The notes under the pieces: generated by a model
The model's database searches: none
The model's input: the letters and a program-made list of their open reading frames with translations, nothing else
Told to the model about the DNA's origin: nothing
NCBI RefSeq assembly: GCF_018812025.1
Contig: NC_063054.1
Location: forward strand, 39,815,396 to 39,879,395
Length of the DNA: 64,000 bases
Direction: 5' to 3'
Source of the DNA: Megalobrama amblycephala
Lineage: Eukaryota > Chordata > Actinopteri > Cypriniformes > Xenocyprididae
Shown: positions 1-64,000 of the stretch, one piece after another
How positions within the stretch are numbered: the first letter of the stretch is position 1
How the letters are laid out: the number at the start of each line of letters is the position of its first letter
Program-made: the position numbers and the translations under genes

Positions 1-1899
1 ACACACCCTTCAGCTGTGCTGCTATTCCGGATTAAAGAAGAATAGGATACAGGAGAAGGAAGTTCAACACTCTTATTTCTAAATCTAATCTAAAGTATTT
101 TTTGCTTATTAGTATGGTTGAATTAGGTATATTGAAGGTCAGCAGCAAAGACATTGGTTAATAATTGAGATTAAATACATAAAGTATATTTGTGTAATTT
201 AATATAGTTTATTACAGGTTTGCAAAAATTCTGAGATTGCATTTCACTGTTTTTATTCATTTTGAGGAATACTGAATGTTTTCGTGCAAGTGAGATGAGT
301 AAATGCATGTTCACATTTAGTCTAAAACTACAATAACCATCATGTTCACACAGCGCACACAACACTTTATTTCTCTCAATATGGGGACAGGTGAGCTGTC
401 AGTCAATAAATGTGGAAATAGTAACTTGCGTTACTTATTTGAAAAAGTAACTTAGATATTTTGTTGTAAATTGAAAAAGTAATGTGTTACTTTACTAGTT
501 ACTTGAAAAAGTAATCTGATTACGTAACTCAAGTTACTTGTAATGCGTTACCCCCAACACTGGTTATGTTACATTTGGATAGAACATTGGACCGGTCACT
601 GTATCAGCTCACAGCAGACACATACTGTGCAATAATTAGCAAACGTTTTGTAGAGAAATGAAAACAGGTCACACCTCAACAATTATTTTCACTTGCACAA
701 ATGCTTCCAAATAAATTGAGGTTGCACAGAATAAATTTCAGGTGCATGCACAACCAAAATGGTCACAATTTCAAGCCTTGCTATGAAACATGTTGTCAGG
801 ATCTGAAGCTGCAGTAATTATGAAAAAGTCATGATGTTGCTTTAAGTGAACCGCACTGCTCTGAAGTGTTTTTGCAACTGTGGTCATGAACACGTGATAT
901 CCTGTTAAGATGAAAAAAAGGCAACTTTTTTGATAACTTTTAATAATGTATTGAAATGATTCAGATGGTGAATGTTGTTCTGTGTCTGTTCTGGGACTGC
1001 TCTGAGCTTCTGCTCCTATACTTATGCTGTCGAGACTCAAAACCACTATGGTCAAAATGTCTCACAGCGTTTCAGAGTAACTTTGTGGCATATTTTAGCT
1101 GTAGGAAACTAGAACTGATCAAGTCTTCTAACAAATCCATTAAAAAGTAATGATTTAAATATTCTGCCTTTGAATGCTCTCTTTTTATATAATTACAAAT
1201 GATATTACCAACATAACAAAATCTGTGAAGTTGAGCTGAAAAAATTGACATGAATTTCACAATGTCATCATCTTGTGAGCTTTAGTGGAGTCAACAAATT
1301 TGTCTTTACACGTTAGCCAGACAAATTTTGTCCTACTTGATTGAAAAACTTATATATTATTGGTTGAAAGCAGACTGATGCTGTTGTTAAGTGCTCAGAT
1401 GTACACAGGTTTGAGTTCATGTCTGTGGAAATAAAGACTGACTATTCCCTAAATTTCTACCGTCTCCTCAACATCATAGGAAATGCTTTTTGTTGTTTAG
1501 GATGTGAATATTAGCCAGTTTTAAGCCGTTAGCCTAGATTTAAAATAAGTCTGTTGTTCCTAGTGTGAGTCTGCAGACTCTTGATCTGATGTGTGTTGGA
1601 GCTCGTTTGGTAGTTCTGCTTTTGATATCAGTGGTATTGAGATATTGGAAGTATAACAGTTTTTTTTGTTTTTTTTTTTAATGTTGAGTACATATTAACA
1701 TGACAGAAAACTGCAGAGAAGCTGCACACATGCAACAATAAAATATAACAGAAACACAAATTAATTTGCTTAATTTAATAATGATGATTTAATACAGTAG
1801 GACTTATAGCTTACAAAAAAGTACAACTATTACTTTTTTCAAATACAAGTGTAACTATTTTTTTTTACCTGCTTTATATTAGCCATCACATTACAGATT
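1..1899. other. Intergenic, repeat-bearing
   Basis: I see no supportable gene here; open frames are short and in AT-rich sequence. Positions about 420-565 hold a repeat rich in GTAACG/GTTACT motifs that ends in a run reading CCCCCAACACTGG. From memory this matches the ends of a very common fish non-autonomous hAT-like repeat (reverse complement begins CAGTGTTGGGGG). The rest is unassigned. Confidence 0.5.
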
Positions 1900-3018
1900 T
1901 TATTTTAAGGTGCTTTTTTTTCTCTCACATATCCATTTAAAAACATTATCACGTGGATAACCATACCACCCTAATGGATTCAGCACAGCACAGTTTTCCT
2001 CTTTGTCCATGTTGGGCTGTCCAGACGCCCAGAACCTGCATATACAGCATATCAGCATTAGGTGTTCAGTGCTGCTTTCTGTGTGATATGATAATCATTT
2101 ATATCATATTAATCGGTTCAGTTCAGTAATTTCTCACCCAGAGGTCAGTGTGCTGCCATCAACCCATTTCCATGTGCCCTCCACATCACTGTCATTTAGA
2201 CCAATCCAGAATTCAGCATCAGTTTTAAAAGACTCCTAATAATAGAAAAGAAGTGAAATCATTTCTGTAGTATGTCAGCTAACACACGTCTAATGTAAAT
2301 GAATCATGAATCTGAATTAGTCAATCAATGTTTCACTCACTTGTTCCTCTCTGTTGTTTATGATGATCAGATCTGCTCCTCTGTTCAAACAGTCTTCTCT
2401 ACTATCAGCCCAGTTCTTCGTGTTGGAGGAAATGTAGTATAAACTGGATTGATTGCACTTCCATCCATCTAGTAACACAACCAGTTTAGTTATGAGTTGT
2501 TTGTTCTCGTCCACACTGAACTGAAACTTACTAACATCCACGTGTACACACAACATAAACACTGCATCTTTTTAATACTAAACATTTGTGTAGTTTAAGT
2601 GAAGTTCAAGATTACCAAAAAATTGTGCTAACAGTTGTTTTTTCTCCTCATTTAACTGGTTATTTTGATTAGTCGTGTTGCTAATGTCTTTCTCCAATTT
2701 ATCTTTCTTTTTTAACAAGCGTTGGATCTCATCACGTTCCTTGTTCCTTTGTTGGTTGTATTTGTCCTCACTGTTTTCATACTCATCAGTCTTTGTTCTG
2801 AGTTCGAGACCCAGCAATATGATCGCCTCGACCAGAAGAACACACTGCAGCACCAAACACACTGTAGCTCTTTTGTATCTTCTGTTCCTCACAGAATCAG
2901 TTCCTGAACACCACAGACATGAAGATAAATGTTTCTTAATTACTCACATGACTAAAATATGTGTGTTGATTGTTATAATCAAATAAATCTCAATACCTGT
3001 GCTGTTCCTCTTGCACAT
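1900..3018 (-). CDS. C-type lectin, type II membrane protein (CD209-like), 5 exons
   Basis: Exons on the minus strand are 2997-3018, 2616-2903, 2341-2468, 2138-2235 and 1900-2035. Every junction has GT/AG and the phases add up to 223 residues. Exon 1 gives a short cytoplasmic start (MCKRNST). Exon 2 encodes a basic stop-transfer stretch, one transmembrane segment (about residues 22-43, VCLVLQCVLLVEAIILLGLEL) and a charged heptad-type coiled-coil stalk. Exons 3-5 encode a C-type lectin domain: DGWKC start, WADSREDC, FWIGLND, WKWVDGS, NCAVL and a WICE end. The usual EPN sugar/calcium motif reads QPN, so ligand preference may be altered. Family role: cell-surface glycan recognition on leukocytes (inferred). 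A closely related broken copy lies next door. Gene model is by eye; the mRNA ends are not defined. Confidence 0.82.
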
Positions 3019-3880
3019 TTTTAGTCGTTTAGAGTGTAAGTTGCTTGTGTGTGGAAAACACAGCTGTGTACTGATACTTTGAGTTCAACGTTAACTACAC
3101 ACCACTGTGACCGCACTGAGCAGTCATATCCTGCTTATATAAAAAGGTTTTGCAGATAAACAGCAACGATTTATGTTAAAACATTTTTGTGCAATACTAG
3201 TAAAAGTAGTCATGTTGTTAAGCCTTTGATGTCAATGTAATAACATTTCTTACTTCTTGTAAGTAATTGAAGTTGATTATTTTCCTCTTAAGTGTGAAGT
3301 TTCCGCATTACTAGCCTCACCATAGAGAATTTAAGTAAAGAAGAAGAAAAAAAAATAGCCACACCCCAATCTCACTTCATTTGTTGAGTTAAAGGATTAG
3401 TCGTCAATTTTTTCAGAAAATGAGTTTTGGTTTCACTAGATAAGACCTTTATTTCTCGTCTGGGATTGTGTAGAACAATTTGAAGCTGCAGTGAAACTAA
3501 TTTTGACCTTCAACTGTTTGGTGCCCATTGAAGTCCACTATAAGGAGAATAATCCTGGAATGTTTTCATCAAAAACTTTAATTTCTTTTCGACTGAAGAA
3601 AGAAAGACATGAACATCTTGGATGACATGGGGGTGAGTGATTAATCTATTGAAACACATTCAGTAATGTTAGTATTTGGACACTTCAGCTTTCACTGTGA
3701 ATATGGTGGATGAGGAGCTGCACACATGTATCACTAACAAAATATAATATAATCATAAATAAATGTACTCAGTGTTTTAATGATAAAGATGATTTATTAC
3801 ATGGAAACTTGCAGAACTATGTTTCAGAACAAAAAGAGAAATGAGACAAATGTTGTAACAACCCTTTATAGCAAAGTAAA
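3019..3880. other. Intergenic with a dispersed repeat at about 3390-3650
   Basis: Upstream of the lectin TATA box, positions about 3390-3650 match, from memory, a common cyprinid dispersed repeat. It includes GAACATCTTGGATGACATGG followed by GGGTGAGTGA. I found no gene. Exact repeat ends are not clear. Confidence 0.4.
3134..3144 (-). promoter_or_regulatory. TATA box of the lectin gene
   Basis: The minus strand reads TTTTTATATAAGC about 120 bases upstream of the ATG at 3018. It is followed by a block containing GCGGTCACAGTGGTGT. The same TATA and block recur upstream of the second lectin gene (7501-7510), which supports a shared promoter. Confidence 0.65.
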
Positions 3881-4736
3881 TTAAAATGTGTTCTTCTCAC
3901 AGATCCATTTAAAAGTTTTTTTACATGAATAATCAGCAAACCCTGATGGCAGATTTATGGCACAATCCTTATCACCAGCGCTATCACTTGGTTCTCCATC
4001 CCTCCAGAACCTGCAACAGATCAGCATTAGATGTTCAGTGCTGCTTTCTGTGCGATATGATACTGACTGTGAGATAAAGTTTGTCAAGACTAACTTTAAT
4101 TTTGTCTTAATGTTTAAAAGCATTTTAAAAGCTTGTTTTAATGGCTGTACAGTCACACAGATATACAGAATGACTGTAGGCAGCAGTTGCTCAAGTGGTT
4201 GCTTTGGTGTTTTGGGTGGTTGTATGTAGTTGCTACAGTGTACTTTATGATTGCAACAGTGTCTAAAGTGTTCTGATCAGTTACCGAGGCATGCTATCTG
4301 GTTGCTTAGGCATTTCCAGGATGTTTGTACTTGGTTGCTATGGTGGTTTTGCATTTATAGATTAGAAAAGGGCTGAAATATATTGATAGATTGACAGACT
4401 GTGGGTCTGTGCCGAGTTTGGTGGATGTAGTTTTACAGGAGTGATTTCTCACCCAGAGGTCATGTTGGTGCCATCAACCCATTTCCATGTGTTCTCCACA
4501 TCACTGTCAGTCAGACCAATCCAGACATCAGTGCCACCTGGAACTTGTTTTAAATACTCCTAATGAATGAAGAAACATACTTAAAACAACAAATAGCATT
4601 ACTGTTATCTAAGTAGGCCGAGTAATTAATACATCCATTCAAGAAATTCATTGCAAACAAAGACGTACAGTTCAGACAAATTTCACGTCGCTCACACACT
4701 CTGCTCAGCCTGTCCACGAAGGAAGGTGTTATCAGA

Positions 4737-5425
4737 CTTTGGTTATGTTCAGACTGCAGGCAAATGTAGCCCAAATCAGATCTTTTTGCTCACATGTGAC
4801 TCAGATCTGTTTTTGTCATGACGGTGTGAACAGCACAAACCACATGGAACCTGATCTTTTCAATTCTGACTTTCATATGAGGTACTAAATCCAGTACAGA
4901 TCAGATGTTTTGCAGTGCGACCTCGGTTTGAACAGTCAAATCAGAAGTCATGTGACTTTTACATCACTCTAGAGCAACATTCGTCACAATTCAGCACTCA
5001 TGGGAGTCACTTTCAAATGACAATGATGTGACAGCTCTATATACAAGCAAAACACGAGGACTTCTACCATAAATTTCTCTTTTATCTCTTTTATTGCATC
5101 CTCCTCTTTTTTTTTTAATTGATTGTGTGTAAATTTACTGGCTCCGGCAGCAGATAAATAAATCACACTATAGCACACTATAAATAAATAAGTGTAATCG
5201 CTTACTTTAATGTCCTCCGTGTTTACTTCCGTATGACAGCGTGCTGCGAGATCTTTTTTATCATTCTTTTGCGCATGCGGGTCAGTCCAGGACCATGATC
5301 TGTTCACACTGGAATCTGATATTGGCCACATTTAAAACTTCAATGTGAACAACTCTACAGAAACATTGGATCTGAGCCATAAATCGGAATTGAGCATCCT
5401 CAGTGTGAATGTGGCTTTGTTGCTC
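4737..5425. repeat. Probable non-autonomous DNA repeat in the lectin pseudogene intron
   Basis: The left edge reads TTATGTTCAGACTGCAGGC. The right edge, reverse-complemented, reads CACATTCACACTGAGGATGC, so the ends are weakly inverted. Interior phrases such as CAGATC and GTTCACACTG recur in both orientations. No coding potential or clear target duplication was found, so the family is not assigned. Confidence 0.35.
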
Positions 5426-6015
5426 CAAACTTAGGTATGGTCACAAACAAACTTTCTCTTTCACTCACTTGTTCCTCTCTGTTGTTTATGATGATCAGAT
5501 CTGCTCCTCTGTCTGTACAGTATCGTCTGCTCTCAGTCCAGCTCTTCTTCTCAGTGGAGATGAAGTAAAGACTGGATTGATAGCAACTCCATCCATCTGT
5601 AAGAACAACCAGTACAACAATTAGCTCTTTATTTCCTTCCACACTGACTGACACAACTTATTTATAACAGGTAACCCGAAACATACATACTATATTCTTT
5701 AAATACTGAATAGTTGTGTAGTTTTGGTGTAATGTTGTTGTTGTTTTTTTACCTATTTTATGTATCCGTTGCCTCAGTTCTTTCATCTCCTTCTGTAATG
5801 TCAATTTTTCTGTATTCAGGGTTTTATTATAATTTAATAAATTTGTAGTATTCTCTTTCAAGATTGTTTTTCTTTTTCTTAACTCATTTATCTCTTCTGT
5901 GATGTTCTTGTACTTGATGTAAAACTCATCAACCGTTTTAGTGAGTTTGATGGCCAGCACTATGACTATATGGCGGTGTCTGAGTAGAGTTCTCTGTTTT
6001 CTGTCCTGACGTCAT

Positions 6016-7274
6016 TGTTGTGTATTGAAGTATTAAACACAAGAAGGAGTAATTCCTTCGATGCTCTTTTTATTTAACACATTTCAAACTTGTCTTTTTC
6101 AGAACATATCACCTCTTGTTCTCTTTTTCCAAGCAGCACTTCAACACTTCCACATTCCACTGCCACCTTGTGGTTAACTATGAACACAACATTTCCCCTC
6201 TTACTTGAAAGATTCTTCATATCACAGATTAGTTATTCAGAACAAAGTTACTCTTGTAAGGTAACAAAATCACGTAAAATTACTGTGTACTTGTTAATAA
6301 CTCACAACAACTTAACCAATGTAACTGACCTTGTTTTACTCTTTCTAATGCACAGTTTTTAGTATTTAAGCAATTACAACTGTTCACAAGCTCACAACAT
6401 AACCAAAACAAAGATGCATGTTTTCTTTACTTTTTTTTTTTTTCATGCATGTACAACTTCACTTCACTTTAAATCATATTCCTTCAACCACGTTGGCATT
6501 CTACGCACTCTACTACTTTTCCTAAGATTAAATGTCACTGGTGCTTGCAAGTTCTCATTCTGTGTGGTAACGGGCTGTAAAGCGAGCTAGTTTCGATACA
6601 TTCCATTTCTTTTTGTCACTCAGAACGAAAGTGCTCTTTCCGATTTGTTGCTCAATGTTCAGTGGTGGTGAGAACTGAGAAACACCCTTCTTCACATGCC
6701 CAGGTTGTTTCACTCTCACCTGGTCTCCTGGTTTGAAAGTGTGGTACTTGGCACCACGTCTTTTGTCAGTGTACTCTTTACTCTTGCACTGTTTGTTACT
6801 CACAGTCTCTTTCACTCTAGCACATTTGTCACTTTTGGGGCCAACAGGAAAAACATTCAGCTTTGTACGCATTTAGTTCCAGTATTAGGAAACGTGTAAA
6901 ACAGCCTCTGGCCTTCAGTCCCCAAACTGTGTAGTAGAATAGCACGTTTCCTGGCATCCGGCCATGAGTCTCCTGTAGCATTAATAGCAAGCAAGTAATT
7001 TTCAAACATTTTTCGCCAGGTAACAAAAGGAATCGCAGGCTCTCCACTGCATGGCAGAAAAGATGCAGGCGTAGGCACGGAAACCATCGTCGCCAATTGT
7101 TGTGTATTGAAGTATTAAACACAAGACCGGAGTAATTCCTTCGATGCTCTTTTTATTTAACACATGCCAAACTTGTCTTTTTCAGAACATATCACCTCTT
7201 GTTCTCTTTTTCCAAGCAGCACTTCAACACTTCCACATTCCACTGCCACCTTGTCGTTAACTATGAACACAACA
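6016..7274 (-). mobile_element. Internally deleted gypsy-type LTR retrotransposon
   Basis: Two near-identical 176-177-bp LTRs (6016-6191 and 7098-7274) begin TGTTGTGTATTG and end ACACAACA. The 5-bp duplication GTCAT flanks them (6011-6015 and 7275-7279). Orientation is minus: a purine tract (AAGAGGGGAAA) abuts the left LTR, and a TTGGCGACGATGG primer-site-like stretch follows the right LTR. The ~900-bp interior keeps only a gag N-terminal piece (6857-7096; FVTWRKMFENYL, RKRAILLHSLG) joined to the end of an integrase/pol frame (6555-6872; FKPGDQVRVKQPG). Protease, reverse transcriptase and RNase H are gone, so it could move only in trans. Confidence 0.85.
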
Positions 7275-7406
7275 GTCATGACGGTTCTTTGTGTCTCTGT
7301 TGGCATCAGTGATCATCTCCTCACCATCTTCTCTGTCCAGGTCTTGTATCTCAGTGCTACTATTGCCGTGAGTCCTCTTGTAGATTTTCGGTCTTTTGGA
7401 GTCCAT

Positions 7407-7896
7407 TGTGTGAGTTGCTCGTGTGGACGCTGCTGTGCACTGATGCTTTTATTAGCTGAACGTGATCTACACCACTGTGACCGCATCATTTCCTGTCTGC
7501 TTATATAAAAGATGTTTTGGTGAAGGATACAGATTAAAGTTGTTTTTTTTTCTTCTTTCTTTCCCCCTTCATCTTGTAAGTTAACCCTTTGATATTAATA
7601 TAATTTAAACTTTTTACCACTTTCTCTACAATGTGAATTGTAGAACAATGTATCTTTATTAAACATAAAAATTTAATTACACTTAATGTTGTTGTACAGT
7701 ATAACGAATTAGCTTGGATTATGGGTGAAATATATAATATAAAATATATAATGATCAATCATAAACATAAATCAACCACAAGTTAATAGCTAATTAACTA
7801 GTTAATAAAGTTTTAAATACGAATATTTTTCTTACAAAAACCCATCGCTTCAATTCAGATGACCTTTATTAACCCCCTGTATTATATTGCATTATA
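7407..7896 (-). promoter_or_regulatory. Upstream region of the lectin pseudogene, with TATA box
   Basis: The minus strand has TTTTATATAAG at 7501-7510, followed by a GCGGTCACAGTGGTGTAG block. This mirrors the upstream of the intact lectin gene. Beyond about 7530 the sequence is AT-rich, with no feature I can support. Confidence 0.5.
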
Positions 7897-9069
7897 CAGG
7901 TCCTTCTCAAAAAAATTAGCATATAGTGATAAAGTTCATTATTTTCCATAATGTAATGATAAAAATTAAACTTTCATATATTTTAGATTCATTGCACACC
8001 AACTGAAATATTTCAGGTCTTTTATTGTTTTAATACTGATGATTTTGGCATACAGCTCATGAAAACCCAAAATTCCTATCTCAAAAAATTAGCATATCAT
8101 GAAAAGGTTCTCTAAATGAGCTATTAACCTAATCATCTGAATCAACTAATTAACTCTAAACACCTGCAAAAGATTCCTGAGGCTTTTAAAAACTCCCAGC
8201 CTGGTTCATTACTCAAAACCGCAATCATGGGCTGTTGGTCAGTTTTGCATGTCATTCGGAAATCAAGGTGCCAGAGTCTGGAGGAAGACTGGGGAGAAGG
8301 AAATGCCAAAATGCCTGAAGTCCAGTGTCAAGTACCCACAGTCAGTGATGGTCTGGGGTGCCATGTCAGCTGCTGGTGTTGGTCCACTGTGTTTTATCAA
8401 GGGCAGGGTCAATGCAGCTAGCTATCAGGAGATTTTGGAGCACTTCATGCTTCCATCTGCTGAAAAGCTTTATGGAGATGAAGATTTCGCTTTTCAGCAC
8501 GACCTGGCACCTGCTCACAGTGCCAAAACCACTGGTAAATGGTTTACTGACCATGGTATTACTGTGCTCAATTGGCCTGCCAACTCTCCTGACCTGAACC
8601 CCATAGAGAATCTGTGGGATATTGTGAAGAGAAAGTTGAGAGACGCAAGACCCAACACTCTGGATGAGCTTAAGGCCGCTATCGAAGCATCCTGGGCATC
8701 CATAACACCTCAGCAGTGCCACAGGCTGATTGCCTCCATGCCACGCCGCATTGAAGCAGTCATTTCTGCAAAAGGATTCCCGACCAAGTATTGAGTGCAT
8801 AACTGAACATAATTATTTGAAGGTTGACTTTTTTTTTTGTATTAAAAACACTTTTCTTTTATTGGTCGGATGAAATATGCTAATTTTTTGAGATTTTGGG
8901 TTTTCATGAGCTGTGTGCCAAAATCATCAGTATTAAAACAATAAAAGACCTGAAATATTTCAGTTGGTGTGCAATGAATCTAAAATATATGAAAGTTTAA
9001 TTTTTATCATTACATTATGGAAAATAATGAACTTTTATCACAATATGCTAATTTTTTGAGAAGGACCTG
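7897..9069 (+). mobile_element. Tc1-like transposon, internally deleted
   Basis: The ends are inverted: CAGGTCCTTCTCAAAAAAAT at the left and ATTTTTTGAGAAGGACCTG at the right. TA flanks each side (7895-7896 and 9070-9071), as expected for Tc1/mariner. The ~1.17-kb length is short for the family because the front of the transposase gene is missing. Confidence 0.88.
8235..8794 (+). pseudogene. Tc1-like transposase, N-terminally truncated
   Basis: An open frame runs from about 8249 to the stop at 8794. It has the late catalytic part of a DD34E transposase: VMVWGAMSA, the second Asp in FAFQHDLAPAH, and SPDLNPIENLWD with the catalytic Glu. The family ending is VISAKGFPTKY. The N-terminal paired-type DNA-binding domain and the first Asp (the WSDE-type block) are absent, so it cannot be an active enzyme. 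Confidence 0.85.
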
Positions 9070-9071
9070 TA

Positions 9072-9517
9072 TATCTGCACGCACTGACTCCTCTTTAGTC
9101 CAGTAGTACTGTGGCACACATCTCCTCCTGTGAACTGCACAGCTGCCTTCAGGGTGACCTCATCTGTGACTTCCACAGTAACATTAATGGGGCAGTCTTC
9201 AAACCGGCAGTAGCCCAAACATTTGAATAGGGGTGTGTTTTTTAGGGACTGTAGGGTTTTGACACTGTGGCGCGTGAAACCAAAACTGCAGTATGAATGA
9301 ATTGACCTCATTCCCCATTTGTCCACTGTAATCCTTGAAAACATCTTCCTTTCTGACGCTTCCTCAGGTCTTGCCATTCTTTTTTGGTCAATAAAAAAGA
9401 AACATCCAAACTATATCCAAAGAATGGGTCTTCTGCCTCACTGCGCTCTGTAGAAATGTTAGTTGATTTGTTAGTCAGAATCCTTGTCATTTTCCTGTAA
9501 CACAAAAATAATTCCAA
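9072..9517 (-). pseudogene. Decayed fragment of an uncharacterised repeat-type protein
   Basis: Two overlapping minus frames (about 9072-9377 and 9308-9517) carry one coding signal with a frame change between them. The first part (SLDVSFLLTKKEWQDL) passes into a Cys-containing segment (CLGYCRFEDCPINVTVEV, VQFTGGDVCHST). I do not recognise a named family. The Tc1 element at 7897-9069 sits exactly at its 3' side and probably cut it off. Confidence 0.4.
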
Positions 9518-9925
9518 TGATATTTTTGGATTGAAATAGATATGGAGGCTTTTACTATTAAACTGCTGAATTGTATTTCTTATAAATTATATATTTTTTT
9601 CTGTAATAGTGAACCTGTATTCCTGTATGTTATATGTGTGATAGTGTCACATTTCTCAAAGAGAGCACACCTTTTGTGGCAAAGGTGGCACAAATAATTT
9701 ATTTTCTTGATTTTTTTTTTTTTTTTTCTGCTCTGGATTTGGTGGCTGTTTTTAGCTCTTCGTCTCCATACATGGCTAAAGCCCGGATCATTTTAAGCAT
9801 GAATGTAAAATAAAACTCAGATATTTCACAAGATTAATGTACTCGTCTTCTCCTGCAGATAAGTTGTGAGAGCTGCCAAAGTCAAGATCAGGGGCAAAAT
9901 GTGATCATTGCACCATGTAAAGATG

Positions 9926-10661
9926 TTTGCAGATTACACTTGTAATAGTTGTGGTGTTTCTGTGAAACCCTAAAAGGTCATTTACAACATCAAGGGCTAC
10001 ACAGAAACGAGGCACATTACCTCTATGCAGGTTGCAAGTCACGCTTCAGAAATTTAAATGTCATGTTTACCGTCATCATCAGCAGTCATCTTCAGCATCA
10101 CAGTGCGAGTCTCTGCAGGGACCCTTTACATGTGAAGTTACCAACTGTCAGAAACCGTTGATTGATCTTTCAGATCTTTTGGGTCACCTCAAATTTCACA
10201 TTTCAAAAAGAGAGCAGGTGCATTGCCCCTTCAGAAACTGTGATCGCTCATTTTCACTGAAATCGTCTTTCACGTCCCACCTATCTAGAAAGCACAAATA
10301 CTCTACAGCTTTGCATGTCTCTTGTGCACACGGTCTTCCTTCAGTTTCTAGTGAGTCTCAGTTCTCTGTTGCTGAAAGCCACACAGATGAAAGGGGAGAT
10401 GATGATGGAGGTGAGGAGGATATACTAGACCCTGCACAACTGAAGAGCTTATATTTGAGAAATCTGTCCGTGTTTTACATGAAGTTGCAGGAGAAGCTCC
10501 TGATCCCTTCCTCCACAGTACAGTTAATCGTAGAAGAGATTAATAAGCTCAGTGGAGTGTGCCAGCAGTACACAAACAATCAACTACAAGCATCTCTTCA
10601 AACAAAAACTAAACTCTCTGAGACAGAAATTGAAGATGTTTTGAAAACATTAGATGGATAA
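9926..10661 (+). pseudogene. C2H2 zinc finger protein fragment of a repetitive type
   Basis: The longest open part is 10032-10661 (209 aa). It has two or three C2H2-like units (CEVTNCQKPLIDLSDLLGH, CPFRNCDRSFSLKSSFTSH with a following HLSRKH) and then an acidic linker. A helical region follows (LKSLYLRNLSVFYMKLQEKL). An earlier finger (YTCNSCGVSVKP) lies in the same frame but is cut off by TAA at about 9971, while its continuation (LKGHLQHQGLHRNEAH) is in a second frame. The gene is frameshifted near its start. The architecture looks like the front of a longer transposon-derived protein common in fish. Function unknown. Confidence 0.5.
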
Positions 10662-12928
10662 CAGAGAAAACAGTACTTTGAGGAAAAATTTCCCTATGTG
10701 CATCCAAAATGCATTTTTCTGGGGATTGATGAAAATAGAAAGGAGTGACATGCCCAGTATATATATATATATATATATTTTTTTTTTTACAATTTTACAA
10801 TCTAAGGCACCTTTAAATTCATTTTATTCTTCTCATACTGGCATTTCTTTCAATGTGTCTTTATCTGTCACGGTGAGAAGGTGCATCTGATTTCCCTTCC
10901 ACTGGTGTGTAGTACTGGATCTTTTGGGCTTAGACCTGATAATCATGCTTTTGTGTGTGTTACAGCTGAAGCGTTCCTGCCTGTGAGTCTCTGAGCGTCA
11001 GCTCCAGTTATTCTTGCCACACAGACCGTCTGAGTCTAATATGGGATTTTATTTTCATTGCATCATCAGATAAATGGAGACCCTCTTTATGAAGAGGACC
11101 CGTGCTGGAGAGTTCCCTTCGCCCACCTCTGACCAGTTTGGGACGGTGTGTGTCGTCATACAAAACACACAACATTCATACAGTCTCTCTGCTTCTGTCA
11201 CACACAGTACCACCAAACACAGTGTGATCATCTTCATCTACACCTCGACCTGAGGACAGTAAGATGAGCGTCAGTAGTCCATGCCACGTGCTCAGATACC
11301 AGCAGAAAACAACAGAGATTTAGCCATACATATGTTTTTATAAATCATTTTATTCTTTACATATAATTTGATCATGTTTTTTATTGATTTATTATGCATC
11401 ATTAGCCTCTAAATGATCAACAGTTGTGGTGTTTTTTTTGAGCGGTTGTAATCCTGATCCGCGCTCACACACAAACACTAGACCGGATGCTGAAGCTGCA
11501 CTCGTTGTTTTCGACAGGTCAGTCTGTTTACGGCGTTCGTGAATTGTAAGTACTGATTTAATGTTTATGTGTTTATCTCTTGCTCACAATGACGCTGAAC
11601 TATGTCTAATGCATATCTTTATCCAGAATATTCATAATCGTGTTCTTGGGCGGCCCGATTCTCAACAGTGAGAAGGATCATTCAAGGATGTGCATTTATT
11701 TCATGTAGCCACAACACAAATAACTAATTATTCGTCACTATAGCAACAGCAGACTCTCCAAGCTGGCGTGAGCGAGTGGAGGCGGGGCTAATTAGCATAT
11801 TCATTGATCCGTGTATATTAAATGAGGCAAGGGTGTAGAGTTACATTCAAACTATTATAATGCATGAAGAAATTTTTTCACTTGAATTGTTTTTAAAATA
11901 TATCATTTTGGTGATCAAAGATGAGTTTTAAGGGATAAAATAATTGACTACAAGGAGACTTTAATCATACATTGTTTTATTGTTTTTATAAATTAATATT
12001 ACCCAGAGCTTTTTCTAATTACAATGTAACTACTTCACCTTAAAATAAATATTATATATAATATATTATTGGCCGACTAGCCTCTTCAGCTAGTTAGCAC
12101 AGTAATGCAAATAATTACTCACTTAAAACTTGCATATGAAATAATTAACTAGATTTCATTTACATCCATTTTATTTATTGTATTTTCCATTGCTGCTGAC
12201 ACAGTAAACACTTTCACACTTAGAGAGACAGACTGACTTTAAATAGCAACACAAAGGAGGATTTATAGAGTGTAAACTCAATACTAACTTACACACTCTT
12301 CTTAAATCTCAGTCATGTGAGCTCATAATTCATAGACATTGGTAGAGCGCTAATCTGTTTTATCGTATGTTTTAACAAAGGCTACACTAGTGTTTTATTC
12401 AGTTATGTTTCTTTATTCTTCTGAAAACAGGCCATTGCTTCTGTATTCATTTTAATTGACACTTTCCAAAGTCAATAAACACATTCAGCCCAAGCAAAGG
12501 CTGGATATCCAGGCTTTATTAGTTTATTATCAAATATATACTGTGTTTCATATGCTGCATATCATATACCCAACACTTGATTAGTTAACTACTCCACTAA
12601 AACGCTCCCATGCGGTACTTTTATTTCCTTCGCTTTTTTTTTTAAATTCACTTTTTTTTTTTAAATTTCTCTCAGATTTGTTTTGCCTTCATTGCTGCTT
12701 AACAAGTTAACCCGCAATTGCGTCTGCAAATTAGTACCTGATGAAGAATTGATCAATATCTCATGTAGATTTTATTCCTATGCGTTCTATAATGTCCACT
12801 AGGAGTTGCGCTCGACAAATGTTTTCCTTTATTGGTTTTCCCTGAAGAGAGATGCTGTTTTTGAAAAGGAAAGTAAGCGTGATGCACATTCATTGCGTTT
12901 TACCATGAAATGAGAGTTTGTGTCTTCA
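10662..12928. other. Intergenic
   Basis: A (TA)n tract lies at about 10759-10779. A GC-richer part (10955-11300) has a short open stretch with ATG at about 11073 (METLFMKRTRAGEF) but no exon structure I can support. The remainder is AT-rich, with nothing recognised. Confidence 0.4.
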
Positions 12929-13033
12929 TTAAAGGGATAGTTCACCCCAAAATGAAAATATGATGTTTATCTGCTTACCCCCAGGGCATCCAAGATGTAG
13001 GTGACTTTGTTTAGTTCAGTACTATCCCTTTAA
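12929..13033. mobile_element. 105-bp MITE with TTAA ends
   Basis: The 13-bp ends are perfectly inverted: TTAAAGGGATAGT on the left and ACTATCCCTTTAA on the right. TTAA forms the outer four bases on both sides. The body (TTCACCCCAAAATGAAAAT) resembles very common zebrafish/carp dispersed repeats. It is too small to code. Confidence 0.7.
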
Positions 13034-14013
13034 AATCAAAACATTCATGATTTTTGTCTCATCCGCTCGTGACCCACCTGCATTTAATTGACTGTTATTT
13101 TTTATTACCGCCCCGCGGATACCGTGATCCGCGCATCTGTAGTACACACCTATGAAATATAGATATTTGGTGATCTTTTCTTTTTCTTCCTTTTTGATTT
13201 TGTCTAAACAACAAACCTGACAACCACATAAAAGCAGAAAACAGAACCGACAGTCTCTTTTAAGAGCATCACAGAATTTGAATCACTACATAGGCAGCAA
13301 CTCACACAAATGACCCTTGACACTGAAGACTTTATTTGCTATTGATTTAATTACAAATGTGTGAAAGATTACATTTTTAATTTGACTTTTACCAATAATT
13401 TTTGGTATTGAATGAATTACATTTAATATTGATTACTTCTTTTACTTAAACTTATCCTTGAAAGATAACTTTCTGCACATTTTATACCCATGTTTAAACT
13501 AAAATTTGTCCTCATTTTATATATTGGTAAAACACACTGAGTTTAAATGTGTTTCAATTCGGACACATGAATGAACTCTGCTTTAGGAACTCAAACAACC
13601 TTTTTAACACGTTTGTTTGTATCATATTTGTCACTGTTTTAATTTTACTACAAAGATTACCTGGTAAAATTGTTGGATTTTTATGCACTTCTGTGATTGT
13701 AGACAATGCAGCGTCTGAACAGGACTTACTGTAATGAAGGATAATTGTGTGAGTAAAGCTCATATCCACTGATGAGAAACAGTAAACCTGCGTCTCATTT
13801 CTCTCTCTATATATAAATCATAAATCAGTTCATGAACACGAGTTCAGTCTCTGGAGAGTCATGATGGAGAAACTGAACTTTTCAACTCTGAGTCAATTGA
13901 ATCAAACACTTTGAGAAATGATTCAGTGAATCACTACACGTGCTGCTTGGGTGTTTTTTTGTTCAACATATCATTTAAGACCATTAACTCTGTTAATTAT
14001 TCTCATCTTAAAG

Positions 14014-17000
14014 ATGGCGTTTATTAAAGAAGAGACTGAAGATATGAAGATAATTATTAAAGATGAGACTGAAGACATAATGACTGAAGAAACATTCAGA
14101 GTGAAACATGAAGATACTGAGGAACAAACAGGTTGGTTTTATTCTCAAAGCTGAATTTGATCATTATTAGAATGTCCAGCTCTACAGAAATAGAGAATAT
14201 ACAGAAATATAATCTTAGAGAATATTACAGAAGTAGCCAAAACAATTATTTTCTGAAACAATAAAACCAATATCATCTGCTGAATAGAGAACAATGGAAA
14301 AGATTTTTTTCTGTTCATGCTCAAAAGAAAAAAATAGTCTGTAATTTGGTCTTTATTATTTTTGTCAAACTTGCAGTTTTGTGCATTCGTATTTATATTA
14401 AATGTGTTCATAGACTAAATACCATAAAGGAGTGTTCGCAATAGGCGGCCCTTGGGCCAAAACTGGCCCGCCAGCAATAATATCTGGCCCGCGCCCACAC
14501 CCAGATTATTTGAATAGCGGCCGGTTCTGAAATAGATCCTCGACTCGTGGTGCCGTATTATCACCATGTCTACTAACTTACACCAGACACGCTGCAACAG
14601 CTAAAAGCTGTCTGCACTGAACAAAATGACCATTGCAAAGCACTTGGACTACAAACCCGATTCCAAAAAAGTTGGGACACTGTACAAATTGTGAATAAAA
14701 AAGGAATGCAATAATTTACAAATCTCATAAACTTATATTTTATTCACAATAGAATATAGATAACATATCAAATGTTGAAAGTGAGACATTTTGAAATGTC
14801 ATGCCAAATATTGGCTCATTTTGGATTTCATGAGAGCTACACATTCCAAAAAAGTTGGGACAGGTAGCAATAAGAGGCCGGAAAAGTTAAATGTTCATTT
14901 AAGGAACAGCTGGAGGACCAATTTGCAACTTTAGGTCAATTGGCAACATGATTGGGTATAAAAAGAGCCTCTCAGTGTGGCAGTGTCTCTCAGAAGTCAA
15001 GATGGGCAGAGGATCACCAATTCCCCCAATGCTGCGGCGAAAAATAGTTTAGAGTTTCTCAGAGAAAAATTGCAAAGAGTTTGAAGTTATCATCATCTAC
15101 AGTGCATAATATCATACAAAGATTCAGAGAATCTGGAACAATCTCTGTGTGTAAGGGTCAAGGCCAGAAAACCATACTGGACGCCCGTGATCTTTGGGCC
15201 CTTAGACGGCACTGCATCACATACAGGAATGCTACTGTAATGGAAATAACAACGTGGGCTCATGAATACTTCCAGAAAACATTGTCGGTGAACACAATCC
15301 ACCGTGCCATTCGCCGTTGCCGGCTAAAACTCTATAGGTCAAAAAAGAAGCCATATCTATGCATGATCCAGAAGCGCAGGCGTTTTCTCTGGGCCAAGGC
15401 TCATTTAAAATGGACTGTGGCAAAGTGGAAAACTGTTCTGTGGTCAGACGAATCAAAATTTGAAGTTCTTTTTGGAAAACTGGGACGCCATGTCATCCGG
15501 ACTAAAGAGGACAAGGACAACCCAAGTTGTTATCAGCGCTCGGTTCAGAAGCCTGCATCTCTGATGGTATGGGGTTGCATGAGTGCGTGTGGCATGGGCA
15601 GCTTACACATCTGGAAAGGCACCATCAATGCTGAAAGGTATATCCAAGTTCTAGAACAACATATGCTCCCATCCAGACGTCGTCTCTTTCAGGGAAGACC
15701 TTGCATTTTCCAACATGACAATGCCAGACCACATACTGCATCAATTACAACATCATGGCTGCATAGAAGGAGGATCCGGGTACTGAAATGGCCAGCCTGC
15801 AGTCCAGATCTTTCACCCATAGAAAACATTTGGCACATCATAAAGAGGAAGATGCAACAAAGAAGACCTAAGACAGTTGAGCAACTAGAAGCCTGTATTA
15901 GACAAGAATGGGACAACATTCCTATTCCTAAACTCAAGCAATTTGTCTCTTCAGTCCCCAGACGTTTGCAGACTGTTATAAAAAGAAGAGGGGATGCCAC
16001 ACAGTGGTAAACATGGCCTTGTCCCAACTTTTTTGAGATGTGTTGATGCCATGAAATTTAAAATCAACTTATTTTCCCCTTTTAAAATAATACATTTTCT
16101 CAGTTTAAACATTTGATATGTCATCTATGTTGTATTCTGAATAAAATATTGAAATATGAAACTTCCATATCATTGCATTCTGTTTTTATTCACAATTTGT
16201 ACAGTGACTTTTTTGGAACCGGGTTTGTATATCAGAAACAGAACGGGGAATCCGTTTACTGTCGGGAATGTGTTGTCGCGCTGCGCCACATCCAGTGTAG
16301 ACAATATCACTGATTATATATAATGGGTTCTATTATCTTTTGTAGCGTCGCGCTGCTCCCGTCCGGTGTCGGTGTTATATTCTTTGAAAACACTGGTACT
16401 GGCACACTGGCTTTGCATTCACAAAGCTAGGTAGGATGAACGCATAGTTGTCTTTCCATTCATCTTTGTATGCCCTGTTTTCGCTGACAACTTTCCACTT
16501 TAGACTCTTTGATAGTGCCATTTTCTCTCACCAGCTAGCTTAACATCACTCTGCTCACGACATAACAATTTGAAAATGCAGTTTAGTAGGCTACGTGAGG
16601 ATGCTATTTCTGAGTGTTAAAGTAGGCTACGTCAAATAATTATTACAATAAGTTAGGGTCCATTGTGTAACAAGCAAATTAACATGTTACACATTTATTA
16701 TTCACAATATGGAAAGAGGAAATAAAACAGTTATTATGCCAAACTATAACAATATTTTAACCTTTTACCATGTAGTGAGGTGCCATGTCTGGTTTTACCT
16801 GCGGTGATCTAATTAGAGTACTTTTTAAATGAGGTTGATAAAAGTTTTACAGATATTGTTTGTGTAATAAACTTACATCTCTGTCCTACCTAAAACCACT
16901 CTGCTGTCAGCTCAAGCTTTTGTCAAATCTGTAATGTTTTTTAAGACACAAAAGATGCAATATATATAGAAAAGGAACCCCAGATGTGTCCACAGTAGGG

Positions 17001-19262
17001 ACTTTAAGCAGCAGCTGCTGATACAACAGCAACGGCATTCTGGCGTTCTGTTGCGCATGCACAAATTTAACTGCTACTTCTTGGCATTCTACTGTAACCG
17101 CCTATTGCGGGAGAGTAGCCGATTTGCCATAGTCGATAATACGTGACAGACTAGATAAGTAAATGTTGTTTGTTTGTTTGTTTTATTTGGATCCCAAATA
17201 ATGCCAAAAGCAACCATTCTCTTGCTTTTATTTACATGTAATGTAGGACTGCACGATATATCGCACAATACGAAAAATAACATTGAACTTTAACTCGATT
17301 ATCGTTTAAACGCGATTCTTAGTGCGATTATGAAATCGCAAAGGCTGCGATTATTTTTTTTTTTTTGCGCAGCTTGTCAATGAACTATGGCTCCAAATGC
17401 TAATCCATCTGAAAGCACTGCGAGTTTGAGTCGTTTATAATGTACATTTGAAAAAGCAACACGCGTCAAACTTCTTTTCAAACACGAGAAGCATTTATCA
17501 ACATCTTGTCCAACAAAAGACAACATATAATATGTTTTTACTCTAAACTCACTTCATAATGAATTTGAGCGTCGTTCTGTGAGATGATGTGGCTTCTTAC
17601 ACAGAATAAGGCAGTCGTGTGTTTATTAGTCATGTTTAATTAATCAAAGCATTTCAATCTTCTGTTTATTCAGCTACAGCGATATGATGCGTATTTTCTT
17701 CTTCTGCTGCATGGCATGATTTTCTGAGCAAGAGCGCCCTCTAGCTTTCAGATGGAGAAGCATTTACTACTGATCACAGAGCCGTAAGGCTCTGACAAGC
17801 CACGCATTAAATAATCGCAGCCTTTGCCATATCGCGTGCGATTTTATCGCGATAAATCGTGCAGCCCTAATGTAATGTATTGTTTACTATGTAAAAATGA
17901 TTAAATGATCCACGCTGTCCTCTTTGTTGTTGCTTAGCGATTTTTGCGTTCTTTAGCTATGGCAGTTAACAGTTTACTTCCGGTCGCCGTTACCGTTCCA
18001 TCAACGTCTGCTGCTTAAAGTCCCTATTATCGAATCTGGCCCCCTTTTAAAAAAGTTTGGACACTCCTGGTATAGAGCATACATGTTTTTGGTTTTGATG
18101 CATTAAATGTCTCAATTGTTTTATGTCTGTTTTTGTCCTAGAACTGATGGCGCTGAAAGAGGCGAGTCATGAACTTAATGAAATCGAAGAAGAGAAAAAC
18201 CATTACAATAAACATCATGATTTCATGACTGGAGAAAGATTGACACAGGCTAAAAAGTGTTCCTCACAAAAAAAAGCTCAAAAGACAGGAACTGAACATT
18301 ATTTCACCTGCCAACAGTGTGGAAAGAGTTTCACACTTAAAGGAAACCTTGCAGCTCACATGAAAGTTCACACTCAAGAGAAAGCTTACACCTGCCAACA
18401 GTGTGGACAGAGTTTTACACATAAAGGAAACCTTAAAGTCCACATGAGAATTCACACTGGAGAAAAGCCTTATATCTGCCAACAGTGTGGAAAGACTTTC
18501 AGTCAAAAAGGAAGCCTTACAGCCCACATGAGAATTCACACTGGAGAGAGTCCATTCACCTGTGAACAGTGTGGAAAGAGTATCAGTGGAAAAGGAAACC
18601 TTGAAATCCACATGAGAATTCACACTGGAGAGAAACCTTTCACCTGCCAGCAATGTGGAAAGAGTTTTACACATAAAGGAAGCCTTAAAGTTCCCATGAG
18701 AGCTCACACTGGAGAAAAGCCTCACACCTGCAAACAATGTGGAAAGAGTTTAAGTCAAAAAGGAAGCCTTATAGTCCACATGAGAATTCACACTGGAGAG
18801 AAACCTTTCACCTGTCAAGAGTGTGGAGAGAGTTTCACTGCAAAAGCAAACCTTATAGTCCACATGAGAAATCACACTGGAGAGAGCCCATTTGCCTGTG
18901 TACAGTGTGGAAAGAGTGTCCGTGGAAAAGGAAACCTTGAAGTCCACATGAGAATTCACACTGGAGAGAAACCTTTCACCTGTCAACAGTGTGGACAGAG
19001 TTTTACACATAAAGGAAACCTTAAAGTCCACATGAGAACTCACACTGGAGAAAAGCCTTACACCTGCAGTCTGTGCGGGAATGGCTTCAAACGAGAACAA
19101 AACCTTAGGGAACACATGAATATTCACACTGGAGAGAAGCCTTTTACATGTGTTCAGTGTGGAAAGAGTTTCAGATTTAAAGGTCAACTTGCAGCCCACA
19201 TGAAAGTTCACACTCAAGAGAAGGCGAAAAGGCGAGAAGTTCTCGAAAGAGAACGGTTTTAG
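14014..19262 (+). CDS. FiNZ-type C2H2 zinc finger protein, 11 fingers, 2 exons
   Basis: Exon 1 is 14014-14131 and ends ACAG|GTTGGT. Exon 2 is 18142-19262, after TTTTTGTCCTAG. Phases join to 412 residues. The N-terminus ([26 protein letters not shown], then [14 protein letters not shown]) is the fish N-terminal zinc-finger-associated (FiNZ) domain. Eleven tandem C2H2 fingers with TGEKP linkers follow. Finger 5 has Pro in place of the first zinc-binding His (LKVPMRAH), so it is probably unfolded. The protein ends in a basic tail, in a different frame from its inverted paralogue's last unit. Knowledge: FiNZ-ZNF proteins are a large cyprinid family linked to binding and silencing young transposons. 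Its own targets cannot be read here. The 4-kb intron is full of transposons. Confidence 0.85.
14652..16227 (+). mobile_element. Tc1-like transposon, near full length
   Basis: The ends are inverted: CAAACCCGATTCCAAAAAAG at the left, with the right end in reverse complement starting CAAACCCGGTTCC. TA flanks both sides (14650-14651 and 16228-16229). The 1576-bp length suits a complete Tc1-class element. It is nested in the FiNZ gene intron. Confidence 0.92.
15081..16010 (+). pseudogene. Tc1-like transposase, catalytic core intact, N-terminus broken
   Basis: The 309-aa open frame carries the HTH region (STVHNIIQRFRESGTI), a WSDESKF block (first Asp), VWGCMSACGMG, FQHDNARPH (second Asp) and SPDLSPIENIWH (catalytic Glu), a DD34E set. 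A more natural start (ATGGGCAGAGGATCACC at 15002) meets a TAG within 20 codons, so the first part of the DNA-binding domain is cut off. The catalytic part has no visible lesion. Confidence 0.82.
17244..17869. mobile_element. 626-bp hAT-like non-autonomous element
   Basis: The left end reads TAGGACTGCACGATATATCG. The right end in reverse complement reads TAGGGCTGCACGATTTATCG. A perfect 8-bp target duplication, ATGTAATG, lies at 17236-17243 and 17870-17877. Eight-base duplications are characteristic of hAT elements. The interior has no long open frame. Confidence 0.82.
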
Positions 19263-20708
19263 AAGTCGTCGCTGTGGAAAGAGCAGAGGTGTAAAGAGTA
19301 CCTGAAAATCATACTTGAGTAAAAGCAGAAATACCTGACAGCAAAAAATTACTCCCATTACAAGTTAAAAGTGACAAATTCTAATACAACTCGAGTAAAA
19401 AAATATTGGAGCATCTGATTTTAACATTACTTTAGTATTTTACTCATGCTAAATGTAGGCTCAGAGATGCTTTAGTCTTCGATACCTGAGAGAAATGCCA
19501 GTAAAAATAAACAATTGATTTGATTGATGAGAAATCATGTTTATTTTCTGAAATCAAAATAAAACTGAACACCTCAACATTGTAATAAATCAAAAGTCTA
19601 CAAAAAGTGGCATTTTTGGGCACTTGTGCTTAACTGAGACAAGTAAACCAATATCCTTCATAAAGGTCTTGTCAATACAGCAAATAAATAAAATAAGAGA
19701 AGGAATAATCCAAGGCAAGAGAAAAACAAAAAAAGTCTCAGAGATAGAGAACACTTCCTCAGGCAACTGGCTTCAGAACAACTAAACACCAAGCAAAGAA
19801 GCTATGAGACGGAGTCGTTTAAATACACACGGCTGAACGAGACACACAGGGCCATGTGGGTTTGGATTTTGTTTTCCCTTCATAATAAAAACCTTCATTT
19901 AAAAACGGCATGTTGTGTTTATTTGTGTTATCTTTGATTCATATTTAAATTTGTTTGATGATCTCAAACATTAAAATGTGACAAAATGCAAAAAAATAAA
20001 AAATCAGGAAGGTGGCAAGCACCTTTTCACACCACTGTATATAGCACTTTATTCAATAGATTGCTTAAAAGCAAGCAGCTTTACAGTATCAAACATGAAA
20101 AACAGTGTCAGTGCTTCAATTCATCATAAGCACAACTTCATTTTGTACTATTACGGCTATCCAGTGTGCTCATGTTTTCACCCGCGGAGATCTTACCTCA
20201 ATGAACTCAAACACATGAGTCATAGAAGCGTTCCACGCGAGTGAAGGCAGAGCCTCAGCGCACACCTCTTATTACGTTATCGTCACGGACCAATGGTAGT
20301 ACGAATGTGTTTTACAGTGGGTTTTTGTAGTGAAAACCTGGCAACCCTGCTCATCACCGGTGCAGTCATGACCTCATCTCCTAAATCAAACACCTCTGAT
20401 TCACAACTAACTGCTAATGCACTCACATTCATGTAAAGTACAAGTTTGGTTGAGTACAGGCAAGATAAAGTACCTTCAATGCCTTCTTTAGAGCAGAAAC
20501 AAATTGCTGCTGAAAAAGTTAGGTGCCCTGCAAAAAGGTTAATTGCATTACTCATCACAAATGTACAGGAGTTGAAAGTACATTTACTTGTTCAAAAATA
20601 TAGTCAAGTACAGAGTTAATGTTGCTTACATCATTATTTCCAAAAAGCTACTTAAGTACAGTAACTAATTACTGTACATTTACTCAAATACAAAATAATA
20701 CACCACTG
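19263..20708. mobile_element. Transposon-derived block interrupting the 3' end of the FiNZ gene
   Basis: From about 19305 (ACTTGAGTAAAAGCAG) to 20708 (ACACCACTGG) the sequence is rich in ACTCAAGTA/TACTTGAG motifs. These are typical of hAT-like repeats whose end reads CCAGTGGTGTA. Zinc-finger-like sequence resumes right after it. The paralogue on the minus strand meets the same repeat at the same point (about 29690-29730). Several elements may be merged here. Confidence 0.5.
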
Positions 20709-20806
20709 GGAAAGAGTTTCACAGACAGGAAAACTACAAGAACCATGTAATAACACCAAAGAGAAGTTTCCATGGTTTCAGTGTGAGAAAAGTTTCCCAT
20801 ATCAGA
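20709..20806 (+). pseudogene. Zinc finger gene 3' relic
   Basis: Immediately after the transposon block the sequence reads GGAAAGAGTTTCACAGACAG and later TTTCAGTGTGAGAAAAGTTT. These encode GKSFTD and FQCEKSF-like finger fragments. They look like the severed end of the FiNZ gene upstream and no longer join its frame. Confidence 0.5.
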
Positions 20807-20810
20807 GACC

Positions 20811-21716
20811 ATCTTGGTTACGTATGTAACCTTCGTTCCCTGAAGGAGGGAATGGAGACGTACGTCAGAAGTGAGCCGACGAACTGGGATATCGCTAGAG
20901 AGCCCTATCACCTTTGAGTGTAACTAAATGAGCCAATGAACATTGGCATGCGAGCTTTGTGTCACGCGCACCACCCCTACAGCGCGGGAATAAATGCGGA
21001 AATGAGAGCACTCGCACTTTGTTTTTTGCTGAGGAGACGAGCATGCTACCCACACTTCAGTGAAGGCACAGGAACTGTGGCGACAGGATGTACAGTTCTC
21101 GCAGGATCACTACCTGATTCCTGAAGGGAGTGGTAGGAACCTTGGGCACATATCCAGGCCGAGGTCTCAGGACAACGTAAGTGTCACCCGGCCCAAATTC
21201 CAGGCACGATTCGTCGACCGAAAGTGCATGCAGGTCCCCTACCCTCTTGATGGAGGTCAATGCAACCAGGAGTACTGTCTTAAGGGACAGCTCTTTTAAC
21301 TTTTAACTCAGAAGCTGTGCGAGCAGGCTCACTGGGGGAAACGCAAACTTGCATAGACCCCGGGGCCAGCTGTGTGCCAGTGGATCCGTGCCGAGAGTGC
21401 CCTTGGTCAGGGAGTAAAACAACTGCCAATGGGCTGTGTCCGGGGAGGCAAAAAGATCTATCTGCTCGAACCACTGCCAAATCAGCTGGACCACCTGGGG
21501 ATGGAATCTCCATTCTCCCAGAAGTGGAGGCTGCTGTGAGAGCTCGTCGGCTGCACGGTTGAGCACACCTGGGATGTGAACGGCACAAAGCGACCTCAGA
21601 TGCTTCTGACTCCAAAAGATGAGATGCCATTTTGTATCACTCATCACATCTGCTTGCAGTTGCACTTGCTCTTGACTGCTCATAGGTTGCTGACTTGGCA
21701 TTTCTGAGCAGAGCAT
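20811..21716 (-). mobile_element. DIRS-like retroelement fragment
   Basis: A minus frame (about 21303-21716) shows an RNase H/late pol segment typical, from memory, of fish DIRS elements: HIPGVLNRAADELSQQPP, GEWRFHPQVVQLIW, then LFASPDTAHWQLFYSLT. The left part (20811-21100) contains GGTTACGTATGTAACCTTCG and ACGTACGTC, like DIRS terminal sequence. No tyrosine recombinase or reverse transcriptase is present, so this is a fragment. Confidence 0.55.
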
Positions 21717-22791
21717 CGCTAAAGCTTTCCATGTAACAAACAGTCCCCTTTGCAGCCATGCTCACTTTTCTTGTCACCAAGGAACTTATCATGTCTGTAC
21801 TCAGGCTGGCTCTGTATTGGGTCTTGTTTTTTTTAACAAGACTGAAAATCCTCTCACAATCAGCATTGCTGTAGAAGATCACCAGTATCCCAAGCATTAC
21901 TACTGAAAGATTGGAGGTTGCCTCCCCTATGTCTCGCCAGGCCTCATCAATGCGCTTGCTGAGGATGTTGTCGTCAAAGCTGGTTGTTTGATACATCCGG
22001 AACTTATCTTCCACTTGATCCACAGTGACCTCTTCAGGCAGAATAGAAGGAAAGCGACAGATAAAGAATCGGAGAGAACAAAATTTCACAACTTGCCTCT
22101 TTGCTATGTCTTCCACAATAGCATGCATAAACAGCTCATCCCCAAATGGATATTTGGAAATCATGTAGTCAGCTGCAGATGAAAAGAACTTCCTAACATC
22201 TCTGAAGAATGGCTTCACCTCTAGGTCATCTTGGCTTTGAATAAAGGTTTGAGTGTCATGGCCAATTGAGAGTTCCTCATCAGGTAGCTGATTTTCCCTT
22301 GTGCTGGTTGGCTTGATACCTCTACCAATATCATTCATCACAGTGATCACATGCTCTGGCTTACAGAATGAAAGCAATACTTTTTCCAGTTTCAGCTCCA
22401 ATGTTGGAAGCAATATATGTATGAATGGCTCTTCCTTTTGAAGAATTTGGTTGCCGATGTCAAAAATAGGTATGGCTCTCTTAATACACTTTTGATATGG
22501 GGTTGGTCAGAAACTGAAGTATCTTCTCAGGTTTTGCCAGTTCCCTTTTCTTTTTATTGATTCTTTCAGGTTTTGTTTTTTCTTTTGCAGTTCTCTCTCC
22601 AATTTCACTTTGCTTGAAGAGGAATCTGGTTAAGTCAAACTCTGTAGCAAGGTGTGCAGGAGCTTTTACTTCTGGTAGACTGGTAAGTGGTGTGGCTTTA
22701 GGCTTCTGGGTAGAACCATGCAGAGGTGTGGGCAGCTTTGGTGGGGCCAGCTTTGTAGCTGCTATGCTGGTGGAGGGTGAAACTTTAGGCT
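21637..22791 (-). pseudogene. hAT transposase, C-terminal part
   Basis: The open frame 21637-22413 carries the hAT dimerisation end: NADCERIFSLVKKNKTQYR followed by SLSTDMISSLV. Upstream, to about 22791, a Pro/Lys-rich linker remains in broken frames. It is the 3' part of the gene whose 5' part lies at 25762-26725. The two were separated by insertions at 22792-25761. Its C-terminus overlaps the DIRS-like frame. Confidence 0.7.
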
Positions 22792-23823
22792 TGTAGCGAA
22801 TTAACTCAAAGGGGAAATATTAATAATTATTCATAACTCAATATGATTTATTAGTTATGATTAATTATGAACATGTAAATCTGTTAATCAGATTTACTGG
22901 ATATAGCTACATTAATCTTAATATTGCAATCAATTAACCTGTTGTCCAGGGAACACTTAGTGTTGATTGTTTAATAATTCTAAGAAATGTTCATTTCCAG
23001 GTTATGGAAAAATAACATTCGTATTGCACCGTGCTACTTAGAGCATAGGTTCGGGATCTAAATCACTTCAGAGGCAATTAATAAGCAGATGGAGTCAGAA
23101 CCAAACATATATTGTGCACAATCTTTATTAACTAACTATCTCACAAACACATAACTAAACTAACAAACACATAACATACAACAAAGGTCACACACACATT
23201 CATACACACACACTCCGTTGAACCGGAGGAGGTACTGTTACTAGAGCTATAGGAAAAGTCAAAGACAAAAAAGGAAAGGACTCATCAGTTTCTTTTAGCA
23301 ATAGCAAAGGTAAGTCTTACAAATCAATACTAAATCGCTGTTTAGCATTAAAATGTACGATACTTGCAAGATGCCTTTAGGCTGAGGAGCGTTGGATCGG
23401 CAGGTCGAGGAGAGATCTTGAGGATTTCGTCTGAAGTTGTTGCCAGTATTTTCTATGTTGGATGTTAAGCACATGGCTGGTTTATAGGCAGAGGCCAGCA
23501 GGCCTAGGCCTAGGCCTTGGCCTGAAGCAGCCTTCGGCCAAGAGGGTTCTGTTCAGTTGTCCACGAGGCAAGGAAAAGAGAGGGAGTGGCATTGTTCTCT
23601 AGCTTTTAACCTCTGGTCAAAGTCCAACCTCTTAAAATTGGTGTAGCCAATGAAGGTGTTGTGTTTCCGGGTGACAACACTCCCTCTTGTTGGGGCTTTT
23701 ATGACCGAGCAAGGTTAAACTGGCTGAGCTTTGAAGAAGAACTATTAAAGATTCTTGTAATACTTATGTGTTGTGCAGGTATGGACATACCGCATACACA
23801 AGCATTTAAATCGTCCCGCTACA
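22792..23823. mobile_element. Candidate solo LTR or insertion with TGTAGCG/CGCTACA ends
   Basis: A ~1.03-kb segment begins TGTAGCG and ends CGCTACA, a 7-bp perfect inversion with TG...CA borders like an LTR. It interrupts the hAT transposase linker. I could not find a clean 5-bp duplication, so the assignment is tentative. Confidence 0.4.
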
Positions 23824-24134
23824 AACGTATAGACACTAAACATTGCATGATTGAAGTACCTTAAGTGTCATAAAATTTAAAAATCATAAAACATATAAAT
23901 ACAATGACTGAAATACAACACAGTAATAATAGATACCATTTCCTGGGAATATGCCTGTTCATTTATAGAATTAATGCAGTAACGTCTTTGTTCTGTGTGG
24001 AAAATGCAGGGAAGATGCAGATTTCCTGTGTCTCTTCTCTGCTTTCAATGTGGCAGCACATTCCTCGCTGCAATAAACTTTTAACTGTGAACTTTTCAGG
24101 GGATGGGGACAGTCAAATCCCAGAGTGAGCTTAA

Positions 24135-25713
24135 CCCTCTGGAGTCTGAGGCTGATTTGGGGCTTGGAGAAGTTTTGACATGCCCTGACATTTGTGCTTT
24201 TTTCAGTTGTTCAAAAACATATAAATGACAAAAGTGTCATTACACTGTATTCAGCACAAACTAGGCTACAATAATATGTGAGGAACATGTATGTACATGT
24301 TTGTATTTTTGAAGGAATAATGTTGCGTGGTTATTGAAAAAACAAAAAACTTAAATCACTGAAATAAGGCCAAAAAAAAGTATATTAAATCTGTGTTCAC
24401 AAGACTTTTGGGTATTGGAGGTTGTAGACTAGAGTTTTTGCTTCAGAATTATGTAAAAATTGTGCTGCCTACTCCTTCATATAAAACAATATATTGATTT
24501 AATTTTTGTAAGACACTTTTTGTCAAGAAACACAGTATGCGTGGAGGCGTGAATCTGCATGAATAATGGGCCATTTACACCTGAGAAGACAAAAGAATCA
24601 CATAATAATGACCTGAAATGACTTGCATATTAATGAGGCCTTTCAGTCAGGTAGGCTGTGAAAAAAACCCTCTGTAATCATGTCTCAGCTCATCATAAAC
24701 AGAAATACTGTGAAATATTATTACAATTTAAAATAATGGTATTCTATTATATTCTTTAAAATATAATGTATTTCTGTGATGCAAAGTGTCTGAACAATTA
24801 TGTTACCTCTGTGGCATTTCATATAGGCTTTTAGCTTAAAAGCATGCACATTTGGAGAAATATTGATGGATTCTTATATATTTATGTCAATTTTCTATAC
24901 TGAGAAGTAATATTTATTGTCATCACTATGAGTGCTGGATACTGTTTTTTCAATTCATACTTGCAGCCGGAGGGCACTCTCTGTACACCTTTAGTCCACA
25001 AATTATTCTAAAGAAGAAGAGGACATTTCAGGAATGGTGTTTTCAATTCATACTTGCAGCCGGAGGGCGCTCTCTGTACACCTTTAGGCCATAAATTCAT
25101 ATAAAGAAGAAAAGGAACTAGGAACTAACTGCATGTCTTCTAGAGATCGCTAACCATTGCTTTAACATCCAAATAAACACTTTTCAAGACAGTAAATACA
25201 CGATTGAGACGATGAATGCATGTATTGCCTCTGAATTTGCGTCTGAATAGCGCTGGCTACGTGGGCGTGGCTGCATTAGCGGGTAATGAGCTGAATCACA
25301 GACTTCTGACATGGCTCTCTTTTCATACAGATTACATAAACACAGAATTTTTGTTTTCGATTTGACTTGCACGATTTAAAACCTGACATTTTAACGTTTC
25401 TTTAGACGTAAGTGTCATTTTTTGTCATTAGTATTCATAAGTTACAGTTCATTTTCTGAGAACTATCAGATTGGACTTCGTTCAGAGGGAAAGGAGAGAT
25501 CACGCATCATGTTAGTTTTCTTTATTTTACAAAAAGCACAACATTGTGTTTTTACTCTGAGTGTACACAAATAAAAGAAGACATTCTATAGTTTCAATTG
25601 ATATATTACTTATGTCTCTATGACAAGAAATGACAGAGTATTTTAAGTCTGTTTTGCTGCAATGTGAAAAAAATCCTGCAAAACGCGCCGGCGCGTTTTC
25701 AGACCTCAGAGAG
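24135..25713. mobile_element. piggyBac-like non-autonomous element
   Basis: TTAA flanks both ends (24131-24134 and 25714-25717). The left end starts CCCTCTGGAGTCTGAGG. The right end in reverse complement starts CTCTCTGAGGTCTGAAAAC, so the termini are inverted. TTAA duplication with CCCT/CTCT ends fits piggyBac. A ~75-bp unit (CTTGCAGCCGGAGGGC) is present twice inside. No transposase frame remains. Confidence 0.65.
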
Positions 25714-25761
25714 TTAAAACTATTGGTGAACTAACAAATAATTGTGTCTGATTTGTCTCAG

Positions 25762-26725
25762 TCATTACAGGCTTCTGGGTAGAACCATGTAGAGGTGTGG
25801 GTAGCTTTGGTGGGGCCAGCTTTGTAGCTGCTATGCTGGTGGAGGGTGAAACTTTAGGCTTCTGGGTAAGAACAGATGGAGGCTTTGGCAACTTGGAGGA
25901 ACCTGGAGGCTCTGTCTTCTTTTTCTTTCCTGCATCCACTTCATTTTTAAAGAAAACAGTAAGAGGATCCCACTGTTGTAGTAGACAGTTCACACACTGC
26001 CCCAGAGACAGCCATCTTGTTGAGGCCAGCTTGAGGATCTTCCTCACCTCTGCATCACACATGATCTGTATGTCACATAGACATGACTTTCTCTTGCTGC
26101 TTTTGTCCAAATAGTAATAAATGGTGATGAGGAAGTCTTCAATGTTCACACTAAGCTGCCTCGATGCCTTCTCTGCAGCTAGATGTATCAGGTGGCAGGC
26201 ACAACCAACTAGGTAGATGTGTACATTTTGTGCCTTCAAAAATGCTGCTACGCCTTTCCCCAAACCCTGCATGACTGCAGCATTATCAGATGCAAAACTG
26301 ACACAATTTGACCATGGAATGCCTCTCTTCTTCAGTTCACCATCAAGCAATTCAAATATTGCTCTCCCAGTAGACTCTCTTGATTCACAAATCTTGAGCA
26401 AGATTACAACTACCCTACCAAGACTGGCATCAAAAATCCTAACAACAATGGGGTGCATTTTTATGTCCTCCATATCTGTGCTTCCATCTGTAGCAAGGCT
26501 ATAAGGAGACTGCTTCATTGCTTCTGTAATGCGCTCATCATCATTCCTGGCCAGGACTTTTACTACGGAGGCAGTCTTGGTTCTGGCACAGCCATACTGT
26601 TTGGCTATCTCAGTATCAGGAAACATCTTCCTAAACAGCGGTCCGGCATGGTCTGCAGCAGCTAACGGCAAGTTGTGCTCTACAATGAATGTAGTGAAAA
26701 GGGTTTCTGCCCGAATTGGTCTCAA
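25762..26725 (-). pseudogene. hAT transposase, N-terminal and catalytic part
   Basis: The open frame from 26725 contains hAT catalytic-domain blocks: SLATDGSTDMEDIKMHP (first Asp region), CVSFASDNAAVMQGLGKGV and VGCACHLIHLAAEKAS (CxxH block), then STRWLSLGQCV. The frame runs into a Lys/Pro-rich linker and is cut at about 25762. About 90 bases here (GGTGTGGGTAGCTTTGGTGG region) also occur at 22705-22791, so the break lies at a direct repeat. A BED-type finger is not seen within the open part. Confidence 0.72.
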
Positions 26726-26789
26726 ATCTTGTGATTTTAGGAAGAATGAGTTAATTTTAGGGGTTGAATCTGACAGCCACAGTTTTTAA

Positions 26790-28600
26790 ATGTTTTTTCC
26801 CCTCTACGTGACGTCGACAGTCTGCAAGACACACACAAACCATTTTTTAATGTGCGCTATGACTAATTTGATGACTAAGTCTTTAAACTGAGGTTTTGTG
26901 ATGTCAACTAGTCTAAAATTAAGAAACCCCTAAAAAAAGTTTCAAAAAATAGGAACATTGTGTGTATATATGAATCATTTAAAAAACTTAATGTATTGTT
27001 CCAATATCTAAATATAATACAAAAAAAGGTTTATATTTGTGATGTGCTCTCTTTGCTTTTAATCAATACATTAAAAACAGGACAAGCATTAGCTGAATAA
27101 ACTTTAGCAATCAACACAAGCAATTAATAGAAAAAGTTGACAATAAATAGATAGGACCAGTAAGAGAAAATTCTAAAAAGAATAGCAAGTAGCCTATAAG
27201 TTAGCTGAGTCCGACATTTAGCGAGGGGTTATGTTAACGGTAAAGCGTCTGGCCTAACACAATTATCTCCTCTCTGAGTGTGCGCGCATTTGTGAGAGGC
27301 GCAGCACTGAGAAGATTATACTTTATAACGCACTAGTTTTCATACAAAAAAAAACTAACATAATTAGGTACTTTAGTTATTAATACAATAACGCAACACG
27401 TGTATGCTTCGTTTCTGAACACTGAGAATGAATAAACGCCTGTTTCTCCAGACTCGCACTTGCCAGTCATCCTTGATTTCAGTAGGCTACATTAAAATCT
27501 TTGCTAACCTGCACATTATGTTGTGCTGAAGAGTTAAAGACTACAACTGGAAAGTTATATAGTTCTAAATTAATAATAATAATAATAAAATAAATAACTT
27601 AAAAATTATGTGATGTACACACACACACACACACACACACAGAGTAACTTTCTGCTGCACAGGCACTCACTTTTTCCCGTCCTGTCATAATCTGCTTTAT
27701 AAATTATGAATAAGAATAAAATGTGAAGTCCACAAGGCCAATGAGCATATAACTTTACATTACTTTGCCAACTTAAATGCCTGGTGAACAAGCAAGCTAG
27801 CTTGTAAAATTACACCATGAAAGAGCTGCTCCGAGACCGAAAAAAAACTGCGTGAGCACAGACCACGCGCCTGAAAACTTAAGCATTTTATAATTTGCAT
27901 GGTATTTTAAGATAATCAGTGTGATCACATGACGTCAGAGGATGAAGTTAACTCAATTCAATATTTCAACTTTCCACATCCACACCCGTTTACCTTAAAG
28001 AGGTAGAAATGCTGTGATTGTCCTCGCATAAGAAATCAGTCAGATGGCGGAAGGTGGATCGAGCAGGATTTTGTGTTGCTGTTGATTTGTAATCTCTTTT
28101 TAATGATAGGCCTTACGCATTTGTCAATCATCCCCACTTGCAATTTGGGGAATGAACCCAGCGCTACGATTGGTCAAACTCTTCTTCTTGGCCGTTGCTT
28201 GATTTGAGTACTGCGCGTGCACAAAGGCGTCACCAGGTTGTTTAGAGTGACAAATCGTACCAGCGTACTTTGAGGTCAAAATACGTACTTGGTACGTAAA
28301 ATGCGTACATGTTGGCAGGTCTGTAAACGTTATGTTTGTTATGTTTATGCTATGTTAATCTCCCACATTTCACGGTTCGACTTCGTTTGCACTATGCACT
28401 CCAAAACGCTGACTTCTTTTATTGGATTGGATCCGGGAGGGCTGCATTACAGTATTGCGCTACAGCGCCCCACTGGTTACACCACGTTATTGCAGGCCCT
28501 TCAAATTGGTTGTATGAGATCAAGAGACTATTCGACAACAAAAATATTTGTCGACAATTTTTTATTGTCGATGTTGTTGATAATGTCGACTAATCGTTTC
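26790..28600. other. Intergenic with (CA)n and a hAT-like end
   Basis: A (CA)n tract lies at 27617-27640. The stretch ending at 28603 (GTCGACTAATCGTTTCAGCC) matches from memory a hAT terminus read inward as GGCTGAAACGATTAGTCGAC; its other end is not clear. No gene is supported. Confidence 0.4.
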
Positions 28601-28603
28601 AGC

Positions 28604-29015
28604 CCTACTTTCAAGATTGATAATATTAGAGAAAAAAGTGCACAGACAGTGCATTGTAGTGTCCCTGAGGAAAAATTAAATTCATTTACTGCTTTAGGAG
28701 AGGAAGAATTGACTAAACTTGTTAAATCATCAAAATCAACAACATGTATGTTAGACCGTATACTGACTAAGCTATTGAAAGAGATGCTTCCGGAGGTCAT
28801 AGATTGTTAATTCTTTTTTACCACTAGGATACGTACCAAAAACATTTAAGCTAGCTAAAACACAACTTGATCCTAGAGAATTAGTCAATTACAGGACGAT
28901 CTCAAATCTCACTTTTCTGTCAAAAATACTAGAAAAGGCAGTTTCATCACAACTATGTTCCTTTTTAGAAAGAAATGGTATCTGTGAGGATTTTCAGTCA
29001 GGATTTAGACCGCAT
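28604..29015 (+). pseudogene. LINE reverse transcriptase fragment
   Basis: Broken frames carry the front of a non-LTR reverse transcriptase. A linker (LLKEMLPEVIDC) is followed, across stops, by an ISNL-TFLSKILEKA-type block and a later EDFQSGFRPH motif. The sequence stops abruptly after that, and no endonuclease is seen. It is a short dead fragment, probably L2/Rex-like. Confidence 0.6.
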
Positions 29016-29545
29016 GTCTAATTAAATTACACACAGAGATTTCTCCAGTTTCAGAATCTTTTGATGATGTTATACACTGTAGATGATGAGATTTACAAAG
29101 CCTTTGCATTTTGACATTGAGAAACATTGTTTTTAAAGTATTCCACAATCTTTTTATGCACTCTTTTACAGATTGCTCATTTTATTTCTGAGAGACTCTG
29201 CCTCTCTAAGACATCCCTTTTATAGCTAATCATGTAACAGACCTGATATCAGTTAAATAAATTAGGTGCTAGATGTTCCCCCAGCTGAATTTCTTCAAGA
29301 TTTCTTGGTTTTTCAGCCATTTGTTGCCCCCAAACCAACTTTTTTGAGACCTGTAGCACACATCAAATTTGAACTCATCAAATTAACTCGTTTTGTGGAT
29401 AAAAGTGTAAAAGTTTAAACATTTGTTTTGTTATCTATGTTCTATTGTGAAATGAATATTGGCTCATATGATTTGAAAGTCTTTTATTTTTCATTTTATT
29501 CAAATTGAAAAAATCTCCCAAGTTTTCTGGAATTCTGGTTGTAGT
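29016..29545. repeat. Mariner/Tc1-like terminal remnant
   Basis: The right edge (TTTTCTGGAATTCTGGTTGT) and an inner CAACTTTTTTGAGACCTGTA resemble the 3' terminal part of a Tc1/mariner element related to, but not the same as, the one at 14652. No transposase frame is present. Confidence 0.45.
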
Positions 29546-29718
29546 TAGGAGTAACAAGATAGCAGCAGAGATGAGACACACTTTTCAATGAAAATAAACC
29601 GTATTGGAGTTAAATGACAACAGGGAGTTGATCATCCTGCCCAAAAATGATGTCACACAATTTTTTTTACTAGTAATTTTCACTGTAAGGTATCTGTACT
29701 TTTACTCAAGTATTGTTT

Positions 29719-32372
29719 TCAGGTACTCTTTACACCTCTGCTCTTTCCACAGTGACGACTTCTAAAACAGTTCTCTTTCGAGTGAATCCTCATGTGGACC
29801 CTAAGATTACCTTTAAATCTGAAACCCATTCCACACTGACCACATGTAAATGGCCTTTCTCCAGTGTGAATATTCATGTGTTCCCTAAGGTTTTGTTCTC
29901 GTTTGAAGCCATTCCCGCACAGACTGCAGGTGTAAGGCTTTTCTCCAGTGTGAGTTATCATGTGGACTTTAAGGTTTCCTTTTTGACTGAAACTCTGTCC
30001 ACATTGTTGACAGGTGAAAAGGCTCTGTCCAGTGTGAATTCTCATGTGGACTTTAAGGTTTCCTTTATTTGTGAAACTCTTTCCACATTGTTGGCAGGTA
30101 TAAGGCCTTTCTCCCGTATGAATTCTCATATGGACTTGAAGGTTTCCATGTTGATCAAAACTCTTTCCACACTGTTGGCAGGTGAAATATTTTTTAGTTC
30201 CTGTCTTTTGAGCTCTTTTTCGTGAGGAAGTCTTTTTAGCCTGTGTCGCTCTTTCTCCAATCATGAAATCATGTTTATCATTATGTTCTTTCTCTTCTTC
30301 CCTTTCATTAAGTTCATGACTCGCCTCTCTCAGGGCCATCAGGTCTAGGACAAAAATAGACATAAAACAATTTAGACATTTAATGCATCAAAACCAACAA
30401 CATGTATGATCTATACCCTATCCTATGGATCAAGGATGTGTAGCTTTGGTCCTGGAGGGCCACTGTCTTGCAGAGTTAAGTTTTATCCCTAATCAAATAC
30501 ATGTGCCTGTAATATTCACACAGTCCTGAAGACTTGGGGTTAAATTATGGAACTGGGTCCCTCCAGGAACAGAGTTGCCCATCCCATCTATAGACCTTAT
30601 ACTCAATACACCAGTGGTTTTCAAACCTGGTCCAAAGGGACCCTTCACTGCACATTTTGTATGTCTGCTTTCTTATAATTAAACTTGGATTATCTTGGGT
30701 GGATTTGTCTGTCTTCTTCCGGCCTGAGCACAAAGTTATAGAAGAACTGACCAATAAAGAAAAAAGATCCTGGCTGAGGACCTCCTGTGGGATCTGTGGC
30801 AGAATGGTCGGCCTTTGGAGAGGTATGTGGAGGAGTTTATCGAGCTTTCCCATCAGGTGAGCTGGTCTAGTCGAGTCGATAAATATTATTCTTTATTTAA
30901 ATGGTTCACATTTTGAAGCAGAAGCAGTTAAAGTAAACTTGGCCTTGCCAGCTCACCCCACACCAGAGCCCTCCATATAAATGGATCCATCCATTTCTGC
31001 CCTCCGATGCTTCCCTGTGTCCGAAGATGGGGTTCCACAGTGCTGACATGGGGACCAAAGTGGCAGACCAGCATTTACAACTGTCAGGTCAGTGCTGAGA
31101 TCTGCCTGCCTTCCATCTGCAGGACCCAAGAGCATTCAAGTCCTCAGTCCAGTGACCAAGATGGCCACCACCACACCTAAACCCTCGGTCAAGATGGCCA
31201 CCACACGTGTGCCCTTAGGCATTTAGGTGGAGTATGAATCTGCTCCCAAGTCCGCTTCAGACCCTGCCACAGAGCCCACTTCAGTGAACCCAGACATAGC
31301 TCCGCCCAAGAAATTGTTTTGGGAGTGGGGGGCTTCTGAACTGCCGGCTCCACCCTGGTCACCCGAGCTCCCAGCTTCACCCTGACTGCCCGAACTGCCT
31401 GCACCACCATGGCATCCTGAACAGCCAGCTCCACCCTGGCCACCTGAAGAGTCGGATTGGCCCTGGTCACCAGCACAGCCGGTACCACCCTGGAGGTCTC
31501 TTAACCCCCGTTTCACAGACAAGGCTTAAAATAAGTTTCAATTTAATCCAAAATTACTCAATCATGAATAACGTGTTTTTATAAGCGAGTAACATTCAGA
31601 AACTATATTTGAAACTAAATTAATTAGGATCAATAGACTATGTAAATATTGATGAAGAAATTATGTATTGATTATTACTGATTTTATTTGACATGCAAAA
31701 TCCAGTTTAATGGTGCAACGCAAAAAATATTTAATAGTGTGCAAGTTGTAACGTACACACAGAAGATGGTGGCGAGCATGGCAGCCGTGTTGCGAGCTCC
31801 AATCAATCTTTGTAGTTCTTAATTTGTTTTGCTTGTTATTTTGTTTTTCATGCTGGATTCTAGGTATATATAGACATTTCCAGTCAGGGGGAAAGGATTG
31901 TTTTCCCCCATGCCGATGCCACGCCCCCAGCTATGACACGACATTGACCAAGTCTATTACTTCTCTTTATGTTCAGGCATTTTTAAATGTTACTACAGCA
32001 CTTTTGAGCATGATCAGAAAACAAATATACTTTTCCATTGTTGTTCTCTATTCAGAAGAAGATATTAGGTTTAATGTTGCACAAAATTGTTTTGGCTACT
32101 TCTGTATATTCTCTATTTCTGTAGAGCTGGACATTTTAATGATGATCAAATGACTGAGTTCAGCTGTGAGAATAAAACCAACCTGTTTGTTCCTCAATAT
32201 CTTCATGTTTCACTCTGAATGTTTCTTCAATCTTTATTTCTTCAAACTCCTCTTTATTAAACTGCATCTTCATGTCTTCAGTCTCATTTTTAATAATTAT
32301 CTTCATATCTTTACTTTCCTCTTTAATAAACGACATCTTCATGTCTTCAGTCTCCTCTTTAATAAACACCAT
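29719..32372 (-). CDS. FiNZ-type C2H2 zinc finger protein, 5 fingers, 2 exons
   Basis: Exon 1 is 32183-32372 and ends ACAG|GTTGGT. Exon 2 is 29719-30344, after TTTTTGTCCTAG. Phases give 271 residues. It is an inverted paralogue of the gene at 14014. The FiNZ N-terminus is expanded: the unit FIKEE-x-DMK is repeated three to four times before [14 protein letters not shown]. Five regular C2H2 fingers follow, then a degenerate sixth ([13 protein letters not shown]) that ends at the same transposon repeat as the sister gene. Finger 4 ([17 protein letters not shown]) is almost identical to finger 10 of the sister, which supports recent shared origin. Predicted nuclear DNA-binding protein of a transposon-silencing family; targets unknown. 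Confidence 0.82.
30425..30590. repeat. Dispersed repeat in the FiNZ intron
   Basis: The left edge carries GTCCTGGAGGGCCACTGTCT and the right edge TCCCTCCAGGAACAGAGTTG. These form imperfect inverted ends common to a small fish hAT-like repeat. No coding potential. Confidence 0.5.
31140..31530. repeat. Proline/glycine-coding tandem-like segment
   Basis: Short units around GGTGGAGC/CCACCCTGG repeat here. On the minus strand they read as Gly-x-Gly-Gly-Ala runs. Stops on both strands and no splice context argue against a collagen-like gene. A decayed retroelement gag-like region is possible but unproven. Confidence 0.35.
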
Positions 32373-32644
32373 CTGTAAGAAGAGAATAATTAACAGAATA
32401 ATAATGGTCTTCAAACCTGGTTAGAAAAAAAAAAAAAACTAACACTGCTTAAAAATAAACACTTAATATTTAGACATTTATGATTTACATCTAGTATTAC
32501 TCTTTGATGAAAACATGATTAGTTTGTTTGTTAGTGTTTGTTGTTGTCGTTCATGTTCACTGTTTGAGCAGCACGTGTCGTGATTCACTGAATCATTTCT
32601 CAAAGTGTTTGATTCAATTGACTCGGAGATGAAAAGTTCAGTTT

Positions 32645-33240
32645 CTCCAGTCCGAAATTTTCGCATGCGTTTTTTCGTATTCGCAATCCTAAAAATTCGT
32701 CACGCACAGAGACCTTGCACACTGAGTCCGATGCGTATTAATGAATGCGTTGCGAAAAAATCGCAAAACAATACAAAATGAAGTCTTCAAGCAGTGAGCA
32801 CGATTAGTTGTCTCCTCTCTTCTTAAAAAGAGAAAAAGAAAGAGGAAATATTGGGTCCATTCAATCCCGAGATTGCATAGAGAGAAAGGAGAATTCACCT
32901 CATCAAGGAGCTGCGGGATTATCCGAGCGTTTCAAATATTACTTCAGGATGTCAGTGGCTCTGTTTGACTACTTTGCTTTACTACTGGCACAATCTGTCT
33001 TTATATTCGGTCTCTTTGTATTCCTCACGTTGTTTGTCATTCAGTGCTGCTGTTTTGTGCTGTAGACGACGTGGATCAACTTGTCAGATGGCATTCTGGA
33101 TTTTTGCGTTCGCGTACGGTGGCTCTGAATTGTCAAAACGTCTCTCAAAATGCGTGCCACGGATGCGAAAAACGCAGAAAATCGAACCTGATCCGAATAT
33201 TTTTTTGACGGACGAAAGTTTCGGAGGCAGTGTGCAATGA
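32645..33240. mobile_element. TIR-bearing insertion present only in the second FiNZ copy
   Basis: In the FiNZ copy at 13.8 kb the upstream sequence runs uninterrupted (CTCTGGAGAGTCATGATGGA). In the inverted copy the same point is split by ~0.6 kb. Its right end in reverse complement reads TTGCACACTGCCTCCGAAAC, and a related TTGCACACTGAGTCCGATGC lies inside the left part. The style resembles PIF/Harbinger MITEs, but family and exact ends are uncertain. Confidence 0.5.
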
Positions 33241-33245
33241 CCTTC

Positions 33246-34660
33246 CAGAGACTGAACTCGTGTTTGTGTTCTTCATTAATTAGATAAAAACTTACAATGT
33301 TACATTAAATAGCAGGATAAACTAATTTCATGCTGCTTAAAAAAAGCCCCACACAACTATAAATCACTGAACTGTTTCTATCGATTAAAATAGCTTAAAT
33401 TAAAAAAAAAAAAAATCGTTCTTCAGCAGAATCACAGCAGATGCAGGATCGCAGTCTTATGACGTCACGTCGTCTGTCAAAATTAAAGTCCTGTTCAGAC
33501 GCTGCATTGTCTACAATCACAGAAGTGCATTTAAATCTAACCGTGAGAAATATGATACAAACACATGTTAAAAAGGTTGTATGAGTTCATAAAGCAGAGT
33601 TCATTCATGTGTCTGAATTGAAACAATTAAAGTTACCCATATAAAAAATGTGGACAAGTTAATTTGAGACTAAACATAAAATATATAAAAAGTTATCTTT
33701 CAAGAATCAGTATAAATAAAAGAAGCAATCAAAATTTCAAGTATAAATGTAGTTTATTCAATACCAAAAATGATTCAGTCAAATTAAAAAATGTAATCAA
33801 TGGCACTCAATAAAGTCACCTTTATTTATAGGCTATAACACTTTTTACAATGCAGATTGTGTCAAAGCAGCTTTACATTGATAACTGGTGTATAATTTTG
33901 GCTGCACAGCAGCTCTTAAAGAAAATGGTGTCAGTATCCATCTTAAGTAAATTCAGTATTGATTCATTCCGATGTAAGAATCAATAGTTATTAATTTAGT
34001 TAATTTATCTATATCAGCACTGGAGTAAACAGTGATGTCATCATCCAGCTCAGTTCAGTTCGTTCAATGGTGTCAATGCAGGCAGATCAAAGCACTGTGT
34101 AATATCAAATGTCAAGTCAAATGTCAAGTCAAATGTCAAGAGTCCCCAACTGAGCAAGCCAAAGGCGACAGCGGCAAGGAGCCCAAACTCCAACAGGTGA
34201 CATCAGGTGGCAAATCCAGGTAGGTCTGATAAATGTATCATGAATGTTTCAAAGCAAACATTGTTGGGTAAATATTCATGAAAATATGAGGAAAAGAAAA
34301 TGCCACAATGTCTCTTTATTCTCTCATTTATTAATATAGGTGAAGAGATACAGATCAAGGATCAGTAACAAGATACATTTAAAAAAGGTATCATTTAACA
34401 TTATTAGATTTACTACTTTTTATCAAAACACTTTTGAGTCACATGTGATATTCATGGGTACTGTCTGTCTCAGTGCTGAAACTCTTTTCAGTATATATAG
34501 TGTATTATACTGACTTTAATACAGTAATCTACTGCAAATTTCAAACACACATTAGTCCTCATTAAGACAGGTTCATATGTTAATCATTCTTCATAATTTT
34601 TATCATAAATCATACGCTGAAAGTTCAGAATTATTTGAATCACATTTTTCAAATCTCCTG
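33246..34660. other. FiNZ upstream duplication and intergenic sequence
   Basis: Positions about 33440-33800 repeat, inverted, the sequence at 13378-13740; both contain CACATGAATGAACTCTGCTT. This marks the outer edge of the FiNZ duplication. A triple AAATGTCAAGTC unit lies at about 34109-34140. Nothing else is recognised. Confidence 0.5.
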
Positions 34661-36078
34661 TTATTTTAAGGGAAACAGTAGGAAACCACTGAAAGTGCTG
34701 TGGTTATTCTCGTTATCATATATCCTCCTGCCAGCCTTAAGTCTCACATAGACAACATCTCCAACCTCCAGGATCAACACAACTCCATTCGAGGAGCCTA
34801 ACGCACCCTGAGGCTGATAATCATATGCTGAAACCACAATCTCTCCATTCTTAATAATGGATACAGTTGCTGGAGTTGGGCCATGACCATATATAGAGAC
34901 TCTGAACATGTACGCTCCTTTCAGTGGGGCTGTGAAAATACCTGAATCAAATAACAAGAGACACAGAATCAGCTGTTTCCTGTATGATTGCTCAATTACC
35001 AAACACACTCATTTGATTCTCTTATATACATTACACAAATGAAGAGAGGTCTGAATGGAGCAGAAGGTTTTCATTACTATAAACTGAGTTTATGACTCCA
35101 TTTCATTGATAATTACCTGTAATTGGGTTGTAGGCGTTCCCTATGTTTGTGAAGACGTTCTTGTAGGTTATTGTGAAGTGAGTGCTAAAAGGACCAATAT
35201 ATTTATCGACCAGTGACGCTGAAAAAGCTATTTCTCTGCCTGTTATTGAAAAATATATTGTGATATATTACTGTATTACACTGAGAATGTATAGACTGAA
35301 TTTAACATCATTCAAGCACACTTTCACCTCTATTTTCCTTTCTCAACTCCTCCACTTGACTTGAAAGATTTGAAATTTCTGTGAAGGAATAAAGATTCTG
35401 TTAAATGATATTTACACTGATTATAGTAATAGAAAACACAATTTACACAGTATACACTCAACTTTACACTAACATTTACACTATACAATGTATTGCATTG
35501 GTGTTTTACTCTGAGGATCATTGATAAAACAGTGAATGTTTTGGTGAAGTACCTTCATTTTTCTTGTTCATCTCATCCCTCAGTTCTCTGATGTTTCCTT
35601 TCTGCTCTGTAACGGTGGCGGTCAGTTCTGTAAGTAGTGAACTAAATTTAAACGTCCATAACTTTTTTATAATTTTTTGAAGTGCTTTCACTTGAGCAAT
35701 AATCTGCTGAGTATCTTCTTTAAAACAAACTTGTGTCTTTATTTCAAAGCATTCTTGAAGAGCTGAAGAAATATAGATTCACTTTCTTAATCTTTGTCAA
35801 ACTAGTAGACATCACAGTATGAGCAATATGGTGTTATAAATATGTAAATTATTGCATTTCATTTTATTCTGGGACTACCCTGTCATGTATGTAGTGTCCA
35901 TCACGTTACCTTTGTTTTCTGTTCTTAGTTGCTCCATTTCAGTCTCCAGAGATTCCATTACTGTTTCAATGCTCTTTATTTTCCCCTGGTCTTCAATGAT
36001 GTTTATGTTTGGTGAAAGTACATCATCTGCCGATATAGCCCACACATTGAGCATTAAAACCGTTATAAAAATCATCAT
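34661..36078 (-). CDS. Secreted C1q-domain protein (complement C1q-like), 5 exons
   Basis: Exons on the minus strand are 35910-36078, 35553-35762, 35328-35378, 35117-35239 and 34661-34941. All have GT/AG borders and phase 1 junctions, giving 277 residues. Exon 1 encodes a signal peptide ([19 protein letters not shown]) and the start of a coiled coil. Exons 2-3 add heptad-rich helix ([20 protein letters not shown]). Exons 4-5 give a C1q/TNF-like globular domain: [44 protein letters not shown], and the [10 protein letters not shown] end. There is no collagen repeat, as in the cerebellin/C1q-like subgroup. It should form secreted trimers; ligand unknown. A copy of exon 1 lies at 59480-59570. Confidence 0.85.
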
Positions 36079-37359
36079 TGTGCTCTCGGTTTCTAGTGAT
36101 ATACTGAATCAACTGAATTAACGTTCTCTTATATTTAAAGATAACTTGCGTAATTGTTTAAACTGTCCAATAGACTTTAGACTGCAAATATGTTTTGGGT
36201 TATGATTGTAACCTTTGTTCCCTCAGGAGGAAATGAGAGGCGTTGAATGAGGACACTATGGGGAATGACTCTGCGTGACTGCATCTGAAGCACGTATGCA
36301 ACTAGTCCAATTCTGATTGATCACCATGTGCCGTGTGACCGCGCACCACAGAAGCCACATAGGGAAGCTGGTACATATTAGAAGCAAGACCCTACAGGCA
36401 TTCATGAAGTATGGCAAAGGGACTCAGCGTCTTGTTCCCTTCTCAGTGAACAAAGGTTACAGTAATAACCTGAGATGTTCCCTTTCGAGAGAACTTATGC
36501 TGCATCAAATGATGACACTGTGTGGAAGGAGATGCCCACTGTGTTATACTGACTAATTTCTGTCCTTGAGTGAAACTGTACAGGCACAACTCCCCAACAA
36601 ACACAGAACGTTGGCACAATGTAGCCAACCTTCTAACAACGTTTTAACAACGTGGCCAAAAGGTTGCTATAACTACATTGCGTTGTGAACGTTGTTACAG
36701 CGTTGTCACAATGTTGACATCTGACCACCGCTCAGTTCCATTGCTCAAGGTTGCGCTTAGGTTGTCTGGACTACCACTGGACGACGTGTACTAGTCACTG
36801 CTCCTGTTCCTCTGGAGCGCGCATTTTAAATTACAAACGACCGTTGAACCGTCTTTTCATCAAGCCAGGATAAGTGAGTATTGCTTTTATTTTATCTCTA
36901 TAAAATAAATAAGATATGCAAATATTCAAACACGGCCTAAATGTTACATTTATTTGTTGTCTAAAAACTGAACGAAAGTGTTTGCAATCTAATGCAAAAT
37001 TTACCAGTGTAATTCTAGCTAATGTTGTCTTTTAAGTAACGTTATACAGATCAGAATGTTAAAACGTCTTCTGGTCAGGTAACATTAAAAATATTTCAAC
37101 ATAACGCCAAAAGTTAAACGCCATAGTGAGGAAAAAAATTACTTGAGTGATGGTTGACATTATAGCACATTATGAACAGACAGCGATCCAGGAACAGACC
37201 ATATGAACAGACAGCGACTCCACTGTTAATGTTTAACGTTAGTCCATTTTTGGGAAACTAACATAAACACACAAACCATCTTAAGTGCTATCCATCGAGA
37301 AACACGGTATTGTTTGCCTTGTTTATTACTACAGAAGCTGTTCTGTAGTGTAGCATGTC

Positions 37360-37832
37360 ACATTACCGATCAAAAGCTTGGGGTCAGTAAGATTATTTTT
37401 TTAATGAATCAATGCATGAATTTATACGTAATGTACATTAATGAATACACTAATCCAGGGAAGGACACGTCAAATTGATCAAATATGACAGTTAAGATAT
37501 GTAATCCATGTAAATATGAAGCAGCACAACTGTTTTCAACATTGATAATAATCATAAATGTTTTTTGAGCATCAAATCATCATATTAGAATGATTTCTGA
37601 AGGATCATGTGACTGAAGACTGGAGTAATGATGCTGAAAATTCAGCTTTGATCACAGGAATAAATTACAAATTATAATACTACATTTTAAATTATAATAA
37701 TTTAAATATTACTGTTTATATTGTATTTTTGATAAAATACAATCAATGTACCCTTGGAAAGTAAGTGAATTCTTTCAAAAACATTAAAAAAAATCTTACA
37801 GACCCAAACTTATGAATGGTAGTGTATGTTAT
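37360..37832. repeat. Non-autonomous DNA repeat
   Basis: The left end reads ACATTACCGATCAAAAGCTT, and GGGGTCAGTAAGATT follows. The right end in reverse complement carries ACTACCATTCATAAGTTTGG and GTCTGTAAGATTT. The inverted pair is a widespread fish repeat pattern. Non-coding. Confidence 0.6.
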
Positions 37833-39042
37833 ACATGTAAATCTTTGCTAGGGTTGAAATAAAACAATTATTCTTATATTGATTTTCTTTTATTTCTTTA
37901 CTCAGCAGGCTATGTTCTTACTCATAGCTTTCAGTCAGGTGACTGGAGCAGAGACCTGGAGGGCAAAACACCCACAGAACTGGAGGACAGGCCTGTCAAT
38001 TTTCCACCTGTTTCAAAAAACAAATATTACATTGTGTCTCAAAAAAAGGTAAACAAAATGCACGTTTTGGGCACTTGTGGTCCATATACAGCATCTGCAG
38101 CAGTATTTCAATCACTGAACTGTAGAGTATTCACTATAAGTACCTTAAAGTAATAAAATAGTAGAATTAAAAGATCAAATTATTTATACAGCTTATTGAT
38201 GTTGCATACTATATACAGGCAAGCAGATGAGCCTAGAACATAAATGCAATGCCTAATGACAAACTGTGCGTTCTGTGTGTTCATCTGCTCGCCCGCCTGT
38301 ATATATAGTGTGCATCATCAATAAGTTGTATATTGAATTTGACCTTGTTTTACCCTCCAGGTGGGTGGAGGTTCCTATAAAAACTAGCAATGAAGGTAAG
38401 CATACACTATTTTAAGTATTTTCTTTAAGTATTTTCTCTAAACTATCGAATGGGTCTTTTAATTAATCTATTAAATTTAATACAATTAAAGATTAAGTAA
38501 CAATAAAAAAGTAAGACTTTCAGAATGTTTTCATTTGTGAGATTCACCTCAGATCAGTGCAGCTGTAATTCCTGATGCATGGATGCATTAGATAAGGTAA
38601 GTACTGTGTGAAAGTGTTGTTAGATACAAATCTCTCTCTCTTTCTTTTTTCTTTTTCTTTTTTAGGCAATATCAACACCATACAGCAGGCCCTGCTCTCC
38701 TCACCAAGAACAAGTATAAATTTATCTAAAAAGATTTTTATTTTATTTATTTTTACTGTGTTGTTGTCATTTGTCTATAACAGCAGATTTATTAACAATA
38801 TGATTCTGCATACTATTTTCAGCACCCGAGCCATCACAGACATGACACCTTGCCAAGAGCTGGATTTTTTGGCAAGTATAAATAGATATGCAGATTTTAC
38901 ACAATACATTACATATCAAAAATGGTCATAATTTACTAATACTGTATGTCATTGATCCAGAGATGCTATAGAGGGACTACGGAGCAACTACCACAGCAAC
39001 ATTTAGGTCATTTCTCTTTTAAGGTAATCTTTCTTTTGGTAA

Positions 39043-39692
39043 CACTTTAAAGGCCTATTGCTCACCCTCATGTCGTTCCACACCCGTAAGACCTTCATTC
39101 ATCTTAAGAACACAAATTAAGATATTTTTTATGAAATCCGAGGGTATCTGATCCACACATAGGCAGCAACGTCATTGCACCTTTTGAAAGGTAGTTAAAC
39201 ACATGGTTAAAATAGTCAACATGACTACAGTGGTTCAACCTGAATGCTATGAAGCAACGAGAATACTTGTTCAAAACAAAACTAAGATAACTTTATTCTA
39301 TAAATTTGTCTGTCCCGTCATTCTGCTATGTTTACGTTCAGCGGTTCCGTGTTTAGGTCTGAACACGGGTTCAGTATTCGCCAGTACATTTTTTATTTTT
39401 GTTTTGTTTTGGCACACAAAAGTATTCTCATTGCTTCATAACATTAAGGTTGAACCACTGTAGTCACGTTGACTATTTTAACCATGTGTTTAACTACCTT
39501 CCTGGACCTCAAAAGGTGCAATGACAATGCTGCGTTTGTGTGGATATGTGGATCAGATACCCTCTGATTTCATCAAAAAATATCTTAATTTGTGTTCTGA
39601 AGATGAACGAAGGTCTTACGGGTTTGGGACAACATGAGGGGGAGTAATTAATGACAGAAATTTCATTTTTGGGTGAACTAACCTTTTAAAGT
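39043..39692. mobile_element. Fold-back element with ~230-bp inverted arms
   Basis: Left arm 39043-39274 (ACTTTAAAGG, CTCATGTCGTTCCACACCCG) is the inverse of right arm about 39419-39692 (CGGGTTTGGGACAACATGAG, CCTTTTAAAGT). A ~145-bp loop separates them. A second inverted pair within the arms includes GTTAAACACATGGTTAAAAT. Such a palindrome would extrude or slip easily. Confidence 0.72.
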
Positions 39693-40280
39693 CTTCACTT
39701 GGCCTTTGACTATGCTCACCTATCAGCCATGTACAGAGCCCAATTTTGTTCAATAAATGTTCTGAACTGCCTTTGCTGTTTATTTTTTATTTATTAAACA
39801 TTTTTATATTTGCTGTCACATATTACATGCTATTATAAATGCATACCTTTTGAAGAATAATTAGAATATCATATGCAGTTTTAATAAAGTTGAATTATAA
39901 AACCTTGTATGTCAATTTTACTCTTTAAAGTGGACATTTGCAGGTGTTGAATTGATTAATTTGTTGCCCATAAATAATAAGTATAAACAATATATTAAAA
40001 AAAATATTAGTATTAGTGATCTAATGTCGAGTGATTAAAAAAATAACCACAAAATATAACACGCTGAATGGGAAATATTTATAATCTACCATTTAAAAAA
40101 AAACGTTGTCAGAACGTCGTGTCGCAATTGCTCAAAGTTGCGCTATAACGTTGCTACAGCCCTGTGGCATCTTACAATTCTACGTTGTCACAACGTTGTA
40201 GGCACGTAGACCGTGACGTTGCCATAGTAGAACTGCAACATGCCACAGACGTTGCCACAACGTAAATGTGTTTGCTGGGT

Positions 40281-40865
40281 CAGGACGAGAGCGCTTGAGC
40301 ATCAGGTGTAGAAGGAAGATCCAAACTGGAAACCTTATAAAGGTGTTTAGGGTTGCCCATCCCATCCTGCAGCATCAAATATTTTCTGAAGGGAGACCCC
40401 TGACAATAAGGCTTTAAAAGTTGCCATACTTCTTGTGAATTGAGCCTTTACCAATAGAGGTGAAGGCAGACGCTCAACTCATAAGATGTAGAAATTGCCT
40501 CCACAGTCCACTTTCTGATTGTTTGTTTAGGCCAGTGAAGGGGTGGATTCTGGAATCCACTGCTGCTTCAATATATATATTTTGAGTGATTTATTATCAA
40601 GTTATTAATCAACATTTATCTTTCTAAATATTAAAATTATTTGAATGACTTCTTCAATGTATGTTTACAAACATTTATTTTCCTTTTCAATCACTAGAGA
40701 ATAATGATGAATATTGTCTGTACCTCTCACAGAGAGAAAAAAAAAACTTATCAGTATGTTTTGGGAATCTTTCCTGTTCTAGTTAAAACCTGGGCCAACT
40801 TCAACCTTGAAGAAGTTGTGAATCATGTGTATCTGTGTATGTGCGCTAGTGTTCTGTGTGTAGGT
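40281..40865. other. Continuation of the C1q-flank duplication and Polinton target site
   Basis: Positions 40281-40500 repeat the sequence at about 62181-62340 (AGGGAGACCCCTGACAATAA). From about 40560 the sequence is AT-rich with no gene, up to the Polinton target duplication at 40866-40871. Confidence 0.6.
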
Positions 40866-40871
40866 CCTGTA

Positions 40872-42193
40872 AGAGAGAGAATTATAGGGTACTATGTGTC
40901 AAAAATGATTGATTTATGGCTCCCATAAAAATATCCCCCCCCCCCCCACCCCTCCCTCTGGACTGGACACCTGTTTGGACACCTGTTTTGGCCACCTGTT
41001 TTTGTCCTCCCCCACTACCCCACTACCCCTCCCTATTACCCTACTAAGGAATTTATGACTGTGTTTTGGACTTTGTGTGTTTTTGAAGTGAAAATGTTTG
41101 AAAACGATCAAAAAGTATTCAAAAATGATGCTTAAACTTTAAAACGTAAAACAGTGTATCGGGACGACAGACGTGTTTTTAAAGGGTTGTTTTTATTAAA
41201 GAATGTTTTTTTAAAAAGACATTAATGAAATGCACAATTTAAAATGTAGTTAGATTTTCTGAAACAAAAGTATAAAACAATCGCATTAACATTAACTATA
41301 TTAAACAATAGTTGTTAAAAGCAAAAATGATTTTACAAGCAAAAACATTTCTAACATTTGTTGTTAAAGTTTTTTAGCAAAAAATACTTCTTACGCTTCT
41401 CTATGAAAGACGTCCGATCTCGTCGGTGACAAACACAGAATGAAATCAGAAGGGGTTGTGAAAATGCTCCCGAGTCTCCTCCCCTAACACGCCTCCAAAC
41501 ATCGACGTCATCCGTCCCTAACACGCCCACATCAATGCCGAAAGATAGAATGTGCACATTTAAAAATAATTAATTAATTAATTAAACACAAGATTTTTTT
41601 ACAAAAACTACCAAACAAATGTGTTAACATTAACTATATTAAACATTTGTTGTTAAAGTATTTTAACAATAAATAATTCTTACACTCTACCATGAAAGAC
41701 GTCCGATCTCGTCGGTGACAAACACAGAATGAAATCAGAAGGGGTTGTGAAAATGCTCCCGAGTCTCCGCCCCTAACACACCTCCAAACATCGACGTCAT
41801 CCGTCCCTAACACGCCCACATCAATGCCGAAAGATAGAATGTATATTTTAAAAAAGGACGTTAATTAATTAATTAAACACAAGATTTTAACAAAAGTATC
41901 AAACAAACGCATTATCATTAAGTATATTAAATAGTGTTGTTAAAAGACAAATGACTTTTAAAAAGCAAAAAACATTTCTAACATTTACTTTTAAAGTTTT
42001 TAACAATAAATATTTCTTACGCCCCCTCCACGAAGCACGTCCGATCTAGTCCATGACAAACACAGAATGAAGCCAGAACGGCGAGTGAAAACACTCCCGA
42101 GTCTCCGCCCCTAACACACCTCCAAACATCGACGTCAGACACGTCCCTAACACGCCCCCCAACACCGGAGGGATGGATTGCGCATGCGTCTTT
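40872..42193. repeat. Left terminal inverted repeat of the Polinton
   Basis: About 1.32 kb, matching the right repeat inverted with few substitutions and small indels. Near the tip is a C-rich run with GGACACCTGTTT repeated. Three copies of a diverged block follow at about 41350-41560, 41640-41850 and 41990-42180. Each includes CAAACATCGACGTCA and CTAACACGCC. The inner edge is at GCGCATGCGTCTTT. Confidence 0.92.
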
Positions 42194-42288
42194 CTTGCGG
42201 AGGGGTGTTTAAAAATGATTCAGCAGTATGCATAAATGCAAGATACGAGACTTGTGATTTTACGTAAACAGAATACTAATCTGCAACA

Positions 42289-42999
42289 ATGGCTGAAGCA
42301 TCTCTACCTAAAACTCCTGAGAGAAGCATTGATGATGCAATGGGAGATCTGTCTCTTGCACCAAGGAAGCCTTTCAGAGGACCGTGTTTGTCCAAATTCC
42401 TGCATAACAACGAGGACCGAGTCAGATATGACTTTCATTTGTCGGGCAACCGCGTGTGTACGTACGACTTCAATAAGATTAGCCGCGAGGTCAAATTGAT
42501 CAATGTGGATAATGACGAGAGATTTACAACGAACTCAACAGACGACCCCGATCTGCTTTTCACAGAAAAGGATTGGATTCTGTTTTACACACAAGTGTGG
42601 CGCGATCTGAAAGAAGGACGCGACGAACCGTTGTTCATCGCCGAATGGAAAGGGGTAACCATGGGGACAAGATACAGGTTACTCGGAGATCATATCAACA
42701 AATATGCAGATGACTATGTTTATATCCTCTGCAGTGATTTTGGAAAGGGGCTGCCTGAATGTTCATGGCCTATATCAGAGGCCGATCATCTGAAATACTA
42801 CGACCTTAAATTCATGTTCCAGTGGAAAGATATACCTGTGTTGGAGGACATTTTTGCTAAAATAGACCAATTGTTTAAGTGGTGCGACGCGTTTGAAAGG
42901 TATAACGGTATTAAAGTAAAACTGTTTCACCCTGAATGGTGCGTACCTACCAGGCGTGGCGTTCAGAGTGTAGCTCCGCCTACATTTTACAACCATTAA
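42289..42999 (+). CDS. Polinton accessory protein, unknown (236 aa)
   Basis: First gene inside the left inverted repeat, with ATG preceded by CTGCAACA. I do not recognise a family. It is a soluble, mixed-charge protein with many aromatics (VYILCSDFGKGLPECSWP, FMFQWKDIP) and a C-terminus RGVQSVAPPTFYNH. It is followed by two further small genes and then an AATAAA at 44205-44210, suggesting an early transcript of three genes from a promoter in or near the inverted repeat. No lesion is seen. Position and lack of virion-type features suggest an early or regulatory role; this is inference only. Confidence 0.75.
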   Translation: MAEASLPKTPERSIDDAMGDLSLAPRKPFRGPCLSKFLHNNEDRVRYDFHLSGNRVCTYDFNKISREVKLINVDNDERFTTNSTDDPDLLFTEKDWILFYTQVWRDLKEGRDEPLFIAEWKGVTMGTRYRLLGDHINKYADDYVYILCSDFGKGLPECSWPISEADHLKYYDLKFMFQWKDIPVLEDIFAKIDQLFKWCDAFERYNGIKVKLFHPEWCVPTRRGVQSVAPPTFYNH

Positions 43000-43038
43000 T
43001 ATAGTCACGGATGGGAGGGTCTACATCATTCAAGCATT

Positions 43039-43707
43039 ATGTCTCAAGAGAGCGCACCTGCTACTTCACCTCTTAGCCCTGCGGCTGGACCGTCACCAAC
43101 ATCGGTGAGCGGATGTCATCAGAGACCCAACTTCTGGCTAAGCAAGCTCTGTACCGAACTGGGTTATCATAACCTGTCTTTCCTCGCAAACTACGGGGCT
43201 ACCGGACACATCTCTGTCCCCACTGCTGAGTCTGACATAACCCTTGATGAACCAGACGATTGTTTGGGTATTGAAGGGATTAAACTTATTAAAGCGGTGA
43301 TTGTTGTGCTCCTGGAACATCTGATTGACAAAAAACTTAAGACGGAATGCGACGGATGCGCTGTGGACCATCCATCGCAGACAAGACACTCATGTCTGTA
43401 TGAACCCTCTGCTTATTATTTTTACGGTGTTTTTAACGAAATAACCAAAACTCTGTTCATACCTGAATTAAAAAACATTCTGGCACGAGCGTTGAGAGCG
43501 TTCGGTTTAACGCCACATCTACAGAGAATTCAAGGATCTGCTGAGACTGTTTTGTGCGAACTCAGGGATGAAATGTACATACAGGAACAACTGGCCTCTC
43601 TGAGACAGAAACTTGTGGACGAGACCTGTGAGCAGATTGTTTACGACGCAGTTGACGCCTGGAAAACTGCCGCACCTGCTTCTACACCTGAGACCGAGTC
43701 GCTGTGA
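43039..43707 (+). CDS. Polinton accessory protein with a Cys/His cluster (222 aa)
   Basis: Begins 39 bases after the previous gene. The N-terminus is Ser/Pro/Thr-rich and likely disordered. A central helical region precedes ECDGCAVDHPSQTRHSCL (about residues 111-128), a C-x2-C-x4-H-x5-H-x-C cluster that could bind zinc. The C-terminal third is helical with heptad character (LCELRDEMYIQEQLASLRQK). Its end overlaps the leader of the next gene by one to two bases. Function unknown; a DNA- or protein-binding regulatory role is possible. Confidence 0.75.
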   Translation: MSQESAPATSPLSPAAGPSPTSVSGCHQRPNFWLSKLCTELGYHNLSFLANYGATGHISVPTAESDITLDEPDDCLGIEGIKLIKAVIVVLLEHLIDKKLKTECDGCAVDHPSQTRHSCLYEPSAYYFYGVFNEITKTLFIPELKNILARALRAFGLTPHLQRIQGSAETVLCELRDEMYIQEQLASLRQKLVDETCEQIVYDAVDAWKTAAPASTPETESL

Positions 43708-43708
43708 G

Positions 43709-44164
43709 ATGGGGAACCTCTGCTGCTGTTCTACATGGTTGATTAAACACTTCTTTAAACAACGTATGAAACGCCAAATATCCAATTTACTGCACAAAGT
43801 GGTTGATGACCCAACATGTAACGATACAGATGATGAACGTTTAACGCAATTAAAGAATCAGATGTGTATAGTGCGAAGATTATCGGACGAATGGGATAAT
43901 ATAACAAACATGTCTATTGCTTCTGGTTGTGATCCTTGTATTATTATCAAAAATATTCTCGAGATGATGCCTGAAAATGCTGAATCGCTTAAGATAGGTA
44001 ACATACTATGTATTTGTACTTATGTAACCGACGTATGTTCTGAACTAATGTCAAGAAATGAGCCTGTTGATGTTTGTAAAATTATTGACACATCAGCTGA
44101 ATACATGGTGGATAAAAATTTTGTAACGTGTATGAAATTTCTGTGTTTTCTGGATGACATATAA
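43709..44164 (+). CDS. Candidate acylated Bcl-2-like protein (151 aa)
   Basis: I take ATG 43709, directly after the upstream stop, rather than the longer frame. The product starts MGNLCCC: Gly2 for N-myristoylation and three Cys for palmitoylation, so it is probably membrane-attached by its N-terminus. Residues 52-63 (MCIVRRLSDEWD) fit the BH3 pattern, hydrophobic-x3-hydrophobic-small-Asp-acidic. A BH1-like block follows at 91-109 (LKIGNILCICTYV). A weak BH2-like part lies near 134-146. BH3-BH1-BH2 order and helical content suit a short Bcl-2 fold. Adintoviruses are reported to carry Bcl-2-like genes. If correct, it would act at membranes in host cell-death control. No C-terminal membrane anchor is seen. 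Confidence 0.55.
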   Translation: MGNLCCCSTWLIKHFFKQRMKRQISNLLHKVVDDPTCNDTDDERLTQLKNQMCIVRRLSDEWDNITNMSIASGCDPCIIIKNILEMMPENAESLKIGNILCICTYVTDVCSELMSRNEPVDVCKIIDTSAEYMVDKNFVTCMKFLCFLDDI

Positions 44165-44204
44165 TTTTGTGTGAAACGTACCCTTTTTCCCTACATGCTT
44201 TGAA

Positions 44205-44210
44205 AATAAA
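44205..44210 (+). terminator. Poly(A) signal after the early three-gene block
   Basis: AATAAA lies 41 bases after the stop of the BH3-bearing gene and before the integrase start. It would end a transcript carrying the first three genes. Confidence 0.6.
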
Positions 44211-44266
44211 AACGCTGTTTGATGTAAACGTCTGGTCATTATTTTGTGGAAAGAGGACGGGGCAAC

Positions 44267-45361
44267 ATGAGTGAATTCATGAAGAAAATATATTACGACC
44301 CAACAAATCCAGGTGCTTTGGGTGGCAAAAGCAGATTAAAGCAAGCGGTACTACATGAATATGGTGTACGTTTAAAAGACAAAGATGTAGCTGATTGGTT
44401 GTCTACTCAGGATACGTATACATTGCATAGAACGGCTCCAATAAAATACAAACGCAACAGAGTAGTAGTGTTCGGGAAAGATCACCAATTTCAGGCAGAT
44501 CTAGTAGACATGAGCGCTTATTCAAAGGAGAATGATAACATCAAATTCTTATTGACGTGTATAGATGTATTTAGCAAATATGCATGGACTAGAGTGTTAA
44601 AGAACAAAACGGGTCAGGAGGTGTCTAAAGCGTTTGAGTCTATATTCAAAAAAGATAAAAGAATTCCTCTCAAGATTCAAACCGATAAGGGGACAGAGTT
44701 CTTAAATAGACATTTTAAACAATTAACAAAAAAGTATAACATACATCATTTTACTACAGCCAGCGATTTAAAAGCGAGCGTGGTCGAGCGTTTTAATAAA
44801 ACATTAAAAGGACGAATGTGGAGGTATCTAACGGCTGTCAATTCCAAGCGCTACTGCGACATATTACAGGATCTGACTGATGGATACAATTCTAGCTATC
44901 ACAAATCTATACGGATGAGACCTTTGGACGTGTGTAAGGAGAATGAGCCAATTGTGTTTAACAACTTATATGGGGGTCTGCGTAAAGAAAAACCTGTTTT
45001 TAAATTTAAAATAGGGGATGTGGTTAGAGTGTCTAAAGTCAGAAATGTATTTTCTAAAGGTTATGAGCAGAATTATACGGAAGAATATTTCACAATAGCA
45101 GCGTGTATACCTCGACAACCTCCCGTATACAAAATACAAGATTACGATGGTGAAATAATCGAAGGAACGTTTTATGAGCAAGAACTACAGAAAATTATTG
45201 TAAATGCCGATAAATCATTTAAAATAGAAAAAATTCTAGACAAGAAACGCCGCGGAAAGTCTATGATTGTACTTGTAAAATGGTGGGGGTGGCCTTCAAA
45301 ATTTAACAGCTGGGTGCCTGAAAAACAGGTGGTGGACTTACAGAGACCCTTAAAGACTTAG
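44267..45361 (+). CDS. Polinton integrase with C-terminal chromodomain
   Basis: ATG 44267 gives 364 residues; an upstream in-frame GTG was not used. The rve-type core holds FQADLVDM (Asp78), a CIDVFSKYAW strand, QTDKGTEF (Asp140) and KASVVERFNK (Glu174), a D-D-x33-E catalytic set as in retroviral-type integrases. An SH3-like segment follows (FKIGDVVRVSK). Residues about 317-364 form a chromodomain (EKILDKKRRG, LVKWWGWPSKFNSWVPE) that could steer insertion to marked chromatin. Expected role: cutting and joining the element ends to host DNA, giving the 6-bp duplication seen here. The frame is intact. A separate N-terminal HHCC zinc knuckle is not obvious. Confidence 0.93.
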   Translation: MSEFMKKIYYDPTNPGALGGKSRLKQAVLHEYGVRLKDKDVADWLSTQDTYTLHRTAPIKYKRNRVVVFGKDHQFQADLVDMSAYSKENDNIKFLLTCIDVFSKYAWTRVLKNKTGQEVSKAFESIFKKDKRIPLKIQTDKGTEFLNRHFKQLTKKYNIHHFTTASDLKASVVERFNKTLKGRMWRYLTAVNSKRYCDILQDLTDGYNSSYHKSIRMRPLDVCKENEPIVFNNLYGGLRKEKPVFKFKIGDVVRVSKVRNVFSKGYEQNYTEEYFTIAACIPRQPPVYKIQDYDGEIIEGTFYEQELQKIIVNADKSFKIEKILDKKRRGKSMIVLVKWWGWPSKFNSWVPEKQVVDLQRPLKT

Positions 45362-45400
45362 ATAACGTATGGCTCGTATCATTTATGCTACAGTATCATC

Positions 45401-46258
45401 ATGGAAGAGGAGGGGTTTTACATTACGCTACCTTGCAACGCCTCGAGGGTCGTATACCCCGAAAACAGTATCTCTAATTACAGAACGAGACTATCTAGGA
45501 CAATTAATTTAAAGGGATTATGGGAGGTTGCTCTGGTTCAATTTGACTACCCTAGTTCGTGGTATGCGTTCTATCAGGAGGACGCAGCCTTCATTATCAA
45601 CTGTGACCAAAGTTTACTGAAAAGCGAAGAAGAACATTATAATGCTAAAGAAGACATTAATATACACATTGATCATAATGTTAAAACCATACCAGTGTTA
45701 CGCAATACCTTAAAGGAGGGGTATTACGAGGATGTGCCCTTTTTACTCAGAGAAATAAATGCGTCCCTCCCCCCACGTGTATATCTTGGTTACGATCATA
45801 TAAAGAATAAGGTATTTCTAAAAGCTCCTCAGAATGTCTCATTGACGTTTTACGGCCAGCTGGCTATTATTCTCGGACTCAAACCAGGTGTTTCTATAGA
45901 GACTACGAAGAGTCTCCGTGAGAATCGAGAAGACAGAGGCGTGACAGTAGTCTACGCTCCCTTTCAAGCTGATATAAGAGCAGGTTTTTACGCCTGTTTC
46001 GTTTATACAGATATAATAGAGTACCAATCAGTGGGTGATGCTTATGTGCCTTTATTAAGCACGGTACATTTAGACTGCGAGCCTAACAAGACCGTCAGTG
46101 TTCGTTACGACAAGCCGCACTACGTGCGCGTAAATAAAAGCAGCATCACAGAAGTTTCCATTGAGGTAAAAGACGACCGAAACCAGAACATTCGGTTCAC
46201 CTACGGAAAGGTAACGGTTAAACTACACTTTAGACCCGTGAAGCAGCATCAGTTTTAA
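45401..46258 (+). CDS. Minor capsid (penton-like) protein
   Basis: 285 residues. The start FYITLPCNAS and the block NYRTRLSRTINLKGLWEVAL, with DYPSSWY after it, follow the pattern of Polinton/adintovirus minor capsid proteins (single jelly-roll penton). The end reads GKVTVKLHFRP. Family role: pentamers closing the vertices of an icosahedral capsid. It lies between integrase and the core protein, in the usual structural block. Its stop codon abuts the ATG of the next gene (TAAATG), implying one polycistronic or tightly packed late transcript. No lesion. Confidence 0.82.
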   Translation: MEEEGFYITLPCNASRVVYPENSISNYRTRLSRTINLKGLWEVALVQFDYPSSWYAFYQEDAAFIINCDQSLLKSEEEHYNAKEDINIHIDHNVKTIPVLRNTLKEGYYEDVPFLLREINASLPPRVYLGYDHIKNKVFLKAPQNVSLTFYGQLAIILGLKPGVSIETTKSLRENREDRGVTVVYAPFQADIRAGFYACFVYTDIIEYQSVGDAYVPLLSTVHLDCEPNKTVSVRYDKPHYVRVNKSSITEVSIEVKDDRNQNIRFTYGKVTVKLHFRPVKQHQF

Positions 46259-46747
46259 ATGGCGTACCTTGCTCAGTACAAAATGGACCCTGAAAGTTAT
46301 ATAGCATACTATCAGAACCAGGCTGGGAACGGTCTGCCTGGTTATATGGGTAACGGTGTAATGTACGGATCGGGATTTGCAGGAATTGGTGGCGTTTTTA
46401 AAAATCTATTTAGAATGGCTATGCCATTCTTAAAAAGAGGTTTCAGTATAGCTAAACCTCATCTAAAAGCGGCAGCAAAAAATATAGTCAGTGACGTCGT
46501 CACCACAGCTCTGACAAAATCTTATAATACTGATAACAAAGGACAGAACGGTAACGGATTAATGGTTATGACGCGTAAAAGATTCAACCCCCCAGGGACC
46601 AGGATGAGAAGGGGGAGTGGCCAACGTGTTAAGAAGTCCAGACGGCCTGGTAAAAAACGATCATTTGCAAGACGGACACAAAGGGCTCGTGTGAAACGGG
46701 TGAAAAAAACTACTAAACTTAAAAGATCTCTGAACACTATTTTTTAA
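46259..46747 (+). CDS. Basic core protein, pVI/core-like, with a protease-type site
   Basis: 162 residues. The N-terminal leader contains MYGSG at residues 35-39. This fits the adenain consensus (M/I/L)-x-G-x|G, so the co-encoded protease may cut after Ser38. The product would begin with a Gly-rich amphipathic stretch (GFAGIGGVFKNLFRMAM). The C-terminal third is very basic (RRPGKKRSFARRTQRARVK) and likely binds DNA. The layout resembles adenovirus-type pVI/core precursors. A structural role linking DNA and shell is inferred. Placed between the two capsid genes, 2 bases before the major capsid ATG. Confidence 0.72.
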   Translation: MAYLAQYKMDPESYIAYYQNQAGNGLPGYMGNGVMYGSGFAGIGGVFKNLFRMAMPFLKRGFSIAKPHLKAAAKNIVSDVVTTALTKSYNTDNKGQNGNGLMVMTRKRFNPPGTRMRRGSGQRVKKSRRPGKKRSFARRTQRARVKRVKKTTKLKRSLNTIF

Positions 46748-46749
46748 AA

Positions 46750-48060
46750 ATGTCTTTATTGCATTGTATGTCAGAAGAATGTGTTAAATCGGAGCTGGAT
46801 CTATTCGCCCTGCCTTTAACACAAACTGCGATTGATAGACATAACTACGTGGAAATTCTCCCATTATCAGCTATTACGGATACATCACCATTAGAATTTT
46901 TTATTGCGGGCACTGGTGAAGATTATCTTGATCTGAATAATACGCTCCTATACACACGCGTCAAGATAACAAATCCTGACGGATCAGATATTCCTGACGG
47001 TGCACCTGTCGGACTCGTGAATTACCCAGGAGCATGTATTTTCAGCCAGGTTGATGTGTCTTTGGGAGATCGTCTAGTCTCACAGAGCTCCAATACGTAT
47101 CCCTATAGATGTATCATCGAAGCTCTTATGAATTTTGGTAAAGGTACTCTGGAAAGCACCTTCACAGCAGGCCTCTTTTACAAAGACACAGCCGGATCCA
47201 TGGATGCCACAGATCCGGGGGGCCAAAACGCCGGCTTGACAAAGAGGGCAGCATTCACAAATGCAAGCACAGTTGTAGAATTATTAGCTCCGATCCATTC
47301 AGATATATTTTTTCAGCCTAAGTTACTCCTTTCGGGAGTCGACGTAAGACTTAAAATGACCCGTGCAAAAGATGAATTTTGTCTGATGGCCGGTAATGAC
47401 GTCGCTTATAAACTCGATATAGTATCTGCGTCCCTTTTTGTAAAAAAGGTCACCGTCTCGCCACCTGTTCGCCTGGGGCACGCTCAGGCCCTTTTATCTG
47501 CAACTGCGAAATACGCGATTGAGAGGGTGTCCGTTAAGAATCTGTCTATACCGGCCGGTGCGCGCGTCTCTAATCATGAGAATCTATTCCTAGGTACATT
47601 ACCAAAATCTATCATTCTGGCCATGACGGACAACGCCGCTTTTTCAGGGGCATACGACAGAAATCCTTTTGCTTTTAAAAATTTTAATCTGGAATTCCTG
47701 GCGCTTTGTCAGGACGGGGTACAGATTCCATCGCGTCCCTTTCAACCGCAATTCGACAACGGATCAGCAGTAAGAGAATTTTATCAGCTGGCTTTAGCTA
47801 CAGGGAAGCATCTTAAAAATCAGTCCCTGGCCATAGACAGAGAGGATTTTCTTCATGGGTACACGCTTTACGCATTTAACTTGACTCCTGATGAAGAATG
47901 CGGTCATCACGTCTCCCTAATCAGAACGGGCAACATCCGTCTGGAAGCGCGCTTCAGAGAACCCCTCAGACATACCATAACTATTATAGCTTATGCTATT
48001 TATGATTCTGTTATTGAAATTTCAAACCGGAGACAAGTGCTTGCGGACTACTATTATTGA
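46750..48060 (+). CDS. Major capsid protein (double jelly-roll type)
   Basis: 436 residues, frame intact. Recognised by the early block DRHNYVEILPLSAITDTSPL, then EDYLDLNNTLLYTRVKI, NYPGACIFSQVDVSLGDRLV and late blocks NLEFLALCQDGVQIPSRPF and LYAFNLTPDE. This matches the hexon-like capsid protein of Polintons/adintoviruses. It should form trimers that build the shell. Its stop lies just ahead of the protease ATG (about 2 bases). Confidence 0.88.
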   Translation: MSLLHCMSEECVKSELDLFALPLTQTAIDRHNYVEILPLSAITDTSPLEFFIAGTGEDYLDLNNTLLYTRVKITNPDGSDIPDGAPVGLVNYPGACIFSQVDVSLGDRLVSQSSNTYPYRCIIEALMNFGKGTLESTFTAGLFYKDTAGSMDATDPGGQNAGLTKRAAFTNASTVVELLAPIHSDIFFQPKLLLSGVDVRLKMTRAKDEFCLMAGNDVAYKLDIVSASLFVKKVTVSPPVRLGHAQALLSATAKYAIERVSVKNLSIPAGARVSNHENLFLGTLPKSIILAMTDNAAFSGAYDRNPFAFKNFNLEFLALCQDGVQIPSRPFQPQFDNGSAVREFYQLALATGKHLKNQSLAIDREDFLHGYTLYAFNLTPDEECGHHVSLIRTGNIRLEARFREPLRHTITIIAYAIYDSVIEISNRRQVLADYYY

Positions 48061-48062
48061 AA

Positions 48063-48596
48063 ATGAATACGGTGCAGTTGACGAGAATAATAGACAAGAT
48101 GGTATGCAACACTAATTTCTTAGGAGTTCTACCGTGCGATCATATCCCCAAAACACAGATAAAGGATTTACCCGTATTTTTTATAGCGAACACAGATCCA
48201 TCACACAGACCGGGTATGCATTGGATCGCCATTTACGTAGACAGAGAAGGTGTAAGCTATTTTTTCGACAGTTTCGGAAATAGACCAGACTCTATTCGTT
48301 TCCCTCCAACCTTCCAAGATTTCCTAAAAAACAATTCCTCCCGTATCCTGCATTCTAACAAGCAAGTGCAGAATGACTTTTCAGACACCTGCGGACAACA
48401 TTGTGTGTTTTTTCTGTATCATATATTAAAAGGATATGATTATGATGATATTATGAAAATGTATTATGACGATTTATTTAAAAATGACAAAATGGTTTCT
48501 CTCTTTGTGAAAAAATTGAAACCGGTCATCTGTAGTGATAAGACCTTTAAATGTGTACAGTGTGTGCAGTCTGGGCATATGTTTCAATCTTATTAA
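48063..48596 (+). CDS. Adenain-type cysteine protease
   Basis: ATG 48063 gives 177 residues (an upstream in-frame TTG is not needed). Catalytic pattern: His53 in GMHWIAIYVD, Asp69 in YFFDSFG, Gln103 (oxyanion) and Cys110 in DTCGQHCVFFLYH. The Gln-to-Cys spacing of seven is as in adenovirus-type proteases. Expected role: maturation cleavage of capsid/core precursors; the basic core protein has a suitable site. No lesion is visible. Confidence 0.9.
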   Translation: MNTVQLTRIIDKMVCNTNFLGVLPCDHIPKTQIKDLPVFFIANTDPSHRPGMHWIAIYVDREGVSYFFDSFGNRPDSIRFPPTFQDFLKNNSSRILHSNKQVQNDFSDTCGQHCVFFLYHILKGYDYDDIMKMYYDDLFKNDKMVSLFVKKLKPVICSDKTFKCVQCVQSGHMFQSY

Positions 48597-48781
48597 TTGA
48601 TGTTTGTGTAGATGAATAATGGTAAAAAAAAAAAAAAAAATGTATCATAATGTGTATGTGTGATGAATAAATGAAATCGTAAAACAAATCTTTTCTCACA
48701 TTCCTTTATTAACGTAAATCACATACATTTAAATAATCATTCACATACATTTAAATAAGCATACATATACATTTATAACGA
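48597..48781. terminator. Convergent transcript ends in the Polinton
   Basis: A plus-strand AATAAA lies at 48666-48671. A minus-strand AATAAA (TTTATT on plus) lies at 48705-48710. They serve the capsid/protease block and the minus-strand block that meet here. An A-run of about 17 lies at 48624-48640. Confidence 0.6.
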
Positions 48782-49573
48782 CTAAAAACTCATCCATGGA
48801 CTTGCATCCAGCGTCGGTGAATTAAACACATTATCGCCTGAAATGTTCGACGGTTGGTTATACGACCACTTTTGCATCCGACGTTTCTTCAGCGACGTTT
48901 TTGGTGTGGCACCCGGGTCTCTTGTAGGTGCTCCTCTTTTAATAGATTCGATTGTTCGTCTAACGTGATGATTGCTTATTGTCGAGAAAGGGATATTTAA
49001 ATTTGCAAATGCCTCCAGAAATTCGTGCCACCCCTCTGGTCTGCGATCATCACGAATATGGTGAGGCTGTGTTATATGTTTCAGTAGATCTAACATATGC
49101 GATCCTTCAATCGTTTTTCCTTTAAAAACAAATTCTCCAGAGTCTGTCCATGAAGACAACTGCTTGGCTTTGGACATTTTATCCATGATGTATTTGATAT
49201 TTTTTAGACTCCTCTGCGGTACATTGCTTAACACCTCATTTACGACCTCGTCCCCCGCTACGTCACCATCATTACGGCTGGCAGCCGTTTCAGTATGCAT
49301 TGCCTCATCAGAGGGCTGGTGCTGAGGTAATTTAAGGGTTAAGATATTGTTTTCCATGTCACCATGCTTCACTAAATTTAAAAATCTCTGTAAAGCATTA
49401 GTATAAAGCTTAGCTTTTTCGTGTGAATTCAGATCGTCCCTCTGTAATATATTCCGTATAGTGTTATCCAAGCTATCTTCCACAACATTGTGAATAGACT
49501 CACGGGGCTGCCCCATCCTCAATTTATCCATCTGCTGTTTAGACACTACATACATTTTTTCAGCATGGTCCAT
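48782..49573 (-). CDS. Polinton protein, unknown, helical (263 aa)
   Basis: Last gene of the minus-strand block. Mostly helical and charged; an N-terminal segment (NSHEKAKLYTNALQRFLNLV) precedes a Gln/Asp-rich linker. A C-terminal globular-looking region follows (PEGWHEFLEAFANLNIPF) and a basic patch (TPKTSLKKRRMQKWSY). I recall similar proteins next to the ATPase in fish Polintons but know no function. A virion-associated role is possible. Frame intact. Confidence 0.72.
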   Translation of the reverse strand: MDHAEKMYVVSKQQMDKLRMGQPRESIHNVVEDSLDNTIRNILQRDDLNSHEKAKLYTNALQRFLNLVKHGDMENNILTLKLPQHQPSDEAMHTETAASRNDGDVAGDEVVNEVLSNVPQRSLKNIKYIMDKMSKAKQLSSWTDSGEFVFKGKTIEGSHMLDLLKHITQPHHIRDDRRPEGWHEFLEAFANLNIPFSTISNHHVRRTIESIKRGAPTRDPGATPKTSLKKRRMQKWSYNQPSNISGDNVFNSPTLDASPWMSF

Positions 49574-49575
49574 GC

Positions 49576-49907
49576 TTATTGTCTAGATGTTATCAAACTA
49601 GAAATAAATGGAATGGCCACGCTTAAGAGGGGTAGAAGAAATCCACCTCTTTGATTAATCATGCGCCTTTTTCTCTTGACATCAATTTTTTTATTAGCTA
49701 CGTATTTAATTTCGTTTTTTCTCTTTTTAATCTTCTGTGCTGACTAGGTGTTAATGGTATTATGCCGTGAAGAATATTAAGAGCTACCTCACACAGCGAA
49801 AGAACAAATTCGTCAGAAGCTGATTGTAAAATAAGACGTCTCTGTTTAGGACTCGCTTTATATAGAGCTTTTAACAGAGGTAGGTTTCTGGATAGTCTCG
49901 AACTCAT
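49576..49907 (-). pseudogene. Small basic Polinton protein with a frame break
   Basis: The first frame (49698-49907, 69 aa) has conserved-looking blocks KASPKQRRLILQSASDEFV, LCEVALNILHG and IPLTPSQHRRLKR, then stops. The next frame continues without its own early ATG from about 49720 to a stop at 49576. It encodes a Lys/Arg stretch followed by QRGGFLLPLLSVAIPF, a Gly-Gly-Phe hydrophobic tail. In related Polinton proteins I recall basic and hydrophobic parts in one chain. A one-base change in or near the A-runs at about 49711-49732 is the simplest reading. A separate 28-aa peptide from ATG at about 49661 is an alternative. Function unknown; possibly virion or membrane-active. Confidence 0.6.
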
Positions 49908-49913
49908 AACGTC

Positions 49914-50612
49914 TCACCGTTTCCTTTTCTGCACGTACACTACAGGACACTCCGACAGTAAATCCGTTCTGAGGCGAAATTTCTCAGGTGTATCCATTTT
50001 ATAGTCTATTAGTAAATATCCATAAGGACGTCCAGTAGCATCTTTGTACGCATCTATAAAAAACTTAGACTCCCCGGGGTACATTTGTCTCCCTAAAAAA
50101 CTTATTTGTTGTTTATCTCGTGGGTTTTTAAAAATAATTAAATAACTAGCGTTGAGACTAATAGTACGAGTACTCTTCCCCTGGAAATACAGGTTTTGTA
50201 TTAGAAATAAGGCTGAAATGGACCTGTGGTGTATGTACTGCGTAAAGAGTCGAGCAATTTCATCATTAGAAGATGCTTGATCCATCAGGTCGTCAATCAC
50301 GAGAAGGGTCTTCTTATTGGCAGGAAATAAAGAATCATCATTCAGGGATTCAGGTAAACCATCAATAAATTTAATATCAAACATATGCATTAATTCATCA
50401 TAAATCGGTTGCCAGCATGCATATATGAAAACATATCTATCAAATTTTACAGAACACATCTTGTGTGAATTATACATCAAAGTTTTCACAAAATACGTTT
50501 TACCACTATTACTAGGTCCCGATACAATAGCGCCAAAAGGATGACGTAATCTAAAATCAAAGTCCTCAGCATCATCCATATTACAATGATTCACAATATT
50601 GTTAGTATCCAT
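49914..50612 (-). CDS. Packaging ATPase (FtsK/HerA, A32-like)
   Basis: I choose ATG 50612 (232 aa), overlapping the polB end by 11 bases; ATG 50579 (221 aa) is equally possible. A longer frame to 50660 lies inside polB. Walker A is GPSNSGKT, Walker B is TLLVIDDLMDQ, and a sensor-type Gln is in ALFLIQNLYF. Expected role: ATP-driven packing of element DNA into the capsid. Position between polB and the small basic protein is usual for Polintons. Frame intact. Confidence 0.88.
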   Translation of the reverse strand: MDTNNIVNHCNMDDAEDFDFRLRHPFGAIVSGPSNSGKTYFVKTLMYNSHKMCSVKFDRYVFIYACWQPIYDELMHMFDIKFIDGLPESLNDDSLFPANKKTLLVIDDLMDQASSNDEIARLFTQYIHHRSISALFLIQNLYFQGKSTRTISLNASYLIIFKNPRDKQQISFLGRQMYPGESKFFIDAYKDATGRPYGYLLIDYKMDTPEKFRLRTDLLSECPVVYVQKRKR

Positions 50613-53600
50613 AAGGTAATGTGGTATAATCAGGCAAGAGCACACGTTTGTTGTAAACAACTCTGAAGGTTTTAACGTTTGATCTATTGTGTAATGTCAG
50701 CTTTGTCTTATTACGCACAATGGTATCAGTGCGCACTAGCAGGTGCGTCGTGTCACGTGATTTCACATAATTCTGAATCAGCCCTATCAGACTTTGCAGC
50801 GTAACTATTTGTGCGTTCTCAGCGTTGAGTGTAATTCCTTTAGCCTTGAGACATACTTTCCCTTTCGCAGTTCTAAAGCCGTAACTTTTAGGTCCTGCCG
50901 AAGCGAATTCTTCTATATGATCGTGAGGATCCAGTTCATCTGTAAGATCACCTAGAAAAGATCCGGTCTCAGGCATCCAGTCATTCGTTTTAGACAAAAA
51001 CACTATGCTGTCTGTGTCCGCATAAATGACCCGTTCGCCTAATTTATCCAATAAATCATAAAGCTTCAAACGCGCATATGCTGTCGTGAAGGCTCCTATG
51101 AACACATTGACGTCACGAGTAGCGCAAGCTAGCTTGTCAGGGTATGTCCATTGTATTAGAGCTACTGAATCCGACACAAACGAGAAATGTTTTATCACAT
51201 AACCGTTCCCAAATATAAACCGTGCAAAGTCCTCCGGTTCACTCACCAGCTCTGTTATTGGTAATTGCTCGCGAAGACAGAATCTCCCCCACAAAGAATT
51301 AAGAATTAGCTTGCTTGTGGCTCGTTTTGCTTGATTGTGAGCAATTTTGTCAATGTTCAATTCGATTCCCTCTTTTAAGAGATACGAATCAATATAAGCC
51401 TGTTTGTCAGTCTCTGTGACTACGTGTGCTGGAAACCCCGACGCCTCTTGTTTGTGTTTGAGGAATGTTTTAACGTAGTCAGTAAATAATGTGTCTGACT
51501 TCTGTTGAAAGTGCCAGACTTCGTCTATTTTCAATACGATATAGCCATGTTTGATGGCTCGCGATAGCTCGACGGAAACCCAACATCCACTTATCGCTCT
51601 TTGTTCGTCTGTGTGACTGCATCGTGTTTGATTCTCTTCCTCCGCGCACGTACGACACAGAGTGAACATTAGCTTCTGACGGGTTCTGAAAGGGAGCACA
51701 GGATGATAGAGGCCTCTAGGGGGCAGCACTGTCGCCTTAATTAGACCAAAGTATTCATCAATAGGGCCAAAGTCTTTAAAAATTATGGTTGGGTGTCCTA
51801 TGGGGTATGTTTTACATGATTGCACGTGGGGGTATAAGGAAGTAAAATCGTAATAATGAATTTTCTGATCCTCTGTGATTTTGTGATATACCTTAAATGC
51901 GTTTGTCCTTCCCCCAAACAACGCATCTCGTGGTTTCAGTCTTTCGGGCGCTTCATATTTTCCATAAATTTCATAACTGACGGATCGTCTTTTTTCGCTC
52001 GCTCCCATTCACATTCCCAGATTGAAACTACATCCAAGGAATACACGTCACGCAGTGTTTGAAGCCTGTTTTCAGTCTGTCGCCTGAGATTTTCGAATGT
52101 CACTTTATGCAGAGGATGGACATCATCGGGTTTAAATTTACAATAATGTGCGTGAAAAAAACACCCTAAATATTCTAATGCCACTTTATGGTTATTATTT
52201 TCATAATATCCATCGAGATGGAATGGACCAAACTGAACTTCACCATAATTCAGTGCGTGACGCACGTCAACATCACGACTTTCTTTGATGTACTCTAACC
52301 ATTGTATCGACGCATTGGAGTACGTCTTGAACTGATTAATGTACGCGTTGTTATGTGTTAATGCCAAAGTATCTTTGCATAGGTAGTTCGTCTTAAAGAC
52401 TTTCATACAAGTTCCTGCCAGTGTCATACATTTGAAAGGGTCAATCTGCGCGCAATTCATGAACTCGTCTCTGAACTTCATACACGCCTGTCGCAGGATA
52501 ATTACGTCATTCCGGCAGTAAAATCCAAGTTCACGTCTGAAATCGAAAATTTTGTTTTGTAAAGAATTATACCACTCATCAAATCTCTCGCGATCGGAGT
52601 TACTCATCGTGTTATATCCGTAGAAATGTTTAGAAGGATACGGACCCACATAATTCACATTCTCAGGTCTGTTGAAGTGATGGGGAAGAATCCTTTTTCA
52701 CCTATGTTCGAGGTCGAACGCAGAGGTAGTTTTAGCCAGCCCCATCGGGAGGAAGCTGAAGCTGTCTATGTAACGCTGTTTAAAAGCAGAGTCATACATG
52801 AAAATGATTTTACAGCCCTGCATTATAATTTTTGGTGCTAGACCTACACTGGTAAAATATTCCAGCAGTATATGAGCGTCGAATCCAGAGGCATTGTGTG
52901 CAATAAATGTGTAATTAGCATATTTTGGTCGTCTAAAATGCTTAATCATAAGCTCCACACAATTTGTGCCTTCTGCTGTGAACTCATCTCCGCTGTGAGT
53001 TAAAGCACATGCGTAGTTTGGCACGTGTTTTCCATCTATGTGCATAGTTTCAAGGTCATAATACACGTACTTATCATCATGTTCATCCAATTTGATAGGT
53101 TGAATGAAACACATGTGTTCGGCACCTTCCACCAAAGTTTCCCTGCAATGTAGGCATTTAGAGGATGCACACTTGTGTTTTTTGTTCTTATTTGTTAAAC
53201 GGTACAATCTACAGCATTTGTCACAATATTTTATAACATCACACTGTGATTTTTCACCTGATATGTGTGATTGTTTATGCGCGTCGTAACAGAAGTTAGA
53301 TTTGCAATATCTGAGACATTCTGCGCATTGTCTGTAACTCTTGGGATAGGAGTGACAATCCGCGCTATTACACACGTTACATGCAAATTTGCATTTATGG
53401 AGCCTCCGGTCATCAAAGCCTTTATAACAGAATAAGCATACGTAACTAGATCCTAGAAAGGCTTTCAAATTTTTTATAAGATAGTAATGGTCATCATGAA
53501 TATATAGATGAACAGTCTTTGGATGTAGTGCATCATAGTTTTTATGCACTCCTAAATTTCCAGACCAATCCCTATGAAAGACAACTATTTTCACACCCAA

Positions 53601-54335
53601 GTGCTGTTCAAAAACAGAAATATCATTAAAACCTATCATCCTTTGTGGGGTGTACCCCGCATCTCTGTGTATATCGGCCCCTATTTTTCTCAATTCCTGA
53701 TCGGTGGAATTAGGATTCATGAAATGTGCTAAACAGTAACTAAAGCACATATTGTCTTCGACATTTACGGGACAGAATAAGTTCATTTTATTCCTTCTTA
53801 TGACTTCATTATGAGCCAAATCTGATAATTTCCTACGTCCTCCGCCCTGTTTATCTCTTACGATAGACACTTTAAGAGTCAGTTGATCATCATTGCACAC
53901 AGATTCATTACTTTGCATGGAATTTTCGATCTGATCTATGAATAAATCTGGATTGTGGTTATTATCAGGTGTTAAAACAGCGTTAATGGGGGCAGGAAGA
54001 CTCTCCCCCGATAGAGACACATTAATATATCCCGTCTGGCCAGCCAGCAATCGGGATAACGATACAATTTCATTTAACGCATTGTGTAGCAAGATGTTAT
54101 ATGCAGCCAGATCAGTAGTTGCCGTAATCTCCCTGAAATTTAGGGTTCTTTGAATTTCTATGCCATTAAATCTTTGACGCGGCGTTATGATATATTCTTC
54201 TACATTACCTCCTTCTGTTACCAACCTACGAATTTCATCATCACTCAGTTCCATATTACGCTCCAAAGTATCGTCATTTGTCCGGCTAACTGAACCATGC
54301 CCTATCTGATCATTTTCATTATCATCCGTAGACAT
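50602..54335 (-). pseudogene. Protein-primed-type DNA polymerase B, broken by a stop and a frameshift
   Basis: Three readable parts. Part 1 (52698-54335): acidic N-terminus; possible OTU-like cysteine protease module (Cys197 in EDNMCFSYCLAHF, His283 in HDDHYYLIKN); Cys/His-rich zinc region about 300-409; ExoI YYDLETMH; ExoII FIAHNASGFDAH. It ends at an in-frame TGA (52698-52700). Part 2, same frame (51936 to about 52697): family block ENVNYVGPYPSKHFYGYNTM and ExoIII YCRNDVIILRQACMKF. Part 3, another frame (50602 to about 51970): motif A YDFTSLYP, motif B KLILNSLWGRF, motif C YADTDSIVF, and the end LLPDYTTLPYGY. The frame switches near 51955-51970. All catalytic motifs survive, but no full-length protein is readable. 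Family role: replication of the element. Confidence 0.88.
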
Positions 54336-54370
54336 TTCTAACCATTCATTTTGCTCGTTTATGAGACGTT

Positions 54371-54532
54371 CTAGGCTGACAGGTGTATTTTCACCCGTGC
54401 CATCAACATTTGTAGTTGATCTCTTATTAATGTACGTATCTGTTCATCGTTCGTTCTAGGTCTTAATACTATTTGTTCATTATCATCGTCATCAGTATGA
54501 TGTGAATCATCGCGACACCTTTTAGAAGTCAT
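54371..54532 (-). other. Short ORF upstream of polB
   Basis: ATG at 54532 opens 53 codons of acidic, polar sequence (CRDDSHHTDDDDNEQ then IRTLIRDQLQMLM), ending at 54371. It lies in a different frame from polB, 36 bases before the polB ATG at 54335. The polB frame is itself open without an ATG upstream to about 54430. It may be the true polB N-terminus cut off by another frame change, or an upstream ORF. I cannot decide. Confidence 0.35.
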
Positions 54533-54803
54533 TTTTGTTTTTTATTTATTATTTTTCTCTCTCTCTTAGAAACAAACGCTTGCTCCGCCTTCCCCACACA
54601 CAATTATAAAACGTTAAAAGTTACAAAATACATATCAAAATATGGCACAATGTGTAATATCAGTAAATAGCATACCATCGGTACCAAAAATAGCGAATGA
54701 CTTTCAGATTATAAACAAACACTTAAACACATGCATACAAAATTATCGATAACAAAAACAAAACAGTCAGCATGTAGAATTAAGTATTATCTCATCATCA
54801 TCA

Positions 54804-55118
54804 TCATCTATCCCTTCCCATAATGATATTTTGTAAATCCAATAACACCCTTTGAATAATATTTAAGCGTTCAGACATTAGACTTAACGCAACAACGGAA
54901 AGCTGTTGTTCTCCCCTTACTTCTGAGAGCGTAGCCTGCAGTTGTCTGTTTTCATCCAGAAGCTGATTATGAGCGTTCATCCAGAAATCGGCAGCGTGGC
55001 TTAGGGCAATGGTGTGCTGTTGTTGACACGCTATTATATGTTCTGTAGGATGGATATCACATCGGACTGTGAAGAGCGTACAATCTCTTCGACCTCTTGA
55101 TATGATAAAGGAAGGCAA
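54804..55118 (-). CDS. Possible coiled-coil protein or alternative exon (104 aa frame)
   Basis: The frame overlaps the last 85 bases of the spliced gene's final exon in another phase. From AADFWMNAHNQLLDENRQLQ onward it is a strong heptad-type helix (LSVVALSLMSERLNIIQRVL), ending IIMGRDR. A CATCCTACAG acceptor-like site at about 55040 could splice the helix onto the upstream exons in place of their last residues. No good donor was found. Real, but start and linkage are unsure. Confidence 0.45.
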   Translation of the reverse strand: MPSFIISRGRRDCTLFTVRCDIHPTEHIIACQQQHTIALSHAADFWMNAHNQLLDENRQLQATLSEVRGEQQLSVVALSLMSERLNIIQRVLLDLQNIIMGRDR

Positions 55119-55361
55119 GCTAAATTCAAAATTCGTTTAAAATTCCGGTTGATCTTGTTCATCAAAGAATAGCTGAGTTGTGGCAGATGTTGTTCGTTAA
55201 AAAGATATCCTGTATCGTCCTCGTCCTCATCCGAGCTTGAATCAGAATCGAAATTGTTGCAAGCCTCCTCCTGGGATTCCACGTATAATGTTAGACCTCT
55301 CTCGTCGTAATCTTGGTCTGTGTAAATACAATTTAAAGTTTATTTATTAAATGTATCATGC

Positions 55362-55395
<34 letters not shown>

Positions 55396-56081
55396 CATCG
55401 TCTTACCTATATCCGCCGACGCGCTTAAACACCCTTCTTTTGGCAGAGGACGGTCGCTTCCGTAGGCCTCCCTAAGCCTCTTCCTCCCACATCCTGATGT
55501 GGACGGGATGGCATCGTCACCATCTCCGTTATATAGCGTAGGTAAAGGTACTGCTCGTTCTCCGTACACCTCTCGGAGTCGCTTTTCTCCACGCCTGACA
55601 CAGGTCTGGTAGACGCAATCACGCCTGTGCCCTGTTGCGAATGCGTCGGGACAGAGTCACAACGCTTCTCGCCAACTGGTTTTTCGGGAGGAGGAGGTGG
55701 AGGTATGTTGGAGGCGTTGTTTTCAGGGCCTGTGATGGAGATTGGCTGATCATAGTCGCCGGCGGGGGATTCAATCGACACTACTTCTTCTGTTGAGAAA
55801 ATTACAAGCATATGCTTATGAACAATAGAAAAATCTCTCGATAGCATTGAAAAGAATAAATTGTTTGTCCATATGACTACCTTGCAAGACATCATGAACC
55901 GCAGCACCCCTAAGAAATGCATCATCAACTGAGAGAAAAAAGAAAAGAAAAAACACATTATTTAATAGACTATTTATTAATCATGATTTTTTAATGGTGA
56001 GCGAAATGATACTTACTTATTTCATCCAGAATAAGATCTAGTCCTTCGTCGAAATAAAGAACCTCTTCATTCACATCTATG

Positions 56082-56115
<34 letters not shown>

Positions 56116-56198
56116 CATTGAAATTAAGATAGTTCAAAACATGTATGTGCACGCTCTACTTATAAAATAGAGTACTCACCGATGTTGTTAGCAGCCAT
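55034..56198 (-). CDS. Five-exon spliced Polinton gene for an acidic, nuclear-looking protein
   Basis: Exons: 56180-56198, 56017-56076, 55881-55928, 55407-55789, 55034-55317. Donors are G|GTGAGTA, A|GTAAGTA, AAG|GTAGTC and ATAG|GTAAGA. Acceptors follow pyrimidine runs (T-run then ATCATAG; TTTTTTCTCTCAG; TTTTCTCAACAG; TTTACACAG). Phase 1 is kept at every junction except within exon 4. There the frame from exon 3 (VVSIESPAGDYDQP, a six-Pro run) must move by one base to reach the frame that joins exon 5; an A-run at about 55582-55585 is the likely place. The predicted ~264-aa product has an acidic N-terminus (DEGLDLILDEI), two KRLRE basic repeats like nuclear signals, and a Ser/Asp/Glu tract (DSDSSSDEDEDD). 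No canonical LxCxE is present. Its place furthest upstream on this strand suggests an early regulator, perhaps like adintovirus oncoids. Function is inference. Confidence 0.68.
56087..56115. repeat. A/T homopolymer in intron 1 of the spliced gene
   Basis: A run of 29 A on plus (T on minus) immediately precedes the exon 2 acceptor and serves as its pyrimidine tract. Length is likely unstable. Confidence 0.8.
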
Positions 56199-56857
56199 CC
56201 TAACAATGACGATTGGATAATGCGATGTGGTAGCTCCTGTCGAATCTTTGTTGTAAATGGCATCTTTCTGACATTTTTTTAAATCTAATCGGACTGAGGG
56301 GCGTTTCTGACGGTTATAAAGTTCTGGGTTGTCTTCTGAGCTGTCACCTACTGTGTCAAAAACCTTAAACCTTTTTTAAAATCTCTTAGCGTAGCTCTAT
56401 TCTATATCTTTACATATTGTAGAGGAGTACATCATTCCCAGCGTGACATTTCTGATAATATTATAATACGATATGTTACACCACTACTATTTATTAATTG
56501 ATGCATCAAATTACATGAGCCTGAGAAAAACGCATCCTCTCCCGCTCAAACTTGCTGCTCATTTACACATTAGAGCGTATGCTCTTATGATCAAACGATC
56601 CTTTCAGCCTTCTCCTTAACTCTGCGTGGTGCGATCATTATCTGTATCATAAACACACTAGGCCGCATCCCGCTCAAAACATCGCCAGGACTCCGCAGGT
56701 ATGTATGTGCGTAGGTGCATGCGCGCGGTCGTCTTACATCTTGTCAGGGGTCACTGAACCCCGTCCTTCCTTAACCCCTGTGCGAACTCAACAGACACCC
56801 CTGCAATAAAACAATTCCGGGGACATCAATAGGAAAATAATTATCTATATGTAATTA

Positions 56858-56909
<52 letters not shown>

Positions 56910-57048
56910 CGTACGTGTGTGTGTGTGTGTGTGTGTGCGTGCGTGTGATAAATGTCTGATACGTTAAAAGCGTTAGTCCTGTACACATTCGTAGTGAACT
57001 AAGTCCATTAAAGTATTATTATTTATAAGAGTTATTTTATTATCATTT
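56199..57048. promoter_or_regulatory. Upstream region of the spliced Polinton gene
   Basis: A minus-strand TATA-like ACTTTATAACC lies at 56312-56322, about 115 bases before the ATG, with GGGGCGT/ACGCCCC GC-box-like sequence nearby. Further out are AT-rich sequence and a (GT)n microsatellite at 56861-56947. I see no gene between here and the right inverted repeat. Confidence 0.45.
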
Positions 57049-58374
57049 AAAGACGCATGCGCAATCTATCGCTCCGGTGTTGGGGGGCGTGTTAGGGGTG
57101 TCTGACGTCGATGTTTGGAGGTGTGTTAGGGGCGGAGACTCGGGAGTGTTTTCACTCGCCGTTCTGGCTTCATTCTGTGTTTGTCATGGACTAGATCGGA
57201 CGTGCTTCGTGGAGGGGGGGGCGTAAGAAATATTTATTGTTAAAAACTTTAAAAGTAAATGTTAGAAATGTTTTTTGCTTTTTAAAAGTCATTTGTCTTT
57301 TAACAACACTATTTAATATACTTAATGATAATGCGTTTGTTTGATACTTTTGTTAAAATCTTGTGTTTAATTAATTAATTAACGTCCTTTTTTAAATATA
57401 CATTCTATCTTTCGGCATTGATGTGGGCGTGTTAGGGACGGATGACGTCGATGTTTGGAGGTGTGTTAGGGGAGGAGACTCGGGAGCATTTTCACAACCC
57501 CTTCTGATTTCATTCTGTGTTTGTCACGGACGAGATCGGACGTCTTTCATGGTAGAGTGTAAGAATTATTTATTGTTAAAATACTTTAACAACAAATGTT
57601 TAATATAGTTAATGTTAACACATTTGTTTGGTAGTTTTTGTAAAAAAATCTTGTTTAATTAATTAATTAATTATTTTTAAATGTGCACATTCTATCTTTC
57701 GGCATTGATGTGGGCGTGTTAGGGACGGATGACGTCGATGTTTGGAGGCGTGTTAGGGGAGGAGACTCGGGAGCATTTTCACAACCCCTTCTGATTTCAT
57801 TCTGTGTTTGTCACCGACTAGATCGGACGTCTTTCATAGAGAAGCGTAAGAAGTATTTTTTGCTAAAAAACTTTAACAACAAATGTTAGAAATGTTTTTG
57901 CTTGTAAAATCATTTTTGCTTTTAACAACTATTGTTTAATATAGTTAATGTTAATGCGATTGTTTTATACTTTTGTTTCAGAAAATCTAACTACATTTTA
58001 AATTGTGCATTTCATTAATGTCTTTTTAAAAAAACATTCTTTAATAAAAACAACCCTTTAAAAACACGTCTGTCGTCCCGATACACTGTTTTACGTTTTA
58101 AAGTTTAAGCATCATTTTTGAATACTTTTTGATCGTTTTCAAACATTTTCACTTCAAAAACACACAAAGTCCAAAACACAGTCATAAATTCCTTAGTAGG
58201 GGTAATAGGGAGGGGTAGTGGGGTAGTGGGGGAGGACAAAAACAGGTGGCCAAAACAGGTGTCCAAACAGGTGTCCAGTCCAGAGGGAGGGGTGGGAGGG
58301 AGGGGTGGGGGGAATATTTTTATGGGAGCCATAAATCAATCATTTTTGACACATAGTACCCTATAATTCTCTCT
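57049..58374. repeat. Right terminal inverted repeat of the Polinton
   Basis: About 1.33 kb, the inverse of 40872-42193. Differences are few: scattered substitutions, a changed C/G-run length near the tip, and one fewer AG at the very end. The three internal blocks are seen at about 57060-57240, 57400-57560 and 57690-57850. Confidence 0.92.
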
Positions 58375-58380
58375 CCTGTA

Positions 58381-58888
58381 TTGGTATCAATAGACAATTG
58401 GCACTCTTTTTGAGGCCTGCAGATGCCTTTTCATGACTTAACAGGACATCCTGTGCCTAAGTCCAGGGTCCGATCGTCAGTATTGTGATGGATTGAGATA
58501 TGTTTCTGACTATCTGTCCATGTGTGGAAGATTACTAATTTTTTCTATTTTTCTTAGACAATCAGAATCATTCAACCTGAAGTAATGACCTATTTAGTGG
58601 ACTCTGTTAGAGTATAATTATTGTGGATGTACAGAGAGCAGCCTACAAACTCCTTGTGAGACCTGAAGCTGGCTTCTGCTGATGAAATTGCAAACAAACT
58701 TCAATCAAATTTTCTTCAATTTATTATTTTTTTAAACTCTGACTCTGGGTCTTCATTCATCATATCTGGTCTTTACCTGTTAAATTCCCCTACACCAGGT
58801 ATCCCTTCTTGGATGATTCAAAGTACACCAGTAACTGATTGGTCTTCCTCCACTGAGAAACCATCCTTTACAAAAAATAAGTATACTT
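58381..58888. other. Right flank of the Polinton
   Basis: Sequence after the second CCTGTA has no open frame or repeat that I recognise. It should be the continuation of the host sequence ending at 40865. Confidence 0.5.
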
Positions 58889-59104
58889 CCCCCGGTTTCA
58901 CAGAGAAGGCTTAAGCTAGTGCATGTTTGAGCTGTTTTAATGGAAAGCAACTTGTTCTAACAGATCTTAAAATATGCCAGTGCCATTGTTTTGTCTCAAG
59001 ATGTACACAAGTAATGTTTTTTTCTAGTGAACGTTTATAAAATGCCCTAAATGAACTAAGGCCTAATCCTAGTTTAGGCTAAGCCCTGTCTTTGAAACCA
59101 GGCC
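58889..59104. mobile_element. ~216-bp fold-back MITE
   Basis: The left end reads CCCCGGTTTCACAGAGAAGG; the right end in reverse complement reads GGCCTGGTTTCAAAGACAGG, followed by GCTTAGCC. A partial left end of the same family is seen at 31505-31530. Non-coding. Confidence 0.6.
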
Positions 59105-59130
59105 TTCAATTTCATTTTATTAAGTATACT

Positions 59131-59470
59131 TAAAGGATTTGTTCATTTTGAAATGAAAATTAGCCCCAGCTTTACTCAGCCTCAAGCCATCCTAGGTGTA
59201 TATGACTTTCATCTTTTTCATGAACATAATATTAAATATCCTGACTCATCCGAGCTTTATAATGGCAGTGATGGGGATCAATGAGTATGAGCTGAAGAAA
59301 GTGCATCCAACCACATTCATTCATCATAAACATGTGCTCCACACTGCTCCAGGGGGTTAATAAATAAATTATTATTATTTATTATTTAATTAATAATAAA
59401 GTCCCTCTGAAGGGAAGCGATGCATTTGTGTAAAAAAACAAATAAAAAAAAATCCATGTTTAAAGGGGTC
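59131..59470. repeat. Dispersed cyprinid-type repeat
   Basis: The segment from AAAGGATTTGTTCATTTTGA through CATCCTAGGTGTATATGACT to about 59470 is, from memory, a frequent cyprinid interspersed repeat. No gene. Confidence 0.45.
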
Positions 59471-59479
59471 ATGACAAAT

Positions 59480-59784
59480 GTTTATGTTTGGTGAAAGTCA
59501 TCATCTGCCGATATAGCCCACTCATTGAGCATTAAAACCGTTATAAAAATCATCATTATTCTGCTCTCGGTTTCTAGCAATGTACTGAATCATCTGAATT
59601 AATGTTCTCTTAGATTTAAAGACAACTTGCGTAATTGTTTGAACTGTCCAATACACTTTAGACTGCAAATATGTTTTGGGTTATGATTGTAACCTTTGTT
59701 CCCTCAGGAGGAAATGAGAGGCGTTGAATGAGGACACTCTGGGGAATGACTCTGCGTGACTGCATCTGAAGCACGTATGCAACT
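59480..59784 (-). pseudogene. C1q exon 1 relic within a duplicated flank
   Basis: 59480-59570 copies exon 1 of the C1q gene at 34661-36078, including the signal peptide start (ATGATGATTTTTATAACGG on minus) with small changes that shift the frame after the signal peptide. The upstream flank to 59784 matches 36090-36305 (GGTTATGATTGTAACCTTTG). There are no domain exons, so it is non-functional. Confidence 0.75.
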
Positions 59785-61303
59785 CTAACCTAGGTTACTA
59801 TAGCCCATGTCAGACCTGTAAAAAAGAGAGGAAGAAATTAAAATGCACATGAAAACAATTTTATTAATTTTAATGTTTTTAATGTCATTAAAAAAAAATT
59901 TTGTTGAAGAAATATAGAAAATATCGATTTTATTTCTGATCTCTATCGATTTATCCGTGATGAGTGTAACGTAGCTCACGTGGAGTTTTTGCTAACTATG
60001 CAGGCCATGTGCTACGAGCTACAAGCTAACTGAGTGCACATACATCACTCCTAAGACGGTATTCTTCATTAATATAGTTATATTTTTGTTAAGAAATGTG
60101 ATAAAAGAGAGAAATAAGTATTGAGAAATGTGTATTGATGCATTTTAGAGCATTTATTGTGCTGAAAATGATCATTTGAAATGTTAATGCTGTTAAATGG
60201 GAATTAATTGTGATTTTTCTGCCTTGTCTTTGCAAGGTCGGGTTTTTTTCCCCCTTTTGTTGTTTTTGTTTTTTCCCTTCTCCTTTTTCTCTATCTTGTT
60301 GTTCCGGTCCTTCTGCATCTCTTTGAAACTGAATGAGGAGTTTCTTGGAGTTCTGAGTTAGAACCGTTTCTGCCAACAATGAGGAGTGCTCAACATTGGT
60401 GGAAACTGGCGGGCCAACCTGGTTTTCTCGAGCTTGGACAACATTTCAATTGTTTCTTCAAAGTAGTAGGATCATACATATTCTGTGAACAGGAACTGTT
60501 TTTCCTTTTTTTCCCTTTTCCCAATTTTTTTCATCTTGGAGTTGCTTATCTGTGTTCTTTACTGAACACTGAAACAGGACACTGAACTGAGCTAAAGTCC
60601 TGTTTAATTTGATTGAGTCATTTCCAGCAAAGACAATTGATTGAAAAGGACTCTGATTCTGTGTCATCTGACATTTTTCTTGAACATTGTCCCATTTTCT
60701 GTTATTTCTTTTTATTGGAATTGTTCTGAAAAGAAAACACAAAGGTTATTGAATTGGTTACCATTTTATATGGTAAAGAAGAAAAGAGTGTTTAAAGATA
60801 CAGAGCTATAAACCAAACCGATTTAGAAATTAAACTGAGTAAATTAAGAATACTAAAGCTAATTAAAGAATAACAGACTAATTAAATAACTAAACTACTA
60901 TAATATAATAAAATATAAAATAAACTAATATAATAATTTATAATATATATAAATATTATATAATCAACTACAGAATTAAATAACTCACAAAGTGTCACAG
61001 GAGTATAACAAGCTTTATTTCAAGAGTTCAACAAAAAGGGTTCTTTTGTGAATTGTATTATTGTTTTTGTTTTTCTGTTTTTTATTTTTTGCTGTCAGTT
61101 GTTTGTTTTTCCCCCAACGAAACAATTTAGTACAAAGAAATACAAAAGAAAAATTACTTACCTTTTCAGTTATAATTCTCCTGTCTCCTGTCGTTATTTC
61201 CCTTGTCTTGCTGCAACGCTGGCTGAAGAGCGAACGTAGACTACGGATCTGGTCCAAACTATTAGAAAGTGGTTTATGCATGTTGTAGGTCACGTGTGCT
61301 GCA
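59785..61303. mobile_element. 1.5-kb insertion in the second C1q flank copy
   Basis: The borders come from the first copy, where the sequence runs GCAACTAGTCCAATTCTG. Here CAACT is repeated at 59780-59784 and 61304-61308, a 5-bp duplication as left by retrovirus-like elements. The insert starts CTAACCTAGGTTACT and ends TGTGCTGCA. I could not find paired LTRs or a coding frame, so the class is open. Confidence 0.5.
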
Positions 61304-61315
61304 CAACTAGTCCAA

Positions 61316-61929
61316 GGCTACGTTTATACATGGGCGGCTATTTTCATAAACGGACATTTCAACCTCTCCGGTTTCAAAAATAACATCGTGCACACATGTC
61401 AGTTTTCAGAAAAGTGTTCATTTACATGTACCCGTGTATATATGACGTCAAGAGTGTAACGAGCAGCTCAAGCCCACGTAAGCCAATCAGAATCCCGAAA
61501 AAGAATCCCGAATTCCTCTTGAAGTGATTCGAAGTTGTTGCAAAATTGCTGATCTCCGAGCACTCATTCGTCTCTGCTCCTTGACATAATGGAGCAGCTG
61601 TATTTGCAAATGCAAACACACGAGAAGAGTTTGCACCAACATAAATGCGACTGCTACTCTGAACGCTTCCATGATCACATGTAAACATAAGTCGCACTTT
61701 TGACATACAGTATGTGCGAGCTCTGGCGCATACTGTGCCGTTGGCTGCCTAAACACCCATTTGTCTCAGTTTACATACAAACGAAGATTTTCAAAATCTC
61801 CACTCTGGCCGGAGTTTATAGAAAGACTCGTTTTCAGAGGCGAATTCTCCGTTTGCGTGTAAACGAAGGGCGCAAACGAAGGGAAATGTCTCCGTTTTTC
61901 AAAATAACCATGTACGTGTAAACGGGGCC
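61316..61929. mobile_element. 614-bp element with CAA duplication
   Basis: The left end reads GGCTACGTTTATACATGGGC; the right end in reverse complement reads GGCCCCGTTTACACGTACAT. CAA flanks both sides (61313-61315 and 61930-61932). The other flank copy shows the empty site, AGTCCAATTCTG. A 3-bp duplication suits PIF/Harbinger-type elements. The arms share further inverted blocks, such as AAACGG/CCGTTT. Confidence 0.68.
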
Positions 61930-61932
61930 CAA

Positions 61933-62344
61933 TTCTGATTGGTGCCGCATCACCATGTGACGTGTGACTGTACACCACAGAAGCCACATAGGGAAGCTGG
62001 TACATATTAGAAGCAAGGTCCTCACAGGCATTCATGAAATATGGCAAAGGGACTCAGCGTCTTGTTCCCTTCTCAGTGAACAAAGGTTACAGTCATGTTC
62101 CCTTTCGAGAGTGTGGAAGGAAATGCCCACTGTGTTATACTGACTAATTTCTGTCTTTGAGTGAAACTACAGGCACAACTCAGGACGAGAGCACTTGAGC
62201 ACCAGGTGTAGAAGGAGGGTCCAGGTGTTTGAGGAGGACCATTCCACAGCATCAAATACTTTCTGAAGGGAGACCCCTGACAATAAGGCTTTAGAAGTTG
62301 CCATACTTCTTGTGAATCCAGTTTCTTATTGTTTGTTTAGAGAC
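61933..62344. repeat. Second copy of the C1q flank
   Basis: Matches 36308-36591 joined to 40281-40500: GAAGCCACATAGGGAAGCTG, TTACAGTNATGTTCCCTTTC-like, then GGGAGACCCCTGACAATAAG. It lacks the 3.7-kb insertion of the first copy and so shows the empty site. It contains GTTACAG/GTTCCC motifs related to the DIRS-like sequence at 20811. Confidence 0.7.
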
Positions 62345-64000
62345 CAGGTAGGGTTGTAACGGTATGAGATTTCCACGGTATGATAACCGTCTGAGTAAAT
62401 ATCACGGTTTCACGGTATCACGGTATTACGGTATTAAACAATCAATTTTTATTTATATCATCAATTAAAATGACCAATAAATTAATTAAAATGTTTGTTT
62501 TCTCTATTCAGATTTCAATAATCAAAAACAATCAAATACATTTAATAAATTATTATGGATTAGAAATTGAACAACTTTTATTAATAATTAAAATTCAGAA
62601 ATTCTGCTTTGACTTAATTCTTCTGGCTTTTTAATAGGCCTACAAATATTATCAAAAATGATGGAAATGAAATTAACTTTTTTTATAATTATTTTGAGAA
62701 GTACATTCTATTTAACAATCATAATAAATTTGTCAATTTCTTCGAGTTAAAAACCATTCTTTTATTTTGACTGGATGTAGTGAAGAGCTTTGAGTTTCAG
62801 TGTATTCGACAATGGTTTTTCTCAAATAAAATGATGAAATGCTCATTAAGCGCTATCTCAGAGCAACCGTGGATATGTTTGTGTTCATGTCCTCTGATAA
62901 CGAGACGGCAAACACTTAAAAAACAATAAGAGCACCGCGCATACTTTAGTATGTAGTACACGAAACAGCGCAGCTCATTCACACAGGCAGACATGTTAAA
63001 CAGACAGATATATTTATACAGCAGTCTGTTTGTGTTTTATATGCAAAGACCCCGCCCTAGACCATGTCGCGATACAGCCGATTGTATTGTACAGCTCTGC
63101 TTTCATTTTATTCATCAGTCCAACAAATCACGCGTTTTTACCTGACATCTCTGCGTTATAGGGGAGAGTGGGGTAAAGTGGGACATTTTTTACATTTGCT
63201 CCCCTCTAAGCAAGATAAAATGATATATCAGTCAAATTTACACCTTTCTCATTAATTCAGGATGTTTCCTAGCCATGGAAATGATCAGAATGTATTCAGG
63301 ATGAAGGTCCGTGAAAATATGATTGTTTTTAAAAAAGTCATCTTGTGTCTCACTTTACCCCAGTTTAGGGGTAAACTGAGACAGACCACATAAATCAAGG
63401 GGGTAAAGTGAACCAGCTGGGGGTAAACTGATCCACTTACTTTTTCCACTGTAAAACTACCATAACAACACTTGTTGTAACCATTTGAATCCTGACAGCT
63501 AGTTTGACAACCACACATTCCAGAACTAATGTCGGACTAGTAACAAAATCATGGGGATTGGTCAATTAAGCACTTCTTTTTCCTAAACACTTGAAAGTAA
63601 CTTGGAACAAAATCAAATACAACATAATATAATTCAAAATATTTTAATTAACATTCAAATGACAGATAGAACCAGTTAGATTAGAACACGACACAGGACC
63701 CTTAGAGCCAGCTAGTGTCTGGGGGTCAGAGCAAAGAATCAGAACCAGCTAGAACAGCCTGGGATTTAGAACACAGAACTAGACCCACCTGTATTAGAAC
63801 ATCAGCCTACTCTCTCTACAACTAGGCCTACTCTACATTCCAGCCCTGAAGATTACAGGGAAAGATGAAGAGTTGCTCTCTCCGTGTGGTTCCTCCAGGC
63901 CTTTTAGGTTGAGGCAGCTTCTTCACCACATTGCTTTTAGGAAAGTGTGCCACATCATTTTCCTTTATAGCAAATGTGGGTCTCTCCCACTCTTTCGTGT
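62345..64000. other. Repeat-rich window end
   Basis: 62349-62435 carries repeated CACGGTAT/ACGGTAT units after GGGTTGTAACGGTATGAGAT, typical from memory of a hAT-like terminus. The other end is unclear, perhaps near 63060. From 63162 (GGGGAGAGTGGGGTAAAGTG) another DNA-repeat type starts, and inverse motifs (CACTTTACCCC) follow to about 63440. No gene is supported up to the window end. Confidence 0.4.

Follow-up and report, generated by a model that had tools for sequence, protein, structure and literature searches.

The adenovirus E1A gene is spliced, lies near the genome end and encodes acidic regions and a nuclear signal, while the pRb-binding LxCxE sequence is the usual motif of the oncoid class of viral oncogene-like genes. 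In excerpts from PMC11071296 and PMC10812802, adintovirus accessory "oncoid" genes are named as a class and are described by "short linear motifs of interest". In the case of vertebrate Mavericks, the genes of intact elements were described, in excerpts from PMC8097293, as having no introns, with the accessory regions located outside the core. Moreover, Maverick expression in early zebrafish embryos was noted in an excerpt from PMC9341512. Here, a 64-kb stretch of DNA from Megalobrama amblycephala (hereafter, the window) was analyzed and found to contain one Maverick/Polinton. This fish Maverick carries an accessory gene with a predicted five-exon spliced structure, whose product, at about 340 residues, is likely a nuclear early regulator.

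The location of this gene inside a Polinton was confirmed by the terminal repeats, the 6-bp duplication and the integrase, protease and ATPase matches (Table 1). The terminal repeats were 99.6% alike, with 1205 of 1210 aligned bases identical between 40936-42150 and 57090-58305 (11 gap columns), and AG repeats were present at the ends of the element. An adenovirus-type protease (Peptidase_C5, 31.3 bits against a cut-off of 21.3) and a packaging ATPase (Pox_A32, 24.0 bits against 22.8) were also detected, and the integrase with chromodomain likewise exceeded its Pfam cut-offs. Candidate capsid open frames were found at the expected places, had no Pfam match and were assigned by position only. 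PolB was spread over three open frames (50602-54335, minus strand) and is thus broken in the window copy, despite the close similarity of the terminal repeats; the match to protein-primed PolB (PF03175, 21.6 bits, under the cut-off of 25.8) came from the first of these frames only. The gene order bore out the proposed position of the spliced gene at the upstream end of the minus-strand module, that is, at the outer end ahead of PolB. As in the vertebrate Mavericks of PMC8097293, as excerpted, the spliced gene lies in an accessory region outside the PolB module, and the element has AG-type ends, a 6-bp duplication and two inward-pointing modules of core genes. However, whereas intact elements were seen as intronless in that paper, the accessory gene described here has four introns; the difference does not concern the core genes.

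Table 1. Features of the Maverick/Polinton and of its spliced gene, in positions of the window.
Feature	Positions	Strand	Basis
Maverick/Polinton, 17,503 bp	40872..58374	.	terminal repeats; ends and duplication read from sequence
6-bp target duplication CCTGTA, flanking the element	40866-40871 and 58375-58380		read from sequence
Left terminal inverted repeat	40872..42142	+	self-alignment; outer end read from sequence
Right terminal inverted repeat	57098..58374	-	self-alignment; outer end read from sequence
Integrase with chromodomain, core gene	44246..45361	+	rve E 3e-11, Chromo E 7e-8 (Pfam)
First PolB open frame, next gene downstream of the spliced gene	52698..54335	-	open frames and Pfam
Exon 1, 19 bases, MAANNI plus one base	56180..56198	-	donor kept in 10/10 near-full sisters; P0002 has the same start and junction
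Exon 2, 60 bases, acidic	56017..56076	-	splice sites and sister copies; 60 bases in L014 and L015, 54 in L013
Exon 3, 48 bases	55881..55928	-	splice sites and sister copies; 48, 45 and 48 bases in L013, L014 and L015
Exon 4, 383 bases, proline run and KRLRE motifs, frame broken	55407..55789	-	384 bases in 7/10 sisters
Exon 5 to the originally predicted stop, Ser/acidic tract and start of helical part	55034..55317	-	
Exon 5 remainder, helical C terminus	54804..55033	-	other frame in window copy; continuous in 9/10 sisters

Several other features were observed in the window. The accessory open frame at 43613-44164 (plus strand) weakly resembled Bcl-2 (PF00452, E 0.035), scoring 15.1 bits where the cut-off is 31.4, and its AlphaFold model, built without an alignment, was uninformative (pLDDT 38). 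A second accessory open frame (43039-43707, plus strand) contained the Cys/His pattern CDGC..DHPSQ..H.C and matched no Pfam family at the cut-off. Tandem 84-base units and their inverted counterpart about 11 kb off were present (18189-19276 and 29741-30300), and the unit length suggests candidate zinc fingers.

All four introns of the spliced gene had GT..AG ends at the places given in the original prediction, as it had claimed. Its statement that phase 1 is kept throughout did not hold for the window copy, as the length of exon 4 does not carry the frame through and the KRLRE repeats lie in another frame than the proline run. Likewise, the gene does not end at 55034. The stop there results from a frame break, and nine of ten sister copies stay open for another 80 residues or so, ending at the equivalent of 54804, while the tenth breaks soon after the homologue of 55034. 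With frame breaks in both exon 4 and exon 5, the window copy is unable to make the full protein.

Sister copies were obtained by searching the host genome with exon 5, which gave 15 places: the window, 11 other young copies (93-98% identical at the protein level) and three distant copies (35-48%). Ten of the 11 other young copies were near full over the gene, and L011 kept only exon 5 onward. In these ten near-full sisters, 79 of 80 splice dinucleotides were kept; the four donors and the first three acceptors were intact in all ten, and the fourth acceptor was lost only in L006. Thus, the splice sites are conserved in related elements. Exon 4 was out of phase in three of the ten and exon 2 in two. 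All four inner exon lengths were in phase in six sisters, one of which had stops in exon 4. These frame defects indicate that broken copies are common, and some copies are open through exons 1-5. The PolB start lay downstream of exon 5 in 10 of the 11 other young copies, with L006 as the exception.

The codon-position signal was determined in the window and ten young copies. Variable columns at codon positions 1, 2 and 3 numbered 24/338, 21/336 and 52/336, respectively (Fisher P = 2e-5), so that the frequency of variation at third positions was about 2.3 times that at the other two. The signal runs in a frame that crosses all four introns and was found for exons 1-4 alone (P = 4e-4) and for exon 4 alone (P = 0.002). 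Variation among the young copies was 0.185, 0.136, 0.066 and 0.067 in introns 1-4 and about 0.10 in the exons. As the exon value is not under that of introns 3 and 4, the signal reflects a codon rhythm and not quieter exons. Comparison of the young copies with the three distant copies, L013-L015, gave pN/pS values of 0.46-0.54 in nine comparisons (e.g., 0.49, 0.38-0.62), and the same trend was seen in a DNA alignment of young and distant copies, with differences of 72/189, 62/188 and 92/188 at positions 1, 2 and 3. At about 45% amino-acid identity, L013-L015 each keep the exon phases and seven of eight splice dinucleotides.

Annotated copies of the spliced gene were identified among the NCBI gene models of M. 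amblycephala, which are possibly partly computed. LOC125262163 (P0002, on the contig of L012) starts with MAANNI and uses exactly these four junctions. LOC125256771 (P0001), from the contig that contains L008, begins within the sequence of intron 3, which it reads through, and uses the fourth junction. Both are listed as "uncharacterized protein", under names that carry no link to Mavericks; one runs into PolB and the other starts in intron sequence. The onward splice of P0002, from inside exon 5 (window position about 54930) into PolB, may reflect either a genuine alternative transcript or an error of the model. The proposal of a spliced Polinton gene was upheld, at the level of sequence and gene models, by conserved splice sites, by a codon signal that spans the introns and by an NCBI model that shares the junctions. 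Accordingly, the five-exon gene is real as a predicted spliced gene, longer than originally stated, and the window copy is broken.

Homologues were also found in other cyprinids. In a protein alignment search in which 7995 candidates were scored, at least 14 proteins matched; P0011, P0013 and P0014 were dropped as they matched through the PolB tail of P0002. Among the matches listed were P0001, P0002, two stand-alone homologues and seven proteins linked to the distant copies. The stand-alone homologues were from Pseudorasbora parva (P0009, 331 residues) and Phoxinus phoxinus (P0012, 350 residues), and they have in common with P0001 the motifs RGxKRLRExYG, QD..GL and NRNFxRIL and a C-terminal helical stretch. 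A protein search with exon 5 alone gave none of 46 candidates at E 0.01, and no match was confirmed in the viral_contigs scans. The Pfam and PDB searches gave nothing beyond coiled-coil matches or weak ones under the threshold (best E 0.0036), with no fold or family match indicating DNA binding or transactivation, and a title- and abstract-level literature search found no title or abstract on the spliced gene or its link to TRIM genes. Thus, the claim that no described family matches stood in part: there is no Pfam or PDB family, but NCBI lists uncharacterized members, and the adintovirus oncoid is, in excerpts from PMC11071296 and PMC10812802, a named loose class.

The protein features are consistent with a nuclear role. 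P0002 has a net charge of -15 in its first 70 residues and of -11 in its Ser/acidic tract. KRLR was present in all four stand-alone proteins, and a K-K/R-x-K/R motif in all four of these and in six of the seven TRIM-linked proteins. The C-terminal piece of exon 5 was modeled as two helices (AlphaFold, mean pLDDT 65). In a heptad test of three homologues, the score was reached by 73/300, 207/300 and 17/300 shuffles; two of the three thus failed and coiled-coil periodicity was clearly above shuffles in only one, which speaks against the nuclear-regulator reading, as does the lack of a Pfam or PDB match pointing to DNA binding. Taken with the outer position and the host-type introns, the acidic tracts, the K-K/R-x-K/R motif and the helical C terminus make the role of a nuclear early regulator plausible.

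The three distant copies, L013-L015, are tandem paralogues on contig C14, in which exons 2-5 of a relative of the spliced gene are preceded by TRIM exons whose phase matches. The TRIM exons are upstream on the same strand in all three: L014 has a B-box and a coiled coil, L013 has coiled-coil parts, and only the last TRIM exon was present in L015 within the 9.9 kb read. In all three, the last TRIM exon ends in phase 1 with GAG/GTAAAG (the slash marking the junction). This is compatible with the exon-2 acceptor, also of phase 1, which in L014 lies about 1.4 kb further on. The former exon-1 donor is AT instead of GT in 3/3, as would be expected had exon 1 fallen out of use, and these copies stop early in exon 5. 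The reading of L013-L015 as plain decayed Mavericks was dropped, since the gene models placed TRIM exons upstream. In the 16.2 kb read around L013, a search at E values up to 1e-3 detected no Maverick core gene. TRIM parts were joined to exons of the spliced gene in models of Megalobrama, Chanodichthys, Ctenopharyngodon and Anabarilius, while three partial Culter models contained the captured exons only. The B-box and the TRIM coiled coil were above the cut-off in P0003, P0004 and P0010; in P0008, the B-box was above and the coiled coil below. In an unrooted tree of 8 of the 11 proteins, the captured sequences formed one group with a support of 99. The grass carp TRIM-linked model, P0008, runs on into a Ulp1/SENP-type protease, and pieces matching this type were also found downstream of L013 in M. 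amblycephala (L016, 5018-4869 and 7828-7141).

TRIMCyp has a TRIM front half followed by exons from mobile sequence. The TRIM-linked copies are built likewise, but their added part comes from a Maverick gene, and no codon constraint was found in the three paralogues (18/177, 19/177 and 15/177 variable columns at positions 1, 2 and 3, P = 0.54; 23/262 in introns 2-4). This argues against a host function of the TRIM-linked copies, and the TRIM fusion is consequently a result of gene models and splice phase. It is conceivable, and in our estimate doubtful, that a TRIM gene captured exons 2-5 through the matching phase-1 splice sites, trading its C-terminal target-binding domain for a viral part, and that the resulting antiviral chimera would join the complexes of the viral regulator by the shared domain and mark or block them.

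Other explanations for the spliced gene were compared with that of a nuclear early regulator. Chance splice signals around leftover open frames would agree with the DNA-level result that exons are not more alike than introns between the two lineages, both being near shuffled values. However, simple chance splicing was rejected on the 79/80 kept dinucleotides, the pN/pS near 0.5, the codon-position signal, the conserved phases and the independent gene models, and we regard it as extremely unlikely that no gene exists. An adintovirus oncoid of the pRb-binding kind, acting like E1A or E7, is suggested by a spliced early gene beside the genome end, by a Ser/acidic tract next to Cys and by the oncoid genes that adintoviruses are said to carry (excerpts from PMC10812802 and PMC11071296). 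The likeness to the adintovirus genes, as excerpted from PMC11071296 and PMC10812802, extends to an accessory gene in an element with PolB, an rve integrase with chromodomain and an adenovirus-like protease. However, LxCxE was absent from the family part of 11/11 proteins, the single match, in P0004, being in an unrelated tail, and the pRb-binding reading, which appears very improbable, was rejected on this ground. In comparison with E1A, the gene is likewise spliced, near the genome end and equipped with acidic regions and a nuclear-signal-like motif, but it has no Pfam or PDB sequence match, no LxCxE and another exon structure. It is rather unlikely that the product is instead a partner of the neighboring PolB, as a replication or priming accessory protein. 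The gene comes first on the PolB strand and is closely followed by PolB in 10/11 other young copies, and one NCBI model splices exon 5 onward into PolB; against this stand the lack of a replication-protein family or fold match in Pfam and PDB, the acidic, low-complexity make-up with a nuclear-signal-like motif and the occurrence of the onward splice in one of two models only.

The gene may also be a host gene taken up with its introns, of which the TRIM-linked copies would be the older form. Introns are unusual for Maverick genes (PMC8097293, as excerpted), and the TRIM-linked copies occur in four or five genera. This origin is nevertheless improbable, as exon 5 of the TRIM-linked copies breaks off early and their exon-1 donor is changed, the conserved C terminus is still present in stand-alone forms of three genera and the TRIM-linked forms are one clade in the unrooted tree. 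These observations suggest that the fusion ran from virus to host, a direction that applies to the TRIM fusion and not to the first origin of the gene.

For the favored reading of a nuclear early regulator, transcription would run inward from beside the right terminal repeat, ahead of PolB, and the transcript would be spliced by the host in the nucleus. The protein would then enter the nucleus via its KRLR motif and may pair through the helical C terminus, while the acidic N terminus and the Ser/acidic tract would bind regulators of the host or the virus ahead of replication. That a spliced gene is conserved at this outer position implies host nuclear splicing for an early step, as in nuclear DNA viruses, and thus offers a concrete entry to how Mavericks switch on. 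Moreover, with the TRIM-linked relative it can be tested whether an immune-type gene of the host took up exons from a virus-like element. If the antiviral reading is true, cyprinids would be using the early regulator of the virus as the targeting domain of a TRIM directed against it.
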